From the NCBI RefSeq assembly GCF_007097145.1, contig NZ_VJVZ01000001.1, positions 558,001-622,000 of the forward strand: DNA of 64,000 nt, read 5' to 3'. Under the pieces are notes generated by a model that worked only from the letters and a program-made list of their open reading frames with translations, made no database searches and was not told the DNA's origin. The DNA is from Flavobacterium zepuense (lineage in GTDB: Bacteria; Bacteroidota; Bacteroidia; Flavobacteriales; Flavobacteriaceae). Numbering within the stretch: position 1 is the stretch's first letter; each line of letters opens with the position of its first letter. Made by a program: the position numbers and the translations under genes. Shown one piece after another: positions 1 through 64,000 of this stretch.

Positions 1-735
1 CAGGTAGTAAAAAGCATCGGGTGCGCTGCCCACCAGTTGGTCTTCCACATAACCTCCCATGGTAGAAAGTACCGATGTACCATGATCGCCACCGCTATAA
101 AAATTCTCATTTTGGCTCACATAGTTATAACCCCCTAATATCAGGTTGTTATCATGCAGCCTCTGGAAAGGAAAAGCCGTATCAACTCCAGGAAAACCGG
201 CATCCAATACCGCAATGGTCATTCCGGTACCGGTATAATCATCCTGGTGCAACAGGTGGCCGTTAAGCATTTGCACCTGAGTAGACGATTGCCCGTAAGC
301 AAAATTTGCCTGGGTATCGGCTGTTTTAGCAGTTTCAGATATTTTATGCGGGGCAGCAGGCCTCAGGTTAACATCAGCAATCGTATTACTGGCAAAATCG
401 ATACTTTGAACAAATGACAGATTGCTTAATGCAGCTATATTTGACTGCGTTCCGCGCACGTGCAGGGCATTAAGCCACTTGCTTTTTGCCATAACCTCTA
501 TACCCGTAGCATTGGTTACACCATCTATATAATCCTGGTGTATGGGCACATCTTTATCATCTAAAGCAATATTTTGGGCCGCACGCCTGTTTAGCGCTTT
601 TTGGGTAAGCATCTCAAGCGGATTGGCAAGGTAAAAGGCTGCATCAGGCTTATCGGTAAAATACACCCACGCATCCTGCTGCGCATTGGCAACGCCGCAG
701 GTAAATACTATAACAAGTAGTAAAATCTTTTTCAT
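1..735 (-). CDS. Secreted subtilisin-like serine protease (S8), C-terminal part cut off by window edge
   Basis: Read directly on the minus strand from an ATG at 735. The frame stays open for 245 codons to the left edge. The product starts with a signal peptide (MKKILLLVIVFTCGVANAQ) followed by a pro-region rich in N/D/Q. The motif VLDAGF places the catalytic Asp at residue 178 and HGTSVLS places the catalytic His at residue 218, the order of peptidase family S8. The Ser box would lie beyond the window. Probably an exported protease of the envelope or medium; many flavobacterial S8 proteases carry a T9SS C-terminal domain, which cannot be tested here. Divergent from the EamA transporter gene. 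Partial, not broken: no stop or frameshift is visible. Confidence 0.85.
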   Translation of the reverse strand, partial: MKKILLLVIVFTCGVANAQQDAWVYFTDKPDAAFYLANPLEMLTQKALNRRAAQNIALDDKDVPIHQDYIDGVTNATGIEVMAKSKWLNALHVRGTQSNIAALSNLSFVQSIDFASNTIADVNLRPAAPHKISETAKTADTQANFAYGQSSTQVQMLNGHLLHQDDYTGTGMTIAVLDAGFPGVDTAFPFQRLHDNNLILGGYNYVSQNENFYSGGDHGTSVLSTMGGYVEDQLVGSAPDAFYYL

Positions 736-762
736 AATAGCAATGTAAATCGTAAAACTATC

Positions 763-770
763 CAAATTTA
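763..770 (-). promoter_or_regulatory. Candidate -7 element (TAAATTTG) of the S8 protease gene
   Basis: Exact match to the Bacteroidota -7 consensus TAnnTTTG on the minus strand, 28 nt upstream of the ATG at 735, which predicts a short leader. No convincing -33 TTG at the right spacing. Confidence 0.35.
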
Positions 771-888
771 CGTAATATGGGGCAATGGGTATTTAAGTTT
801 ACTAAAGTTTGTTGTACCGTTTATCGATTATTCACAGATTTCTGCTCCGTTTACTCAACATTAAATAAGAAAGCTACCACAAAACATT

Positions 889-896
889 TATTTTTG
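889..896 (+). promoter_or_regulatory. Candidate -7 element (TATTTTTG) of the EamA transporter gene
   Basis: Exact TAnnTTTG match 17 nt upstream of the ATG at 914, implying a leader of about ten bases. The -33 box is not recognisable. Confidence 0.35.
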
Positions 897-913
897 CATC
901 ATAATTTTATAAA

Positions 914-1789
914 ATGATCTATCTTATTTTAAGCATAATATGCAGTGTTGCAGTAGGAGTGCTCTTTAAAACCACCCGTAAGTTTGCCGCCTGCACTACG
1001 CAAATTGTAATGTGGAATTACGTTTTTACGATACTGCTTTGCTACCTGTTTTTTAGCCCGCAGCTGTTAACCGAGATCTCGCAACTTAACGCCGGTGCGC
1101 CGTGGGTAGTATATGTACCGCTAATGGTATTGCTGCCATCCATTTTTCTTTTACTTGCCCAATCTATTAAGCATGTAGGTATTGTACGTACCGATGCCGC
1201 CCAAAGGCTATCACTTTTTATCCCGATACTTGCTGCATGGTTTATTTTTAAAGAAGATTTTAATGCTATTAAGCTTGCCGGGCTTGCCGTGGGTTTCCCT
1301 GCCATTTTGCTGATACTTTACAAAAAAGGAACTAAAGAAGAAGGCCGCGACTGGCTGTACCCCGCCCTTGTACTCTTTGGTTTTGGCACTATAGATGTTT
1401 TATTTAAAGAAATAGCTATAACAAGTACTATAGGTTTTGCTACCTCGCTGTTCATAGTTTTTTCGGGTGCATTGGTAATAATGCTTCTTGCTGTTATTTA
1501 TGAGGTTGTTTTTAAGCAGATAAAGGTCAGCACTATCAACTTTGCCTTCGGCGCGCTTGTGGGCATCTTTAATTTTGGTAACATCTTTTTTTACCTAAAA
1601 GCGCATCAGGCTTTCGCTGAAAATCCGTCTACAGTGTTTGCATCAATGAATATGGGGGTAATTGTTTTGGGCAGCATGGCGGGCATTTTTATCTTTAAAG
1701 AAAAGCTTAGCAAGCTAAATTACGTTGGGATTATTTTAGCTCTTTGCGCCATTGTTATCATTACAATATCACAGATATACGTTAGCTAA
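914..1789 (+). CDS. EamA/DMT-family integral membrane transporter
   Basis: A 291-residue, almost entirely hydrophobic protein with about ten predicted membrane segments and a two-fold repeat. Each half ends in an (I/F)FKE-type helix border (WFIFKEDF near residue 110, GIFIFKEKLSK near 260), typical of the drug/metabolite transporter superfamily with two EamA repeats. It would sit in the inner membrane and move a small metabolite; the substrate cannot be read from sequence. Single gene, divergent from the protease and upstream of the SAM riboswitch. Confidence 0.8.
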   Translation: MIYLILSIICSVAVGVLFKTTRKFAACTTQIVMWNYVFTILLCYLFFSPQLLTEISQLNAGAPWVVYVPLMVLLPSIFLLLAQSIKHVGIVRTDAAQRLSLFIPILAAWFIFKEDFNAIKLAGLAVGFPAILLILYKKGTKEEGRDWLYPALVLFGFGTIDVLFKEIAITSTIGFATSLFIVFSGALVIMLLAVIYEVVFKQIKVSTINFAFGALVGIFNFGNIFFYLKAHQAFAENPSTVFASMNMGVIVLGSMAGIFIFKEKLSKLNYVGIILALCAIVIITISQIYVS

Positions 1790-1873
1790 ACCATTTTAAT
1801 CTGAAATTTCAACCTTTTTAAAACACTGAATAAAAGCTACTTAAAAATTATTTTAAATAATTATAAAATTTTA

Positions 1874-1906
1874 TTTGGAAATTAAATTTATTGTACCGTA
1901 CCTTTG
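1874..1906 (+). promoter_or_regulatory. Promoter of the SAM-controlled methionine operon (TTTG-N21-TAccTTTG)
   Basis: TTTG at 1874-1877 and an exact TAnnTTTG (TACCTTTG) at 1899-1906 are separated by 21 nt, matching the Bacteroidota -33/-7 architecture. Transcription would start just before the riboswitch at 1931. Confidence 0.6.
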
Positions 1907-1930
1907 CTGCAAGTTCTTTAAAAGATTATT

Positions 1931-2039
1931 CTTATCCAGAAAGACCGAGGGAATTGACCCTATGACGTCTTGGCAACCTGCCCGCTAACCCGGAGTAAGG
2001 TGCCACATTCAACCTTTGCGAAAGCAAAGGATAGATAAG
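1931..2039 (+). ncRNA. SAM-I (S-box) riboswitch
   Basis: P1 closes with CTTATC (1931-1936) and GATAAG (2034-2039). Between them are the S-box signatures: AGAAAGACCGAGGGA, GGCCCTATGA-like TTGACCCTATGACGTC, TTGGCAACC, AAGGTGCCA and a CCTTTGCGAAAGCAAAGG hairpin (P4). The element lies directly upstream of two methionine-pathway genes, its usual context. SAM binding is expected to repress them. The GACCGAG...CTTGGCAACC region gives P2 and the kink-turn-like core of the family. Confidence 0.93.
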
Positions 2040-2075
2040 TTTAGAAAAAGTTTATAATACATCAAAATATATTAT

Positions 2076-2112
2076 ATGCCTTTCTGACTTGTCGGGAAGG
2101 CATTTTGTTTTT
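2076..2112 (+). terminator. Riboswitch expression-platform terminator
   Basis: Stem ATGCCTTTCTG / CGGGAAGGCAT (with two G-U pairs) followed by TTTGTTTTT, 37 nt after the riboswitch P1 and 75 nt before the metB-like start. CTTTCTG (2080-2086) in the 5' arm is also complementary to CAGAAAG (1937-1943) in the aptamer, a possible anti-terminator pairing. This suggests control by premature termination when SAM is bound. Confidence 0.75.
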
Positions 2113-2187
2113 ATGCATTTCCCGATGCCTGGTTTAGGATAGTTTTTAACTGAATGAAAGTTTAACAATTTTAAATCACAAAAAGAA

Positions 2188-3366
2188 ATGCAAGAGTCTA
2201 CAAAAATCCTGAACAACCTACCTATCGATCCATTAACCGGAAGTATTTCGGTGCCTATTTACCAAACATCTACATTTGTACAGGATGCTCCGGGCGTACA
2301 CAAAGGATACGATTATGCACGAAGCAACAACCCTACCCGTAAAGTATTAGAAGATACTATTGCCCAATTAGAGAACGGTACAAACGGTTATGCGTTTGCA
2401 AGCGGACTTGCAGCTATAGATGCTGTTATTAAACTACTATCATCGGGCGACGAAGTTATTGCGGTAGATGATATTTACGGCGGTGCTTTCCGTTTGTTTA
2501 CCCATGTGTACCAAAAATTTGGCATCAGCATTAAATATGTAGATACCACCAATGCACAAAACGTGGCTGACGCTGTTACCGATAAAACCAAACTTATCTG
2601 GATAGAGAGCCCAACCAACCCTACCCTTAAAATATCTGACATCAGGGCTATTGCTCAAATTGCAAAAGCTAACGATATACTGCTTTGCGTAGATAACACA
2701 TTCGCATCGCCAATTGCACAAAAACCGCTTGACCTTGGTGCCGATATTGTGGTACACAGCGCTACTAAATACATATCAGGACACAGCGACCTTATTGCCG
2801 GCCTTGTAGTAACATCTACACAAGAACTTGGCGACAAGATAAAATTTATACAAAACGCATCGGGCGCTATACTTGGGCCATTTGATAGCTGGTTGGTTAT
2901 CCGCGGTATCGAAACCCTTGTACTTCGTATTAAGCAACATGCCGAAAATGCCCAGAAAGTTGCTGAATACCTTCTTACAGAAAAACTGATCAAAAACGTT
3001 TATTACCCAGGGCTACCTACGCACCACAACCACGAAATTGCTAAAAAACAGCAAAAATACTTTGGCGGTGTTGTAACGTTTGACCTTGTTATTGATGATA
3101 AAGACCTTGCTTCTCAAATAGTATCGGGTACTAAATTATTTAAACTTGCCGAGAGCCTTGGCGGTGTTAAGAGCCTTTGCTGCCTGCCATGCGAAATGAC
3201 CCATAAATCTATCCCGGCAGAAAAACGTTACTCAGCCGGTGTTACCGATAGCCTTATCCGCCTTTCTGTAGGCCTTGAGGATGCCGATGACCTTATTGCA
3301 GACTTACAACAGGCTATTGCTGCCGCTGTAACTGCCAATGCTGATAAAACTTCTGTAACTGTTTAA
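2188..3366 (+). CDS. metB: Cys/Met-metabolism PLP enzyme (cystathionine gamma-synthase / homoserine sulfhydrylase type)
   Basis: A 392-residue PLP-dependent gamma-family enzyme. Visible landmarks are YARSNNPT (residues 43-50, substrate/phosphate site of the neighbouring subunit), FASGLAA, the VDNTFASP strand and SATKYISGHSD with the Schiff-base lysine K194. It should form cystathionine or homocysteine from an activated homoserine in the cytosol. Length fits cystathionine gamma-synthase/lyase better than the longer O-acetylhomoserine sulfhydrylases, but family members swap substrates, so the exact reaction is open. The SAM-I riboswitch upstream and homoserine dehydrogenase 11 nt downstream argue for methionine synthesis rather than degradation. 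Confidence 0.85.
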   Translation: MQESTKILNNLPIDPLTGSISVPIYQTSTFVQDAPGVHKGYDYARSNNPTRKVLEDTIAQLENGTNGYAFASGLAAIDAVIKLLSSGDEVIAVDDIYGGAFRLFTHVYQKFGISIKYVDTTNAQNVADAVTDKTKLIWIESPTNPTLKISDIRAIAQIAKANDILLCVDNTFASPIAQKPLDLGADIVVHSATKYISGHSDLIAGLVVTSTQELGDKIKFIQNASGAILGPFDSWLVIRGIETLVLRIKQHAENAQKVAEYLLTEKLIKNVYYPGLPTHHNHEIAKKQQKYFGGVVTFDLVIDDKDLASQIVSGTKLFKLAESLGGVKSLCCLPCEMTHKSIPAEKRYSAGVTDSLIRLSVGLEDADDLIADLQQAIAAAVTANADKTSVTV

Positions 3367-3377
3367 GTAGATTTACA

Positions 3378-4601
3378 ATGTCGAGAAAAAATTTAAATAT
3401 AGGCCTCTTTGGGTTTGGCGTAGTGGGGCATGGCCTGTATGAAGTACTGCAAAAAACACCTGCCCTAAGGGCAAACATTAAGAATATTTGTGTTAGGGAT
3501 AAAAATAAGGAACGCACCATAGGTGCCGAGAATTTTACCTTTGATAAAGATGATATACTAAACGACCCCGAAATTAATGTGGTTGTAGAACTTATTGATG
3601 ATGCCGATGCGGCTTTTGAGATAGTATCTGCGGCACTTAAAAAAGGTAAAGCGGTAGTATCTGCCAATAAAAAAATGGTTGCAGAGCATTTTACCGAGCT
3701 GCTGCAACTGCAAAAAGAATACAACGTTCCGTTATTGTATGAGGCGGCGGCCTGTGCCAGTATGCCAATTATACGTAACCTGGAAGAGTATTATGATAAC
3801 GATTTGCTGGAGTCTATAGAAGGTATTGTAAACGGTAGTACCAATTACATACTTACCAAAACTTTTGCCGAGAACCTTAGCTACGAGCAGGCCCTTAAAC
3901 AGGCGCAGGATCTTGGTTTTGCCGAAAGCAACCCAATATTAGATACGGGTGGTTTTGATGCCAAATACAAGCTGCTGATACTACTGGCGCACGCCTTTGG
4001 TTACATTGCCAGGCCGGAGGAGCTGTTTAACATTGGCATCAATAATATTGGTGACCTTGAATTGAAATATGCAAAGGAAAAAGGCCTTAAGATAAAACTG
4101 GTTGCCCAGGCTTATAAAGGTACCGATGGTACACTCTCGGCTTTTGTAATACCAAAGTTTGTAACGCCAGAAGACCGTTTATTTAATGTAGACGATGTGT
4201 TTAACGGCATGATAACCAAGACCAGCTTTGCCGATACCCACTTTTTTGTGGGGCGCGGTGCAGGCTCGTATCCTACGGCATCGGCAGTACTGTCGGATAT
4301 TTCGGCGCTAAGCTATGATTACCGTTACGAGTACAAAAAGATATACAGGGAAGAGAACCTTACCCTTACCAATGATGTAGAACTTAAAGTTTTACTTCGC
4401 CATAAAAAAGAAGAATCGGAAGCGTTAAAGCTCCACTTTAATACTATTGAAGAAGCTTATACCAATCACGATTCGGGCTACCTTACCGGTAACATTACCC
4501 TTGCCAACCTAAAAGCATTAGAAGAAGGCAACCAGGGAGAACGTTCGTTTATTTTAATAAACGTACTTACCGAAAAGGATGCCACTGCCCTGGCAGTATA
4601 A
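3378..4601 (+). CDS. hom: Homoserine dehydrogenase
   Basis: A 407-residue enzyme that reduces aspartate semialdehyde to homoserine. It opens with a Rossmann nucleotide motif GLFGFGVVGHG (residues 9-19). SANKKMVAEH and the catalytic-domain signature (VNGSTNYILTK, then GFAESNPILDTGGFDAKYKLLILL) follow. The last ~100 residues do not show a clear ACT domain, unlike many monofunctional Hom proteins, so classical threonine feedback may be absent. It lies 11 nt after the metB-like gene under the same SAM-I riboswitch, an operon that supplies and uses homoserine for methionine. Confidence 0.9.
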   Translation: MSRKNLNIGLFGFGVVGHGLYEVLQKTPALRANIKNICVRDKNKERTIGAENFTFDKDDILNDPEINVVVELIDDADAAFEIVSAALKKGKAVVSANKKMVAEHFTELLQLQKEYNVPLLYEAAACASMPIIRNLEEYYDNDLLESIEGIVNGSTNYILTKTFAENLSYEQALKQAQDLGFAESNPILDTGGFDAKYKLLILLAHAFGYIARPEELFNIGINNIGDLELKYAKEKGLKIKLVAQAYKGTDGTLSAFVIPKFVTPEDRLFNVDDVFNGMITKTSFADTHFFVGRGAGSYPTASAVLSDISALSYDYRYEYKKIYREENLTLTNDVELKVLLRHKKEESEALKLHFNTIEEAYTNHDSGYLTGNITLANLKALEEGNQGERSFILINVLTEKDATALAV

Positions 4602-4657
4602 TAATTACGGATTTATAATTGTTATTCAAATACTTTGTCCTCTAAACAGGAAACAAT

Positions 4658-4696
4658 AAACCCCAAAGTTTGTGATGCTTTGGGGTTTTGTTTTTG
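4658..4696 (+). terminator. Rho-independent terminator of the methionine operon
   Basis: AACCCCAAAG / CTTTGGGGTT stem with a 9-nt loop followed by TTGTTTTTG, 57 nt after the hom stop and before the convergent Lys-rich gene. Confidence 0.85.
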
Positions 4697-4743
4697 TAGA
4701 ATGTATTGTAACTTTTCCTTTTCAGAAAAGTCAGGACAAATTC

Positions 4744-5322
4744 TTATTTTTTCTTTTTAGTAGCTTTCTTTTTAGCCTGTTTTTTCTTTTTGGCTTTAGC
4801 TGTTTTTTTAGCTTTGGCTTTATCTTTAGCTTTTTGCTTTTTGGCTTTATCCTTTCTTTTAGCTTTAGCTTTTTTAGCCTTTTCTTTATCTTTCTCCTTT
4901 TTAGCTTTGGCTTTTTTCCTGTCTTTTTCTTTTAGCGCTTTAGCCTTTGCTTTATCTTTTTCTTTAGACTTTTTGTCTTTCTTGTCGGCTTTAACCTCAG
5001 CAGTAGCAGGCGCTTCATTTACCGGAGCTTCTTCTTTAGCTTCAGTTACAGGCGCAGTTTGCTCTGCAGCAGCAGGTGCAGCTTTAGGCGTAGCAGGCTT
5101 TCTTGCAGGGGCTTTAGCCGCAGGGGCCGCCTTAGTTACAGGAGCTTTTGGTGCAGCAGGGGCCTTAGCTGTAGTGGCAGCAGTTCTTGTACGGGTACGT
5201 GCAGGAGCCGGTTTAGCAGCTTCGGGAGCAGGAGTGGTTTCAGTTGTAGTAGTTTCCGTGGTTGCGTTTGTTTCAGGAGTTTCCGGAGTGACTTCCTGTT
5301 CGCTTTTTTGGGGCTGATTCAT
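4744..5322 (-). CDS. Lys/Ala/Pro-rich histone H1-like protein
   Basis: A 192-residue low-complexity protein. Residues 1-45 are Thr/Glu/Pro-rich and acidic (TPETPETNATTETTT), 45-105 are Ala/Pro/Lys with PAAPKAP- and KPATPKA-type repeats, and 110-192 are almost only Lys and Ala with Asp/Glu spacers, ending in poly-Lys. This resembles the C-terminal tail of eukaryotic H1 and of bacterial H1-like (HctA/Hc1, AlgR3-type) proteins, so DNA or RNA binding and nucleoid compaction is the likely role. No folded domain is visible. The frame is real: repeats hold codon phase and an upstream promoter exists. The plus-strand frames over it are shadows. Confidence 0.7.
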   Translation of the reverse strand: MNQPQKSEQEVTPETPETNATTETTTTETTPAPEAAKPAPARTRTRTAATTAKAPAAPKAPVTKAAPAAKAPARKPATPKAAPAAAEQTAPVTEAKEEAPVNEAPATAEVKADKKDKKSKEKDKAKAKALKEKDRKKAKAKKEKDKEKAKKAKAKRKDKAKKQKAKDKAKAKKTAKAKKKKQAKKKATKKKK

Positions 5323-5423
5323 AGTTGTGTATTTATATTTTTAATTTGATTATATACAAAATACTACTGAAAAGTATCTATACGCCTTTCGTTAGTATTA
5401 AATAATTGTAAAATTAACATCAT

Positions 5424-5452
5424 CAAATTTAATCATTTAAAAGATGCGCCAA
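5424..5452 (-). promoter_or_regulatory. Candidate promoter of the H1-like gene
   Basis: On the minus strand TTG (5450-5452) lies 18 nt upstream of TAAATTTG (5424-5431), an exact -7 match. The leader would be about 95 nt. Confidence 0.4.
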
Positions 5453-5588
5453 TGTTAAGTTTTCTGTAAGCAAAAAACTACCTAAAAACATAATAACCAA
5501 ACTATTAAAGAAATTAAGCACCAAATAAAAAGAAAAATAGCTGCAAACATTTACGCCCGTAGCTATTGCTTTTACTAAGTAACTGAAT

Positions 5589-6194
5589 TTAATCGTGGTA
5601 GGCTTTTACCCCTGCCCTTATAAAAACATCTACATAATTTTGCTCCGGCGGTATAGGGCACGAATACTTTTTATTATAGGCACAGTACGGGTTGTACGAT
5701 TGGTTAAAGTCGATCGTAATCAATTTGCCATTATCTTTAGGTTCGCACAGGTCTATATAACGCCCGCCCGAATAACTGCCATGCCCGGACGACGCATCCG
5801 TAAACGGCAGGAACAGGTAATCTTTAAACCCGTCCTTTTTTATAAGGTCAAGGTCCTGAAAAACATCCAGTTTATAATCTTTACCCTCTAACGTAAAATG
5901 CAGCGTACCATATTTTTTTGATGTAGCAGTACGAGCCGTAGTAGTAGCCATTTGGAAAGGCTTTTCGTTTGGCGTACGCTCCAGTTTGGCGGTTACGCAA
6001 AAATCCATATCCAGTTCGTAAAAGTTAAGGTGCTTAAACTTTTTAAGGTCTTCTTTGGTAAGCGGCGATTCTATTGGATCGGCATATTCGCTGTTCAGCT
6101 TGTCCTGTGCTGCTTTGGCGGCTTCGGGGCTGCATTCCTGCGCCTGTGTAACTATCGAAAGTAAAAGCGCAAGGGTGGTGATAATCTTATTCAT
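5589..6194 (-). CDS. Secreted DUF1684 family protein
   Basis: A 201-residue protein with an N-terminal signal peptide (MNKIITTLALLLSIVTQAQ). The second half carries the DUF1684 hallmark: GGRYIDL, then DFNQSYNPYCAY and YSCPIPPEQNYVDVFIRAG with conserved Cys and Pro. Family function is unknown; members are widespread in Bacteroidota and some actinobacteria. Single gene between convergent H1-like and divergent MFS genes. An exact TAnnTTTG sits 22 nt upstream. Confidence 0.88.
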   Translation of the reverse strand: MNKIITTLALLLSIVTQAQECSPEAAKAAQDKLNSEYADPIESPLTKEDLKKFKHLNFYELDMDFCVTAKLERTPNEKPFQMATTTARTATSKKYGTLHFTLEGKDYKLDVFQDLDLIKKDGFKDYLFLPFTDASSGHGSYSGGRYIDLCEPKDNGKLITIDFNQSYNPYCAYNKKYSCPIPPEQNYVDVFIRAGVKAYHD

Positions 6195-6215
6195 AATATA
6201 GAGTTGTATATCTTA

Positions 6216-6223
6216 CAAAAATA
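6216..6223 (-). promoter_or_regulatory. Candidate -7 element (TATTTTTG) of the DUF1684 gene
   Basis: Exact TAnnTTTG on the minus strand 22 nt upstream of the ATG at 6194; no clear -33 partner. Confidence 0.35.
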
Positions 6224-6266
6224 GCAATAACTATTACACACTATACCTATAAGGCAACCTAATAAC

Positions 6267-6274
6267 TATCTTTG
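6267..6274 (+). promoter_or_regulatory. Candidate -7 element (TATCTTTG) of the MFS transporter gene
   Basis: Exact TAnnTTTG 22 nt upstream of the ATG at 6296; no clear -33 partner. Confidence 0.38.
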
Positions 6275-6295
6275 TAAAAAAACCAATCTACCGCC

Positions 6296-7513
6296 ATGTT
6301 TCAGCAGGCCATTAACCGTTATTTAAACAATTTCAGGGGATTTTCTCGCGAGGTATGGATACTTACCATCATTACCTTCATAAATAGGTCGGGCACTATG
6401 GTGCTGCCGTTCCTGTCTAAATATTTAAAGGAAAATTTAGGCTTTACCTACGGACAAGTTGGATGGATAATGGTATGCTTTGGTTTCGGTTCTATGGCAG
6501 GCTCCTGGATAGGCGGCAAATTATCAGATAAAATAGGCTTTTACAAAATCATGGTCTTTAGCCTGTTTACCAGCGGGTTGATGTTTTTCGTGATTCAGCA
6601 AATAACGTCATTTACCGGTTTGTGCATTGCCATGTTCTGTATCATGGTGGTAGCCGATATGTTCCGACCCGCCATGTTCGTATCCATACGCACCTATGCA
6701 AAGCCGGAAAACCGTACCCGCGCCATGACGCTTATTAGGCTGGCTATTAACCTTGGGGTTTCAGCCGGGCCGGCACTGGGCGGACTCATTATTGTTGGCA
6801 TAGGCTACAAAGGCCTTTTTTGGATAGACGGCGGCTCCTGCATTATAGCCATCATCATCTTTTGGCTCTTAGTAAAAGAAAAAAAGCCGGAGCCGGTAAA
6901 CCCACACCTTACCGAAAAACTGCTACCGGCATCGCCATTTAAGGATGGGCCATTCATGCTGTTCCTGTTCAGCAGTTTTACCATCGCTATGGTGTTCTTT
7001 CAATTGTTTACTACGCTGCCGCTTTACCATAAAGAGTGGTACAGCCTTACCGAGGTACACACCGGGCTGCTTATGTCGTTTAACGGTATCATGATATTTT
7101 TCCTTGAGATGCCTATTGTGGGGTACTTAGAACGCAAAAATGTACCCAAAGTGCAAATTATCATGTGGGGCGCTTTCTTAATGGCACTTTCGTTTTTTGT
7201 GCTTTTAATTAATAATTGGGTGGGCGTGCTGGCCATAAACATGCTGCTGCTTACTGTGGCAGAGATGTTCAGCTTTCCGTTCTCTAACTCCTTTGCTTTG
7301 GGGCGTGCCCCACGCGGGCAGGAAGGCCAGTACATGGCGCTGTATACCATGACGTTTAGCCTTGCGCATATTATGAGCGCAAAGGTGGGCATGGAAATAA
7401 TTTCCGGGTGGGGTTATGCCACCAACTGGCTGTTTATGGGTATTATTGGTGTGGGCGCGGGCGTATCATGCTATATCCTCCATAAAAAGTTGCTGAGCGC
7501 TTCTACACTATAA
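6296..7513 (+). CDS. Major facilitator superfamily transporter
   Basis: A 405-residue polytopic inner-membrane protein with about 12 membrane segments. The loop between segments 2 and 3 holds GGKLSDKIGFYKIM, the MFS A-motif (GxLaDrxGrkk type). PENRTRAMTLIRLAINLGVSAGPALGG near residues 138-165 matches motif C-like antiporter helices. Probably a proton-driven efflux or uptake carrier; substrate unknown. Single gene; 180 nt follow before the esterase gene. Confidence 0.85.
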   Translation: MFQQAINRYLNNFRGFSREVWILTIITFINRSGTMVLPFLSKYLKENLGFTYGQVGWIMVCFGFGSMAGSWIGGKLSDKIGFYKIMVFSLFTSGLMFFVIQQITSFTGLCIAMFCIMVVADMFRPAMFVSIRTYAKPENRTRAMTLIRLAINLGVSAGPALGGLIIVGIGYKGLFWIDGGSCIIAIIIFWLLVKEKKPEPVNPHLTEKLLPASPFKDGPFMLFLFSSFTIAMVFFQLFTTLPLYHKEWYSLTEVHTGLLMSFNGIMIFFLEMPIVGYLERKNVPKVQIIMWGAFLMALSFFVLLINNWVGVLAINMLLLTVAEMFSFPFSNSFALGRAPRGQEGQYMALYTMTFSLAHIMSAKVGMEIISGWGYATNWLFMGIIGVGAGVSCYILHKKLLSASTL

Positions 7514-7542
7514 CTATTACCCTGTTTTAAAGTAATAAAAAT

Positions 7543-7556
7543 TCGCTAATTAGCGA
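7543..7556. promoter_or_regulatory. Perfect 14-bp palindrome TCGCTAATTAGCGA
   Basis: Perfectly self-complementary site 138 nt upstream of the esterase ATG at 7694 and 30 nt after the MFS stop. It could be an operator for a dimeric regulator. Its TTAGCGA half-site recurs in the long inverted repeat at 17187-17224. No regulator is assigned. Confidence 0.35.
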
Positions 7557-7693
7557 TATTTGACTGTGGTAGTTTTACACTAAAACACCACAAATAACTT
7601 ATTTTCAACCACTTAAATATGTGGCATTTTTTTAGTCTGCACTGTTATCGGCGCTAAGCCAATACCGGTAATAACTATTAAAACCACATATTT

Positions 7694-8674
7694 ATGAGTG
7701 CAACTGTACAATCTACTGTAGATTATGCTTCCGACCCTAACTTGTCGGCAGCGGTAAAAGAATTTTTAAAACCGCTTAATTCGGGCGGTGCCCCTTTGGA
7801 GTCGTTACCTGTTCCTGATGCCCGAAACGTGCTTGTAGGTGCCCAGGCTGCCTCTGAGGTAGACCTTTCGGGCATTGAAGAATCTGAAAAAACCATAGAG
7901 TTTGAAGGGCACACCATTAAACTTAATATTGTTCGCCCGGAAGGCGAAACCGGTATTACACCCGCCTTTATGTTTATACACGGCGGCGGCTGGGTGCTGG
8001 GCGACTACCCTACCCATAAACGCATGGTACGCGACCTTACTGTGCTTACCGGCTACACCGGCGTATTTGTAGAGTACAGCCGTGCCCCCGAGGTTAAATA
8101 CCCACAGCCCCTTAACGAGGTGTATGCCGCGGCCCGATGGCTTGCGCTGCATGGCGCCGAAATTAATATAGATGGCAGCAAACTGGGCATTGTGGGCAAC
8201 AGTGCCGGTGGCAACCTGGCTACTGCAACGGCGCTTATGGCTAAAGAAAACTGTGGGCCGGAGTTTAAAGTGCAGGTACTTTTTTGGCCGGTTACCAATG
8301 CCAATTTTGAAACCGAATCATACAAGCTTTTTGGTGAGCAGCGTTTTTTAACGGCATCGCTAATGAAATGGATGTGGAACCAATACATTGAGCCCGAAAA
8401 GAGGGACCAGATGTATGCATCGCCGTTGCAGGCCAGCCTTAAAAAGCTAAAAGGGCTTCCGCCTACGTTGATACAGGTTGCCGAGAATGATATTTTAAGG
8501 GATGAAGGCGAGGCGTATGGCCGCAAGCTTAGCGAAGCAGGGGTTGAGGTAACAACAGTGCGCTATAATGATGTAATACACGATTTTGGGCTACTAAATG
8601 GCCTTGCACACATACCGCAAACCAAGGCATTGTTTAACCAGGCCGCGGCAGAACTTAAAAAATACCTGGGATAA
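7694..8674 (+). CDS. Alpha/beta hydrolase, hormone-sensitive-lipase-like esterase
   Basis: A 326-residue cytosolic esterase with no signal peptide. HGGGW (residues 96-100) forms the oxyanion hole of the HSL/acetyl-esterase family. S170 in GNSAGG is the nucleophile (GDSAGG is commoner), D266 in ENDILRDEG and H296 in VIHDFG complete the triad. Should hydrolyse short-chain esters. First gene of a three-gene plus-strand run (20 and 41 nt gaps) with a secreted unknown and a second hydrolase. Confidence 0.88.
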   Translation: MSATVQSTVDYASDPNLSAAVKEFLKPLNSGGAPLESLPVPDARNVLVGAQAASEVDLSGIEESEKTIEFEGHTIKLNIVRPEGETGITPAFMFIHGGGWVLGDYPTHKRMVRDLTVLTGYTGVFVEYSRAPEVKYPQPLNEVYAAARWLALHGAEINIDGSKLGIVGNSAGGNLATATALMAKENCGPEFKVQVLFWPVTNANFETESYKLFGEQRFLTASLMKWMWNQYIEPEKRDQMYASPLQASLKKLKGLPPTLIQVAENDILRDEGEAYGRKLSEAGVEVTTVRYNDVIHDFGLLNGLAHIPQTKALFNQAAAELKKYLG

Positions 8675-8694
8675 TTAACCTTAAACACCTGCTT

Positions 8695-9447
8695 ATGAAA
8701 ACCTTATTTATAATGATCGCCTATATAGCGTTAAGTCTTACTTCTGACAGCACTATCCCGCCATGCGACAAATGTTATGATAACGAAGATTTCCAGATAA
8801 AATCGGCTACCATAACACGCAACAAAGAGCTGGGCATAACGGTTTGGGAAATGAAAGTTAAAGGCAAGGCCGGAGCTACAACCCCTAAGGGCGTTGGTAA
8901 ATTAAACGGAGCACCGGTACTGGGCTATGTTTTTCCTACTACCTTAAAACCCGGTGATGTGGGGTTTAGTGATACCGAAGGCATTGTTGCGCTTGCACTT
9001 ACCTCCCACCCTGATTTTGATGACACCCCCATGTGGGATGAAAATTTTGACAGGAACTTTAGTAACGATGGCGTTATATGGCATCCGCATTGGGTGGTGC
9101 TTAACGAAGACAAACGTGTGGGTGGAGGGCTATCGGTAAAACAGTTTAAAAAGGGCGACCCAAAGGTTACACTACCTGCCAACAATCCCGGTATGGAAAT
9201 GTATATGGACAGCCCCGGTTATAATGTAGTTACTAAAGAGAACAGCATAAGGGTTATAGTGCCCGATTACAGGATTAGCAACAAGACCGATTTTAAATTT
9301 GATGCCGTTGCCTGCTACATGATGGTTGATACCGGCGATGCCCCTGCGGGCGAAGCTATGGGCAGTGGAGATAAGCCTATGCTTGGGGTTTACAAAGTAT
9401 ACTCGGTTGCCAGCGGCAACCTTTCATTACCCTACACGGTTAAATAG
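8695..9447 (+). CDS. Secreted protein of unknown function
   Basis: A 250-residue protein not assigned to a family. It starts with a hydrophobic export segment (MKTLFIMIAYIALSL) followed by PPCDKCYD, a CxxC pair close to the mature N-terminus. The rest is beta-rich with His/Asp/Trp clusters (WHPHWVVLNED near residues 128-138, SHPDFDDTPMWDENFD near 102-117) that could bind a metal. Located 20 nt after the esterase and 41 nt before another hydrolase, so probably co-transcribed. Function cannot be stated. Confidence 0.75.
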   Translation: MKTLFIMIAYIALSLTSDSTIPPCDKCYDNEDFQIKSATITRNKELGITVWEMKVKGKAGATTPKGVGKLNGAPVLGYVFPTTLKPGDVGFSDTEGIVALALTSHPDFDDTPMWDENFDRNFSNDGVIWHPHWVVLNEDKRVGGGLSVKQFKKGDPKVTLPANNPGMEMYMDSPGYNVVTKENSIRVIVPDYRISNKTDFKFDAVACYMMVDTGDAPAGEAMGSGDKPMLGVYKVYSVASGNLSLPYTVK

Positions 9448-9488
9448 TACTAATAACCCGGTTAATAGCCGATATAATTTACTACAAC

Positions 9489-10277
9489 ATGAAACTTACC
9501 AATAATAAAACCATACTATTTATAACCGGGGCTTTTGTAAGCCATATTTGCTGGGACAGCTGGGTTGATTATTTTGAGCAGCGGGGCTATCATGCCATCG
9601 CACCTCCCTGGCCTTATAAAGATGACCTGCCACGTGTACTGCGCGAAAGGCAGCCTTATGATGTAGACCTGGCAGATCTTACCCTTACAGACCTGGTAGA
9701 CCACTATGCTAACTTTGCTATAAACCTACCCGAAAAGCCTATTATAATAGGGCACTCGCTGGGTGGGCTTATTGCCCAGATATTAATAAACCGCGGCCTG
9801 GGCTCGGCGGGTGTTGGGGTGCACCCCATACCGCCAGTGGGCATAATACCCTACGAGTTTACATTTTTAAAATCTACCTGGAAGGTATTGGGGCTGTTCT
9901 CATCGCTGCACAACACGCTGCTGATGTCTTTTAAAGATTTTCAGTACTCGTTCGTGAATGAGATGCCCATACATGAGCAGCTTATTGCGTATGAAAAATA
10001 TGCGATACCGGAATCAAAACGAGTGGCACGCGGAGGTTTAACAGCAGCTGCCAAAGTAGATTTTGATAAAGAGCACGCGCCTTTGCTACTACTATCCGGC
10101 AGTCTGGATAACCTCATACCGCCGCATTTAATTAACCGTATTTATAAGCGGTATAAAAAGAATGCATCGGTGCTGGAGTATGTAGAGATGGCCAACCGCA
10201 ACCACGCCACCCTTACACAGCCCGGTTGGGAAAATGTTGCCCGTTACATTAGCAACTGGCTTAATAAAGTATCATAG
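9489..10277 (+). CDS. Alpha/beta hydrolase
   Basis: A 262-residue single-domain hydrolase. S90 in GHSLGG is the nucleophile elbow, D207 in GSLDNLIPP and H239 in NRNHATL are the probable acid and base. A lid region lies at about 120-185. Cytosolic, reaction unknown (esterase/lactonase type). Last gene of the three-gene run, followed by a strong bidirectional hairpin. Confidence 0.83.
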   Translation: MKLTNNKTILFITGAFVSHICWDSWVDYFEQRGYHAIAPPWPYKDDLPRVLRERQPYDVDLADLTLTDLVDHYANFAINLPEKPIIIGHSLGGLIAQILINRGLGSAGVGVHPIPPVGIIPYEFTFLKSTWKVLGLFSSLHNTLLMSFKDFQYSFVNEMPIHEQLIAYEKYAIPESKRVARGGLTAAAKVDFDKEHAPLLLLSGSLDNLIPPHLINRIYKRYKKNASVLEYVEMANRNHATLTQPGWENVARYISNWLNKVS

Positions 10278-10308
10278 TTCCTATAGTTGTAATTGCTTTT
10301 CTACCCCC

Positions 10309-10344
10309 GAAATGCCCGCAGTAGTAGCGGGCATTTCACTTTTT
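10309..10344. terminator. Bidirectional terminator between convergent genes
   Basis: 11-bp perfect stem GAAATGCCCGC / GCGGGCATTTC (10309-10319, 10327-10337) with a 7-nt loop, then CACTTTTT on the plus side. It lies between the hydrolase stop (10277) and the end of the minus-strand response-regulator gene (10359). Confidence 0.8.
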
Positions 10345-10358
10345 ACAATTGGCACTAT

Positions 10359-12329
10359 TTAAAAGGCTTTTATTTTGATACCAAGCTTTTTAATTTTAGA
10401 ATTTAATGTGGATGGCGGCAGGTCTAACAATTCAGCCGCACCACCCGCACCATAAACTTTGCCTTTGCATTTTTTAAGGATGAAGCATATATAATCGCGC
10501 TCGTTCTCGTAAATTGTTTTAACCAATCCGTTGGTTTCAAACTTCTGGTCGGCACTCTCGGCCACTTCCGGTTTATAGGGCTTGGGCAGGTACACCTCTT
10601 TAATGTGGGTGCCTTCTGTTAGCAATATGCTGCGCTCTATAACGTGTTCCAATTGCCTTATGTTACCGGGCCAGTCGTAAGCCATTATCTGCTCCAGCAC
10701 ACTATCTGCAAGCGTAATTTCCTTCCTGCCTATTTTTTTGCGGTACATTTCCACAAAATGATAAGTAAGATCGGGTATATCCTCTTTACGTTCCCTTAAA
10801 GGAGGTGTGGTAATAGGGAAAACGTGCAGGCGGTAGTACAGATCCATCCTGAAACGGCCTGCGGCAACCTCAGCTTCCAGGTTTTTATTGGTAGCCGCAA
10901 TAATCCTGGCGTTTATTTTTATGGGCGAATGCCCTCCTACCCGCTCAATCTCATTTTCCTGAAGCACCCGCAATAGTTTAACCTGGAGGCTCAATGGCAT
11001 TTCGGCAATTTCGTCTAAAAAAATAGTGCCGTTACTGGCCATTTCAAACTTGCCTATTTTCCTATCTATCGCACCGGTAAAAGCACCCTTTTCATGACCA
11101 AAGAGTATCGATTCGGCCAGGTTATCAGGTATCGCACCGCAGTTTACCACTACAAAAGGCTTATCGATACGTGTAGAAAGCTTGTGTATGCTGTGGGCTA
11201 CTTTTTCTTTACCTGTACCGCTTTCGCCCAAAATAAGTACCGATGTATCGCAAGGGGCTACCCTTTTAATATAATCAAACACCGAGAGCATTTTTTTACT
11301 ATTGCCCACCATCTCTTCAAACAGCTTGGGATACGATGGAGCAACAAGCGGTGTCATTTTGCGGAGGGTGGTTGGCTTATGATTGGTAACGGTATAACGG
11401 GCATCGGCAAAACCAGCCAATGCTTCCTTAAGCTGGCCGGCAATTACAAGATGTGCCTGGGTATAGCTATCAGGTTGTTTGCTATAAAAGGTAAATGCAT
11501 AGTGTTTACCATTGGGCAAGGTTACAGGCAGCATCAACGCCGACTTTAACCCGAAAGACTGCATAATAACCTTATGGATGTGCGACTGCGCGCAAAACGC
11601 AATAAGAGCATTATCATTGTAATAGGCTGGTTCCTGTAGCATTGCCGATTGTTCTTTAAGATCCGCGAGTTCGTTAAGGCTAAAGATACTTATCTCTGCA
11701 AAACGTTTGGCATCAATAATAGTGTAGTCACTAACATTACGCCTAAAGATGCCTGTAACATCATACGTGCTGTTTACTGCCGTGGCATGACCCGCATCCA
11801 TATAATCAAAAGGTATGTGGGTTTGCAGGGCACATCCCAGTTGTAACAGGGCATCTTCCCACTTAGTGGTACCTGCCGCAATAATCTCTGCTATTTTTTG
11901 CTTAACCGCATCGGCCCCGTGCTGTAATATAGCTTCGTTATGGCTGTGCCTGTAACTTGCAATCTCTAAAGTTGTTAGCACATCCTGATCCCTGAACGGT
12001 TTGATTATAAAACCATAGGGCTGGGTTATCTTAACCTCATCTAATATGCTTTTACCTGAGTTTGCCGAAATGTAAATAAATCCTATATGCTTTTCCTTTA
12101 AACGTTTAGCAAGGTCTATACCGGTTTCTTTATCATCTAAAAAAATATCGAGGCACACAATATCCGGCCTTTCGCGGGCAATGGCTTCCTCTGCCTGTAG
12201 TACCGAGTGCGCTATACCCGTAACAAGGTAACCTGCTTTTTCCAGGATGAGCTGCAGGTCGTAAGCCTCAATAAACTGGTCTTCTACAATAAGCACTTTC
12301 ATGGTAGATGTGTTAGTGGTGGTTATCAT
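10359..12329 (-). CDS. Sigma-54-dependent response regulator (REC-GAF-like-AAA+-HTH)
   Basis: A 656-residue NtrC-class activator. The receiver domain has acidic E16/D17, phospho-acceptor D61 (CLDIFL), S88 and K110 (IIKPF). Residues ~145-310 look GAF-like. The AAA+ domain shows Walker A GESGTGKE (368-375), the sigma-54 contact loop GAFTGA (415-420) and Walker B TIFLDE. The C-terminus (~610-656) is a Fis-type helix-turn-helix. Should open promoters for RpoN after phosphorylation by the two kinases upstream in the same operon. M10 (position 12302) is an alternative start directly before KVLIVED. Gap to the preceding kinase gene is 64 nt. Confidence 0.92.
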
Positions 12330-12393
12330 GCGCTGATTGTTTAAATTAGTGTAATCTTAAAGTCCGAAAGTGAAATATCAATGTTAAAATTCG

Positions 12394-14655
12394 TTACGCA
12401 CTTACCTTTTCCGGTGGTATTTCTTCAACCGGTATTTTGCTGTAAATACTAAATTTAAGGCAAATGGCAAGCCCGTTATTGTTTGCAAAGGCCAAGTGCC
12501 CGTTAAGCTTTCCGCTAAAGCCCCTTATAAGTTTTAAACCTAAGGAGGACAGTGTTTTATCATCAGGGTTAGCGCTCATTCCCACACCATTGTCCTTAAT
12601 GGTTAGCACCGCATTATTTAACGATGTATTTTTAAGGGTAATAGATATAAGCCCCTCTCTATCAGCAGGAAAAGCATGCTTAATAGCATTTATTATGGCC
12701 TCATTTAGTATAAGCCCTAATGGCACTGCCTGAGATGTTTTAAGCTCAACAGGCTCTATATCAGCCTCAAAACGAATGCGTTGGCCGGTATCAAACGACT
12801 GCTTAAAGTATTCAATAAGTTCATTTATATACACCTGCATATTGATGCTAACCACATTATCCGACTGGTATAACTTTTTATGGATCAGCGACATAGAATA
12901 TATACGGTGCTGGCTGTTCTTTATGGCGGCCTTTGCAGCGGCATCGCTTAAAAAATGCGACTGGGTATTTAAAAGGCTCATTACAATTTGCAGGTTGTTC
13001 TTAACCCTATGGTGAATCTCTTTAAGCAGCCATTCTTTTTCATTCAGCAAGCTTTGTAACGTACTGTTTTTCAGGTTAATTTCGGCTCTAATTCGTTGGT
13101 TAAGCTGGTATCGCCTGTAAATTAACCCGGCAATAATTAAAAGCAGCACAAGCAAGCCAAACCCGGTGGCATTAACAATGGTAGCTTTAGTAAGGTTGCT
13201 TTCCTGCAATTGCGCCTGGCTTTTTAGTAGCTGCTGCTTTTTATCCTGTAAAAGGAGTGCTGTTTTTTTCTTTTCAGCCGCATGCTGAACATACAAACGA
13301 TCGATCTCTTTGCCCGCCGTTTTTTTATTAACTGTATCAGCATAAGCATATTGCTTCTTTAAATGATATAAAGATGCCTGGTAGTGCGACTGTATAGAAT
13401 CTATTTTATGGAGCCTGGTGTGTGCATACTCAAGCGCCAGCGGGTTATTCATGGTTGTATATATTTCTATTTCAGCATTAGCATAAAACCTGGCTTTGTC
13501 ATAATTTTTTGAAGATAGATAATACTGTGCCAGACTGGAACACACAACAGGCTTAAAATATTGATGATTAAATAGTTGCTCTGCCTTGGGTAAAAACTTT
13601 TCGGCATTTTTAAAATCTTTAAGGACTGTGTAGGTTTGCAGGCATCGTAAAACAGCTACTATTGCTACCTGTTCATCAGAATGGTTACATTTATCCTCCA
13701 ATAATTTTATATAATAAAGTGCCTCCTTATTACGCTTAAGCTCTAAAAGCGTTTGTGCCAGGCAACCCTCTATGCTACAGCTTAGTATAGATTCATTAAG
13801 CTCCTTAAAAATTTCGTGCGCCTTTTTAAGGTAAAAGCAGGCTTCCTCCGGCCTGTCAATACCTTCGGTATATATCGTGCCCATACGGTAATATATATTG
13901 GCCGTAGCGGCCGACCTGTCGTTTAGGCTTTCGGCTATACGTATACCTTTAAGTCCGTATTCTAAGGCTTTTTCGTAGTTACCCTGACCCTGGTAAATAC
14001 CGCTTATTTGAGAGTAAACGTGCTGGGTTACTCCATGACCCGCTTTATCGTATAGCTCAATAACTTTATTAAATGCCACTAAGGCAGCATCTTTCCTGCC
14101 CTGAAAATTATGAATATAACCTATACTAAGCTGTGCCTCGCCCGCATGCCTAAAGCTGTTTGCCTCCATAAACCGGTTGTATGCCTTTTCATAGATAGGG
14201 ATATTTTCTTCTTTAGGCCGTATGCTCTCTTTGCTAAATGCAAGCGCCATATATGCTTCGCCAAGCGCCTCCTTGTCGCCTATAGAATTAAATAAGCTAA
14301 CAGCCATTTTAGCATAGCTTTCAGCTGCGTTATATTCTGCTTTTATTTTATGTGCCCAGGTAAAAATGATATAGCATTTACCAACCGCTTTTTTATAGTT
14401 GACAGTATTTGCAAGCGTTTCGGCTTTTTTAGCATAAAACATAGCGCTATCCAGCGCATTGGGTGTTTTTTTAAAATAAGCATCCTGAATGTGGTGTGTA
14501 CCTAAATATACAAGTGTCATTGCCTTTGCTGTATCTGATTGCGTTGTACGAAGTTCTTCATGCAGTTCTTTCAGCAATTTTTCCGCTGTAGCCTGTGCAT
14601 TGCATGCACCTGTAGCAAACAGGCAAACTAAAAATATCTGTAGTGCAATTTTCAT
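12394..14655 (-). CDS. TPR sensor histidine kinase (HisKA_2 type), second of two
   Basis: A 753-residue protein with signal segment (MKIALQIFLVCLFATG), periplasmic tetratricopeptide repeats at about 30-400, a coiled coil at ~430-490, a transmembrane helix near 495-515 (GFGLLVLLLIIAGLIY) and a cytoplasmic kinase. The HisKA_2 dimerisation motif EIHHRVKNNLQ has the phospho-His at 548/549. N box (NEAIINAIKHAF) and G box (IKDNGVGM) of the ATPase follow. The kinase half is nearly identical in DNA to that of the next kinase (14681-16942), but the TPR sensor is strongly diverged. Operon with the NtrC-type regulator. Confidence 0.9.
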   Translation of the reverse strand: MKIALQIFLVCLFATGACNAQATAEKLLKELHEELRTTQSDTAKAMTLVYLGTHHIQDAYFKKTPNALDSAMFYAKKAETLANTVNYKKAVGKCYIIFTWAHKIKAEYNAAESYAKMAVSLFNSIGDKEALGEAYMALAFSKESIRPKEENIPIYEKAYNRFMEANSFRHAGEAQLSIGYIHNFQGRKDAALVAFNKVIELYDKAGHGVTQHVYSQISGIYQGQGNYEKALEYGLKGIRIAESLNDRSAATANIYYRMGTIYTEGIDRPEEACFYLKKAHEIFKELNESILSCSIEGCLAQTLLELKRNKEALYYIKLLEDKCNHSDEQVAIVAVLRCLQTYTVLKDFKNAEKFLPKAEQLFNHQYFKPVVCSSLAQYYLSSKNYDKARFYANAEIEIYTTMNNPLALEYAHTRLHKIDSIQSHYQASLYHLKKQYAYADTVNKKTAGKEIDRLYVQHAAEKKKTALLLQDKKQQLLKSQAQLQESNLTKATIVNATGFGLLVLLLIIAGLIYRRYQLNQRIRAEINLKNSTLQSLLNEKEWLLKEIHHRVKNNLQIVMSLLNTQSHFLSDAAAKAAIKNSQHRIYSMSLIHKKLYQSDNVVSINMQVYINELIEYFKQSFDTGQRIRFEADIEPVELKTSQAVPLGLILNEAIINAIKHAFPADREGLISITLKNTSLNNAVLTIKDNGVGMSANPDDKTLSSLGLKLIRGFSGKLNGHLAFANNNGLAICLKFSIYSKIPVEEIPPEKVSA

Positions 14656-14680
14656 AATATTTATAGTTAAGTTCTTTTAT

Positions 14681-16942
14681 TTATGCACTTTCTTTGGCCA
14701 GATTCTCTTTAACCAACGTTTTATTTATACCAAATTCAAGGCAAATGGTAAGTCCGCTGTTGTTTACAAAGGCCAGGTGCCCATCAAGCTCTCCGCTAAA
14801 GCCATTTATAAGCTTTAACCCCAGGGATGACAGCGTTTTATCATCCGGGTTGCTATCCATACCCACACCATTATCTTTAATGGTTAGCACTGCATTGTTT
14901 AACGATGTATTTTTAAGTGTAATTGATATAAGCCCCTCTCTGTCAGCAGGAAAAGCGTGCTTAATAGCATTAATAATGGCCTCATTAAGTATAAGCCCAA
15001 GCGGAACCGCCTGAGATGTTTTAAGCTCAATAGGCTCTATATCAGCCTCAAAACGAATGCGTTGACCCGTATCAAACGACTGCTTAAAGTATTCAATAAG
15101 CTCATTTATATACACTTGCATGTTGATGCTCACCACATTATCCGACTGGTATAACTTTTTATGGATCAGCGACATCGAGTGTATGCGGTGCTGACTATTC
15201 TTTATAGCGGCCTTTGCAGCGGCATCGCTTAAAAAATGCGACTGGGTGTTTAAAAGGCTCATTACAATTTGCAGGTTGTTCTTAACCCTATGGTGAATTT
15301 CCTTAAGCAGCCACTCTTTTTCGTTCAGCAGGCTTTGTAACGTGCTGTTTTTCAGGTTGATTTCACGCCTTATGCGTTGGTTAAGCAGGTAGCGCCTGTA
15401 AATAAAACCTATAATTACAAACAGCAGCACTATGCCTGCCAGGCTTACATTGCGCACTAAGGTTGCCTGAGACAGCCTGCTTTGCTGCAATTCGGCCTGC
15501 TTTTTTAGTAGTCGGTTGCTTTTATCCTTGATTAACAGCTCTTTATTCTTCTTTTCTGTATCATATTCTATCTGTAGCTTATTAATGGCAGCGCTTTTCT
15601 CTAAACTGAACAATGAATCTTTATACGCCTGTTGTGTTTTTAAGTGTGCGATAGATGACTCATAATCAGACTTTACCGAATCGAGCCTAAAGAGCATATG
15701 GTGTATTTCCTGTAGCCTGCCGGGGTTTTTAATTTTTTCGTTCAGCTTTTGGTCGGCGGTGATCCATTTACGCGATTCATCGTAGTTACCCGACCTAAAG
15801 TGATAATCAGAAAGTAATGAATAGTAACGTGAGCGCCTGTAGTCGGTTTTTGGGAAGGTTTCCAGTATTTCATACACATCCGGCAGGTATTTTGCAGCGG
15901 CAGTAAAATTCTTTATGTTCATGTAAGCATTAATACTGTTTACAACTACCTGCTCTTTTACACCAGGACGCAAGTTTTTATATTTAGTTTCCAAGCTTTT
16001 AAGATATCCCTGCGCCTCCTTATAGCGTTTAAGTTGTATAAGTACGGTAACAAGACTGCCCTCTACATCACTAACAAACTCTTCGTAATTAAAATTCTTT
16101 CCCAAAGCAAGTGCTTTCGAGAAGTATGTATATGTTTTATCCAGTTCGCCAAGATTAGAATATATGACGCCCATAAACTTATACAATTCGGCAGTAGCCA
16201 TACCTTTATCATTCAGTTCATCTACAACACGTACACCCTGCAAGCCATATTCTAAAGCTTTATCATATTTACCCAGTCTATTATTAGCAATAGCCAGTAG
16301 TGAATAAACCCGTTGTATCTGTTTGTAATCTATAGATTTAAATAAAGCAAGGCATTCTTCCAGTTCAGTAATGCTTTGTTCAAGTTTACCATCGGCACTG
16401 CGCATGTAAGCTACATTCAGCAGCGCAGAAGCTTCGCCAAACTTATTGCCTGATTCTTTGTAATACTTGCGGGCCATTTCAAAATAAACAATACTTTGTG
16501 CAGGCTTTCTTACCTCGACCGCCGATGCCGCTAAAAAAGTATAAGCATCTGCCTGTTCTGTTTTTGTACCCGTTTGTGTAATGATATCAACTGCTTTTTG
16601 TGCCTGCTCTTCAGCCTTATCAAACTGTCCCTTTACCTTGTAAATGCGAGATGATAAAGTGTAAATGTAAGCCTGCCCTTTTTTAAAGTTTATGTTACTA
16701 TTTAATTTTTCGGCCAGCCCCATATAATAAATTGCGCTGTCTAATGCTTTGGTATTTCTTTTATCGTATGATTCAAGTATATGCCTGTGCCCAATATCTA
16801 CATAAGCGCTTACCCTGGCGGTATCGGTCGTAGCCTGTAAGAGAGTGGCATGCTTTTGTTTTAAATCTGCAGAAATACCAGATTGCCCCATTACCGGCAG
16901 GGCAGCAAAAAACATAAATAGCAGGCAGATTAACGTTTTCAT
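14681..16942 (-). CDS. TPR sensor histidine kinase (HisKA_2 type), first of two
   Basis: Same architecture as its downstream neighbour: signal peptide from the chosen start (MKTLICLLFMFFAALPVMG), TPR array, coiled coil, one membrane helix, HisKA_2 with EIHHRVKNNLQ (His 550/551) and HATPase. I chose the ATG at 16942 because the signal peptide begins there; an in-frame ATG at 16978 adds 12 polar residues. It lies 25 nt before the second kinase. The paralogue pair plus one regulator suggests two stimuli converging on one output. Confidence 0.9.
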   Translation of the reverse strand: MKTLICLLFMFFAALPVMGQSGISADLKQKHATLLQATTDTARVSAYVDIGHRHILESYDKRNTKALDSAIYYMGLAEKLNSNINFKKGQAYIYTLSSRIYKVKGQFDKAEEQAQKAVDIITQTGTKTEQADAYTFLAASAVEVRKPAQSIVYFEMARKYYKESGNKFGEASALLNVAYMRSADGKLEQSITELEECLALFKSIDYKQIQRVYSLLAIANNRLGKYDKALEYGLQGVRVVDELNDKGMATAELYKFMGVIYSNLGELDKTYTYFSKALALGKNFNYEEFVSDVEGSLVTVLIQLKRYKEAQGYLKSLETKYKNLRPGVKEQVVVNSINAYMNIKNFTAAAKYLPDVYEILETFPKTDYRRSRYYSLLSDYHFRSGNYDESRKWITADQKLNEKIKNPGRLQEIHHMLFRLDSVKSDYESSIAHLKTQQAYKDSLFSLEKSAAINKLQIEYDTEKKNKELLIKDKSNRLLKKQAELQQSRLSQATLVRNVSLAGIVLLFVIIGFIYRRYLLNQRIRREINLKNSTLQSLLNEKEWLLKEIHHRVKNNLQIVMSLLNTQSHFLSDAAAKAAIKNSQHRIHSMSLIHKKLYQSDNVVSINMQVYINELIEYFKQSFDTGQRIRFEADIEPIELKTSQAVPLGLILNEAIINAIKHAFPADREGLISITLKNTSLNNAVLTIKDNGVGMDSNPDDKTLSSLGLKLINGFSGELDGHLAFVNNSGLTICLEFGINKTLVKENLAKESA

Positions 16943-17302
16943 TTTAGATGGGGAGGTTGTATGTGTTAAAGTTAACAAAAAATATATTATATACTACTAA
17001 TTATTAGCACATTAAATATAATATCATGATTTGACAATATAGTTTAGCAGCTGCAATTTTAGGTATGCAAATTGTAAGCCGCAAACATAATACGTAAGAA
17101 TTATAATACACTGAAAATACAACTATATAATTTACAATTATTTAAAAATTATAAATTATACAGGCTTAAAATTTTTATTTAGCGGTATTTAAAGTATTAG
17201 CGAAATATCGCTAATACTTTAAATCTTGTTGTTACTACTTGTTGTAAGTACACGAGAAAAGCCGGTAAAAGAAGAGTATACAAAAAAATTGATATGAAGA
17301 AT
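16943..17302. other. AT-rich intergenic region with a long inverted repeat
   Basis: No gene is visible. It must hold the promoter of the kinase/regulator operon; the best -7 match on the minus strand is TATGTTTG at 17082-17089 without a clear -33. The only strong structure is the inverted repeat at 17187-17224. Confidence 0.5.
17187..17224. terminator. Perfect 17-bp inverted repeat, possible terminator of the ergothioneine-type operon or operator
   Basis: Arms ATTTAAAGTATTAGCGA and TCGCTAATACTTTAAAT are perfectly complementary with a 4-nt loop (AATA). It sits 79 nt past the stop of the last operon gene (minus strand). No clean T-tract follows, so regulator binding is an alternative. The inner TTAGCGA/TCGCTAA half-sites match the palindrome at 7543-7556. 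Confidence 0.45.
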
Positions 17303-18466
17303 TTACTGTAAGGTTAAGCCGGCTTTCAACCTCATTAAACCCTTTTTTAACTGCGCCCTTGGGCAGGCAATATTTATTCTGATAAAACCCTCTCCGGCAG
17401 CGCCATACATGGTGCCTGCATTTACTTTAAGGTTATTATTTTGCAATAAATCTTCGGCAAGGCTAACCGATGTTTTTTGCAAAGCGCTGCAATCCACCCA
17501 TACAAGATAGGTACCCTGCAAAGGCGCTACTGTAACCGCCGGTATGTTTTGTGCTACAAACTCTTTTAGGTACAAATAGTTGTCATACAGGTAGGTTTTT
17601 AGTGCTTCAAGCCACTCCTCTCCTTGCGTGTAGGCAGCAATAAGCGCCTCAACGGCAAAGGGGCTAAGCATTTCGATTTCCTGCATAACAAGGATGGTAT
17701 TTACGGCCTTGATGAACGCGCTGTTCTGCGTAAACAAATACCCTACCTGTAATCCCGCAAGGTTAAACGTTTTTGTAGGCGATGCCAGTGTAATAGAATT
17801 TTGACTATGTTCCTCGCCCAGCGAAGCAAACGGAATGTGGGTGTTAGTATCTAACACAAGATCGGAATGTATTTCATCTGAAATTACAATTACGTTATGC
17901 TTGAGGCAGATAGCCGCAACCTGTTGCAGTTCCTCCCTTGTCCATACCCTGCCCGCAGGATTATGCGGGTTGCTGAGTATAAGCAGTTTTACATCAGGGT
18001 TGAATGCCTGATTTTCAAGATCGTTGAGGTCTAAACTGTAGTCACCATGATTGTACAACAGGTTATTTTCTACAATTTCGCAGCCGCAATTGGCCAGCGT
18101 TATATAAAAATGGTTGTATACGGGTGGCTGTATTATTACTTTATCGCCTTTTTGGGTGAGTGCCCTTACAATGGCCGATAGTGCAGGTATCACGCCCATA
18201 ACAGGCACTATCCAGTCCTGCTGTATAGTAAAGCCATGCCTTTTTTGCCACCAGTTGGTTATGGCATTGTAAAACTGTGGCGGTGTTTGGGTATAGCCAA
18301 AAACGCCGTGCGCAACCCTGTCGCTAAGTGCCTGTATAATTGCCGAGGCGGTTTTAAAATCCATATCGGCAACCCACATGGGCAGCACATCGCCGGGTGG
18401 AAGCGCATCCCATTTAAAGGCATTCGTGTTTTTGCGGTTGACTATTTCATCAAAATTAAATTCCAT
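17303..18466 (-). CDS. MalY/PatB-family PLP C-S lyase (candidate EgtE-like lyase)
   Basis: A 387-residue fold-type I aminotransferase-like enzyme. It shows the MalY/PatB N-terminus (KWDALPPGDVLPMWVADMDF), FGYT, NPHNPAGRVW, SDEIHSDL and the PLP lysine in SPTKTFNLAGLQ. Family members cleave C-S bonds of cystathionine-like substrates to pyruvate, ammonia and thiol. It is the last gene of the operon with egtD, egtB and an EgtUV-type transporter (15-nt gap). The operon lacks another lyase, so I infer it may cleave the hercynylcysteine sulfoxide made by EgtB, the step EgtE performs elsewhere. A housekeeping cystathionine beta-lyase is the alternative. Confidence 0.85.
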   Translation of the reverse strand: MEFNFDEIVNRKNTNAFKWDALPPGDVLPMWVADMDFKTASAIIQALSDRVAHGVFGYTQTPPQFYNAITNWWQKRHGFTIQQDWIVPVMGVIPALSAIVRALTQKGDKVIIQPPVYNHFYITLANCGCEIVENNLLYNHGDYSLDLNDLENQAFNPDVKLLILSNPHNPAGRVWTREELQQVAAICLKHNVIVISDEIHSDLVLDTNTHIPFASLGEEHSQNSITLASPTKTFNLAGLQVGYLFTQNSAFIKAVNTILVMQEIEMLSPFAVEALIAAYTQGEEWLEALKTYLYDNYLYLKEFVAQNIPAVTVAPLQGTYLVWVDCSALQKTSVSLAEDLLQNNNLKVNAGTMYGAAGEGFIRINIACPRAQLKKGLMRLKAGLTLQ

Positions 18467-18481
18467 ACTATGGTAAGCAAA

Positions 18482-20050
18482 TTATTTTTTATTCAGGTAC
18501 GCTTTTAAATCAGATATCGTAACAATATGCAGCTTTTCAGCTTGTTCACGGCGCATCATTAAGGCATAGGCATTATTAAAACCAATAGGATTGAGCCATT
18601 CCAGGCCGTATTGCTTTTTAAATTGGGCAGCAACATAGTTATATGTTTTCTGACTGTCTTTGCTAACCTCGTTTACGACTTTTTGCGATGGTGTTAGCAG
18701 CACCAAAAGCCCCGTACCTGTATATTCCGGGTACAGGTCTATCCCGTTGTTCATTAAGGCATCAAAACAAATTTTAGTACCACCCAGACCGGTTTTGGTT
18801 TCAACCTTATAATCAGTATTGCCTTCAATGAGTATACGGTACATTTCGGCAAGTATGTATTGTTCTCCAAAAATTTTAGACCCTATGCGCACCGTACCCT
18901 TGGTGCCATTTTTAGATGCCTTATACAACCCTGCACTCAATAGAAAATCTTTAGCAACGTGTTCCGGCGTTTGGTTAAGCAGTTCGGTTTTATAATTAAG
19001 GCTTGTCATAATACTGTCGTTTATCCTGCCCGCCAAAAGGTTAAGGGCTTCTTTAAGCCCGGGAAATTTGGTAAGGGTTTCAGACTTTACAATAGGCGCG
19101 GCATAATAGGGCGGAAAAATATTTTTATCGTCCTGCAACACCACGAGGTTAAACGCTTTAATCCTGCCATCGGTAGAATATCCGCTTATAACATCTAACT
19201 TACCCTCCTGTGCTGCCTTGTACATTATGGCATCGCTAACCACAACCGGGCTTAACTGCATGCCATACACCTGCCTTAACCCCAGGTCGCCGTCCTGCCT
19301 GCCCATAAACTCGGGCGTAAAGCCAATTTTTAGTTTGTTTTTTGTTCCCAATGGCCATAAAAAGTAGGCTGCTAAAGCAACGGCAATTGCTATTATCGCA
19401 TATAATAATTTGCGAAACGACCGCAGCCCTGATCGTTGAACGTAGCCAATAGCCATATCAAGAACTACTGCAAGCAGCGCTGCGGGTATGGCACCGGCCA
19501 GTATCATATTAGTGTTGTTAAGTGATATCCCGCCAAAGATAAACTCCCCCAAACCTCCGGCTGCTACAAAAGAGGCCAGTGTTGCAACCCCCACATTTAT
19601 AACCGCGGCCGTGCGAATACCTGCGATGATAACCGGCATTGCCAGAGGCAGTTCCACCTTAAACAACCGTTGGCTTTTGCTCATTCCTAATGCGGTGGCA
19701 GCCTCTGTAACTAAAGGGTTCACACCCGTTATGCCCGTATAGGTATTGCGTATTATGGGCAGCAATGCATAAATAAGCAGTGCTACAATAGCCGGAGTTG
19801 CTCCTATACCAAAGGCAGGTATCATAAACCCTAAGAGAGCAATACTGGGCACGGTTTGCAATACACCCGCAATACCCAGCACCGGTGTGGCTAACCTGCG
19901 CCTGCGCGATATGAGTATCCCTAACGGAATACCCACTGCTATAGCCAGCAATAATGACAGAAAGGTAAGCCCAAGGTGCTGCCCTACCTGAGCCAGCAGC
20001 TTATCCTGCTGGCTGGCTATAAATTGCCAAAGGGTTTGCTCCTGTGTCAT
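18482..20050 (-). CDS. ABC permease fused to substrate-binding domain, OpuC/EgtU type
   Basis: A 522-residue fusion. Residues ~1-215 are a BPD-type permease with five or six membrane segments and the EAA-like loop EAATALGMSKSQRLFKVELPLAMP. After a last membrane helix (~218-232), residues ~235-522 form a periplasmic glycine-betaine-type binding domain (KIGFTPEFMGRQDG at its start, ending in MNNGIDLYPEYTGTG and related strands). This permease-binder fusion is the layout of OpuC/ProWX-like osmolyte importers and of the ergothioneine importer EgtU. Overlaps the ATPase gene by 4 nt. Its place in an egtD/egtB operon favours a trimethyl-ammonium substrate such as ergothioneine or hercynine. Confidence 0.88.
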   Translation of the reverse strand: MTQEQTLWQFIASQQDKLLAQVGQHLGLTFLSLLLAIAVGIPLGILISRRRRLATPVLGIAGVLQTVPSIALLGFMIPAFGIGATPAIVALLIYALLPIIRNTYTGITGVNPLVTEAATALGMSKSQRLFKVELPLAMPVIIAGIRTAAVINVGVATLASFVAAGGLGEFIFGGISLNNTNMILAGAIPAALLAVVLDMAIGYVQRSGLRSFRKLLYAIIAIAVALAAYFLWPLGTKNKLKIGFTPEFMGRQDGDLGLRQVYGMQLSPVVVSDAIMYKAAQEGKLDVISGYSTDGRIKAFNLVVLQDDKNIFPPYYAAPIVKSETLTKFPGLKEALNLLAGRINDSIMTSLNYKTELLNQTPEHVAKDFLLSAGLYKASKNGTKGTVRIGSKIFGEQYILAEMYRILIEGNTDYKVETKTGLGGTKICFDALMNNGIDLYPEYTGTGLLVLLTPSQKVVNEVSKDSQKTYNYVAAQFKKQYGLEWLNPIGFNNAYALMMRREQAEKLHIVTISDLKAYLNKK

Positions 20051-20958
20051 GCGGTTTGTAGTTTTCTGTACTGGCTAAATGCCTGCATAACGGCATCGTA
20101 CTGCATGGAGTATTTATTTTCTGAACTTAGTAGTTGAAGCGCCTGCCACACATTTGCCGCACCTTTAACCTCTGGTGGTAATGCTTCTTTTAAAAAAGGT
20201 AGGATGTCTTGTAGTGTAGCACTTTTATACTCCAAAACCAGGCGGCTGGAGGCAAAAAAGTCTTTCACAAAATCGTTTGCCGGATGGTACAGCATCTCTG
20301 CCGGGGTACCCGTTTGCACTATCTGCCCTTTATCCATAAGGCAAATGCGGTGCCCCAGTTCAAAAGCTTCCTGAACATCATGTGTAACCAAAACCGTGGT
20401 TTTGTTGGTAAGCTCATCTAATGATTTAAATTCGTTATGTATCGCGGCCTTGGTAAGGGTATCTAATGCGCCGAAGGGTTCATCCATTAGCAACACGGGA
20501 GTATTCGCTATTAATGCCCTCGCAATGCCCACCCGCTGCTGTTGGCCACCACTAAGTTCATGCGGATAACGGCTTACTATGTTTTGAGGCAGGTTGAGTT
20601 TTTCTAACAGTTCCGATGTTCGGTTTTTGGTTTTTTTGGAATCCCATTGAAGCAGGGCGGGCAGCACAGCAATATTTTGTGCCACTGTATAGTGCGGAAA
20701 AAGCCCTGCATGCTGCATTACAAAACCTATGGTTTTTCGCAGTGCCTCGGGCTTGCTGTTCCTTATGTCGTTACCGTTAATAAGTATGGTACCGGCATCG
20801 GGCTCTATGAGCCGGTTTATCATTTTTAGGGTGGTGGTCTTGCCACAGCCGCTCGTGCCTAAAAGCACCAATATTTCTTTATCGTTTGCCTGTAACGAAA
20901 TATTATTTACTGCTTTATGTGTACCAAAACTTTTAGAGACACCGCTTAAAGTAATCAT
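20047..20958 (-). CDS. ABC transporter ATPase, OpuCA/EgtV type
   Basis: A 303-residue ATPase with Walker A GTSGCGKTT (residues 34-42), Q loop VMQHAGLFPH, signature LSGGQQQR, Walker B VLLMDEPFGALD and switch His in VLVTHDVQEA. It energises the fused permease/binder, whose ATG overlaps its TGA. The C-terminal ~60 residues are short and do not look like the tandem CBS domains of many OpuA/OpuC ATPases, so osmotic gating through CBS is unlikely. Starts 13 nt after egtB. Confidence 0.9.
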   Translation of the reverse strand: MITLSGVSKSFGTHKAVNNISLQANDKEILVLLGTSGCGKTTTLKMINRLIEPDAGTILINGNDIRNSKPEALRKTIGFVMQHAGLFPHYTVAQNIAVLPALLQWDSKKTKNRTSELLEKLNLPQNIVSRYPHELSGGQQQRVGIARALIANTPVLLMDEPFGALDTLTKAAIHNEFKSLDELTNKTTVLVTHDVQEAFELGHRICLMDKGQIVQTGTPAEMLYHPANDFVKDFFASSRLVLEYKSATLQDILPFLKEALPPEVKGAANVWQALQLLSSENKYSMQYDAVMQAFSQYRKLQTA

Positions 20959-20971
20959 AGCGTTAGCGGTG

Positions 20972-22156
20972 TTATTTTACAAGGCGTATGCCCGTAAACT
21001 GCCATTGGTGGCGCGGATGGAAAAAGTTACGGTAGGTATTGCGGCTGTGTCCCGGCGGCGTAGCTACAGAGGCACCACGCAGCACCATTTGGCTTACCAT
21101 GAACTTGCCGTTGTATTCGCCTATGGCACCGGCTTCTTTTTTAAACCCGGGATATGCCAGGTAGGCACTATTGGTCCACTCCCAGCGGTCGCCCCAGTTA
21201 AATAAGCCTGATGCTACTTCCCATTCGGCTTCGGTAGGCAGGCGCATACCTTTCCAGGATGCAAAAGCCGAAGCTTCGTAAAAATTGATGTGGCAAACGG
21301 CACTGTTAGGGTCAACTTCATGCAAACCGTTTAAGGTGTAGTGCATCCACATACCATCAATAAAGTGCCAGTATAACGGGGCTTGAGCAGCATTTTGCCG
21401 TACCCAGTCCCACCCTTCCGAATGCCAGTGCCTAAAATTGGTATAACCGCCGTCTTTTATAAACAATAAATATTCGGCATTGGTAACAGGGTTTGCTGCA
21501 ATTTCAAAATCGTCAAGGTATACATTATGGCGGCCTAACTCGTTATCAAAACAAAAGCCGTTGCCATTATAGCCTATTTGGTAAACACCGCGTTGCACAT
21601 CAATAAAATCTGTACTTGGCGTAATACTTTCATTAAAAACGTTGTTTGTGCTGTAAACGGGGAAAAGCGGATTGTGCCCCAGTATGTATTTTATATCGCT
21701 ATACAAAAGCTCCTGGTGCTGCTGCTCGTGGTTAAGGCCCAGCTCTAAAAGGGCAGCTACATCATCAGCTATTGAATCACTTTGCAAAAAAGCCTCCATT
21801 TGTTCATCTACATAGGCGCGGTATCGGTACACATCGGTTACCGATGGGCGGCTGAGGTTGCCGCGGTCGGTACGTACTACCCTTGCGCCCACACTCTCGT
21901 AATAGCTGTTAAACACAAAGTTATATTTCGGGTTATATTCTTCGTAGCCTTTAAAATTGGGCTTTAATATAAACGTTTCAAAAAACCAGGTGGTATGCCC
22001 AAGGTGCCATTTAGGCGGACTAACATCGGCTATGGGCTGTACTACATAATCTTCTATTTCCAGTGGTTTGCAAATCGTTTCAGAATGCCTTCGTATGCTA
22101 CTATACTGCTGTAAAAGCATCCCTGCAATGTTGGCTTTGGCTATATTATTTTCCAT
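20972..22156 (-). CDS. egtB: Ergothioneine biosynthesis sulfoxide synthase EgtB
   Basis: A 394-residue non-haem iron enzyme: N-terminal DinB-like domain (~1-155) and C-terminal formylglycine-generating-enzyme/SUMF1 domain (~185-394). Probable iron ligands are H54 (HLGHTTWFFE) and H143/H147 (NHEQQHQELL). The FGE part ends with the family signature VLRGASVATPPGHSR...TGIRL. It joins a sulfur donor to hercynine to give a sulfoxide. No egtA or egtC is nearby, which fits the EgtB type that uses free cysteine (inference). 11 nt after egtD and 13 nt before the ATPase gene. Confidence 0.92.
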   Translation of the reverse strand: MENNIAKANIAGMLLQQYSSIRRHSETICKPLEIEDYVVQPIADVSPPKWHLGHTTWFFETFILKPNFKGYEEYNPKYNFVFNSYYESVGARVVRTDRGNLSRPSVTDVYRYRAYVDEQMEAFLQSDSIADDVAALLELGLNHEQQHQELLYSDIKYILGHNPLFPVYSTNNVFNESITPSTDFIDVQRGVYQIGYNGNGFCFDNELGRHNVYLDDFEIAANPVTNAEYLLFIKDGGYTNFRHWHSEGWDWVRQNAAQAPLYWHFIDGMWMHYTLNGLHEVDPNSAVCHINFYEASAFASWKGMRLPTEAEWEVASGLFNWGDRWEWTNSAYLAYPGFKKEAGAIGEYNGKFMVSQMVLRGASVATPPGHSRNTYRNFFHPRHQWQFTGIRLVK

Positions 22157-22167
22157 ACGGTAAGATA

Positions 22168-23193
22168 CTAATTATTGGCAACCCATAAACTATCGGTAAA
22201 CCAGCCTTTAGAATCGGTTACCGATCCTGCTATGGCAAAGCCGGACGTGGCCGCAAGCTGCTCAATATCATCCTGCGAGAATTTTTGGGACACCTCCATA
22301 TACACGGCCTCATCCTTATCAAAATGTATTATGGTTCCATCAATGCTCACATCCTGTTCTTTAAGGCTGATGATATAACTGCGGCAAGCCCCTGTAAGCG
22401 GGTCATAGTTTTGATAATGACTAAAGTTACTTACGTTAAAATCGGCACCAAGCTCGCGGTTAATACGGGTTAGCAGATTAAGGTTAAAGGCTGCGGTAAT
22501 ACCGGCCTTATCGTTATAAGCATCCAGTATGGTTTGCGGGTTCTTTTTAAGGTCGAAGCCTATAAGGGCAATATCGCCGGGTGAAAGGTTCATTCGAAGC
22601 TCACGGCAAAAAGATACTGCTTCGGCAGCTTCCATATTCCCCACATTACCCCCTAAAAACATCACCACTTTGCGCCTTGACGAAAGGTTTGCAGCACGCT
22701 TTAGCATATCAAAATAGTCGCCTTCAAGGCACACAATATTTAATTCGGGCATTTCAACGCTCAGCTTATCGTCTAAAACATCAAGTATGTGCCCGGAAAT
22801 ATCTATGGGCATGTACGTAAAATTTGCCTGCCTGTTTAACAGATGCTTTAGCAGGAACAACGATTTTGTAGCATCGCCTGCGCCAAGCTCTATCAGGTCG
22901 AACGCAGTACCGTCGGCCATTAAAATGTTGGCAAGATCCTGTGTCCTGTTCTTAAAAATATCCATTTCGCTGCGCGTAAGGTAATACTCCGGCATTGCCA
23001 TAATTTGCTGAAAGAGGCCATCGCCAATAACATCATAAAAATATTTAGATTGCGATGTTTTGGGGTTATTGTTAAAACCTTTTAAAACATCGGCACGAAA
23101 TTGCTTTGTATCGTTTAAAATTTGCTCTTTAGGCAATTTGCTCTCGGGCATAGCTATCATAGTTGTAGTAATATTTAATGCCTGGGTAAGCAT
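22168..23193 (-). CDS. egtD: L-histidine N-alpha-methyltransferase EgtD
   Basis: A 341-residue SAM-dependent methyltransferase that trimethylates histidine to hercynine. The SAM site is LIELGAGDATKSLFLL; MFLGGNVGN and the GFDLKK strand are family landmarks, as is the N-terminal PKTSQSKYFYDVIGDGLFQQI region. The annotated start gives a short extra N-terminus; M12 or M15 (about 23160-23151) are alternatives before PESKLPKEQ. First gene of the five-gene operon. 174 nt separate it from the preceding gene, where no exact -7 box is seen. Confidence 0.93.
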   Translation of the reverse strand: MLTQALNITTTMIAMPESKLPKEQILNDTKQFRADVLKGFNNNPKTSQSKYFYDVIGDGLFQQIMAMPEYYLTRSEMDIFKNRTQDLANILMADGTAFDLIELGAGDATKSLFLLKHLLNRQANFTYMPIDISGHILDVLDDKLSVEMPELNIVCLEGDYFDMLKRAANLSSRRKVVMFLGGNVGNMEAAEAVSFCRELRMNLSPGDIALIGFDLKKNPQTILDAYNDKAGITAAFNLNLLTRINRELGADFNVSNFSHYQNYDPLTGACRSYIISLKEQDVSIDGTIIHFDKDEAVYMEVSQKFSQDDIEQLAATSGFAIAGSVTDSKGWFTDSLWVANN

Positions 23194-23367
23194 TACAATA
23201 TTCCACCGCCATGATCGGTTTCCATAAAGTGGTATGCGGCTGCTACTTTGGCTATATTAAATGTACGCCCGATAATGGGATTGGTAATTTCATTTTAAAT
23301 TTTTTTAACAAATTCATGAAAAATTCCCCATCTATACCAATTTTGCAAAATCTAACTTGGCAAAACT

Positions 23368-23862
23368 TTACATAGATGTTGCTTTATTAATTTTCATTTG
23401 TTTTATAATTTGATACACTGTACCGCCAATAAACAGTAACAAAAGAATTAGCAGGGTGTTTGCAATTACCGGATCCTTTATATCTTTAGCCAACGGATGC
23501 CCTACAGGAACCCGGGTAAAGGTTTCATTAACAGTTGGTACCCATGACAGGAAAAAGCTAAAAGAAAGACAAAAGTTTTCAAAATAACGAGCCCTGGTAT
23601 TTCCTTTCTTTCTCCAATAAAGAAGGTAGGCCACCGATATTAATATAACAATTAATATCGAAAAAGCGTGCCCCGGATTAAATCCGCCATGCTTAGAGAT
23701 ACCTAATGCTGTTAACGACGTTACTAAAGTACCATAAAAATAAATTTTACCGGTTAGTTTAGCCAAATTGATTTTACCATACTTTACAAATGATACAAGT
23801 GCGGCAATAATGGCAGCAAGGCCTATTATGGTATGAAAAATTCCTAAATTTGATAATGTCAT
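23368..23862 (-). CDS. Four-helix membrane protein, DUF2306-like
   Basis: A 164-residue hydrophobic protein with four predicted membrane segments and short loops. The pattern GKIYFYGTLVTSLTALGI followed by GGFNPGHAFSILI resembles DUF2306 proteins, a small group with unknown function; I am not certain of this match. An exact -7 element lies upstream. It stands alone before the ergothioneine-type operon and is divergent from the AraC regulator. Confidence 0.65.
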   Translation of the reverse strand: MTLSNLGIFHTIIGLAAIIAALVSFVKYGKINLAKLTGKIYFYGTLVTSLTALGISKHGGFNPGHAFSILIVILISVAYLLYWRKKGNTRARYFENFCLSFSFFLSWVPTVNETFTRVPVGHPLAKDIKDPVIANTLLILLLLFIGGTVYQIIKQMKINKATSM

Positions 23863-24331
23863 AATTTTTTCTGATTTAATTAATTGTCATTTTTTACTTA
23901 ACAAACGTAGTCTTAAAGAAAAATCTGAATTTGTTAAACCAGCTCAAATATTTGGCAATTTGGTTCGAAAATGCCACGCACTTTCTTATCCTTTAAGTAT
24001 AATATTTAGAAGTAACTTTTTGCTGTAAGTTCAGAAAGCTTTACTCAATATGGTTTAACGGTATAATTTCGAAATGGCAAGACCCGACAATACAGCTATA
24101 ATTAGCTGTTATACAATAATATATATTGATTTCAACTTGGAACCTTGCCCAATAGCCAAAGAAATTAGCAACAAATAATACCGGATAAAATCTTCATATT
24201 TATAGAGTTTCCTTTAAGTATAGAGGTTTAACTAAAATTATTAGATAATTACTGGTATATTGCCATCGAATAATTTTTTACGTTTACTCATATTTTATTT
24301 AGCGACACTTTACAAAAAATATTCAAAATTC
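23863..24331. other. Intergenic region between divergent membrane-protein and AraC-regulator genes
   Basis: No gene recognised. It holds the -7 element at 23902-23909 and a small inverted repeat ACAGCT-N6-AGCTGT at 24092-24109. No promoter for the AraC gene can be named. Confidence 0.4.
23902..23909 (-). promoter_or_regulatory. Candidate -7 element (TACGTTTG) of the DUF2306-like gene
   Basis: Exact TAnnTTTG on the minus strand, 40 nt upstream of the ATG at 23862; no convincing -33. Confidence 0.35.
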
Positions 24332-25180
24332 ATGGTTACCGACTATAAAAAAATGGATTTATTTGGAGAAACTTTAATTCAAAAAATAGTACTAAAGCCA
24401 CCTTTTGAATTTCCTTTTCCAGTATCAGACAGAGCTTGCTTTTTATTTTCTTTGGAAGGTGATATTCAATTTTATGATAAGCAAGAGCAATTTGTTGTTC
24501 ATAGCAATTATTCACTGCTTTTAACTTGTATAAGCAACGGCAAAAAAATAATTAATTCTGCCAATAGCACTCAAAATGAATTGATAATTATTAGTTTTTA
24601 CCCCGGTACGTTAAAAAAAATATACGAAAGAGACCTTCCATTACTCCTTCAAAAACCAAAGAATAACATATCTAATCAATCCGCCGAAAGGATAAATAAT
24701 GATTTTTTGATAAAAAAGTACATTGAAGGCTTGTTGTTCTACTTTGAAAATCCTTCTTTAGTAAATGAAGACTTATTAATTATTAAATTAAAAGAAATCA
24801 TTTTGTTATTGTCACAAACCCAAAATGCAGAAACCATCAGGGTAATTTTATCACAGCTTTTTTCGCCAGCCACTTATTCTTTCAGGCAAATTATAGATGC
24901 CAATATGTTTCGGCAAGTTGGTATTGAAGAGCTTGCAAAGAAAACAAATTTAAGTGTCTCGTCTTTTAAAAGGGAGTTTACAAAACTCTACAACGACTCC
25001 CCTGCCAATTACATCAAAACTAAAAGGCTTGAGAGGGCAGCCGAACTGCTTGTTGTATCTGATGAGCGTATAACAGATATTGCTTTTGATTGTGGTTTTA
25101 ATGACCTTGCAAATTTTACTAAAAGCTTTCATGATAAATTTAATGTAACGCCAACAAACTATCGCTTAAAATTAAAGTAG
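24332..25180 (+). CDS. AraC-family transcriptional regulator
   Basis: A 282-residue regulator from the ATG at 24332; the open frame upstream begins only with TTG codons, so this ATG is preferred. The N-terminal ~170 residues form a cupin-like effector domain (FEFPFPVSDRACFLFSLEGDIQFYDKQEQF) of ExsA type. The C-terminal ~100 residues are the double helix-turn-helix: GIEELAKKTNLSVSSFKREF and RITDIAFDCGFNDLANFTKSF, ending NVTPTNYR. It stands alone; no target is evident, though the four-gene minus-strand cassette begins nearby. Confidence 0.88.
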   Translation: MVTDYKKMDLFGETLIQKIVLKPPFEFPFPVSDRACFLFSLEGDIQFYDKQEQFVVHSNYSLLLTCISNGKKIINSANSTQNELIIISFYPGTLKKIYERDLPLLLQKPKNNISNQSAERINNDFLIKKYIEGLLFYFENPSLVNEDLLIIKLKEIILLLSQTQNAETIRVILSQLFSPATYSFRQIIDANMFRQVGIEELAKKTNLSVSSFKREFTKLYNDSPANYIKTKRLERAAELLVVSDERITDIAFDCGFNDLANFTKSFHDKFNVTPTNYRLKLK

Positions 25181-25329
25181 TAGTATTTTAAACTAAATTT
25201 TTATCAGATAGATATATACAATCTCCTTGTAAAAATGGTGTTGTGCTAATGTCACTTTCCGATAAGGATATTGGGAGAGCAATAGATCATTTTAAAAAAG
25301 GTTAGATTATTTTTATTTATAAGCAGTTT

Positions 25330-25364
25330 AAGGTGGCTTAGCAACAATGCGAGCCACCTTTCTA
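25330..25364 (+). terminator. Hairpin between the AraC gene and the EEP-toxin-like gene
   Basis: AAGGTGGCT / AGCCACCTT stem (25330-25338, 25352-25360) followed by TTTCTAT on the plus side, between convergent genes. Confidence 0.5.
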
Positions 25365-25411
25365 TCATGCAGAGGCCTAAAAATTTAATCTAAATTTACA
25401 GATGCCCCCAA

Positions 25412-26638
25412 TTATACTCCATCCAGGAGAGCTAACGGACTACCTTCAACTTTTCCTTTCAGTTCGCTATCATGTGCTACATATTGTATTACACTGGGAT
25501 GATCTGTAGCTTCACGATTTGTGTCATCAGGATTTACAAAGACATAGTTTGTTGTAGATGGCTGCAATACACTATGTTTGCTATGTCCATCACTTAAAGG
25601 TACACTTTGCATAAAATGTGTCTCTTTTTTAGCACCACTACTTTGAGGGTTCAAGGTTTCACCGCTTGGCAAATGTCCGCCCATAGAGGGCAGCGAATAC
25701 TCACTCATTGCAGATGAATAATTAGTATCACCAACATAACTTGTTACAATTACCGGGGTTGTTCCTTTTCTTTGCTCATCAGCATAACTTTGGAATGATG
25801 CATGTGTTCCTGATTCCTTGGTTTTTGTTCCAATAAACTCATTGGGTATGTGTACCATTAGTGTTTTGTACCTGCTTCCATCTGTTGTTTCATAATTTAG
25901 TGCTGCGGTATTTATTTTTTTCCTGGTAGATAAATGGGTAACCGTTTCTTGGGTAACAGTATAAACACCTAACATATCATTTCTAACATAAATGCTCATA
26001 CTTTGCTTATTATCAGAGCTGCCTTTGGCATTTGTTCCCTGAATGTAGAGTTTTCTTGTATATTGAACATCCAGAGTTTCTGTTCCAACTTCAGTTTTTA
26101 GTTGTAAAGACGGCTTTTCCTCTTTTCCTTCAATTACAGCAATTACATGGGGCATTGTTTTGTTTTCCAGCAAGGCCTGAACATGGGCCTGAAAATCTGC
26201 ACCCAATGTAGTTTTTGACTGTAGGGAAAGCATTTTTTTAGCATCGGCATCACTAACACCTTTCCTTGAGCTTGAAGTAGCAAGGTTTAAAGTATCAACG
26301 CCCATTTTAGATTTCCATGTTCTTCCAAAATTTTCAAAAGCCTCACGCGAAAAAATAGTTATCACACTATAATCTTTCATGCTTTCTTTTTTTAGGCCGG
26401 TATTTGCCGTATGCCTATCTGAAATTGATAGCTGCCCTCCGCTACGGTCTATACTGTTTGACCGCTTTAACCTTGGCCTTGGTTTCAATTTAGGTTCACG
26501 AGCAGAAACTCTTGGACGTGTATCAGAAACCTTTAGCCTTTTACGTGGATTCAAGAATTCCGAGTATTCATCGTCATCATCATCCCACTCCCTAAGCCTT
26601 TTTAATCCCATAATTTTACTATTAAGATAACTTTGCAA
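25412..26638 (-). CDS. DNase I-like (endonuclease/exonuclease/phosphatase fold) protein with basic NLS-like N-terminus
   Basis: 408 residues. The core follows the EEP order: first strand DTLNLATSSSR (~115-125), metal-binding Glu in VIAVIEGKEE (E170), strand/His in TLMVHIPNEF (H263), GDTN (303-306) and the terminal TDHPSVIQYV (D379-H380). The fold includes DNase I, CdtB and inositol phosphatases. Residues 11-60 are unusual: KRLRE, an acidic run WDDDDDEY, PRKRLK and KLKPRPRLKR, like a bipartite eukaryotic nuclear localisation signal. No signal peptide. Last of a four-gene cassette (14-nt gap). A eukaryote-directed or antagonistic nuclease is inferred. M10 (26611) is an alternative start. Confidence 0.65.
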   Translation of the reverse strand: MQSYLNSKIMGLKRLREWDDDDDEYSEFLNPRKRLKVSDTRPRVSAREPKLKPRPRLKRSNSIDRSGGQLSISDRHTANTGLKKESMKDYSVITIFSREAFENFGRTWKSKMGVDTLNLATSSSRKGVSDADAKKMLSLQSKTTLGADFQAHVQALLENKTMPHVIAVIEGKEEKPSLQLKTEVGTETLDVQYTRKLYIQGTNAKGSSDNKQSMSIYVRNDMLGVYTVTQETVTHLSTRKKINTAALNYETTDGSRYKTLMVHIPNEFIGTKTKESGTHASFQSYADEQRKGTTPVIVTSYVGDTNYSSAMSEYSLPSMGGHLPSGETLNPQSSGAKKETHFMQSVPLSDGHSKHSVLQPSTTNYVFVNPDDTNREATDHPSVIQYVAHDSELKGKVEGSPLALLDGV

Positions 26639-26652
26639 ACTGCACCATTTTA

Positions 26653-28206
26653 TTATTCCATAGCTAATGCCAACAAAACATATTGAGACGCTACTGAACT
26701 GTCCTGAGGTTGTACCGTAATGGTAATCTCATTCCAGCCTAATACTAAGAAGTCATGGAAATTAGCAGATTTTAAATCAAAATTCCTTAGGTCAAGCTGG
26801 TTGGTATTGTTTAAAGAGCCCTGCCCTTCCTGATCGGTAACATTAATAATAGTCTCATTTCCATTTATGGAGCACGATAATACAATATTGCCACTATTTT
26901 GACCCTTCCAGTGTTTTAAAATAAAAGAATATTGTGTATTAATATCTGCTACTTTAAATGCCACAGTTACAGTTGCACCTGTTCCACTATAACTGGCAGG
27001 AAAATCTGCAGTCATCCCCGGTGAAAATCCTGAACCGGTAACCAAAAGATCATTACCTCTGGAACGTATTTTAAATGTAATAGCCGGAGTACTCGGGCTA
27101 ATATCAAAAAGGTTACTTTGAAAACCTACCCCGGTAGTTTGATTGTCAGACAAAGGAATGAGAGCATATTCACTTAACTGAAGAGGAGCATTTTGTTGCA
27201 TTACGTTATTAAATGCACTTGAAACAGATGCAATTAGCGATGCCTGGCCGCCCCCGGCAGGAATGGTCATAGAATGAGATGCCTGTGCAATACTTACATC
27301 ATGTTGAAATGTTAGTGTTTCAATAGCTGTTAAATTTTGTGGGAATGTAACTAACCATTCTGAAGCCATTGTAAAATCTAACCCAAAAAGAGACAGATCG
27401 CTTGGAGGTAAAAGGATATTACTATCTGAACCCTGGCTGGCTCCACCATAATATAGTAAGTTAGCCACTACACTTTGAGGTAATAAAATATTTGACCCCG
27501 AACCTGTCTCATTATATTCAAAAATGCTCCACGGATAGGTTTGGCCCCAATTCCACTGAACAAATTCGCCAACAAAAATATTATTAGCATTATTAAAATT
27601 TTGTATTGATGCGTAAGCCGACCAATCTTTTACACTCATTTCATTACCGGATGCAATTTGTTGGTTTGTAGCACCGGAACGAGATACACTTGCTGCCTGA
27701 GAAGTGCCATGCTCCCAGCTATGAGAATAATTTACACCAACCGTTGCTACGGGACCATCTACAAACCAGCCGGCAGATAAATCAACACCAAAAGTATTAA
27801 CGTTAGATGAACTGGAACCGGATGAGGTTTGATTAGTTTGAGAACTGGAACTTCCTGTAGAGGTATTAGTGCTCTGCTCAACACTTGCGTTTATTGTTTT
27901 TGGGAAAATCCTTTTTAGGATTATATCTGCACCGGATTGGCTTATTGCTGTAATACCCGATTGAACATTGATTAGAGCAGGATAATTGTTAAACCCTACA
28001 GATTGATAATTTGTATTTGAGTCCCAATTTAATCCGCTAACCAATATGCGATGCTTAACTGTTACAGAATAAGTATTTAAACAATCTAAATTTTTTGTAT
28101 CTACTACTTTTAGTATGTTGTAGGTTACGATATCAACCCCGATCTTGTTTCCAGAGTTATCTAATATATCGTACACTTCTTCTTTAGTAAAAAATCCGTT
28201 AGTCAT
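26653..28206 (-). CDS. Unassigned beta-rich protein with Ser/Thr-rich amphipathic segment (possible pore-former)
   Basis: 517 residues, no signal peptide, no family I recognise with certainty. Residues ~95-190 hold a low-complexity Ser/Thr/Gln/Asn run (TNTSTGSSSSQTNQTSSGSS) and then alternating polar/hydrophobic strands (FGVDLSAGWFVDGPVATVGV, NYSHSWEHGTSQAASVSRSG). Such patterns occur in the membrane-inserting hairpins of beta pore-forming toxins. Residues ~375-517 look like a separate beta-sandwich, possibly carbohydrate-binding. Encoded between two Gly-rich proteins and an EEP nuclease-like protein with gaps of 26 and 14 nt. The pore-forming idea is an inference only. Confidence 0.6.
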   Translation of the reverse strand: MTNGFFTKEEVYDILDNSGNKIGVDIVTYNILKVVDTKNLDCLNTYSVTVKHRILVSGLNWDSNTNYQSVGFNNYPALINVQSGITAISQSGADIILKRIFPKTINASVEQSTNTSTGSSSSQTNQTSSGSSSSNVNTFGVDLSAGWFVDGPVATVGVNYSHSWEHGTSQAASVSRSGATNQQIASGNEMSVKDWSAYASIQNFNNANNIFVGEFVQWNWGQTYPWSIFEYNETGSGSNILLPQSVVANLLYYGGASQGSDSNILLPPSDLSLFGLDFTMASEWLVTFPQNLTAIETLTFQHDVSIAQASHSMTIPAGGGQASLIASVSSAFNNVMQQNAPLQLSEYALIPLSDNQTTGVGFQSNLFDISPSTPAITFKIRSRGNDLLVTGSGFSPGMTADFPASYSGTGATVTVAFKVADINTQYSFILKHWKGQNSGNIVLSCSINGNETIINVTDQEGQGSLNNTNQLDLRNFDLKSANFHDFLVLGWNEITITVQPQDSSVASQYVLLALAME

Positions 28207-28232
28207 AATAATTCATTTTGTATTTATAAAAT

Positions 28233-29495
28233 TCATTTTCGTTCATATATATGAACTTTAGGTGCCTCTCTGGTCTTACCTGTTTTACCGGTAAGACCAT
28301 CCTGGCCATCTTTTCCATTTTCTATCTGTACCCCGGTTTTATTTTTATATAAAAAACCATTAGTACCGGCTAAACCGCCGTTTCCTGCCTTGCCGCCTTT
28401 ACCGCCATTACCTCCGCTTGAAGAAAAAGTTGTTGACTTAAAAACAGCTGATTGCATAGGGGGTACAGATATAAAAATATCGCAGCACATTCCGCCATTG
28501 CCGCCTTGGCCACCATTGCCGCCATTTCCGCCATGGCCACCATGCCCTCCGGGAAAACCGGGTACAATGCCAAACGAAGTTGCCAGTCCGTCGGCACCAT
28601 TACCCCCGTTTCCGCCATCGCCCCCGTTTCCACCATCAGTTCCCGGGAAACCTGCACCCGCGACGGCTTTCAGTTGAATGCTATGCGGCCCAAATCCTGT
28701 TAAACTGCCAAACCGGAGATCCGATAAAAATAACATTGCGCCATTTCTGCCTGCACATCCTTTTAACCCGTTATAACCATTGGTACCGTTATCGCCATGG
28801 CACAGCTCATCTCCATCAAGAGCCCGCATGCCCAGCGGCGTAGATTCTGTAATAAGGGCAAAACCATCAGAGCCGTCTGTACCCATCATTCCATGAAGTG
28901 GCTCTTCGTTTACAGGCTTTACACGAGAAAAACTGCGTTGTTGTATCAAATCAGAAGTGCCCAATTCTATTGTTGCATGCCCATCATTTAAATTATTGGC
29001 AACAGCTTCTTCACAATTCAGTATAAATACATTGCCTTTTACCATTAGCTTACTTTGACTACGGATTATTAACCGTTTTACGGTTAAAACCAAATAAATT
29101 TCTGAATCTCCTGTATCCCACGGAAATTCATCGGGATATGCAGTTAGATCGAGCGTTTTGCCCGGAAAAAGAAACAATTCTTCTATTTGCATTACTTTAA
29201 CCGAGACCGGAAAATGGCTTTGATGAGCATTTAAATCTGTATTAGGAAAACTACCGTTGCCAAAAATGTATGCTTCAGCCCTATCATGTTCTCCAATACC
29301 CAATTTTGAGCGTGGTGATTTTTGCAGATCATCAAAGTAAATTTTACTACGCCATTTGCGTTCGTTCAAACTTATAGGACCGAAGAATTTCTTAGCTTCT
29401 TCAACCGTTGGTATAAGAATGTATTTAATATCAGCATTACAATTGGCCAATGCATTACTACCTGTATTAGTTACTGTATCAATGTAATTTTCCAT
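28233..29495 (-). CDS. Gly-triplet (collagen-like / polyglycine) protein B
   Basis: 420 residues. The first ~200 residues are non-repetitive and beta-rich without a signal peptide. From about 200 on, Gly-X-Y and Gly-Gly-X triplets dominate (GDNGTNGYNGLKGCAG, GGNGGDGGNGGNGADG, GGHGGHGGNGGNGGQG), broken by short beta segments such as SIQLKAVAGAG and SAVFKSTTFSSS. The repeats keep one reading frame with codon-level variation, so they are coding. Likely extracellular or particle-like structural part forming triple-helix or polyglycine-II sheets. Same cassette as Gly-triplet protein A, the unassigned beta-rich protein and the EEP protein. Confidence 0.7.
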   Translation of the reverse strand: MENYIDTVTNTGSNALANCNADIKYILIPTVEEAKKFFGPISLNERKWRSKIYFDDLQKSPRSKLGIGEHDRAEAYIFGNGSFPNTDLNAHQSHFPVSVKVMQIEELFLFPGKTLDLTAYPDEFPWDTGDSEIYLVLTVKRLIIRSQSKLMVKGNVFILNCEEAVANNLNDGHATIELGTSDLIQQRSFSRVKPVNEEPLHGMMGTDGSDGFALITESTPLGMRALDGDELCHGDNGTNGYNGLKGCAGRNGAMLFLSDLRFGSLTGFGPHSIQLKAVAGAGFPGTDGGNGGDGGNGGNGADGLATSFGIVPGFPGGHGGHGGNGGNGGQGGNGGMCCDIFISVPPMQSAVFKSTTFSSSGGNGGKGGKAGNGGLAGTNGFLYKNKTGVQIENGKDGQDGLTGKTGKTREAPKVHIYERK

Positions 29496-29514
29496 AGCAC
29501 AGGTATTAGGAGTA

Positions 29515-30543
29515 TTAAGTATTACTAATTACAGTTATTTGAGGCATAGATCCGTTAGAACCGCCATTACCGTTACCGCCTGCAGTACCCGTAGTTCCTT
29601 TAGAGCCGTCACTACCGTCATGACCGTGTTTAGTGCCTGAACCGCCACTTCCGCCAGAACCACCACTTCCGCCAGAACCACCGGCACCTGGCTGCCCAGA
29701 ACTACCTGCAATGGCATTTGTAGAGATATTAGCTTTGTCTGCTTTGGTATTTACAGTAATTGTCATTGCCTGATTAACGCTGCTTCCGTTTCCGGCATTT
29801 CCGCCTTTTCCGCCAGTGCCGCCGGTACCACCGGTACCGCCATCGCCACCGTTATTATAACAGGTACATCCTGTGCTTGTTGCATTACCGCCATTGCCGC
29901 CGCTGCCGCCGGTGCCGCCACTGCCACCTGTGCCACCATTACCACCATTGCCGCCTTGTGCTAAAACAGTAAAAAGTGAAGTGCCGCTTAGTTGGATTGA
30001 TCCTAAAGTAAAACTGGATAAAGGTGTACCCCCTCCATTTTGCCCGGCAGTTCCATCAGTACCGGGATCTCCGGTTCCTCCGTTTTTACCTGCATCGGCA
30101 TCTGCACAACTTTTAGATTGCCCATCCTGGCCTTTAGTGCCCGAACCACCACCTGCACCGTTAGGCCCCACAGTACCATTAGATCCCGCCATAAGTATCT
30201 GATAATTATTTGTGCTGCTTGGATTTATCAATTTAGTGGTAGTAGCGTTGATAGACAGTTGCACGTAAGAAGTGATGCTTCCTGCATTAAATTCCAGGCT
30301 ATCACAATTAATTATTTGCGGGATAGTAGAAAATACAATATCTGAGTTTACAGTATAAGTGTCTGTTTCTACATATTCAATAAAGAAAGGTAAAAAGTCA
30401 GTAAGTTTTTGATTACCAGGTAAAGTGTTGTTTATCTTCAGAAGGCTATCATTTTTAAAATAGTTTAAACAATCTTCTTCTGTGTTTAGTTTAACAATCT
30501 TACCATTTGGGTGTTGAGGAGCAAATTTTTCCATTGTTTCCAT
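29515..30543 (-). CDS. Gly-triplet (polyglycine) protein A, first gene of the cassette
   Basis: 342 residues. An N-terminal ~115-residue domain (with strands such as SITSYVQLSINATTTKL) is followed by Gly-rich blocks: GSNGTVGPNGAGGGSGTKG, GGNGGNGGTGGSGGTGGSGG, GGDGGTGGTGGTGGKGG, GSGGSGGSGGSGGSG. Blocks alternate with short beta strands (LGSIQLSGTSLFTVLAQ, AMTITVNTKADKANIS), the same layout as protein B. An ATG at 30543 is followed by a second ATG at 30537 (METMEKF). Promoter not certain: CATCTTTG at 30656-30663 is one base off the -7 consensus. Confidence 0.7.
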   Translation of the reverse strand: METMEKFAPQHPNGKIVKLNTEEDCLNYFKNDSLLKINNTLPGNQKLTDFLPFFIEYVETDTYTVNSDIVFSTIPQIINCDSLEFNAGSITSYVQLSINATTTKLINPSSTNNYQILMAGSNGTVGPNGAGGGSGTKGQDGQSKSCADADAGKNGGTGDPGTDGTAGQNGGGTPLSSFTLGSIQLSGTSLFTVLAQGGNGGNGGTGGSGGTGGSGGNGGNATSTGCTCYNNGGDGGTGGTGGTGGKGGNAGNGSSVNQAMTITVNTKADKANISTNAIAGSSGQPGAGGSGGSGGSGGSGGSGTKHGHDGSDGSKGTTGTAGGNGNGGSNGSMPQITVISNT

Positions 30544-30748
30544 TGTTTTTAGTATTTATAATTATTAATTGGATGCGTTATTAATTACTTACTTAACCGG
30601 CACGTTTAGTATTGTTTTTCTATATCATATGAATTAAATCCTACTTAGTAGAAAACAAAGATGACAGTGTAATATGTACATCTGGAAGCGGCTATATAAT
30701 GAAGCATTAGTACTTATTAATTAGTGTAAACCTAAAAATAAATACAGA

Positions 30749-30780
30749 ATAAAAGTCAGGTAGAAATACCTGACTTTTAT
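30749..30780. terminator. Perfect 14-bp hairpin
   Basis: ATAAAAGTCAGGTA / TACCTGACTTTTAT with a GAAA tetraloop; T-rich on the plus side, A-rich arm on the other, so it could terminate in either direction. Confidence 0.5.
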
Positions 30781-30917
30781 TTCAGGAGTTTATACCTATT
30801 ATGTAATTAGCAGTTTATGTCTCCTAAAAGGTGCAGCAACTATGTGTTAAAACCGATTAAACTTTTAACTCATAGCAGTAAAAAATTGAAGTGTGATTTG
30901 TGGTCCAGCTAAGTGAT

Positions 30918-30964
30918 ATAAAAAACAAAAGGAGCTGTCTCTATTTGAGACAGCTCCTTTTGTT
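30918..30964 (-). terminator. Strong 17-bp terminator hairpin
   Basis: ACAAAAGGAGCTGTCTC / GAGACAGCTCCTTTTGT (30925-30941, 30947-30963), loop of 5. On the minus strand the stem is followed by TTTTTATATC. It would stop read-through from the right towards the Gly-triplet cassette. Confidence 0.7.
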
Positions 30965-31300
30965 TGGTAACCTTGAGCCTAAAATTTAAAACCACTTTAT
31001 GCAGGATTTGAAGCTATAGGACTTTAATAGATAGTGATAAAAGTACTAAGTTATCCTACCTCGCCAGTAAATCAATTGTGTTTTATTGTCATAATTATTT
31101 TATACCTATAAATGGGGTATTTTTAAGTACAGCATTTTCAACAAGGCTAGTCAGATTTAAGTTAACTATTTGGGATAAATCACAAGCTTTAATCTAAAGT
31201 TTCGGTGGTATTTGATACGTAACTTTTTTGCGTGGCAGATTGCGTGTCATAAATGCGATAATTCAACATATTTTCCATCTTTTTTTAACTAACTGGGGCA

Positions 31301-31349
31301 TAGCAAAAAAGCTTACTAAATCCAGTAAATACTGGGCTTAATAAGCTTT
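31301..31349 (-). terminator. Terminator of the T2SS-like operon
   Basis: On the minus strand an AAAGCTTA / TAAGCTTT outer stem encloses an inner CCAGTA-AA-TACTGG hairpin and runs into TTTTTT (complement of 31304-31310). It lies about 415 nt after the last gene of the operon. Confidence 0.6.
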
Positions 31350-31764
31350 GATAGATTGGGTTGTTGAACCGTTTGTGACCCCAACAGGACAAATTTCAAA
31401 CCATTTTTTACACGATTTGAAGAAATTAGCCTATTATTCGATATAATTTGTAAGATATTTTTCACTTAAGGCGGTTTAGATATCCGGTCGGGGATTTAGC
31501 AGAAATAGTTAATTAAATTTTTGGAACTATTGTTTAGTGGGCTAATTTATTACGTTGACACCTCTCCATCAATTTTAGTAACACTACTAATCATCTTTCA
31601 GTTCATAGAAAAATAGGGGTCAATACTATTTTGCGAAATAGGTTAATTAATTGTTTATTTGATTAGACAATAACCGCGACACAGTCGAGCACAAACAGGT
31701 CGAAAACCTCACGGTTTTAGTATGTCAATTTTCGGAGTATTCAACAATATTTCAAAAATATAAA

Positions 31765-32259
31765 TTATATGTGCTTAAATACTTTTCTTTCTTTATTAAA
31801 CACTAAACTTATAGAATCTTTAAACATCTCTTTAATATAAATACCATTAATGATTTCGCCTTTATGCATTTTAAATAGCTTGTCATCGATTTTTACAAGT
31901 ACAACCTGATTTTTGTTTTGCGACTGTATAAAACCATAATAATGTATATCCGGCCAAGAAATAACTGATTTAAGAGTTTTTTCTGTATTCCTTGTTTTAA
32001 AATTAATTGTAGTGGTTTTAATATGCATTACCGGTGGTTTTGGTATTGCGTAGGCATCATGCAAAAAAGGATCAATGGCTAATGGCTGCAATAAAAAAGT
32101 ATCTCTTTTAACATCCTTAAATTTTATATCAGTTTTATGGCTGTTAACAGCCTTTAAGGTATCACTTGTAAAAAAATTGCTTAAATAACGATAGCCAGCA
32201 GTTCCCCAGAGACTTAATACAACAATAATTAAAATTATATTTATGCTTTTTTTAGTCAT
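31765..32259 (-). CDS. GspC/PilP-like inner-membrane protein
   Basis: 164 residues: one N-terminal membrane helix (SINIILIIVVLSLWGTAGY), a linker, then at ~100-160 a small beta domain IHYYGFIQS...VVLVKIDDKLFKMHKGEIINGIYIKEMFKDSISLVF. The pattern 'hydrophobic-G...vkigdk.f.v..Ge.i.g..i..i..d.i.l' is that of the HR domain of GspC and of PilP. In those systems it links inner-membrane platform to secretin. Last gene of the operon, 3 nt after the FN3 lipoprotein gene. Family call by pattern only. Confidence 0.65.
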   Translation of the reverse strand: MTKKSINIILIIVVLSLWGTAGYRYLSNFFTSDTLKAVNSHKTDIKFKDVKRDTFLLQPLAIDPFLHDAYAIPKPPVMHIKTTTINFKTRNTEKTLKSVISWPDIHYYGFIQSQNKNQVVLVKIDDKLFKMHKGEIINGIYIKEMFKDSISLVFNKERKVFKHI

Positions 32260-32262
32260 AAT

Positions 32263-33228
32263 TTACTGTATTTCTATCTTAAAGGCACTGCTGTAACTAC
32301 CTACATTAGCGGCTTCATCAGTACTTCTAACCCTCCAGTAATAATTTCCTGGTGCAGTAAAAGTGTAATCATAATTATTTACAGATATGTTTTGTGACTG
32401 TATTATGTTATTGAAAGCCTGATCTGTAGCTATTTGAATATTAAAAGTTATAGGCGAAACAATAATTCCTGTATCTGTGGCAGCTGTCCATTCAAAATTT
32501 ATTTCATCACCTACATCAGCCATAGAGTTGTTTGAGGGAGAGTTGTTTTGAACCTGATTAGGCACACTTGTATCTACATAAAAATTTCTGGTACTGTATT
32601 GTGTTTCAGTAGCCGTTTCTGCATTAACTGCTTTAACTTTCCATTGGTATTGTGCATCCTGAGTTATAACACCTGTATTTAAAGTAAAAGATGTTCCATT
32701 CAATTCTGTTTCCTGATGAATAATTGTATTGCTATCGGTAACATTTATAAGTTGAAGTTCATAATGCTCTGCGGCAGATAAAGATGCCCAGGAAAAAGTT
32801 AAAGAAGTGTTCTTTGTATATAATCCTGACGCAGGGCTAACAAGCTGTACATGCTGGTTGGTTAGATCTGAACTTTCTATCATTGTAAAAGTAGCCGGGA
32901 AAGAATAAGCCGTTTCATAAGCAAAATTTTCACCCCGCACACGCCATTGATATGATCCTGCGTTTAGAGCAAACGTAAAATTCACTGTACTTACTAAAGA
33001 GTCTAACACCATTACTTGGCTGGATGAGTAAATTTGTACCCTGTAATCGTCAGCCCCGTCTATTTCATTCCACTGAAAATTTGCCACATTGCTTTCTATT
33101 TGCTGGTTATTTTGAGGAGAAATAATACTTACGGTATCATCAGATATGTCTTCTTCCAGAATATCCTCACAACTGCATAACAAAATAACAGCCACTATTA
33201 CTAAAAAAAGTTTATTTATTGTTTTCAT
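32263..33228 (-). CDS. FN3/Ig-repeat lipoprotein
   Basis: 321 residues. Lipoprotein signal VAVILLCSCED with acylated C20, then three consecutive beta-sandwich repeats of fibronectin-III type, each with the pattern 'P.n....s..v.F.W......YR.Qi......y.wrVr' (e.g. NFQWNEIDGADDYRVQIYSS, TFSWASLSAAEHYELQLINV, FEWTAATDTGIIVSPITFNI). It should sit on the outer membrane or periplasmic face. Its start overlaps the end of the PilO-like gene, so it belongs to the secretion operon; it may act as the pilotin or an adhesion partner (inference). Confidence 0.75.
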   Translation of the reverse strand: MKTINKLFLVIVAVILLCSCEDILEEDISDDTVSIISPQNNQQIESNVANFQWNEIDGADDYRVQIYSSSQVMVLDSLVSTVNFTFALNAGSYQWRVRGENFAYETAYSFPATFTMIESSDLTNQHVQLVSPASGLYTKNTSLTFSWASLSAAEHYELQLINVTDSNTIIHQETELNGTSFTLNTGVITQDAQYQWKVKAVNAETATETQYSTRNFYVDTSVPNQVQNNSPSNNSMADVGDEINFEWTAATDTGIIVSPITFNIQIATDQAFNNIIQSQNISVNNYDYTFTAPGNYYWRVRSTDEAANVGSYSSAFKIEIQ

Positions 33229-33739
33229 AATTTTGAAAAATCATTTTAAGATGCAAAGCATCCGGTTTATTATTTTTTTTTGTTGAATAAAAATTAAGGC
33301 TAATTAATCGCGAAGAATCAAACTTTTTTTCGAAGTTATAAGAGATTTCCAGCAAGTTGTTAAAACTACCTGTAATATCAAGTATATTAGTATACACGGT
33401 ATTATTATCGTCTTTAAATTCATGTATAGATTCCATATTGTATATTGATACACCTTTATTGTATTTAGCCACAAAATTTATTATATCCTGCTGTATTCTT
33501 TCCTTACTGAGGCCTTCTTTTCCTATTATTTTATCAATAGAATTTATTTGGTCCAATAAAACGTCTTCATTACCCGATGAATTTTTTAGAGAGTTAATAG
33601 TGCTTGTAAGCGACTTATTTTCTTTAATAAGGCTTATTAATGTACTAAAAGACCTTTTGTAGGCAGTATAGCCAAGCATTAGGGAAATCAACACTAACGC
33701 TATAAATTTAGTTTTATATGAATATTTTTCAAAAATCAT
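33212..33739 (-). CDS. GspM/PilO-like assembly-platform protein
   Basis: 175 residues: membrane helix at ~12-26 (FIALVLISLMLGYTAY), a coiled coil at ~30-65, and a C-terminal alpha/beta domain. Layout and position immediately after the GspL/PilN-like gene (11-nt overlap) match PilO/GspM of type IV pilus and type II secretion platforms. Sequence similarity is too weak to recognise by eye, so the call rests on layout and synteny. Confidence 0.6.
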   Translation of the reverse strand: MIFEKYSYKTKFIALVLISLMLGYTAYKRSFSTLISLIKENKSLTSTINSLKNSSGNEDVLLDQINSIDKIIGKEGLSKERIQQDIINFVAKYNKGVSIYNMESIHEFKDDNNTVYTNILDITGSFNNLLEISYNFEKKFDSSRLISLNFYSTKKNNKPDALHLKMIFQNYENNK

Positions 33740-34910
33740 TTAAAAGAATTTTAATTTCAAATTGCTGAATATATTTTTTGTCTTTTTTTAATGATACTAT
33801 TTCAAATTTTTTAATCCAGCTAACATTTTTTAAACCACTAAGCCACTCATTAAAGATATACTCATTTGTAGTAGACCCTTTAATAACAAGAATACTAGAT
33901 TCTAAAACTATCTTTTTATTTTCTTTAATTTCTCCTAGAATAGGAGATAAATTAAGTTCGCTAAACTGAATTGATGATGGTGCAGATTTAGACAGTTGAT
34001 ATACATAAAAACTAAGGAAATTTTTAGATAACTGCCCGGTTTCGTTTAATATTTTTAGTTTTAGTTCCTTTTGCTTTTCAAGCTCAATAATATGCTTATA
34101 TGTTTGGCTCGAATAAACATTTTGCTGATTTAATTCGGCATTTTTAGAAGAATAATACATTATAAGAAAATAGCTAAACAAAAGCATGGTAAAAAAAGTT
34201 GCCAGGATTGCTAATCCCAGATAATTAAAACTCCTTTGATAGATAATATTTTCCTGATTTATCTTATCCGAGCTATTTTTTAAAAATTCAGGATGTGCTA
34301 CATAAAACTGAATTGCTGCTCCATAAAGGGGTATAAAATCTGACGAAAGTATTTTATCTCCAAAAGTATAATTAACCGCATTTACTGTATATTTTTCTAC
34401 ACTTGTTAATAGCCCTTTATCAAAGCTTAATGCCACATCATTAGATATGATTATATTAGTATTAAGAACAGGTTGTAATAGCGCTGCCAACAATGGACCA
34501 ATATAAAAATCTACTATTAATAAACCTTTTTGCTGTAAAGATTGAATTATATCATCTATTGCCTTTTTCCTGCAAAAAGTCATAAAGTCATAGCCTGCAA
34601 TATTATATTCGGTATAATAAATATTATCATAATCAATATTTTTACGCCATGCTATATCCTGCTCACTTTTCCTGTCTATTTTTTTATTTAAAATACCTTT
34701 ACCGTCAATTACTAATAATACAGGTAATTTTAAATCGGCACTATTAATTAATTCTTCCTTGTTAGTGTAGGTTGCCGCTGAAATTATATCTACTTTATTT
34801 TTTCTCTTGCTTATTTTAAGAACATTATATATATTGCCATTATCAGTCCTGGATATGCCCAGCACTAACAAATTATTAAACTTAATTATTTTAGATAAAA
34901 AAGATAACAT
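33729..34910 (-). CDS. GspL/PilM-PilN-like platform protein
   Basis: 393 residues. The N-terminal ~230 residues are cytoplasmic and beta-rich, like the actin-fold domain of GspL/PilM. One membrane helix lies near 235-258 (LGLAILATFFTMLLFSYFLIM), followed by a coiled coil and a small periplasmic ferredoxin-like domain (SSIQFSELNLSP...), as in GspL/PilN. It would recruit the GspE ATPase to the membrane. ATG overlaps the secretin stop by 1 nt. Confidence 0.65.
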   Translation of the reverse strand: MLSFLSKIIKFNNLLVLGISRTDNGNIYNVLKISKRKNKVDIISAATYTNKEELINSADLKLPVLLVIDGKGILNKKIDRKSEQDIAWRKNIDYDNIYYTEYNIAGYDFMTFCRKKAIDDIIQSLQQKGLLIVDFYIGPLLAALLQPVLNTNIIISNDVALSFDKGLLTSVEKYTVNAVNYTFGDKILSSDFIPLYGAAIQFYVAHPEFLKNSSDKINQENIIYQRSFNYLGLAILATFFTMLLFSYFLIMYYSSKNAELNQQNVYSSQTYKHIIELEKQKELKLKILNETGQLSKNFLSFYVYQLSKSAPSSIQFSELNLSPILGEIKENKKIVLESSILVIKGSTTNEYIFNEWLSGLKNVSWIKKFEIVSLKKDKKYIQQFEIKILLNDF

Positions 34911-36814
34911 TAGTAAATAATTGTTGGTTTAATAAATATATGCAGTTTAGAATTACTTTTAGATTTGCGCCTGCTGCTAAAAAACCATTTTAAAATAGGT
35001 ATCCTGGAAATCAGTGGCACTCCCGAACCCGAATTTTCCTTTCTTAGTTCATCAAGTCCTCCTAATAATACCATTTCGTTATTTTTAACGCGTACTAAAG
35101 ACTGAAATTTTTGCGTAGCTTTTCCCGGAGGGGCAGTTTCTCCTACTCTAGCTAAAAACGAACTTTTTTCTACAGATACTGTTAGTGTAACACTTTCATC
35201 TGTAGATACATTAGGTTTAATAGAAACGCTAAGATTAGCTTCGGTAGATTTCCATGTACCTGATTGTAACACACTGTTGTTAAGTGTATTTGTTAGTAGT
35301 TGGTTATTTTGCTCAAAATAATAACTTGTTTCTCCTATGGCAAGTTTTGCTTCATGCCCGCTAAGGGTTGCAATTTTAGGGGTAGATTCTATTTTTATTA
35401 TAGAGTTATCTTCTAAAAATTTAAGGTTTAAGTAAAAAGCTTCGGTTACCTTACCCAACTTTACAACACCAAGGCCATTAAACGCATCTATAAGGCTATT
35501 AACCGATGATCCATTAATATTTACATCTCCGGATGGAAAAATGGTACCACCTGTTTTTACAGTATTTTCTTTATCTAATGTGGCTTTTAAACCTGTTTGC
35601 AAATCGTACGATTTATTGTACTGCACTATCATTACATCTATTTGTACTAATGGTACAACTTTATCTATTTGCTGAATGTAAAGCCTCATTTCATCTATTG
35701 TAGTTTTAGCGCCTGATACTATAAGTGCATTTAATTCTACAAATTCTTTTATCTCTACCTTATCCTGAAATATTTTAGGAAGCGCAAGCAAAACCGATTC
35801 TATTGAGCGATTTTCTAAAGCAATTATTTCGGTCGCCCTTAAACCCTCCGTTACCTGTTCTCCTATCAAATAAAAATTATTTTCTTTTTTATAGGTGTAC
35901 TTTTTCCCTTTAAAAATATGTTCTAAAAGATCATCGAATGTTATATTATCAGCAACTAAGGTTGTCTTTTCGTTTTCCGGCTTGTTATACAAAAAATATG
36001 TGATATGCAATTTATCTGCAGCATCTATAAGTAAGGCAGCCGCATCTGCCTCATTAGCACGTATGGTAAGAAAGCCCGATTTGTTTGTGCCCACTTCAAA
36101 ATATCCTACCTCACCAAATTCAGATTTCAGTATCTTATTCTTAGCGCTGGTTTTATCCGGGATAGCTGTTACAGGTTGAAGATTTTTCTCAATAAAATAA
36201 AAACCGTTTTCATCTTTAGTAGCCACTAAATTATTTGATTTTGCAATCATATCTATAACCTGATCAAAAGGGCGGTTAAGAATATAAGATGTTATAGGCA
36301 ATCCTTTAACATCCTGAGAAAGTATAATATTTTTACCCGATTTATCTATTATTGCCTGCGCCACAGACACAAGGGTATCATTTTGAAGCCTAACAGATAA
36401 AAAATCATTTTGGGCACTATAGTCTACATCAATAATTTTAGCAAGTTTTTTTTCAACTACCTTAACTGCTTTTCTTTTTTTTACAATAATAATATTACTC
36501 ATAAAAGAAACGTCAAGATCATACTTTTCGGTAAGAAATAATATAACGTCTTTTACGGTAACATCATAAAAATTGTTTGCAATGATATCGTTAAGGTCGT
36601 TATCAACACTCATGTTTAATTGATGCTCACTGGCAATGGTAGATATAAAATCATGCAATGTGAGGCCAGAAACATCTATTTTAATAACTTCATTTATGCC
36701 CGGTTTTTGCTTAGAAAATTCATCAAGCCTGGCACTTAATTGTGCAAGATCTTGTTGGGCAAAAGCAGGAATACCCATGGTTAATATTATAATGAACAGT
36801 ATTTTTTTTAGCAT
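34910..36814 (-). CDS. gspD: Secretin (GspD/PilQ family)
   Basis: 634 residues with a signal peptide (MLKKILFIIILTMGIPAFAQ). N-terminal secretin/STN-type repeats follow (DVSGLTLHDFISTIASEHQLNMS; then NNFYDVTVKDVILFLTEKYDLD), with further N-domains to about 400. The C-terminal secretin domain is unmistakable: VPLVQIDVMIVQYNKS, IESTPKIATLSGHEAKLAIGE, KPNVSTDESVTLTVSVEKSSF, VRVKNNEMVLLGGLD and SGVPLISRIPILKWFFSS. Forms the outer-membrane channel. 5 nt after gspE. Confidence 0.93.
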   Translation of the reverse strand: MLKKILFIIILTMGIPAFAQQDLAQLSARLDEFSKQKPGINEVIKIDVSGLTLHDFISTIASEHQLNMSVDNDLNDIIANNFYDVTVKDVILFLTEKYDLDVSFMSNIIIVKKRKAVKVVEKKLAKIIDVDYSAQNDFLSVRLQNDTLVSVAQAIIDKSGKNIILSQDVKGLPITSYILNRPFDQVIDMIAKSNNLVATKDENGFYFIEKNLQPVTAIPDKTSAKNKILKSEFGEVGYFEVGTNKSGFLTIRANEADAAALLIDAADKLHITYFLYNKPENEKTTLVADNITFDDLLEHIFKGKKYTYKKENNFYLIGEQVTEGLRATEIIALENRSIESVLLALPKIFQDKVEIKEFVELNALIVSGAKTTIDEMRLYIQQIDKVVPLVQIDVMIVQYNKSYDLQTGLKATLDKENTVKTGGTIFPSGDVNINGSSVNSLIDAFNGLGVVKLGKVTEAFYLNLKFLEDNSIIKIESTPKIATLSGHEAKLAIGETSYYFEQNNQLLTNTLNNSVLQSGTWKSTEANLSVSIKPNVSTDESVTLTVSVEKSSFLARVGETAPPGKATQKFQSLVRVKNNEMVLLGGLDELRKENSGSGVPLISRIPILKWFFSSRRKSKSNSKLHIFIKPTIIY

Positions 36815-36819
36815 TTTAG

Positions 36820-38217
36820 TTAGATGTTTATCAATATAGAATATATTTCCTCAAGCGAAGTACCGCCTTCCGCGAGTATATCAAAAGCCTTGTCTGATAA
36901 GCTTTTATGACCTTCAATTGTATTTATTTTACTTATAAAATTATTTTTTATAGCTTCTGCTGTGGGCATATCAATATTAAGCACTTCATAAATTGCAATC
37001 CTGCTTTTATAGCCTGTATGGTAACACGAATTGCACCCGCCGGCTTTATAAATTTTTGTAAGCTCGTAAGGAATTTTATAGCTTACAGGGAAATCTTCCC
37101 GTGCATAGTTTACTTCTTTTTTACAATTATCACATAGTTTTCTAACAAGGCGCTGCGCTACAGACAGATTAAGTGTTTCGGCTATAAGATATGATGGTAT
37201 TCCCATATCTATTAATCTTGAAATAGTTCCTGTAGCAGAGTTGGTGTGAATTGTAGATAAAACCAAATGCCCTGTTAACGATGCCCTGATTGCCATTAAA
37301 GCAGTCTCGGGATCCCTTATCTCTCCTAACATAATTACATCGGGGTCCTGCCTTAAAAAAGACTTTAATGCAGTGGCAAAAGTTAAACCTATATCTTCTT
37401 TTAACTGTACCTGGTTTATGCCTTTAAGTGTATACTCTATAGGATCTTCTACAGTAACAATATTTCGTTTACTGTCGTTTAAAAGTTTAAGCGTGGCATA
37501 TAGCGTGGTGGTTTTACCAGAACCGGTTGGACCGCTAATAAGTATAATACCGTGCGGCTTTTTAACAGCTTCAAGATAATCATACAGCTCCTGGTCTTTA
37601 AGTCCTAATGTTTTAAGATCTATATTAGAAGCATCTTGTCCTAAAAGCCTCATTACAATTTTTTCGCCAAAAAGTGTTGGCAAAATAGAAACCCTTATAT
37701 CAAAATTATTATTTGTTATCCTGCCATCCTGCGGCAGCCTCTTTTCGGTAATATTAAGTTTTGCCTTAATTTTAATTTTATTTACCAGCTCTAAATAGTT
37801 ATCCTGTTCTACCTTATATCTTTCTATAAGCTGGCCGTCTATTCTAAAGCGTATACGCGCACTTTCTTCGTACACTTCAAAATGAATATCACTGCTTTTA
37901 AGCGATTTAGCTTCGCGCAAAAGTGTATCAAGAAAATCAGTATTCTCTATATTTAAAGATTTTTCTGTCTCTACAGCTCTCTCTTTCCTATAGTATACAG
38001 AAAGTGCTTTTTCTATTTCTATAGATGAGTAAGGCAATAAATTAACCTTACCACCTAATAATAATTCGAGTTCATCTTTTAAATCATCTATTGAGCTTGT
38101 TTCATCTGCATAAAAACTAAGCATACCGGCTTCGTTACCTTTAGGAAGTATTTTATAATGATTTGCCATATCACCAGAAATAAGATGATGATTTTCCTGC
38201 TGGACAATAATTTCCAT
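36820..38217 (-). CDS. gspE: Type II secretion / type IV pilus assembly ATPase
   Basis: 465 residues. N-terminal GspE_N-like part (~1-110), then the hexameric ATPase: Walker A GPTGSGKTT (229-237), Asp box VTVEDPIEY, Walker B-like PDVIMLGEIRDPETA, His box LSTIHTNSATG, and a four-Cys zinc site (LCDNCKK...GGCNSCYHTGY) as in GspE/PilB. It powers pseudopilus extension. Only one such ATPase is encoded and no PilT-like retraction ATPase is present in the operon, which points to secretion or non-retracting fibres. Confidence 0.94.
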   Translation of the reverse strand: MEIIVQQENHHLISGDMANHYKILPKGNEAGMLSFYADETSSIDDLKDELELLLGGKVNLLPYSSIEIEKALSVYYRKERAVETEKSLNIENTDFLDTLLREAKSLKSSDIHFEVYEESARIRFRIDGQLIERYKVEQDNYLELVNKIKIKAKLNITEKRLPQDGRITNNNFDIRVSILPTLFGEKIVMRLLGQDASNIDLKTLGLKDQELYDYLEAVKKPHGIILISGPTGSGKTTTLYATLKLLNDSKRNIVTVEDPIEYTLKGINQVQLKEDIGLTFATALKSFLRQDPDVIMLGEIRDPETALMAIRASLTGHLVLSTIHTNSATGTISRLIDMGIPSYLIAETLNLSVAQRLVRKLCDNCKKEVNYAREDFPVSYKIPYELTKIYKAGGCNSCYHTGYKSRIAIYEVLNIDMPTAEAIKNNFISKINTIEGHKSLSDKAFDILAEGGTSLEEIYSILINI

Positions 38218-38219
38218 AG

Positions 38220-38711
38220 TTATCTAATTAAAGTTAGGTTATAATTATCCGTTAATAGATCTATAGCTATTATAGCAGTAAGCAAGAGAGAGGCATATCC
38301 GGCTAAAGGTATCGTAGCGTTTGATTTGTACATCTTTTTAAATATATAGTACAAAACAATTGAGAACACTAGCGAAAAAATAAAATATAAAATATAATTA
38401 TTAAAAACAAAAAATGGTGTTACAGCCAGATAGAATATCAGGTCACCTATGCCAAAATAATTTTCAAAAGGATTTGTTACCGATTTATTTTTAAAACTCA
38501 TATAACCAAATAAAATTAAAAAGGTTAAAACAAAAAATAAACTATTATAAATTAAGATAATATAATTTGAGTTATTTAGGTAAACACCGGTTAAATAACA
38601 TCCTGAAATAAAAAGGACTATAGGCAAAAGTATATGTATATGCCTGTATTTTACATCCTGATAAAACATTATAAGAAGACAAAGGAGCGTAGTTATAATA
38701 CTGAGTATCAT
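38220..38711 (-). CDS. One-domain prepilin peptidase (A24 family)
   Basis: 163 residues with about six membrane segments. The two catalytic aspartates of the A24 family are visible: D19 in FYQDVKYRHIH and D90 in the GxGD motif FGIGDLIFYL. The N-terminal methyltransferase/zinc domain of PilD/GspO is absent, so it resembles TadV/FlaK-type short peptidases. It lies between gspE (2-nt gap) and the GspG-like gene (0-nt gap) and should process the four Lys-Ala-type prepilins of this operon. Confidence 0.85.
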   Translation of the reverse strand: MILSIITTLLCLLIMFYQDVKYRHIHILLPIVLFISGCYLTGVYLNNSNYIILIYNSLFFVLTFLILFGYMSFKNKSVTNPFENYFGIGDLIFYLAVTPFFVFNNYILYFIFSLVFSIVLYYIFKKMYKSNATIPLAGYASLLLTAIIAIDLLTDNYNLTLIR

Positions 38712-39152
38712 TTATTCTTTAACAACTTCAGTTAATACTTTCTTTTGGTCAATTTCCCATGTATTAAAACTCCCATCGCCATCAAGATCACTTACAGAAG
38801 TTGCCCTGGCAAGAAAAGAATTATTTGATGATTCTACAATTTCAATTTTATACACGGCCTGCCCCCCTTCTTCAACAGTTAGCTCCTGTTCAAAACCAAG
38901 TTCTTCAAGACTGCCGGAATACTTAGAATACCTATAAAAATTACTTTTCTGAAGCCCATAAACCTGATTAAGCATTGCCTGTGCCTCAATTGCTTTTGCC
39001 TGGCCTATAACCGATGTTTGGTTGGGTAACACCATTAGCAATAAAATACCTATAATACATAAAACAATAAGTATTTCTGTTAATGAATAAGCTTTAAGAT
39101 TGCCCTTTTTAAATTGTTTAGTAATTTTAGTTAGATTGGTTTTCATATTCAA
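38712..39152 (-). CDS. gspG: Major pseudopilin, GspG-like
   Basis: 146 residues. The prepilin signal is GNLKA|YSLTEILIVLCIIG: leader of 21 residues ending Lys-Ala, mature Tyr1, Glu5 present, then the hydrophobic helix. A conserved Pro follows (VLPNQ). Near the C-terminus SDLDGDGSFNTWEID looks like the calcium loop of GspG-type pseudopilins. Would form the bulk of the pseudopilus. Confidence 0.85.
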   Translation of the reverse strand: MNMKTNLTKITKQFKKGNLKAYSLTEILIVLCIIGILLLMVLPNQTSVIGQAKAIEAQAMLNQVYGLQKSNFYRYSKYSGSLEELGFEQELTVEEGGQAVYKIEIVESSNNSFLARATSVSDLDGDGSFNTWEIDQKKVLTEVVKE

Positions 39153-39172
39153 AATGTTATTTTGATACTTTT

Positions 39173-40288
39173 TTAGTGATTAATGATTTTACTTAAATCA
39201 AACATTGGTGCATACATAGATATCATTATAACACCTACAACTAAGCCGATTATTATTATTATAAGAGGCTCTAATATTACCCCTATCATTTTTGTTTGAT
39301 GGCTAATTTCTTCGTTATACTGATCGCTTAGCCGCTCAAACATTATATCTAATTGGTTAACCTGCTCTGCCACTTCAACCATAGATATTAATTTATCTTC
39401 GTATACTTTATGTTTTTTTAAACATTCGCTTAAAGATGCACCGCGTGTAATATCATATTTAATTTGTTCGATTGAACTTTCTATAGGATAAAATCCTATC
39501 ATCTTTGCAGTAAGTGATAGTGACGTTATTAACGGAGTTTTTGATGTAATTAAAAGATTCATAGATTGACAAAATCTCGAAATATAAATTTTTTGTATTA
39601 GATGCCCAAAAAAAGGAATTTTTAAAACCATGCCTGCTAAAAAATTTCTGTAGCCATTTTTTTTACGCATACTATAATGCATAAAAATTAAACCAATAAT
39701 AATAATAGCTAAAACACTAAACACAATGCCAGAGTTATTTGATATTTTTATTATATACTGAGTACTTTTAGGTAACTCACTACCAAACTGCTTAAATACA
39801 GAGCTAAACATGGGTACTACTTTTGTAAGCATAAAGTATAGCACTAAAAATGTAACTATAAGCACTATGCATGGGTAAGTAAGTACCGAAACTATTTGCC
39901 TTTTCATTTGTATTTTTCTGCTAAAAAATTTTTGCAGCTCTAAAAGCACTTCTTCCAGTTTCCTGGTTTCTTCACCTATTTGTATACTGTAATATTCATA
40001 AGCCGAAAAATGGCCCGATACCATCATTGCTTCATAAATAGTTTTACCTTCAACAACTTTATCTTTAATTTCCTGTATAATTTCTTTTTCTAATTTATCT
40101 TTAGTTTGTCTTGCTAAAATTTCTAACGCTTTTTTAAAATCAACCCCTGCTTTAAGCAACATACCCAACTCTCTATAAAAAACTTCCTTCTTTTTATCGG
40201 AAAATTTTTTATTAAAGTTAATTTCCCAATTAAGATTTAAACTCTTTTGGGGCGTAGTCTTTTTGTATGTGCTTAAATCAAAACTCAT
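39173..40288 (-). CDS. gspF: Inner-membrane platform protein GspF/PilC
   Basis: 371 residues with the two T2SSF repeats: FYRELGMLLKAGVDFKKALEIL...AYEYYSIQIGEETRKLEEVL (first) and FCQSMNLLITSKTPLITSLSLTA...LISMVEVAEQVNQLDIMFERL (second), each followed by a membrane helix region, and the terminal LEPLIIIIIGLVVGVIMISMYAPMF. This is the membrane rotor/platform on which GspE acts. Overlaps the preceding pseudopilin gene by 11 nt. Confidence 0.93.
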   Translation of the reverse strand: MSFDLSTYKKTTPQKSLNLNWEINFNKKFSDKKKEVFYRELGMLLKAGVDFKKALEILARQTKDKLEKEIIQEIKDKVVEGKTIYEAMMVSGHFSAYEYYSIQIGEETRKLEEVLLELQKFFSRKIQMKRQIVSVLTYPCIVLIVTFLVLYFMLTKVVPMFSSVFKQFGSELPKSTQYIIKISNNSGIVFSVLAIIIIGLIFMHYSMRKKNGYRNFLAGMVLKIPFFGHLIQKIYISRFCQSMNLLITSKTPLITSLSLTAKMIGFYPIESSIEQIKYDITRGASLSECLKKHKVYEDKLISMVEVAEQVNQLDIMFERLSDQYNEEISHQTKMIGVILEPLIIIIIGLVVGVIMISMYAPMFDLSKIINH

Positions 40289-40778
40289 TTTTATCTTTTA
40301 CTTTTAAAAGTTGATCGGCGTATATTTTTTTATAAAAATTTAATTGTGTTTCTACATTATCAATATTTAAATGACACTGCAACCTTTGATAAATATTTTT
40401 TTTTGACTCACTGCTTATAGTATCAATTTTTACTTTTGTTACGGCTACAAAAAATGTATCTGTAAGATTTTCACGCTCTAATACAAAATATTCTGCTGTA
40501 TAATTATATCGTGATTTACTACCATCATAGTTATTAAAAATAAGAGCATCATCATCTAAAAGCATCATCAATTCGCTATCATAAATACCTTTTTGTAAGC
40601 TATAGGTAAGCCTGTTTACATCATTAATTTGTTGATTTTGCTTTTTAAAATCAAACAATCTTTCAGAACTCACAGTAAATATTACAAAAATTATAGCAAT
40701 TATAATTGCTGTAATTGCAAGGCCTACAACCACTTCAACTATTGTAAATGCTTTTATATTGTAGCCGTTATTATTCAT
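40278..40778 (-). CDS. Minor pseudopilin (GspH/I/J-like) 2
   Basis: 166 residues from the ATG at 40778, chosen because it puts a short leader before the prepilin signal GYNIKA|FTIVEVVVGL (Glu5 present). The ATG overlaps the stop of the preceding pseudopilin gene by 8 nt, typical coupling. A longer start at 40817 would place odd hydrophobic residues before the leader. C-terminal domain beta-rich, with an extended FAVTKVKIDTI segment. Confidence 0.8.
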   Translation of the reverse strand: MNNNGYNIKAFTIVEVVVGLAITAIIIAIIFVIFTVSSERLFDFKKQNQQINDVNRLTYSLQKGIYDSELMMLLDDDALIFNNYDGSKSRYNYTAEYFVLERENLTDTFFVAVTKVKIDTISSESKKNIYQRLQCHLNIDNVETQLNFYKKIYADQLLKVKDKNEF

Positions 40779-41112
40779 TATTTGTATAAAAAAACTGCTC
40801 AGGATAATCCTGCACACTGTCTCTGTATTTTACAATAGTTTTACTAAGATTACTATTTACAATCTGTGTTTCTATGTTATAATTTTGTTGGCCTTTTTCT
40901 TCAAATATTGAATCTTGTTGTAATTGAGCCATAAAAAAGGCTTCATATATTTTGTTCTTAGATGAATAAAATTTTAAAGATGTTTTGCTTGTAAAAACAG
41001 CCGAATATATCATGACCGCTATGTATAAACATACTGATATGATACTTAATGCCACTACAGATTCCAGCAATGAGTTCGCTTTAATATTACAGTAATCTTT
41101 TAATAAGCCCAT
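40771..41112 (-). CDS. Minor pseudopilin (GspI-like) 1
   Basis: 113 residues from the ATG at 41112 (in-frame ATGs at 41130 and 41148 are alternatives). Prepilin signal YCNIKA|NSLLESVVALS with Glu5. Small beta domain follows, as in GspI. Overlaps the GspK-like gene by 26 nt. Confidence 0.75.
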   Translation of the reverse strand: MGLLKDYCNIKANSLLESVVALSIISVCLYIAVMIYSAVFTSKTSLKFYSSKNKIYEAFFMAQLQQDSIFEEKGQQNYNIETQIVNSNLSKTIVKYRDSVQDYPEQFFYTNNE

Positions 41113-42298
41113 ACTTCTCTTCCTTTTCATTAAAAACCTGCACTCCAATAAAATAGCTGGGTCTTTTTTTACTATTTATTTCAACATCTGCCAAACAATT
41201 TTCATAATTAGATACGGCTGTTTTGTGCGAAAGTTTGTTAGTGTAAACTGAGCCAAAAACATCACTTTTAAGCATCAGCTTACCTTTACAATATATATCC
41301 CCAACTATATAACCACCCTTATCAATATCAATACTATTATTATCTAATGCTCTGTCCGGAAATCCAAAAAGTATAATATTTCCTAAAATTTTAGTGTTTT
41401 CGCCAATAATTATAGTACTCTCATCTAACGTATCGTTAAAAATCGTTACTCCTGAAGGATATAAAAATTCTGAATTTTTACCTATTTGCAATCTTTTGGT
41501 AGCCAGTGCCTGTACAGTACCTTTAAATCCATCTTCAAAAACAATTATCGGAGCTCTAATTATAACATCCTCAAGATGAACGGTATTTTTTATATAAACT
41601 GAGTCTGCCGAATAAAGCACAATATTGCCCTTAATATTCACATTAGATAAAACCGACCCACTTATATTAATATTTTTTGTCTCATTAAAAAAAGAGTTAA
41701 AGTATAATGAATCATTTATCTTTTCCACGTTAGCCAAGTTGCTATTAACACCCGAGTTTTGCTGAAATGCATCTTCTAATCTGTTGTTAATTTCAGGAAG
41801 GTAATTTAGTGATTTTGAGACACCACCGCTTAATGTCAGCAAATTAGGCTTACTATCAATGTAAAGTGCCCTGATGTCTTCTGATGATAATTTCTTTTCT
41901 CCCACTAACTTTACGCTACCGGAGTATGATAGACTATTACCAAAATCGGTTAAATACAAACAGGTAGCATTATTATCATACTGCCCTGCAAAATGAACCG
42001 ATGCAACAGTATCATTCTTAACAAATGATCTTGCAGTAATAACTGTAAACAAACCAAATTGTTTGATATCATATTCATCAGTTATACCATTTTGGGGGTC
42101 GGGTTCAGTATTTTCCATATCCATATTGCCCAAAGCAAAATTCACTAAAGATTGGTTGTGCACATAGAGCTCTTCGTGGGTAACATAATACAGATTTAAC
42201 TGATTGTATAAGTTAGCTATATATAACAATGAACCACATAGTAAAGACACTATTAGGCAAACATATATGGCATATAGTAAACTATGGGCTTTAACCAT
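41087..42298 (-). CDS. GspK-like tip pseudopilin with bactofilin/beta-helix domain
   Basis: 403 residues. A very short leader precedes a class III-like signal, MVKA|HSLLYAIYVCLIVSLL: Lys-Ala at the cleavage site but Tyr instead of Glu at +5, the feature that marks tip subunits such as GspK. Residues ~195-350 contain regularly spaced short strands (GSVLSNVNIKGNIVLYSADS, VHLEDVIIRAPIIVFEDGF, GYIVGDIYCKGKLML) like a right-handed beta-helix or bactofilin. Could cap the pseudopilus. Overlaps the MORN gene by 8 nt. Confidence 0.7.
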   Translation of the reverse strand: MVKAHSLLYAIYVCLIVSLLCGSLLYIANLYNQLNLYYVTHEELYVHNQSLVNFALGNMDMENTEPDPQNGITDEYDIKQFGLFTVITARSFVKNDTVASVHFAGQYDNNATCLYLTDFGNSLSYSGSVKLVGEKKLSSEDIRALYIDSKPNLLTLSGGVSKSLNYLPEINNRLEDAFQQNSGVNSNLANVEKINDSLYFNSFFNETKNINISGSVLSNVNIKGNIVLYSADSVYIKNTVHLEDVIIRAPIIVFEDGFKGTVQALATKRLQIGKNSEFLYPSGVTIFNDTLDESTIIIGENTKILGNIILFGFPDRALDNNSIDIDKGGYIVGDIYCKGKLMLKSDVFGSVYTNKLSHKTAVSNYENCLADVEINSKKRPSYFIGVQVFNEKEEKYGLIKRLL

Positions 42299-43082
42299 TA
42301 TTTTGATTCTCTTTATTTTTTTTAGAAAATAATCTTTTAAAAAAGCCAGGCTTTTTTTCCTTTCGCTGCTTAACTGTTTCAGCCTGTTGTACGGCTTTAA
42401 CTTCTGCAGTATCGTTAATTGGCGCGTCTTTCTTTTTAAAAATTCGTTTAAAGAACCCCGGCTTTTTTTGATTAGCAGAATTTTCCTGTACAGCTACTTT
42501 ATTTTTATTGTCCTTTTTATAAAACACTCTTTTTATAAAACCAGGCTTACCGTTAGCTGGCTGAAGCGTATCTTTTACAGGCTTAACTTTTTTAACAACA
42601 ACTTTACCTTCGCGGTACTTAAGAGTATCTTTGTTTATAAAATTAATCCAACGGCCATGCTTTAAACTATTTTTATAAGTACCTGTTTCGGTTAAAAAAC
42701 CGGTTTTATCATACGCAAAATAACTTCCGTCTTTTTGTCCATCATCATAATAGGTCTTTGATTGCAGCGTACCATTTTCAAACCAGGTTTTCCAATAACC
42801 TTCTCTTAGGCCTTTTTTATATTTACCGGCTTCGGCGAGCTGATTACTATGATAATATTTTAAGAAATCGTCTTGAAGGAGTTCACCGCCAACACCATGC
42901 TCGCTACTATGTATAGTTCCTCCTTTAAACCAATAATATGTTTTACCCTCCTTGGGTGTAATATCCTTATCGGTTGTAAAAAATTCATACCGGAAATACT
43001 CATCCGAAATGCGCTTTTTTAAGGATGTTTCACTAAACGAAAATAGGGCAAAAACTCCCAGTAACAGAAAATACTTACGCAT
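42291..43082 (-). CDS. Exported MORN/YwqK-type repeat protein, first gene of the secretion operon
   Basis: 263 residues with a signal peptide (MRKYFLLLGVFALFSFS). Residues ~70-155 hold MORN-variant repeats (YYHSNQLAEAGKYKKGLREG, WFENGTLQSKTYYDDGQKDG, YDKTGFLTETGTYKNSLKHG), which form a beta meander. The C-terminal ~90 residues are basic and contain three copies of KPGFxKRxFxKK (near 178, 207 and 244). Operon leader; function unknown, perhaps envelope anchoring. Confidence 0.7.
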   Translation of the reverse strand: MRKYFLLLGVFALFSFSETSLKKRISDEYFRYEFFTTDKDITPKEGKTYYWFKGGTIHSSEHGVGGELLQDDFLKYYHSNQLAEAGKYKKGLREGYWKTWFENGTLQSKTYYDDGQKDGSYFAYDKTGFLTETGTYKNSLKHGRWINFINKDTLKYREGKVVVKKVKPVKDTLQPANGKPGFIKRVFYKKDNKNKVAVQENSANQKKPGFFKRIFKKKDAPINDTAEVKAVQQAETVKQRKEKKPGFFKRLFSKKNKENQNNG

Positions 43083-43286
43083 ATAAAAACCGTATTTAGT
43101 ATGGGCAATATAACATTTTTTTAACGAGATTTAACAAAGTTTTAGGTACTTTAACACTTAGTAAACCGCACATTTTTTTCGTAATTTTTACACTACAAAA
43201 AGTGCTACATTTTACGATAATATGCATTTTTTGATATATAAATAATTTTTGTAAAGTCATATAAATAAAGGGCTTTATCGTAATAA
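43083..43286. other. Gene-free spacer between the secretion operon and the silent RHS tip
   Basis: AT-rich; should contain the promoter of the secretion operon on the minus strand, but no exact -7 box is found. An in-frame TAA at 43284-43286 closes the frame directly before the repeat at 43287. Confidence 0.4.
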
Positions 43287-43371
43287 GATTACTATCCTTT
43301 CGGGATGCTCGTGCCTAACCGCCATGGCAACACTCCTGACTACAGGTATGGGTTTAATGGACAGGAAATGG
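43287..43371 (+). repeat. Inverted repeat copy IR-L (85 bp, RHS core fragment)
   Basis: Encodes DYYPFGMLVPNRHGNTPDYR and the following YGFNGQEM. By eye it differs from the copy at 47539-47623 at one base (C43310). Contains GCCATGGC (43321-43328) and CCTGACTACAGG (43335-43346), small dyads that could mark a crossover site. Confidence 0.9.
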
Positions 43372-44240
43372 TTGATGAAATATCTGGAGAGGGAAATCAT
43401 ACAACAGCACAATTTTGGGAATACGATGAAAGGATTGCATTTAGATGGAATAAAGATCCCGTTGTAAAACATTTTGAAAGTTCGTATTCTGTTTTTGGCC
43501 GAAATCCTATTTGGAGGATAGATCCTAATGGAGATGACTGGTATATAGCAAAATCTGGGAAAAAAACTGGCGAATATAAATGGTTTGAAGGTAATGGCAA
43601 GCAAAAAGGATATAGTCATGCTGGAAATTATAAAGTAGAATATGATAGAACAAAAAATACAGTTAATGTTTATGAGGGTAAAAATTCTGTATTTAAAGAA
43701 AGTATTAATATGGATGTGATTAAAAATGACAAAAACGAGTTTGTTAAGTTTAAAGACGATAGAGCCGCAAAATTTTCAATGTTGTCAGCTGAAAGCGGAG
43801 GAGTAAATATTATGGATGAGGATCCATTTTTCGATCCACTAATTATATCAGCCTCAATTGATAACAGACAAAAAGTTAGCGATGCAGGAAATGACGGTTT
43901 TGCATCTTACAAAGGTCAGGCGTATATCGGTTACCATGCGAAAAAAACTAAGGCTTATAAAGATTTTTCTGAGGGAAACAAAAAAAGATTTAATGATAAT
44001 ATGTGGGGCGAACATTTATCATTATCTACAGTTTATAACGCACTTGATTCCCCTGTAACAAAACTTAAAACTGACTTTCAAATGAAACAGGCAAATTATA
44101 TATTATATTATTCCCATCCAGGTGGGCATCCTCAAAGCTCACCAGCGTTTAATCTTGTTTTACCTACAAACATAAAACATCGATTTGTTAGTGTACAAGG
44201 TGATAAAACATATATGAACACGTTGGATAATAAAAAATAA
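43305..44240 (+). CDS. Silent (orphan) RHS C-terminal toxin tip
   Basis: 311 codons. It begins inside an 85-bp copy of the RHS core and has a stop directly upstream, so it is probably not translated from its own start. It repeats the RHS core border (GEGNHTTAQFWEYDERIAFR), the auto-cleavage type motif P-IWRI-DPNG and then a unique tip of ~245 residues. The tip resembles, at low identity, the active tip of the giant protein: WFEG, LIISASIDNR, AYKDF and ILYYSHPGG are matched there. No known toxin family is recognised. Followed after 1 nt by a candidate immunity gene. Confidence 0.8.
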   Translation: MLVPNRHGNTPDYRYGFNGQEMVDEISGEGNHTTAQFWEYDERIAFRWNKDPVVKHFESSYSVFGRNPIWRIDPNGDDWYIAKSGKKTGEYKWFEGNGKQKGYSHAGNYKVEYDRTKNTVNVYEGKNSVFKESINMDVIKNDKNEFVKFKDDRAAKFSMLSAESGGVNIMDEDPFFDPLIISASIDNRQKVSDAGNDGFASYKGQAYIGYHAKKTKAYKDFSEGNKKRFNDNMWGEHLSLSTVYNALDSPVTKLKTDFQMKQANYILYYSHPGGHPQSSPAFNLVLPTNIKHRFVSVQGDKTYMNTLDNKK

Positions 44241-44241
44241 T

Positions 44242-44925
44242 ATGAAATACATCTACATATTATTTTTTATTGCTATCACTTGGCATATTGGAGGTCAAAC
44301 AATTCTTACTCCTGATACTTTATCTAAAGTAGCATGGGAAAAATTATTTAAAAAAAGCTTTGGGAAAAAAGTTAAAAAAAAATTGACCATTAAAATTAAA
44401 AATAATAATTACTTTTTTCCTGAAAATTGGTATTATGACGATATTAAAAAAGACTGTTCTGAGTGCAATTACTTATTTTATACCATAGATGAGAATTCTT
44501 TTTTGCTAATTATGTACAATGATGTACAAGTTGGTAATTATATATTTTATTTTAATGACAAAAAAATCTCTAAAAGTTGGGTCCAGATAAATTATCTGGC
44601 AGATGTGACGAATTTTTTCAGAATTAATTCCGAACTATATATGTTCGAATTAAAATATTTTGACTATTCTAAAAATGAGAATACTTTTAGATATATATTT
44701 TTAAACCCTTCAAGTGGAATTATTACAAATGAAGTAATTGACACTTTTGCAAATACATTAGAAATTATGGATATAAATGATAGTAATAAAAGCATAAGAA
44801 TTAAAATTAACAATAATTATTTCTACTATAGTTACAAATTTTTTAAATTTATTGAGGTTCCAATAAATCCTAAAGGATTTATAATTTCGGATTGCATATT
44901 TCGCTATATAAAGAAAATAAAGTAA
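44242..44925 (+). CDS. Candidate immunity protein of the silent tip
   Basis: 227 residues, AT-rich gene, with an N-terminal signal or membrane anchor (MKYIYILFFIAITWHIGGQ). The rest is beta-rich with many Lys, Asn, Tyr and Phe (e.g. ENSFLLIMYNDVQVGNYIFY). No family recognised. Position 1 nt after a toxin tip is the usual place of an immunity gene. Export suggests protection in the periplasm or membrane. Confidence 0.6.
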   Translation: MKYIYILFFIAITWHIGGQTILTPDTLSKVAWEKLFKKSFGKKVKKKLTIKIKNNNYFFPENWYYDDIKKDCSECNYLFYTIDENSFLLIMYNDVQVGNYIFYFNDKKISKSWVQINYLADVTNFFRINSELYMFELKYFDYSKNENTFRYIFLNPSSGIITNEVIDTFANTLEIMDINDSNKSIRIKINNNYFYYSYKFFKFIEVPINPKGFIISDCIFRYIKKIK

Positions 44926-44950
44926 ACTTTATGAAAAATAAAATGAATTG

Positions 44951-45997
44951 TTAAATTAAATTTAATTTATTGTACACCTTTTCAACCTCATTATCCATGT
45001 AGGATTGGGCATAGTGCACGTAACGGTTAAAAGAACTACTTGCTGTACTATGCCCACTTATTTTTCGTACCAAATGCTCCGGCATTCCTAAAATTAAAAG
45101 CGTGGTTATTGCGGTGCGCCGCATCATGTGCGAACTCATTTTATCACAAAAGCGATTATTGGCGACTGTGTTTTTGAGAGCGATTTTTTTTGTCTTGCCT
45201 TGTTTTTCTCGGGATACTTCTACGACATTTGTAAACCCTGCCTGCTCGCCAATTTGTTTTAAACTTTTATTGAAATTAAAAAGACTAATTGTACCAAATA
45301 CAGGAAGTTTACTGTTGGCCGCCTTATACTTTTTATAAATATCTATAGCATATCCTGGTAATTTAATATAACTAAAAACCTTAGTTTTTTGCGATTTTAA
45401 TTTTATATACCAGTCATCTCCGGTTTGTTCAAAATTTTTATTTGTTAATGAAAAAATGTCAGAAAATCGTAATCCGGTTGTACAGCCAAAAATAAAAATA
45501 TCTTTTATACGTCTTAATGAAGGAATAAGGCTTTGTTCAAATTCTTTATTATGTATTAAAAATTTAAGTTGCTCCGGAGAAAGTACAAATATTTCAATCT
45601 CTTCTTTTCGAACATAGAATAAACGTTGAAAATCGCCGGTATTAAAATCTTTATCATTTTTTAAATAATTAAAGAACACCCTGATAGTCTTCACATTATT
45701 ACCTACATAATTATCGTAACAACCTTTTTTATATAAAAAATCGGTAAATTTTTGATAAAACTTTTTCCAGTAATTCTTTTCAGATTGTAATTCCCTTGCA
45801 TTAAGTTTTGATGCATCACATAGTCGTAATTCAAATTTTTGTTCAGTACTAAATTGTACCAAATTTTGTAAAACATAATAATAGTTTTGTATAGATTGGG
45901 GCTTTATTCTTTCTCCATTTTTTTTTAACCTTTTACCTGTTTCGGTATCTTTTATAAATTGTTTAAATAATGGTATTAATGGTAAAACTTTTTTCAT
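44951..45997 (-). CDS. Tyrosine recombinase inside the invertible segment
   Basis: 348 residues. N-terminal SAM-like core-binding domain (~1-130) and catalytic domain with R177 (TTGLRFSD), K204 (SQKTK), H290 and R293 (SHMMRRT), H316 (SGHSTAS) and nucleophile Y326 (NRYVHY), the complete set. It lies between the two immunity candidates, transcribed with the active toxin direction. I infer it inverts the 4.2-kb segment at the 85-bp repeats. A minus-strand TATATTTG (46009-46016) lies only 11 nt before the ATG, so an own promoter is possible. Phage or transposon genes are absent around it. Confidence 0.92.
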   Translation of the reverse strand: MKKVLPLIPLFKQFIKDTETGKRLKKNGERIKPQSIQNYYYVLQNLVQFSTEQKFELRLCDASKLNARELQSEKNYWKKFYQKFTDFLYKKGCYDNYVGNNVKTIRVFFNYLKNDKDFNTGDFQRLFYVRKEEIEIFVLSPEQLKFLIHNKEFEQSLIPSLRRIKDIFIFGCTTGLRFSDIFSLTNKNFEQTGDDWYIKLKSQKTKVFSYIKLPGYAIDIYKKYKAANSKLPVFGTISLFNFNKSLKQIGEQAGFTNVVEVSREKQGKTKKIALKNTVANNRFCDKMSSHMMRRTAITTLLILGMPEHLVRKISGHSTASSSFNRYVHYAQSYMDNEVEKVYNKLNLI

Positions 45998-46049
45998 TAT
46001 GTTTTTACCAAATATAGAAAATATAATATTTAGAACAGATTTTAAATTC

Positions 46050-46535
46050 TTAATGTGTGAAAGCTCCCTTTTGATTAACCAAAATTATCTTATGGTTTTG
46101 ATATGATAATTTTACGCTGAATTTTGTTCTATATATATAATTAAGATTTATACTGATTTGATTATTTTCAACCATTATTTTATAATTGTAGCTACATGGA
46201 TATGCAGTCATAGATACTTTATTACCTTCCATTATATAAATGTTTTGATAAAATATTACACCTTTTTTAATAAAACTATCGTCTTTTTCAATAACAACAA
46301 AAATATCATTTGGACACTTATATATACATATCGAATTATCCATTTTTACAAATACGTCAACATCTTTAATAAAATTTCCCAAACTATTTTTTATTAAATA
46401 TTTTTTTGGAATGATTTCATTACTAACTGCTTTTGCCCATGAAGTATAGTTAGCATTTATTTCTTGTTGTGTAATAAATAATTTTATTATACAACAAGAA
46501 ATAATAGTCATGATATAGAAAATATTTTTTATCAT
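46050..46535 (-). CDS. Candidate immunity protein of the active RHS tip
   Basis: 161 residues. N-terminal hydrophobic segment (MIKNIFYIMTIISCCIIKLF) for export or anchoring, then a small beta-rich domain with two Cys near KCPND and AYPCSY. The ATG overlaps the TAA-containing end of the giant RHS gene by 4 nt, so expression is coupled to the toxin. No family recognised and no evident similarity to the other immunity candidate. Confidence 0.6.
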   Translation of the reverse strand: MIKNIFYIMTIISCCIIKLFITQQEINANYTSWAKAVSNEIIPKKYLIKNSLGNFIKDVDVFVKMDNSICIYKCPNDIFVVIEKDDSFIKKGVIFYQNIYIMEGNKVSMTAYPCSYNYKIMVENNQISINLNYIYRTKFSVKLSYQNHKIILVNQKGAFTH

Positions 46536-49500
46536 TTTAAACCAAAATATTCCATGATTTTATCTTGATAAGGCTTTTTATAGGCTTTCAAACTTTCGAA
46601 AAATTCAGCTTCACCTCCAAATTTAACATCTCCCCATAATAAAATATTGGATTTACTTTCTACGTTAGTGAGCAATGTTCCAACAGAATTAAATGATATT
46701 ACTCCCGGCGAATATAGTAAATTCCCAACACCATTATGACTATATGCTAATATAGAATATGCTTTAACTCCTATAGATTTAAAGTTTAACAACCTTTGTG
46801 CAGGATTTTCTAAAGCAGCAAACGCATTTCCGAAATATGTAAATTTATCTTTTTTAGATATCCCACCCGATGCTAAACTTGATTCCCATGTCCAAAAATC
46901 TTTATAAGCCGCTTCACTAGCTCCATTATATTGGCTTTTTGTAAACATTGACTCATAAGTTTTACCATCTCCAAATGCTCCATTCAAAGCCTTATCGTTT
47001 TCTGCAATACCTGCCGTTCTTAAACGATTATCCATCGAAGCTGAAATTATGAGCAAGCCATAAAATGTTTCTCTATGTGTATTATTGCTGGCGTTAACAC
47101 CCCTACCTGTTTTATCAATACCATATGCTTTTTTACTGTTGAATCCACCTTCTGCGAGCAACATTTTGTATTTTTTACCTAAGTCTGTTGATAAAGTGAT
47201 ACTCCTTTTATTCTCATTTTGATATTGAATAGTGATAGAATTTTCTCCTTTTGCCATAGTAACTAAATATTCTCCTAAATGAGTAAATCCATCTTTTTGA
47301 TCACTTCCCTCAAACCATTGATATTGTTTACTTTCTTTATCTTTAGGATTATAATTATTATTCTCATACCAATCAGCCCCATCAGGATCAACAAACAATA
47401 TAGGATTTCCGCCAAAAACTGCATAAGGTGAAAGATAATCTTTTTTGACTGGATCACGATTCCATCTTTGGGCTATTCTAGGGTCATATTTCCAAAAGTC
47501 AGCATGATATAAATTCCCTTCACCCTTAACTTCATTATCCATTTCCTGTCCATTAAACCCATACCTGTAGTCAGGAGTGTTGCCATGGCGGTTAGGCACA
47601 AGCATCCCGAAAGGATAGTAATCGTTAAAGGTTGTAACGTCTGGTTTAAACAGGGTTGCAAAGTCTCCTGCAGGCGCTGCCGGCAATGTATAAATAAATA
47701 AATTATCGGCATAGAAAAATAACAGACTAAGCGGTGGCGCATCTACTGTTAGTGACACCCGGTAAGCGGCTGTTGTAGGACATTCAAACCTTAGTGTGTA
47801 TACACCAGGAGTTGAAACCTGCTGCTCTGTATATACCAGTGTTGATGTATTGTTCCTTACGTAAAAACGTACTGGTGTACCTGCCGGTAATGTACCCGGA
47901 TCTATATACATCTGGATAGAGTACACTACTCCGGCTGTAAATGTAAACGACCTATACACACCACTACCGTTAGTTTGTGGATTTACCCTCATTCTACCAC
48001 TCACAATACTATTAGTTGCTGTAGGTATATTGGTGAAGCCCGTACTGGTTTGAAACTCGTTATTGTATGTTAAAATAAGGTTATTGTCTACCAGTTTTCT
48101 GTCGGTAATAACATTTAATACGTTTCCTAAATGGTTAGAAAGTTCGTAACGCTTATCTCCTATTGTATTAGTATAATTAACTTTACTTATAGGCCTTGAC
48201 GTTTCGGCTACAATTGTATTATTAGGGTCTAAATAATCCGGAGTGCCATCACTATCACTATCTAAAGGATTAACGGGCACACCCGGCAATCCATTTGCAT
48301 AAGCATTAGGACTTTCCTGTAAGGTAGGATATCCGTCGCCATCATCATCAGCATCCAGATAATTTTTCAGCCCATCACCGTCAGTATTCTGAGCGCCATC
48401 AGTAAAGCCAACCACTGTTTGCCCTGCTATTTCATAACTTGTAAGTATGGTGTCTCCGTCATCATCAGTATCTAAATAATCCGGTATACCATCAGCGTCT
48501 GTATCGTCGTTAGCAACGTTACCATCACCGTTAATATCCTCGTAAAGATCAAATATTTTATCTCCATCAGAATCCGCCAAACACGGCCCGAGTGTTCTGT
48601 TAAGGATATTCATGTTTATGGTTATAATATTATCATCCGAAAACACCCCATATGTTGCAGGACTTTGGCCTCCAGGGACATCAAAACCAATCCATCTATA
48701 AAATCCTACCTCTGCAGAATTTACCATACCATAATTAAAATTACACATGCTATAACTCGGGTTGGTTGTACCTGCTAAAGTATTTTTAATAAATGAATTA
48801 CTTGTAGCACTAAAGGCTTCAGTGCCTACTGTTGGAGGAGTAATTGTAGTATCAAATAGTCCATTTAGCCCATTTACTTTAAATACGTAATCCGCTATAA
48901 TCAGTGGTGATGTATTGTAAAGACCAAAATCTATATTCGCATTAAATTCAATATCCATACCGTCGGCAGTCATTACCGCCTGTGATATTTTACTATCATT
49001 TGATGTTGCAGCCGGCGTAAGTGTAATTTCCTGTTTAATTCCGGTAGATATAGTATGCTTAATTTTTATTATTGGATAATATTTACTACTGGCGTCTTTT
49101 CTAACTATAACCTGCATGGTAGATTTTTCCTGGTAGTTTGTTAAATTTACCTGATCTATATGTGTTCCATAATATCCAAGTCCGAAATCTAAAAACAGTG
49201 GTGCATTTGGCGTAACTTCGGGAGTTGATGCCCCAACTTGCGCTGAATTCTTTAAAAATCGCACCTTTCCATTAACCCTTTCAATAGATAATTTGTCATT
49301 CACCGCAATAACTGTCGACGTAATTAGCGATGTACCTTTATAGCAAGTTGCATTTGTACCGGATATCCTAATAGTATATGTAGGTTTTGTAATACCATAA
49401 TCTGTTAATGCACCTGTAAATGTGTGGGTTTCAGATAAACCTACATAAGCAGCATTTGTACTGGAAATATCTGTTACAGTTAATTCAAGTTTACCCGCAC

Positions 49501-52500
49501 CATTAATTGTCTGAGTAGATCGTGCTCCAACATTATATGCTAAAGACTGTGTAAATGTTCCTAAACCAACTTTTGAGATGGTTTTTGTTGTGTTATTAAT
49601 AACAAGGCCCGTTGCATTTATAAGTTGTATTGCCTGGCCATCAGTTGCATTAAATGTTGGGGCAGATATTCCGGTAGCAATAGTTATCGGTGTTGCTCCC
49701 AATGTTAACATATTAACATCTACATACATGTTTTGACCAACAGATGCAGTAGGTTCGGCTATACTTTTTAATAATAAAGTTTCTGTACCTCTAATTCTAT
49801 AAAAGTAAACATGCCCGTTATATCGCTCCACACGCAGCTTATCACCTGTTTGAACAATACTATTATTTGTGGATAATGCTAAAGCAGTAGGCGAAGCATT
49901 ATTGTAAAGAATTACACTTCCTGTTGTAAACGTTTTAAAACCATAGTCGATATCCAAACCACCTGTTGCAACAGCCGCAATAGTATAAGACAAACCAAAA
50001 TTAAGTTCCTGCAGGCTATTGATCGTTCTCTCAATATAACCATTACCTACAATTACTGCCGATGTCGTGTTAGCTTTTTTCCAAAGAGTACCTCCGGAAA
50101 TTTTATTTAAAGTAGATGATGAATATGTTATAAATGCAGGATCTACAGTAAATGTACTGCCACTAACAAATCCTGCTGTCTTATCACGTAATGTAAATAG
50201 CGGATTCGGCTCCGGAATATTAGATTCAACCTGTCCTATCAATACATCAGAATTAACAGGTGTAGCAGCATCAAACTTAACCTTTGTACTAAAACTAAAG
50301 TTAGATAACAGCTTGTCGCTTAATGTTGGATCTGAAGGTTCAGACCAGGTTCCCTGAGTTTGTGGTGTTATATTTAATGAATAATCTTCAAATACTTCAA
50401 CTACTTCACCAGGATTTACATCATTTGTTGTGTACTGTGTATCCTGATTTGTTTGAGGGGTTGTGAGCGCTGATGAAAATACTAATGATGAAGATTTAGC
50501 CATTAAAGTATTTTCCTGCTCCAAGCCTAACCTACTACTACCATAAATATGATGTTCATCAAGATAGTATGTTTTAGATCCGCTTGCTGTCGTAGTATAA
50601 GTGTATACTCCCAATACGTTACCTTGGGCGTCTCTTGAATATTGGGTAACTTTTTTATCGTTAACCTCTGGTGTTTCTCTAACAGTTTTAGAAATCCGAT
50701 TACCTAAACCATCATATTGAAAGTTAATAGTTCTTCCTGTTGAATTTTTTACCTGTTTAACTTTACCATCCACACGCCAGCCAATAGTTAATCCTTCTTT
50801 ATTATCTATAATTAACTGACCAATATTATCATACTTATAATTACCAGGTTGCTGATTATCTATATCTATATTTTCGCCATTAGGGCCAAATACGTTATCG
50901 GCAACACCATCACTCACATAATCTAATTTATTGCTGCCACTAATATAGTTATAAGCTAATCTGTCCATATCAATTATACCACCTGTATTATCAGGTGCTT
51001 TAGCCGTTAATTTGGTTATATTACCATTATTATCGTAGGAATATCCTGATGATATATCTGGCGTAACTGTACCCGATACAACTCTTGAGCTATTCATAGA
51101 CATGATCCTGTTTAACTGGTCATATTTATAAAGATTAGCCTGGGAGGCAAGTGCCAGCTGATCTAAACCTCGTAAAGTAGTTATCATTTTACCAATATTA
51201 CCATTATACAAAGGTGTCATACCTGTTATATTAGGAGTTACATCAAAGGTATTTGTATTAGGAGTAATAGCTTTATAATCATTCTCAAAGTAGCTAAGCG
51301 AAAATGCAGTAGCATCTTTTGCAACAAATGGCCTTAATGTAGCTTTACCGTCACGGCCCATATCGCTATCAATGTTTCGCATATTTTCTGAATTCACAGC
51401 TTTTAACCATCCTTGTATTGTATATGCGTAGTCAACACCTTGTACTTGTTTATCACCTATTTCGGTACGGGCTAAAGGCCCATGATCATAGTAATAATAA
51501 GCAGCATCTTTTTCCCATATTACACCATTTTTAGATGTTTTTACATCAACAATGCGATTATCAGCATCATATGTATATTGATGCATAAACTGATCTCTTT
51601 CGCCTTTTTGGTACGTAACTTTATTAACATTACCGCTAACAATATCGTATTCATAGTTAACCCTTTTATATTTAAGCGATGAGTTTAAATCAATATAGAT
51701 ATCATTATTAAATTGTAGCATTTCATTAACATTGCCATGAATATCGTAATTGTAGGCAATGTAATTATTATAGTTAGCATTGTTAACCGGGTCTGTTAAT
51801 TCATCGTAGTAAAATATAACTCCCACTCTATTTCTAACATTCCTTGGTCCAGAAATAGTAAAAGCGTCCAGCCCTGCATAACCATCATAAAGTGTTCTTG
51901 TAACCTCCATAGTTTTAGCACAAACATTATATGGATAGTTAACAACCGTTGGGTAATCAGATGTAATTACAGCAGAACCATTAGAGTATTTAAGTCTTCC
52001 ATTATCATCAATGCCCATTACAACAGGCTTTACCATCTGCCCGCTTTCAAAAATCCTGCCTAAGGCATCATAGCGCGTATAGCTAAATGTTTTATTGGCT
52101 AACTGATTAGCATTTTGCGAAGCTATTATGCGGCCAAGTTCATCATAAGCAAAACGTGTAATACCGCCATCCGGGCTTGTTTGCCATACTAACTGATTAA
52201 GTGTATTGTAATGATAGTTTGTAGTTAAACTATGTTGTGGCAGCAAAGTACTATTATTAGTTAAACCCTGTAGTTGCCTGTGCTGATTTATTTGGGAATT
52301 AAGAGATATACCCTGACCATTTTGTTGGTTAAGCTCACTAACTTCAAACCTGTCTACACCTTTAGGAGGTACAGTTCTAGTTAAATTTCCTGCCTGATCA
52401 TAATAATACAAAGTGTATTGATATTCTTTATCATAATACTGCATATTAAATGTTTCAATTGCTTTTGTTAAAGCATCCTGCAAGTATGCAATCCTAAATT

Positions 52501-55500
52501 CCTGCCTTTTACTGTCGAGGTAGGCATTGTATGCATCGGCATTATAAGCCTCTGTAACGTTTATAGCGAAAAGTTCACAGCCATTCTCGGTAGGTACAAC
52601 AGGTGCACACTCTGGTATCATAGGTGGAGTTTTGCAAATCTCAGGATGCGCAGCCATAAATACATCATTTATAAAATATGGCCAGCCCTTACTTTCTTCC
52701 GGTAATGACGGATTTTGTAAATATAATTTATATTCTACTATAGCAATATAATAGCCATCGTAACCATAACCAAGTGCATTACCCCCAAAATCCGGCAATG
52801 ATATATACCTTGGATCGTTTACCGATGTTATACTAAATTGTTGAAGGTAAGTATTCCACGCGTCTAAAATGTACGCAAGGTTAAGGCAGCAAAACTCATC
52901 TTTGCTAAATATAAAGGTAGGCTCTCCGCCACCATATAAGCTATTAATCTTGCTAACATACTGTGGATATTTCTCATCACAGCTAACGGGTAATGGCTGC
53001 TTTGGTATACAGTCGCATGGAGGGTCGTTTTTCACAACCACTCTGCGTGTACATGCGATTCGATGGCCCACATAATCTGGGAAATTTGTGGGTGTATTAA
53101 TTTCATCGCCAATAATGTCACCATTTGTTAAAACTACTCCATAATAGCTCAAAATTTGAAGTTCGTTTTCAAACAAGTAAGCAAACATTTGATCGGAAGT
53201 TAAGTAGATATCCTGAACATATACACCAAAAGGAACCCTCAAATAATATAGTCCGCCACAAGCTTGCGAGTTATCAATCCCTCCACCTTGAAAAGTAATT
53301 TCTAAATTATTGTTTTGAATACTATAGGTTAAATTAGTAACACCAAATGCATTATAGAAATAGCTGTCTAATTCCCAAACAGTAGGAGAATCATACGTCG
53401 AAACATTTATGTTATTATTAAGGTTATAAATAGCAAAATCTATAAGTTCGTTTAATAATATTTTATTTAGTTCTAAATACCTGCCAAAGCTTCCAGGCCC
53501 AGTTGCGAAAGCTGTGTTACAACAATTAAAATTTAAAGCAGTTTGAATTATCTCACCTTTTCTTGGATCTACAGTTAGTAAATAGATCTGGCCGGCGAAG
53601 GAAGCCTGAGAGCCATTTAAATTTGTAATTACATTAAAATAATTATAGTCTCCGAACTCCTGGCCTACATCAGTTAAAATTAAACCCTGTTGAAAATCAA
53701 GTCCGGTAGCTTCCATCACAATTCCCGAGCCCCCACCAGTCATGGTAATAGAATACACTCCATTAACATATGTCCATGCAGCTACGCTGGAAGGAGTCAT
53801 ACCCAAATATACATAGAAGTATCCTCCCGGTTGAAATTGTGGAAGATTATTAAGCGGATAATTAGGAGCATTTACAACGTGGGCAGATATGAGCTGCTGA
53901 ATAAGAGTTTGCAGTCCCGATTCAAAATCCTGATTAGCACTGCAGGTATATTGCTCATCGCAGTTATTACAACATGAAAAATCAAATGGATTATTATTAT
54001 TAAAACTACCTCCATTAAACAAAAAACCGTTATAAGTGATTGGCTGACCACCAACCTGTAAAATAACACTTATTTTATGCCCATAAGCCGTAGCAGTTGC
54101 TAGCGATATATTACTTGTAGTTGTAATTTGGCTAAGAATACCAACATTAATATCTAATACGGGATTAAGTAAATTTAAGGGAGTATTAAAATTAGCAATA
54201 CTTAATACTATTTCATTATTTAAATATAAGGCATAATAGTCTGTCCCATTATTTACAAGGTTACCATGCCAGTTTAATACATCACCTGATTGTAAGCTTA
54301 AGAAATTGTATAAAAAACTATTTGGAGCAAATGATGGATGATTGCTTACATCTACAGATGTATTATTAATTGTCCCGTCTGATTGTAAACTCGTTAAAAA
54401 TTGTTTAAAAGCAGTAGCAAAATCTTCTTTCTTGGTGCATTCACCATCGCCATAAACAGGTTCAAGATAAATAGCTTCAGAGCCGCTTTCCGGGTCATAA
54501 ACCTCAGTTAAGTCATTCGTACAAAATAATCTTGCACGGGTTGTACCGTCTAAAACAACTTCAAAAGCTACAGATGCATTTTGATTGTGTATAATTTTAG
54601 CCAATACTTTAAATCGGTAACACTCTTCATTAGCATCATAAACAGTGCTTACAAGTTGTTTCATTTGTACTATTGTCCAGCCGTTAAGGTTTTGCTGTAA
54701 TGTTTGCCCGTAATTGCTGTTCCAGCTTATAGCCCCACCTGCAGGGAAAGTTGTTCCTGTGGGGATTGTTAAGGTTACTGCCCTATCAAATAACGGGCTT
54801 GGATTGTTAGTTTGTAAAAAATTTATAATTAGGGTTTTACCACTGTTTACAATAGTACTTGTAACTGATAAGGGTTGAGTTGGAGCACCGTTTAAAACAC
54901 CTCCCAGTTCCTGAAATAGCCCCTGCGTTATAAAAGGCATTGGTATTATACTGTTAGATGCCTGCCCTCTAAATACCGGGAACATTGTTGGCTTTTTAGC
55001 CGCTTCGTGTAAAAATATTTGTAAGTCATTTACCATAGGGCAAATACCTTGCTGTATCAATATTTCATATTGGGCGTTAGCCAGCATATCATCATAATTA
55101 GATTGCGCATCTCCTTCTGATTTATATATCTCATCATAAGGCAGGAACCTTTTTGTTTTTGTAGTTAAATAAGCGCCTTGATTTGTTGTATAAAATAATG
55201 ATGAATTGCCCGGAGTAAAAGCGTCAACCCAAGCTTTAATTTCATTACGCTGTGCAGGATAAAAATCTATTACAGATGTAATTCTGTTTACATTTTGCCC
55301 GTTTTCGCTGCCAATACAGTCATTATACATACCTTGCTTATAGGCATAAAGATTAGTGAACACATGCTGTATCCTTTGTTTTGCACTTATGTAATATGTA
55401 TTAAAGTAATCCCAAAAAGTAGCCTTATCTGCATCAGAAAACGTATTGTTTATATGTGCAATTACATTATTAAATGGGGTATTTGCAGGTAAATCGCAAG

Positions 55501-58500
55501 ATCCGTCCGGAGTACCACACGCAATAGTTGTATAAATACTTCGCGCCATATTCATGCCTGAGTTTTCAAAACCTCCGGTGTTACCATTTCCTCCAAAAAG
55601 GGCTTCAGTCATTAACTGCCTTTTTAAAGTTTGATAGTTAACGCTTGATTGTGATAGTGGGTTTATTGTTGATAACGTAGTAGCCAAAGTTAAAGTCATT
55701 CCACTTGATTGAGAGCCTGCGGCAAGCGTGGTACCATCTAACGGATGAGTGGCTGTAGTTGTTTTAAAATAAGGGTCGTAATCTAAAATTGTGGTACCGT
55801 TAGAATCAAGGTAGTCGTTTTGTATGGCATTAGCATAAGTTATAGTAGTAATAAACTGATCAAAACCATCTGTATTTACATCTACACTTACATTTTCAAG
55901 AGTTTGGCTTGCAGTACCTTCATTAAGGGTTCTTACTGCAGTAAACTGATTAGCAATATCCCCTTCTTTAAGTTTATAAAGCAAATATTGATATTCAGGA
56001 TGATGTTTTACAAGTGAGTAAGCCCACTCTGGCCTAAAATTGGCAATAAAATCAGCTACATTTGCCAATTTAATCGGCTCTACTTTGTATAACCCCTGTG
56101 CAGCATCTACAAGTATAACATCTGAATTACTTCCTGGCGCGGCAGGATTTTGTAATGGAATGCTCCATGCTGTGCCATCCCAGAAAACATCAAGATAATC
56201 TATTTGCCCTGTAGCTGTAAAATAGTGCCTGTATCTTGTATCCCCTTGTGCTATTAAAGAAACACCTGTTGTTTGAGAATTTGTTAGAATACCCGAAACA
56301 GTTGTTGTATAAAGTTCATAAAAATAATATGGTGTTCTCCAAGATACCTGCGTTGGATCTATAATACCCACTGAAGCACTGTATAGTGAATTATTTTCGT
56401 TGTATATAGACCATGGTAGCTGATCTATAGGCAATCCTGCTGCTGCATCAGTACTTTGCCCGTCTTCTGCTATTTGTACATTAGTTAAGCCGTATTGTCC
56501 GCCCGGTTTCATGTCGTCCAGCATATTATTTAGCAGGTTAGCCGCAAAGGCTGAAAAATAAGAAGTACCTAACTCATTTTCATCTGACTGCGACCCTTCG
56601 GGTTGACAGGATATTTGACATTGCTCAATAATAATTTCAAACTCTCTTTTATACCTTACAGTTAAAAGGTTTTTTAAGTCGTTATAAGGTGTAGTACCGG
56701 GAGTAAGCTGTAACAAGTCATAATTACTGGCCAACATTTGAGCTATATAAGCCGCCTGCCCATTAGCGGCACCGGCAAATTGAAGGCTGTTATAATAGTT
56801 AACGCACTCCTCACATGTTTGAAAACATTCTGAAACATTAGGGTGCGGTGCCTGAGGCGGTAATATACATCCGTCTTCCAGCCCTTTTGTAATATAATCT
56901 TCTACATAAGTTTCAAGGGCTACATCATCTACAACTAACTTTTTAGTTATGCTATAAGTACCCAGTTTTAATGTTGATGTAGATAGATCAAAAGGCACTG
57001 ATAAATTTAACGGATACGCCGCAGCGGCAGTAGCCAAACTTGTATTATTTGCTTTGTTAAGATCTTTTTGAAAAACTACTGTACCACAGTCATCTGCCAC
57101 ATTTACTTGCAGTTTGTAAGTTGTAGGGTATGTGTACGTATTATTTACATCACATATAAAATTAAACGGATTAATTTTTTTAAGGTTGTAATTAAAACTA
57201 TAAACCGTGTTCTTTTCTATTAGTGCTTTACTACCTTCATAAACCAAACCGTCTTGTAAGTTACCATAACGGCCCGTAGCAAATTTATCATTATTATCTA
57301 CATCGGTATCATAATCATTTGGCCCAACTTTAGAAAGCAAATCTGCGCTGGTAAGCTGATGTACCCCTGTTGATGATAATGCAGATAGATTATCCGGGCT
57401 TCCGGATGTTAAAGCCGTGGCAATAGTCCTGCCCTGAGGGTCTAAATAACTAGTGCTTATTTGCCCATTAGGATCTATAACCGTATTTTTTTTATAATGA
57501 GAAACGTTTCCTACACTGTACCCAAATAACCTGTTTAATTCTTCCTGAGTTGGGATAGAGTACAGGTACTGCATTTCATGAGCCATACCCAATTGATGGG
57601 TTTTACCTACGCCGCCCTTCTTTTTTATCCTGCCAGTATTATCTTTAGTATACTCTGTTTGCGAAAACGGAAAAGTTTCAGCATCAGGAATATTATCTTT
57701 AAAGCTATTAGCAAAAGGATTGTTAGCTGAATAGTAGTTACTGGCTCCGTATGAATTAGACATACCATCGGGCACTGCATTACAAGGATCGGTACCTACA
57801 GGCACCATATCCTGATATGAGTACACCTTGTTAGTCATATTACGGTTAAAATCCTGATAATATTTTATAACTTCCTGATTAGTAGGCACAGGTAGCACCT
57901 CTACTGCAGGACGTCCTTCTTCATCATAAATAACTTCGCCAATAAGGGCTTTATCATTTGTATTTATACGGGTAACTGTTTGCCTGTTCCTTAAAGAGCC
58001 GTCAAAATAACTTACAACTTCTTTTTTCTTGCCGTCCTCTGCAAAGGATGATTGAAATTGCCAGTTTTTATTACCTTCGTGAGAAGTGGTAACAAGATGC
58101 TGCCAGTGCGACACATTTGTTTTTGCAGTTGTAGGGAAGCTCCAGTTACCATAAAGCCTTTTTGAATAATCAGTACTATCTGTAAAACGTCCTACCGCCC
58201 TTACCCTAAATACTAAAAAACCATCCGCATATACCAATGGTATTTCAAACTTGTTATCTTTAGTTTTAATCCTTGTGCTATTTAACCTAAAATCATTTTC
58301 GGTTAAAGGAACATCAGCAGCATTTAAAAAACTTGTTAACTGATTGCCATAACGATCTATCCACGTATATTCAACTTCATACTCTAAACCTCCTTCTATT
58401 TCAGTCCATTCTAATAAAACAAATCCGCTTGCGGTACCTGTAGTTGTAGCCGTAACAACTGGTATCATGTTAGATAATAAATAATACCTGTCCGTTTCAA

Positions 58501-58999
58501 GAGCCAGTTTTAAAGTGATGTTTGCAGGAGTTACACTCGAAGTTAGCCCTGTGTCTAAATTTTCGGTTGTTATTGATGTAACAACAATTCTTGCGCCTTT
58601 ACGATTAACGATTTCGTGCTTGGCAAAATCTATAAAGTTTGCGTTCTCTGTAACTTTATTGTTCTCTACTTTTAATTGTACAGAATATGCCTCTGTAGTG
58701 ATTAACGCTCCAGAGTTATTTTTAGGCGTAACCGTTAAATTCAGAGTATAGATGTACCTATTGTAGGGCCCAACATTATCATCAATCTTTAGCTCTATAA
58801 ACGTGCTATATGTTTCCGAAAACAGATAGGGTGTATTAATTTCCGGATCTAAAAATTCAAATGCAGTATTTGTAGCGATAGCTACACCTGTTAAGGGAGC
58901 AGACTCAAAACGCTTATGTTGAGAGTATGCTGATGCAGAGAATAAGCACAATAGTACTGTTAATACGATACTAAAAGAGAAGGAGTAATTTTTAGTCAT
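46532..58999 (-). CDS. Giant secreted RHS/YD-repeat protein with exchangeable C-terminal toxin tip
   Basis: 4155 residues, signal peptide MTKNYSFSFSIVLTVLLC...SAYSQ. Fibronectin-like region (~30-310), a DUF6443-like N-domain (NDKALIGEVIYDEEGRPAVE, ~350-560), a long region to ~2190, then YD repeats (~2190-2830; e.g. TRFAYDELGRIIAS, FQYDGLGNRISK). An unusual insert (~2850-3600) contains concanavalin/LamG-like strands and thrombospondin type-3 calcium repeats (DTDADGIPDYLDTDDDGD; DNG-rich, ~3470-3590). RHS core DYYPFGMLVPNRHGNTPDYR at ~3790 leads to the self-cleavage motif P-ILFV-DPDG and a ~280-residue tip (WFEG, LIISASMDNR, AYKDF). Tip 46532-47538 lies inside the invertible segment. Secretion route unknown; no T9SS C-terminal domain. 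Confidence 0.92.
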   Translation of the reverse strand: MTKNYSFSFSIVLTVLLCLFSASAYSQHKRFESAPLTGVAIATNTAFEFLDPEINTPYLFSETYSTFIELKIDDNVGPYNRYIYTLNLTVTPKNNSGALITTEAYSVQLKVENNKVTENANFIDFAKHEIVNRKGARIVVTSITTENLDTGLTSSVTPANITLKLALETDRYYLLSNMIPVVTATTTGTASGFVLLEWTEIEGGLEYEVEYTWIDRYGNQLTSFLNAADVPLTENDFRLNSTRIKTKDNKFEIPLVYADGFLVFRVRAVGRFTDSTDYSKRLYGNWSFPTTAKTNVSHWQHLVTTSHEGNKNWQFQSSFAEDGKKKEVVSYFDGSLRNRQTVTRINTNDKALIGEVIYDEEGRPAVEVLPVPTNQEVIKYYQDFNRNMTNKVYSYQDMVPVGTDPCNAVPDGMSNSYGASNYYSANNPFANSFKDNIPDAETFPFSQTEYTKDNTGRIKKKGGVGKTHQLGMAHEMQYLYSIPTQEELNRLFGYSVGNVSHYKKNTVIDPNGQISTSYLDPQGRTIATALTSGSPDNLSALSSTGVHQLTSADLLSKVGPNDYDTDVDNNDKFATGRYGNLQDGLVYEGSKALIEKNTVYSFNYNLKKINPFNFICDVNNTYTYPTTYKLQVNVADDCGTVVFQKDLNKANNTSLATAAAAYPLNLSVPFDLSTSTLKLGTYSITKKLVVDDVALETYVEDYITKGLEDGCILPPQAPHPNVSECFQTCEECVNYYNSLQFAGAANGQAAYIAQMLASNYDLLQLTPGTTPYNDLKNLLTVRYKREFEIIIEQCQISCQPEGSQSDENELGTSYFSAFAANLLNNMLDDMKPGGQYGLTNVQIAEDGQSTDAAAGLPIDQLPWSIYNENNSLYSASVGIIDPTQVSWRTPYYFYELYTTTVSGILTNSQTTGVSLIAQGDTRYRHYFTATGQIDYLDVFWDGTAWSIPLQNPAAPGSNSDVILVDAAQGLYKVEPIKLANVADFIANFRPEWAYSLVKHHPEYQYLLYKLKEGDIANQFTAVRTLNEGTASQTLENVSVDVNTDGFDQFITTITYANAIQNDYLDSNGTTILDYDPYFKTTTATHPLDGTTLAAGSQSSGMTLTLATTLSTINPLSQSSVNYQTLKRQLMTEALFGGNGNTGGFENSGMNMARSIYTTIACGTPDGSCDLPANTPFNNVIAHINNTFSDADKATFWDYFNTYYISAKQRIQHVFTNLYAYKQGMYNDCIGSENGQNVNRITSVIDFYPAQRNEIKAWVDAFTPGNSSLFYTTNQGAYLTTKTKRFLPYDEIYKSEGDAQSNYDDMLANAQYEILIQQGICPMVNDLQIFLHEAAKKPTMFPVFRGQASNSIIPMPFITQGLFQELGGVLNGAPTQPLSVTSTIVNSGKTLIINFLQTNNPSPLFDRAVTLTIPTGTTFPAGGAISWNSNYGQTLQQNLNGWTIVQMKQLVSTVYDANEECYRFKVLAKIIHNQNASVAFEVVLDGTTRARLFCTNDLTEVYDPESGSEAIYLEPVYGDGECTKKEDFATAFKQFLTSLQSDGTINNTSVDVSNHPSFAPNSFLYNFLSLQSGDVLNWHGNLVNNGTDYYALYLNNEIVLSIANFNTPLNLLNPVLDINVGILSQITTTSNISLATATAYGHKISVILQVGGQPITYNGFLFNGGSFNNNNPFDFSCCNNCDEQYTCSANQDFESGLQTLIQQLISAHVVNAPNYPLNNLPQFQPGGYFYVYLGMTPSSVAAWTYVNGVYSITMTGGGSGIVMEATGLDFQQGLILTDVGQEFGDYNYFNVITNLNGSQASFAGQIYLLTVDPRKGEIIQTALNFNCCNTAFATGPGSFGRYLELNKILLNELIDFAIYNLNNNINVSTYDSPTVWELDSYFYNAFGVTNLTYSIQNNNLEITFQGGGIDNSQACGGLYYLRVPFGVYVQDIYLTSDQMFAYLFENELQILSYYGVVLTNGDIIGDEINTPTNFPDYVGHRIACTRRVVVKNDPPCDCIPKQPLPVSCDEKYPQYVSKINSLYGGGEPTFIFSKDEFCCLNLAYILDAWNTYLQQFSITSVNDPRYISLPDFGGNALGYGYDGYYIAIVEYKLYLQNPSLPEESKGWPYFINDVFMAAHPEICKTPPMIPECAPVVPTENGCELFAINVTEAYNADAYNAYLDSKRQEFRIAYLQDALTKAIETFNMQYYDKEYQYTLYYYDQAGNLTRTVPPKGVDRFEVSELNQQNGQGISLNSQINQHRQLQGLTNNSTLLPQHSLTTNYHYNTLNQLVWQTSPDGGITRFAYDELGRIIASQNANQLANKTFSYTRYDALGRIFESGQMVKPVVMGIDDNGRLKYSNGSAVITSDYPTVVNYPYNVCAKTMEVTRTLYDGYAGLDAFTISGPRNVRNRVGVIFYYDELTDPVNNANYNNYIAYNYDIHGNVNEMLQFNNDIYIDLNSSLKYKRVNYEYDIVSGNVNKVTYQKGERDQFMHQYTYDADNRIVDVKTSKNGVIWEKDAAYYYYDHGPLARTEIGDKQVQGVDYAYTIQGWLKAVNSENMRNIDSDMGRDGKATLRPFVAKDATAFSLSYFENDYKAITPNTNTFDVTPNITGMTPLYNGNIGKMITTLRGLDQLALASQANLYKYDQLNRIMSMNSSRVVSGTVTPDISSGYSYDNNGNITKLTAKAPDNTGGIIDMDRLAYNYISGSNKLDYVSDGVADNVFGPNGENIDIDNQQPGNYKYDNIGQLIIDNKEGLTIGWRVDGKVKQVKNSTGRTINFQYDGLGNRISKTVRETPEVNDKKVTQYSRDAQGNVLGVYTYTTTASGSKTYYLDEHHIYGSSRLGLEQENTLMAKSSSLVFSSALTTPQTNQDTQYTTNDVNPGEVVEVFEDYSLNITPQTQGTWSEPSDPTLSDKLLSNFSFSTKVKFDAATPVNSDVLIGQVESNIPEPNPLFTLRDKTAGFVSGSTFTVDPAFITYSSSTLNKISGGTLWKKANTTSAVIVGNGYIERTINSLQELNFGLSYTIAAVATGGLDIDYGFKTFTTGSVILYNNASPTALALSTNNSIVQTGDKLRVERYNGHVYFYRIRGTETLLLKSIAEPTASVGQNMYVDVNMLTLGATPITIATGISAPTFNATDGQAIQLINATGLVINNTTKTISKVGLGTFTQSLAYNVGARSTQTINGAGKLELTVTDISSTNAAYVGLSETHTFTGALTDYGITKPTYTIRISGTNATCYKGTSLITSTVIAVNDKLSIERVNGKVRFLKNSAQVGASTPEVTPNAPLFLDFGLGYYGTHIDQVNLTNYQEKSTMQVIVRKDASSKYYPIIKIKHTISTGIKQEITLTPAATSNDSKISQAVMTADGMDIEFNANIDFGLYNTSPLIIADYVFKVNGLNGLFDTTITPPTVGTEAFSATSNSFIKNTLAGTTNPSYSMCNFNYGMVNSAEVGFYRWIGFDVPGGQSPATYGVFSDDNIITINMNILNRTLGPCLADSDGDKIFDLYEDINGDGNVANDDTDADGIPDYLDTDDDGDTILTSYEIAGQTVVGFTDGAQNTDGDGLKNYLDADDDGDGYPTLQESPNAYANGLPGVPVNPLDSDSDGTPDYLDPNNTIVAETSRPISKVNYTNTIGDKRYELSNHLGNVLNVITDRKLVDNNLILTYNNEFQTSTGFTNIPTATNSIVSGRMRVNPQTNGSGVYRSFTFTAGVVYSIQMYIDPGTLPAGTPVRFYVRNNTSTLVYTEQQVSTPGVYTLRFECPTTAAYRVSLTVDAPPLSLLFFYADNLFIYTLPAAPAGDFATLFKPDVTTFNDYYPFGMLVPNRHGNTPDYRYGFNGQEMDNEVKGEGNLYHADFWKYDPRIAQRWNRDPVKKDYLSPYAVFGGNPILFVDPDGADWYENNNYNPKDKESKQYQWFEGSDQKDGFTHLGEYLVTMAKGENSITIQYQNENKRSITLSTDLGKKYKMLLAEGGFNSKKAYGIDKTGRGVNASNNTHRETFYGLLIISASMDNRLRTAGIAENDKALNGAFGDGKTYESMFTKSQYNGASEAAYKDFWTWESSLASGGISKKDKFTYFGNAFAALENPAQRLLNFKSIGVKAYSILAYSHNGVGNLLYSPGVISFNSVGTLLTNVESKSNILLWGDVKFGGEAEFFESLKAYKKPYQDKIMEYFGLK
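47539..47623 (-). repeat. Inverted repeat copy IR-R (85 bp, inside the RHS gene)
   Basis: Reverse complement of 43287-43371 with one mismatch by eye. It codes for DYYPFGMLVPNRHGNTPDYR and the following YGFNGQEM of the RHS core, immediately before the tip starts to diverge. Confidence 0.9.
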
Positions 59000-59002
59000 A
59001 TT

Positions 59003-59728
59003 TTAGTTTTTTGTAAGGTCAAACACTTTATACCCCATCAGTTTAGACGAAGGAGATACTTTTGATTTATTTTTTATCACATAATTTTGCAGCAACAGTT
59101 TATCGGAAAATTTTCCGATGCCGCTTTTAAAATCAATCTGGGTCACTTCCATTCTTGGATAGTCAGATTTTATAATTCCTTTTTTATCTTTATATGGGCT
59201 TGTAACCAAAAAGTAAAAAATTTGTTTACTTACCTGATAGTTTGTTTTATTTATATACAAAACAATTTTGCTATATGGTAATGTTGAAATTTCGGGGGTA
59301 GAAAGAGTACATTTAAAAAAATCACCTTCGGTAGCCACTTCAAACTGAGAAAAAAAATCCAGATATTTTTTTAAATTGTAATAACTGTCCTGATCTTGTA
59401 AATCTATTTCTCCCGTATATTCAATCGCTTTGCTTTTATGATCTACCTTTAGTACTTCATTACCAACTTTAACAAACTCTGTAGTGTGTAGTTTATAGTA
59501 ATAATCTTTATTGTTGTTAATCAAGGTACTTTTATATGTTTCTGTTACATTTGATGATGTATAAGAACTAAATACTTTATAGTCAATATTTAACTCAAAA
59601 CATTTTTGTTTTTCGTAAAATGTGGCACTTTTAGATATTATATCTGAAAGTTTTGCTTTATCATTTTTTTGTTGCGCCACAATTAGCAACGGAAACAACA
59701 GTGCAATTAAATATGCGTTGAATTTCAT
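59003..59728 (-). CDS. Secreted RHS-accessory protein, LolA-like shape
   Basis: 241 residues with a signal peptide (MKFNAYLIALLFPLLIVAQ). Predominantly beta, with an antiparallel pattern (INNNKDYYYKLHTTEFVKVG, NEVLKVDHKSKAIEY) resembling LolA/LolB-like half-barrels. No firm family. Lies 3 nt before the giant RHS gene and 20 nt after the previous gene, so it is part of the same operon; it may be a chaperone or outer-membrane partner (inference). Confidence 0.65.
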   Translation of the reverse strand: MKFNAYLIALLFPLLIVAQQKNDKAKLSDIISKSATFYEKQKCFELNIDYKVFSSYTSSNVTETYKSTLINNNKDYYYKLHTTEFVKVGNEVLKVDHKSKAIEYTGEIDLQDQDSYYNLKKYLDFFSQFEVATEGDFFKCTLSTPEISTLPYSKIVLYINKTNYQVSKQIFYFLVTSPYKDKKGIIKSDYPRMEVTQIDFKSGIGKFSDKLLLQNYVIKNKSKVSPSSKLMGYKVFDLTKN

Positions 59729-59748
59729 AGTGCCGGTAAATATGTAGG

Positions 59749-61512
59749 TTAGTTACTTTTCTTAGGGTTAGAAGATCTGGTTTCCTGAATAGTATATACT
59801 CCTTCTTCAGTTTCTTTCTTTATTCTTATAAGTCCCCCCTCTTTATCATATTCATAAAAAGTAGAGTAATTATTTTCATCCAGCTCTGCCATTAGCTTTT
59901 GCGTTTGCTGGTCGTAAACAAAAGATTTCATGTTACCATTTATAGGGTGTACCCGTATATCATCAAAATAAGCCAGGTTAGTGCCTGTATTTTTAAGTGT
60001 AATATTCATATCATCTACAGTAGCAGGCACAGTAAATTCGCCATACATACGCTGCCAACCATCTATTATCTCACCTGTTGGCACTGCCTGTACAGTAGAT
60101 AATATAGCATTACCTGTATCTTCAAAAGATACCTGAATGTAGGAGCCCGTATATGTTCTTACCTGTATTTCCTGATCTAATGCGCTACGCTGTTTTACCC
60201 AGCCACTAATTACATATTTTTCGCCCCTGATAAGGTTAAAAGAACTACATTCCTGGCAGGGCAAATCAGGACAACTGTTTACAACAACGCTCTTGGTAAA
60301 CTCTGATTTAATATTACACCCTGTATCTGTAGTAAAGTAAGGGATTTGTAATGTAACGGTAAAGCTGCCTGCACTTGGAAAAGCAAACACTGGCGCTGTA
60401 CCATCTACTTCACCTACAATTGTGCCCGCACTATTTTTTATTATCCAATGATAGTTAGAGTTAAAATTACTTACTGGAGATGTAAATTGCGTGTTACTGC
60501 CTGCACATAAATTAGATTCGACCTGAATCATATCGTCTACCGTTTTACATTTAATATCAAAATACCCATACCCAAAATGCCCTCCGGCGCCACAATCTGT
60601 AACAGTTATTTCTAATGTCACAGAGCCTGTAACGTTAAATGCATTTGGTTTAATGATATTAGTTGCCCATGGCCTTACCCAAATTTTACTACCTGTAGTG
60701 GTTTCTATAAACCCGGGTATACCTGGCCTGGCCTCAAAAATAATTTGAGAACAAGGTATTAATGCACCACTGCTGTTGTACATTCTAACACTAAAAAAAG
60801 GCCTTAAGCTGTGTTGTGGATCCTGTAATACAATGGCATAATTGTAATAGATAAAATCGTCCGGACTGTTTATTGTAAAGGTCTTTCTGATAATCTCACT
60901 CTTGTAACCGGCTCCTGAATTACCGATTTTTATAAATTTTGTATCAATATTAGGATCGATATTTAATTGCGGATTATTTTGCGCAACAGCGTTTATATAT
61001 GGATCTGTGATTGTTGTGCTGGTACCAACCAAATAGCGCTGCTCTGATTGATAACTATAAGAATTACCTGTTATACCGGTTTGCGAAGTATAATTAGTTA
61101 AATACGCATAATTTCCACTCGCATTGGGTATGTTGTATTTAAGTTCCCAAGGGGCCAAAGGATTAGTCGCTTCAAAATTGGTTAGTTCGCACTGACCTCC
61201 ACTAAGCGTTTGTGTACCTATACCAATATCTAAACCTTTATTAGCCTGCGGGTTTATTATAGATAATTGTTTATCTACCCATTTTTCTAATCCCAGCTTA
61301 TAGCGCTCTAACATTTGCTTTCTTATTTCGGCAAGCTGGTTATCAACAAAAGATTTATTCATAAAAGTGCCCGACGCATACATTTCTTTTTTTATAACTT
61401 CTGCATCAAAGCCTATTTCTTTATCTGTAGGCTCCTGAGCGTAAACACTTGTTGCTACTATAGATAATACAACTACAAATAGTGTCCTTATATGTTTTTT
61501 TACAAAATCCAT
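59749..61512 (-). CDS. Secreted RHS-accessory protein with PKD- and carbohydrate-binding-like domains
   Basis: 587 residues, signal peptide to ~25 (RTLFVVVLSIVATSVYAQ). N-terminal helical part, a beta domain at ~130-330, a PKD-type domain (SPVSNFNSNYHWIIKNSAGT...AFPSAGSFTVTLQIPYF, ~345-400), a Cys-rich hinge (SCPDLPCQECSSF) and a CBM-like domain (EKYVISGWVKQRSALDQEIQ...GWQRMYGEFTVP). The final ~55 residues (QTQKLMAELDENNYSTFYEY, ...GGLIRIKKETEEGVY) look like a single YD-type hairpin. Probably a surface partner of the RHS proteins. Confidence 0.7.
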   Translation of the reverse strand: MDFVKKHIRTLFVVVLSIVATSVYAQEPTDKEIGFDAEVIKKEMYASGTFMNKSFVDNQLAEIRKQMLERYKLGLEKWVDKQLSIINPQANKGLDIGIGTQTLSGGQCELTNFEATNPLAPWELKYNIPNASGNYAYLTNYTSQTGITGNSYSYQSEQRYLVGTSTTITDPYINAVAQNNPQLNIDPNIDTKFIKIGNSGAGYKSEIIRKTFTINSPDDFIYYNYAIVLQDPQHSLRPFFSVRMYNSSGALIPCSQIIFEARPGIPGFIETTTGSKIWVRPWATNIIKPNAFNVTGSVTLEITVTDCGAGGHFGYGYFDIKCKTVDDMIQVESNLCAGSNTQFTSPVSNFNSNYHWIIKNSAGTIVGEVDGTAPVFAFPSAGSFTVTLQIPYFTTDTGCNIKSEFTKSVVVNSCPDLPCQECSSFNLIRGEKYVISGWVKQRSALDQEIQVRTYTGSYIQVSFEDTGNAILSTVQAVPTGEIIDGWQRMYGEFTVPATVDDMNITLKNTGTNLAYFDDIRVHPINGNMKSFVYDQQTQKLMAELDENNYSTFYEYDKEGGLIRIKKETEEGVYTIQETRSSNPKKSN

Positions 61513-61519
61513 AATTATA

Positions 61520-64000
61520 TTATTTAGTGGCTTTTTTATTTTTATCAGTCTTTACGGCAGCACTACTAACACTGGCGCTTTTCTCATTTTTAGTAGCTGT
61601 ATTTTTAACTTCTTTAGCTACCTGAGTTTGACAACCATCTACCTTGCGCTTGATGTTTATTTGTGCCCCGGGTTTTACAGCAATACTTCTCCTGCCGGTA
61701 TGCGAAGTATTTTCGGTTACATAAGCATCAATATTTACATACTCATTAAATCCAAAATGTGGTTTTAAAACTGTAGGTATATTAAGGTTGTTATATTTAT
61801 AATCTTCAAAACCATCAAAACCCATCTCTTTATATTCAGAGTTAGAAGCTACAGCTACCGGTAATTTATACTCATAACCATATTGGGCAGATGAATAACG
61901 GTTAAGGGCATCTTTGTTTTCAATTTCTACACCATACGGATTGTAAAGAGTTACCTCACTGGCATATGTCCAGTTATAAGGATCCATAAACCAAACACCT
62001 CCTTCGCCGGATAGCTGGTAAAACGGACTGAAATCTTTAAAGAACCCATTACCTCTGGTCGCAGTGTTATCAAAATTTCTTCCGGTTAAGTAAGCATATG
62101 ATTTTATAGGGCGCCACTGGCCTTTAATATTATAGAGGTAAGGATTTTTACTTGTATCATCTGGATAAGGTAATCTGTTCTCACACTGCGATTTCCAATC
62201 GTTACTATATTCTATCGCACTAGCGTTAATAACCCTTTGAGAGTTAAGGCTCGAAGTATAGGTAAATGTATCGCCCTGCAGGCTGATATAGTTACCATTA
62301 GCATCTTTTATAGGGTTAAGCATAGATGTTACACTTGCCATGGATGCCATTTGGTTGTTCCTGTATCCTGAACGCCACAATCTAAACTTTAAATTAGATG
62401 TATCTGTTGTTTTTGTACCAGCACGATTTATTAATCTAATTCGTGTTTTATTTGTATTATAACCTGCCACCCAAACAACTTTACTATCAAAAAGAAGCTC
62501 ATCGCCTAATTTAAAATACTGCCCAAGTTCTGTATTAGTGCCAAGTTGAGATACCGAATATTCTGTACCGCCACCAGATATACTACTTGCTACAAGTGTA
62601 CCCGTTAAATCAGTGTTTGTGGTAGCCATACCCATGTAATTGTAATTCCAATATGATGGGTAATTAAATGAGTAATATTTATCGTCAAACTCATTAGTAG
62701 TTTCGGTTAGTAAAACTTGTCCCGTATTAGCGTCCCATGCTAAATTTTTTGTAGCTACACGGGATCCGAGATCAAAAGCAATAGTTTCTTTTAAAATACC
62801 GGTTTTATGAACAACTTTTGTAGTTACTGCAGTTTGCAAGGTTTGTGTATGCACAGCACGCCTTGGCTTAACAAAACCTAAAAATATTGGCACCGGGAAA
62901 AACGGAATAGCATCTGCATTAAGATCTACGCCAATATTTTTGGCATTAGAGTAGCTTTCCCTCAAATCATTTATTACATCAAAGTGTACGCCTATAGCTT
63001 TATCCAAGCTTACAATTCCTGTTTGATCTATTACAGGAACCTGATTTTCTAAAGCTGTAGCATCATTTGTTTTTGTACTGTATTTATATTCTACACTTGA
63101 TATTAAGTTACCCGTATGGTTATAAACTTCTTGTTTTTTTAGCTTACCATTCATATCATTGGTCTCAACACTAAACCCTTGCGATAAAACCAAATGAGAA
63201 TTAGTATTTATCACACCTATGAATCCGCCTATCATACTTGATATTACATCATTTGCATTAGACTCCCATTTTCTGGTAGGGTCAATAATTGGGGTAAAGT
63301 CAGATTTTGTAGGGAAATCATAACTTGTAAAATGCCTGGTTATTACTTTTCCTGATTTAGTTTGGCTTATTGCCTGTCCCGTATCATCATCTGCTGCGGT
63401 AATATTTTTAACAGATACTTTGCTGTAAGTTACCGTAGGTGAAGGATAAAAAGATTCTCCAAAAGGTTTTTCAACATAACTTACTGCTGCCGGTGCAACC
63501 ATTCTTTGCGCATTTTGATAAAAAGGCTCTATGATAGGATTTTCTTTACACACATTTGGTTCGTAAGTAGCTACACCACTTGATGTTCCGTCTTCAAGAG
63601 TATAGTCATACTCCTGCCCGTATTTCTTTTTATAACGCTGATCTGTAGATGAAACTCCTGTTAGCATTGTTTCCCAAGCATCAAACATTTCAATTTTTTT
63701 AATCCTGGAACCACCACCCATTTTAGAGCCCGATGGTTCTTCTAATCGTATCCATGATTTAGATTTACTAAAATCTTTAGCAACATTCTTGTCTTTTAAA
63801 GCTCCATTTGCTCCTGTAAACAATTGTGAGATTGATCCTAAATTATTAACCAAACTTTTTGCAAGCCCAATTAAATTACTTTCATTTACAGATGGCTGCC
63901 CATAAACATCCCTGTTCATATTCATTCGCCCAAAATACCAACCTGCTAATGATATTGGGTTTACAGGGTTATTATCATTATCCTTGCCTTCCCTATTTAG
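61520..64000 (-). CDS. Large secretion-locus protein, 5' part beyond the window
   Basis: Open frame runs off the right edge: codons upstream of the ATG at 63925 continue without stop to 64000 (…NPISLAGWYFGRM), so the true protein is longer than 826 residues and the ATG at 63925 is internal. The sequence is non-repetitive, Asn/Tyr/Lys-rich and ends in a CBM-like strand set (NENTSHTGRRSIAVKPG-type) and a Lys-rich tail. No domain is named with confidence. It is the first visible member of the RHS operon, 7 nt before the next gene. Confidence 0.75.
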   Translation of the reverse strand, partial: LNREGKDNDNNPVNPISLAGWYFGRMNMNRDVYGQPSVNESNLIGLAKSLVNNLGSISQLFTGANGALKDKNVAKDFSKSKSWIRLEEPSGSKMGGGSRIKKIEMFDAWETMLTGVSSTDQRYKKKYGQEYDYTLEDGTSSGVATYEPNVCKENPIIEPFYQNAQRMVAPAAVSYVEKPFGESFYPSPTVTYSKVSVKNITAADDDTGQAISQTKSGKVITRHFTSYDFPTKSDFTPIIDPTRKWESNANDVISSMIGGFIGVINTNSHLVLSQGFSVETNDMNGKLKKQEVYNHTGNLISSVEYKYSTKTNDATALENQVPVIDQTGIVSLDKAIGVHFDVINDLRESYSNAKNIGVDLNADAIPFFPVPIFLGFVKPRRAVHTQTLQTAVTTKVVHKTGILKETIAFDLGSRVATKNLAWDANTGQVLLTETTNEFDDKYYSFNYPSYWNYNYMGMATTNTDLTGTLVASSISGGGTEYSVSQLGTNTELGQYFKLGDELLFDSKVVWVAGYNTNKTRIRLINRAGTKTTDTSNLKFRLWRSGYRNNQMASMASVTSMLNPIKDANGNYISLQGDTFTYTSSLNSQRVINASAIEYSNDWKSQCENRLPYPDDTSKNPYLYNIKGQWRPIKSYAYLTGRNFDNTATRGNGFFKDFSPFYQLSGEGGVWFMDPYNWTYASEVTLYNPYGVEIENKDALNRYSSAQYGYEYKLPVAVASNSEYKEMGFDGFEDYKYNNLNIPTVLKPHFGFNEYVNIDAYVTENTSHTGRRSIAVKPGAQINIKRKVDGCQTQVAKEVKNTATKNEKSASVSSAAVKTDKNKKATK

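What the first reader, a model, noticed from the sequence alone, without database searches (positions are those of the whole stretch)
43287..47623. Invertible RHS toxin-tip switch with an embedded tyrosine recombinase
Seen directly: an 85-bp stretch of the RHS core (47539-47623, minus) recurs in inverted orientation at 43287-43371 with one mismatch. Between the copies lie, in mirror symmetry, toxin tip 1 / immunity candidate 1 (minus), a complete tyrosine recombinase, and immunity candidate 2 / toxin tip 2 (plus). Because both repeats encode the same peptide in the same phase, inversion would join the giant RHS protein to the silent tip and its immunity gene and silence the former pair. Known orphan RHS tips in enterobacteria are in direct orientation and switch by homologous recombination; an invertible, recombinase-bearing version is not one I know to be described.
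Basis: partly seen in the sequence, partly recalled or inferred. Interest (0 to 1): 0.95.

Follow-up and report, generated by a model that had tools for sequence, protein, structure and literature searches.

The report
Flip switch swapping RHS toxin tips
A flavobacterium carries two alternative toxin-like protein tips in mirror image around a recombinase gene, and that DNA segment is predicted to flip so that one giant RHS protein would trade one tip for the other; the same layout occurs in many related bacteria, and in three of them the public assembly joins one tip to both sides of the switch, so both orientations were probably present.

Summary
Confirmed. Two copies of an 85-bp RHS-core stretch (one mismatch) lie inverted around silent tip, immunity candidate, tyrosine recombinase, immunity candidate and active tip; a search of the genome found no third copy. 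The recombinase family occurs at 66 loci of other Bacteroidota; 59 of 66 carry RHS tip copies beside it, often as convergent arrays. 26 inverted pairs all share a 14-bp stretch, TACTATCCNTTYGG, whose wobble bases match within a locus but vary between loci, so crossover maps there. Three isolates' assemblies join one tip to both the RHS-side and the silent flank. An embedded recombinase points either way relative to the RHS gene (9 same, 8 opposite); one outside is fixed (9 of 9). Some relatives' tips carry known toxin domains; the window's match none. Ten full-text searches listed no paper on recombinase-driven RHS tip inversion. Inversion in this strain, recombinase activity and toxicity are untested. 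New variant of a known kind: a shufflon-like switch for a polymorphic toxin.

The parts
43290..47620 (.). predicted invertible segment (from the first base of one 14-bp site to the first base of the other)
43290..43303 (+). crossover site copy 1, TACTATCCTTTCGG (silent side)
   Evidence: intersection of the identity intervals of 26 inverted pairs
47607..47620 (-). crossover site copy 2, TACTATCCTTTCGG (RHS side)
43287..43371 (+). 85-bp repeat copy, silent side
47539..47623 (-). 85-bp repeat copy inside the RHS gene
43290..44240 (+). silent RHS tip without RHS body (stop codons two and three codons upstream of TAC)
44242..44925 (+). immunity candidate 2 (227 aa; hydrophobic N-terminus, signal-peptide-like by eye)
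   Evidence: position directly after the tip; no family
44951..45997 (-). tyrosine recombinase, 348 aa, predicted invertase
46050..46535 (-). immunity candidate 1 (161 aa), overlaps the stop of the active tip by 4 bases
46532..47620 (-). active tip fused to the RHS protein
46532..58999 (-). RHS/YD-repeat protein, 4155 aa (Pfam RHS_repeat, NCBIfam Rhs_assc_core)
34910..43082 (-). linked type II secretion / type IV pilus-like gene run: secretin 34910-36814, T2SSE ATPase 36820-38217, leader peptidase-like 38220-38711 (below cut-off), pilin-like 38712-39152 (below cut-off) and 40278-40817 (N_methyl), T2SSF 39173-40288, 403-aa protein of no family 41087-42298, MORN protein 42291-43082 (below cut-off); possible export machine (inferred)
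   Evidence: Pfam; members conserved near the switch in some relatives

Best explanation
The segment 43290-47620 is most likely a recombinase-driven flip switch: the tyrosine recombinase encoded inside it is predicted to invert it by crossing over within a 14-bp sequence (TACTATCCTTTCGG) that starts both RHS tips in inverted orientation, so that the 4155-aa RHS protein would exchange its present tip and candidate immunity gene for the silent pair. Shown by sequence: the inverted copies, same frame, open silent tip, stops before the silent copy, intact recombinase frame, the same architecture in other Bacteroidota, and public assemblies of three relatives that join one tip to both flanks. Inferred: that this recombinase does the flipping, that it flips in this strain, that the tips are secreted antibacterial toxins, and that the small genes give immunity. 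In relatives the two-tip switch grows into arrays of several convergent cassettes around the recombinase, so inversion between copies on opposite arms would bring different tips to the one expression site.
For: (1) Recurrence: 59 of 66 recombinase loci have at least one RHS core copy in the fetched DNA, 42 on both strands; 26 include a copy fused in frame to more than 200 codons of upstream sequence ('active'), exactly one per locus. (2) Open silent tips: of 120 stop-terminated silent copies 119 have 287-486 codons counted from the core, one has 100. (3) Crossover map: perfect identity in 26 inverted pairs intersects at positions 0 to +13; wobble +8 agrees within locus 26/26 (between loci 0.39), +11 26/26 (0.49), +14 25/26 (0.44); from -4 to -29 within-locus identity is 0.14-0.52. 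(4) Both junctions in one assembly: G100 (Flavobacterium piscinae ICH-30), G102 (Seonamhaeicola aphaedonensis CECT 8487) and G104 (Winogradskyella wandonensis CECT 8445) each join the same tip to an RHS-side flank and to a silent flank; the shared stretch at the contig end is 127, 95 and 95 bp although the repeats themselves are identical over only 32, 24 and 18 bp; the RHS-side flanks are open for 169, 500 and 500 codons (500 = all that was fetched), the silent flanks for 44, 6 and 4. (5) Contigs ending at the site in G101, G103, G105, G107, G108, G127, G142 and at one end of L193. (6) Recombinase direction relative to RHS: embedded 9 same / 8 opposite, outside 9 / 0, Fisher p 0.023. (7) Among 141 tips 28 Pfam families match, each in one to three tips of the 25 shown, among them WHH, GH-E, LHH, Ntox21, Ntox35, Ntox43, Colicin-DNase, Tox-PL-2 and Tlde1.
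Against: The window's assembly shows one orientation only. Neither window tip nor either immunity candidate matches a curated family above cut-off, most tips of relatives match none either, and the fold prediction of the silent tip failed (mean pLDDT 34). The exact site pattern was absent from 14 of 49 recombinase-bearing genomes; some use a variant (L030 has YYPFGS), others look degenerate (the active copy of L077), so some loci may be locked. The 26 pairs were chosen for starting with TACTATCC; 17 of the 42 loci with both orientations were left out. One relative's recombinase has an internal stop (L069) and two (L078, L089) were not read in a single frame. In G100 the RHS-side flank meets a stop 169 codons upstream of the site, and in L054 the 'active' frame is open for only 242. 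G101, G105 and G142 show each flank with one tip only; G103, G107, G108 and G127 with none; G128 and G124 are ambiguous. Assembly ends are indirect evidence and assembler settings are inferred; no reads could be examined. The direction test is modest (p 0.023), ignores relatedness, and includes L077.
Confidence: 0.88

Rival explanations
1. Static orphan tip: the second tip is a displaced leftover in inverted orientation, exchanged at most rarely by homologous recombination, and the recombinase is a bystander integrase.
For: Orphan RHS tips activated by homologous recombination are known in Salmonella (PMC3967940, passages), and Ornithobacterium RHS arrays are read as displacement (PMC13183296, passages). 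The window assembly shows one orientation. The window's own repeat, 85 bp, could in principle recombine homologously.
Against: The stretch common to all 26 pairs is 14 bp, and single loci share as little as 18-24 bp, short for RecA (recalled). Both junctions occur in three assemblies. The recombinase family stays with RHS tips at 59 of 66 loci and 119 of 120 stop-terminated silent copies keep a long frame.
Confidence: 0.07
2. The contig-end pattern in relatives is an assembly artefact of repeats or of mixed strains, not inversion within a clone.
For: Some examples are metagenome bins (G103, G107), where strain mixture is possible, and some loci contain longer identical core copies (L066/G127 122 bp, L063/G105 49-75 bp).
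Against: G100, G102 and G104 are named strains; their repeats (32, 24, 18 bp) are much shorter than the shared contig-end stretch (127, 95, 95 bp), so reads spanning both joins should have existed (inference about the assembler). The recombinase-direction test does not depend on contig ends.
Confidence: 0.06
3. The switch is real but the tips are not toxins: they are alternative binding or surface domains, as in the PilV shufflon.
For: No toxin family is found in the window's two tips, which are related to each other (28% identity outside the core; 38% with core), as variants of one binding domain might be.
Against: Tips at the same position in some relatives carry nuclease, peptidase and other known toxin domains, and each window tip is followed at once by a small gene unrelated to the other, as expected of toxin-immunity pairs.
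Confidence: 0.1

Closest known systems
R64-type shufflon (pilV, Rci tyrosine recombinase); PMC11852207, passages read
   Same: Recombinase inverts segments to exchange the C-terminal part of one protein; the passages give Rci sites as a 12-bp arm, 7-bp core and 12-bp arm with fully conserved bases only in the core and one arm, which resembles the one-sided conservation here.
   Different: Substrate is an RHS protein with immunity candidates, not a pilus adhesin; in many loci the recombinase is inside the flipping segment; cassettes are convergent around it; the window has two sites only. No Rci sequence was compared here.
Orphan RHS tips of Salmonella (PMC3967940, passages read)
   Same: Silent tip plus immunity gene beside the main rhs gene, activated by fusion to the main core.
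   Different: There 522 bp of 95% identity, homologous recombination proposed after locus duplication, and the exchange itself would delete the main immunity gene; here inverted sites, a recombinase gene in the segment, and inversion would lose nothing.
Bacteroides fragilis Tsr0667 shuffling of SusC/SusD genes (mentioned in PMC11852207, passage read)
   Same: Recombinase inversion system in the same phylum producing alternative alleles.
   Different: Outer-membrane proteins, not RHS tips; its recombinase was not compared with this family here.
Ornithobacterium hominis and Bergeyella cardium RHS tip arrays (PMC13183296, PMC6421346, passages read)
   Same: Large rhs gene with an array of dissociated tips and downstream genes, in related bacteria.
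   Different: Explained by the authors as displacement; the passages read do not mention inversion or an array recombinase. Whether those arrays carry this recombinase was not tested.

Membership tests
Shufflon / site-specific inversion system | site-specific recombinase gene at the locus with intact catalytic residues | tested here: met
   Pfam Phage_integrase; R, K, H, R, H, Y invariant in the 65 sequences aligned
Shufflon / site-specific inversion system | inverted short crossover sites bounding the segment | tested here: met
Shufflon / site-specific inversion system | both orientations occur | tested here: inconclusive
   both junctions in assemblies of three relatives; only one orientation in the window's assembly
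Shufflon / site-specific inversion system | more than two sites giving several alternative C-termini | tested here: not met
   two sites in the window's genome; several core copies in relatives such as L038, L046, L049, L063
Shufflon / site-specific inversion system | the recombinase catalyses inversion at the site | not testable with these tools
   needs experiment
RHS polymorphic toxin | YD/RHS repeats and Rhs-associated core before a variable C-terminus | tested here: met
   PF05593 40.9 bits, cutoff 22; TIGR03696 34.8 bits, cutoff 32.5
RHS polymorphic toxin | recognised toxin domain at the C-terminus | tested here: inconclusive
   none in the window's tips; present in some tips of relatives
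RHS polymorphic toxin | immunity gene directly downstream | tested here: inconclusive
   small ORF follows each window tip at once; neutralisation not testable
Xer chromosome-dimer recombinase | scores above the NCBIfam XerC/XerD cut-offs | tested here: not met
   31.8 bits against 335.15 and 30.6 against 329.6

The most novel reading that the evidence does not exclude
This is one member of a phylum-wide class of self-contained toxin shufflons: a dedicated recombinase cycles an arsenal of toxin-immunity cassettes, two here and up to six core copies elsewhere, through the single expression site of a giant RHS protein that is exported by its own linked type II secretion-like machine, with one arm of each crossover site staying with its chromosomal position while the tips move.
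Probability: 0.45. Interest if true: 0.95.

Novelty: new variant of a known kind. Interest (0 to 1): 0.88.

Why it matters
RHS proteins are described as changing tips by displacement or homologous recombination (PMC3967940, PMC13183296, passages). A dedicated, reversible recombinase would make tip choice a programmed trait, so that a clone could hold sub-populations with different weapons while each genome keeps both immunity genes. That raises a testable question: how are cells protected from sisters using the other tip? It also supplies a recombinase-site family with a defined short site and a way to look for switch states in existing sequence data.

Tried and rejected
Fold of the silent tip: five-sequence alignment, mean pLDDT 34, not used, no fold search made. 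Full-length RHS proteins with a related tip: only the window's own protein was returned; the silent tip has short relatives, the closest of similar length at 52% identity. A recalled rRNA antitermination 15-mer was absent from the genome; the rRNA leader itself was then read. T6SS delivery: no VipB match in the genome, so not favoured. RecA-dependent exchange rejected as the general mechanism for lack of homology. Phage or plasmid integrase not favoured: at E 1e-20 no match in phages and one in plasmids, and a steady RHS context. G128, G124 and G113 were inspected and not counted as both-orientation cases. L093, a 21-residue match in a cyanobacterial bin, was dropped before all counts. The Pfam scan of tips used 139 of the 146 fetched tips of 100 codons or more, plus the window's two; seven were left out (one copy each of L061, L063 and L071, the gap-spanning copy of L044, three of L088). 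No tool for raw reads was available.
Full report
OBSERVATION. The inverted copies are real: 85 bp, one mismatch, same peptide and phase, extending to 111 bp at 90%; a search of the 4.76-Mb genome returned no third copy. Between them lie, in mirror order, active tip and immunity candidate (minus), a 348-aa tyrosine recombinase (minus), and immunity candidate and silent tip (plus). The silent copy is preceded in frame by TAA TAA GAT, so that tip has no body of its own. The two tips are 38% identical with the core and 28% outside it; the two immunity candidates show no similarity.

RECOMBINASE FAMILY. A scan of one genome per species gave 67 loci, of which one (L093) is spurious. The 66 others are, by record title, Flavobacteriaceae, Chitinophagaceae and other Bacteroidota, at 45-85% identity. 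Among 395 genomes drawn from the phylum 7, the own genome included, had a match at E 1e-40 or better, so the family is scattered, not universal. R177, K204, H290, R293, H316 and Y326 are invariant in the 65 sequences aligned (the window and 64 relatives; L078 and L089 left out, L069 has an internal stop); that they are the catalytic ones is recalled. It is far below the NCBIfam cut-offs for XerC and XerD.

ARCHITECTURE. An iterated profile of the RHS core, started from the window's two copies, found core copies at 59 of 66 loci, on both strands in 42. Three of the other seven (L031, L081, L082) have a YYPFGM motif within about 60 bp of a contig end. 26 loci have a copy fused in frame to more than 200 codons of upstream sequence, exactly one each (L054 has only 242). 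Copies left of the recombinase are 76 plus and 16 minus, right of it 2 plus and 54 minus: cassettes mostly point towards the recombinase; exceptions include loci where it lies just outside the inverted pair. Loci with four or more copies include L038, L044, L046, L049, L050, L052, L063 and L073. Of 120 silent copies that end in a stop, 119 have 287-486 codons from the core and one has 100. Tips are diverse: 44 similar pairs among 150 tips; of the 35 pairs between loci over at least 100 aa, 13 join an active and a silent tip, 21 are silent-silent and 1 active-active. Pfam scanning of 141 tips matched 28 families (25 shown, each in one to three tips), among them WHH, GH-E, LHH, Ntox21, Ntox35, Ntox43, Colicin-DNase, Tox-PL-2, Peptidase_M91, Tlde1 and PT-HINT. 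So known toxin domains occur at this position in relatives, though most tips, the window's two included, match none.

CROSSOVER SITE. In 26 inverted pairs whose two copies both begin TACTATCC (25 of the 42 two-strand loci plus the window; 17 loci left out), the interval of perfect identity always covers positions 0 to +13, TACTATCCNTTYGG. Positions 0 to +7 are fixed by the selection of pairs; the informative ones are +8, +11 and +14, which match within a locus in 26/26, 26/26 and 25/26 although two loci agree there with probability only 0.39, 0.49 and 0.44. Upstream, identity falls away at -4. Inner cassettes of arrays often lack TACTAT and start at about +7, as expected if the outer arm stays with its position while the tip side moves; this last reading is inference. 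Rci sites are likewise fully conserved only in the core and one arm (PMC11852207, passages).

BOTH ORIENTATIONS. In F. piscinae ICH-30 (G100) the contig end carrying the RHS-side flank and the contig end carrying the silent flank continue into the same tip for 124 bp, although the two outer tips share only 32 bp; the inner segment is a separate contig whose two ends start exactly at GAT|TAC. S. aphaedonensis (G102) and W. wandonensis (G104) show the same join with 91 bp, against 24 and 18 bp of repeat. The RHS-side flanks are open upstream for 169, 500 and 500 codons, the silent ones for 44, 6 and 4 (500 is the whole fetched stretch). Contig ends at the site also occur in G101, G103, G105, G107, G108, G127, G142 and L193, weaker evidence since there each flank is seen with one tip or none. 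The site pattern was present in 8 of 8 genomes picked for their contig ends and 35 of 49 others, with 0 control matches. In 100 genomes (own included) it was present in 8: in 4 of the 5 with a close recombinase (G000, G024, G054, G066; not G038) and in 4 of 95 others (G006, G023, G033, G076), none of these 4 with an inverted identical pair on one contig; such a pair was seen in G000 and G054.

DIRECTION TEST. If the embedded recombinase flips with its segment, its direction relative to the RHS gene should vary among relatives; if it lies outside, it need not. Embedded: 9 same, 8 opposite; outside: 9 same, 0 opposite (Fisher p 0.023; L064, L067 and L078 not scored; loci without an active copy not used). 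Two single-contig genomes (L191, L192) have the same layout as the window.

DELIVERY. Beside the silent repeat lies a run of type II secretion / pilus-like genes (Pfam: Secretin, T2SSE, T2SSF, N_methyl above cut-off). Relatives of its members lie in the fetched DNA of some recombinase loci: genes 36820-42298 in 11 of 66, these or the MORN gene in 21 of 66, and in 4 of 6 further loci. A relative of the T2SSF protein exists in 32 of 42 switch-bearing genomes searched, in ten of them within about 6.5 kb of a site or inside the segment (G104, G105, G108, G109, G118, G124, G127, G142, G148, G149). The genome has no VipB match. That this machine exports the RHS protein is inference.

LITERATURE. Ten full-text searches listed no paper whose title or abstract describes recombinase-driven inversion of RHS tips; the lists were capped (for example 20 of 50, 20 of 43 and 10 of 1,361 papers). 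Nearest are orphan RHS activation in Salmonella by homologous recombination (PMC3967940), RHS tip arrays of Ornithobacterium hominis read as displacement (PMC13183296, PMC6421346), a remark that polyimmunity loci can lie beside XerC/D-type recombinases (PMC3482391), a genome-wide inversion survey without the term rhs (PMC5903667), and shufflons (PMC11852207); passages only were seen. Most subscription papers are not held, so the claim of novelty is limited to these searches.

CONCLUSION. The most likely mechanism is shufflon-like inversion exchanging RHS tips together with immunity candidates. Shown: anatomy, family, conserved site, both junctions in three relatives' assemblies. Inferred: recombinase causality, flipping in this strain, toxicity, immunity, and secretion route.

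Noticed in passing
window 34910-43082: A type II secretion / pilus-like gene run ends about 200 bp from the silent repeat and has relatives near the switch in some other genomes; in L062 the recombinase lies inside it. Possible export machine for the RHS protein.
   Followed up: partly
upstream of silent core copies in L027-L091: GTTCTT occurs within 60 bp upstream of 61 of 103 silent core copies (control 2.2%), mostly at offsets -34/-35 or -17/-18. It resembles a GTTCTTTAACA stretch in the window genome's own rRNA leader (boxA-like, recalled); it might let transcription cross the untranslated tip to the immunity gene, or be a recombination accessory site. Not present in the 120 bp upstream of the window's silent copy.
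   Followed up: partly
L190 (NZ_CP109997.1, 26,892 bp): A circular plasmid record of Flavobacterium sp. N1861 carries the recombinase, secretion genes and two sites in direct orientation; it could be an excision circle or an assembly product.
   Followed up: no
L177 (G076:C116): A distant tyrosine recombinase (30% identity) has its match end about 140 bp before an RHS tip starting with the same site, hinting at further recombinase clades with this role.
   Followed up: no
L039 and L042; G110, G147, G152: Two recombinase loci in one genome (Hyunsoonleella pacifica), and two or three inverted site pairs in single genomes: several switches can coexist.
   Followed up: no
window 28233-29495 and 29515-30543: Two neighbouring ORFs rich in glycine repeats of collagen-like type (by eye).
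   Followed up: no
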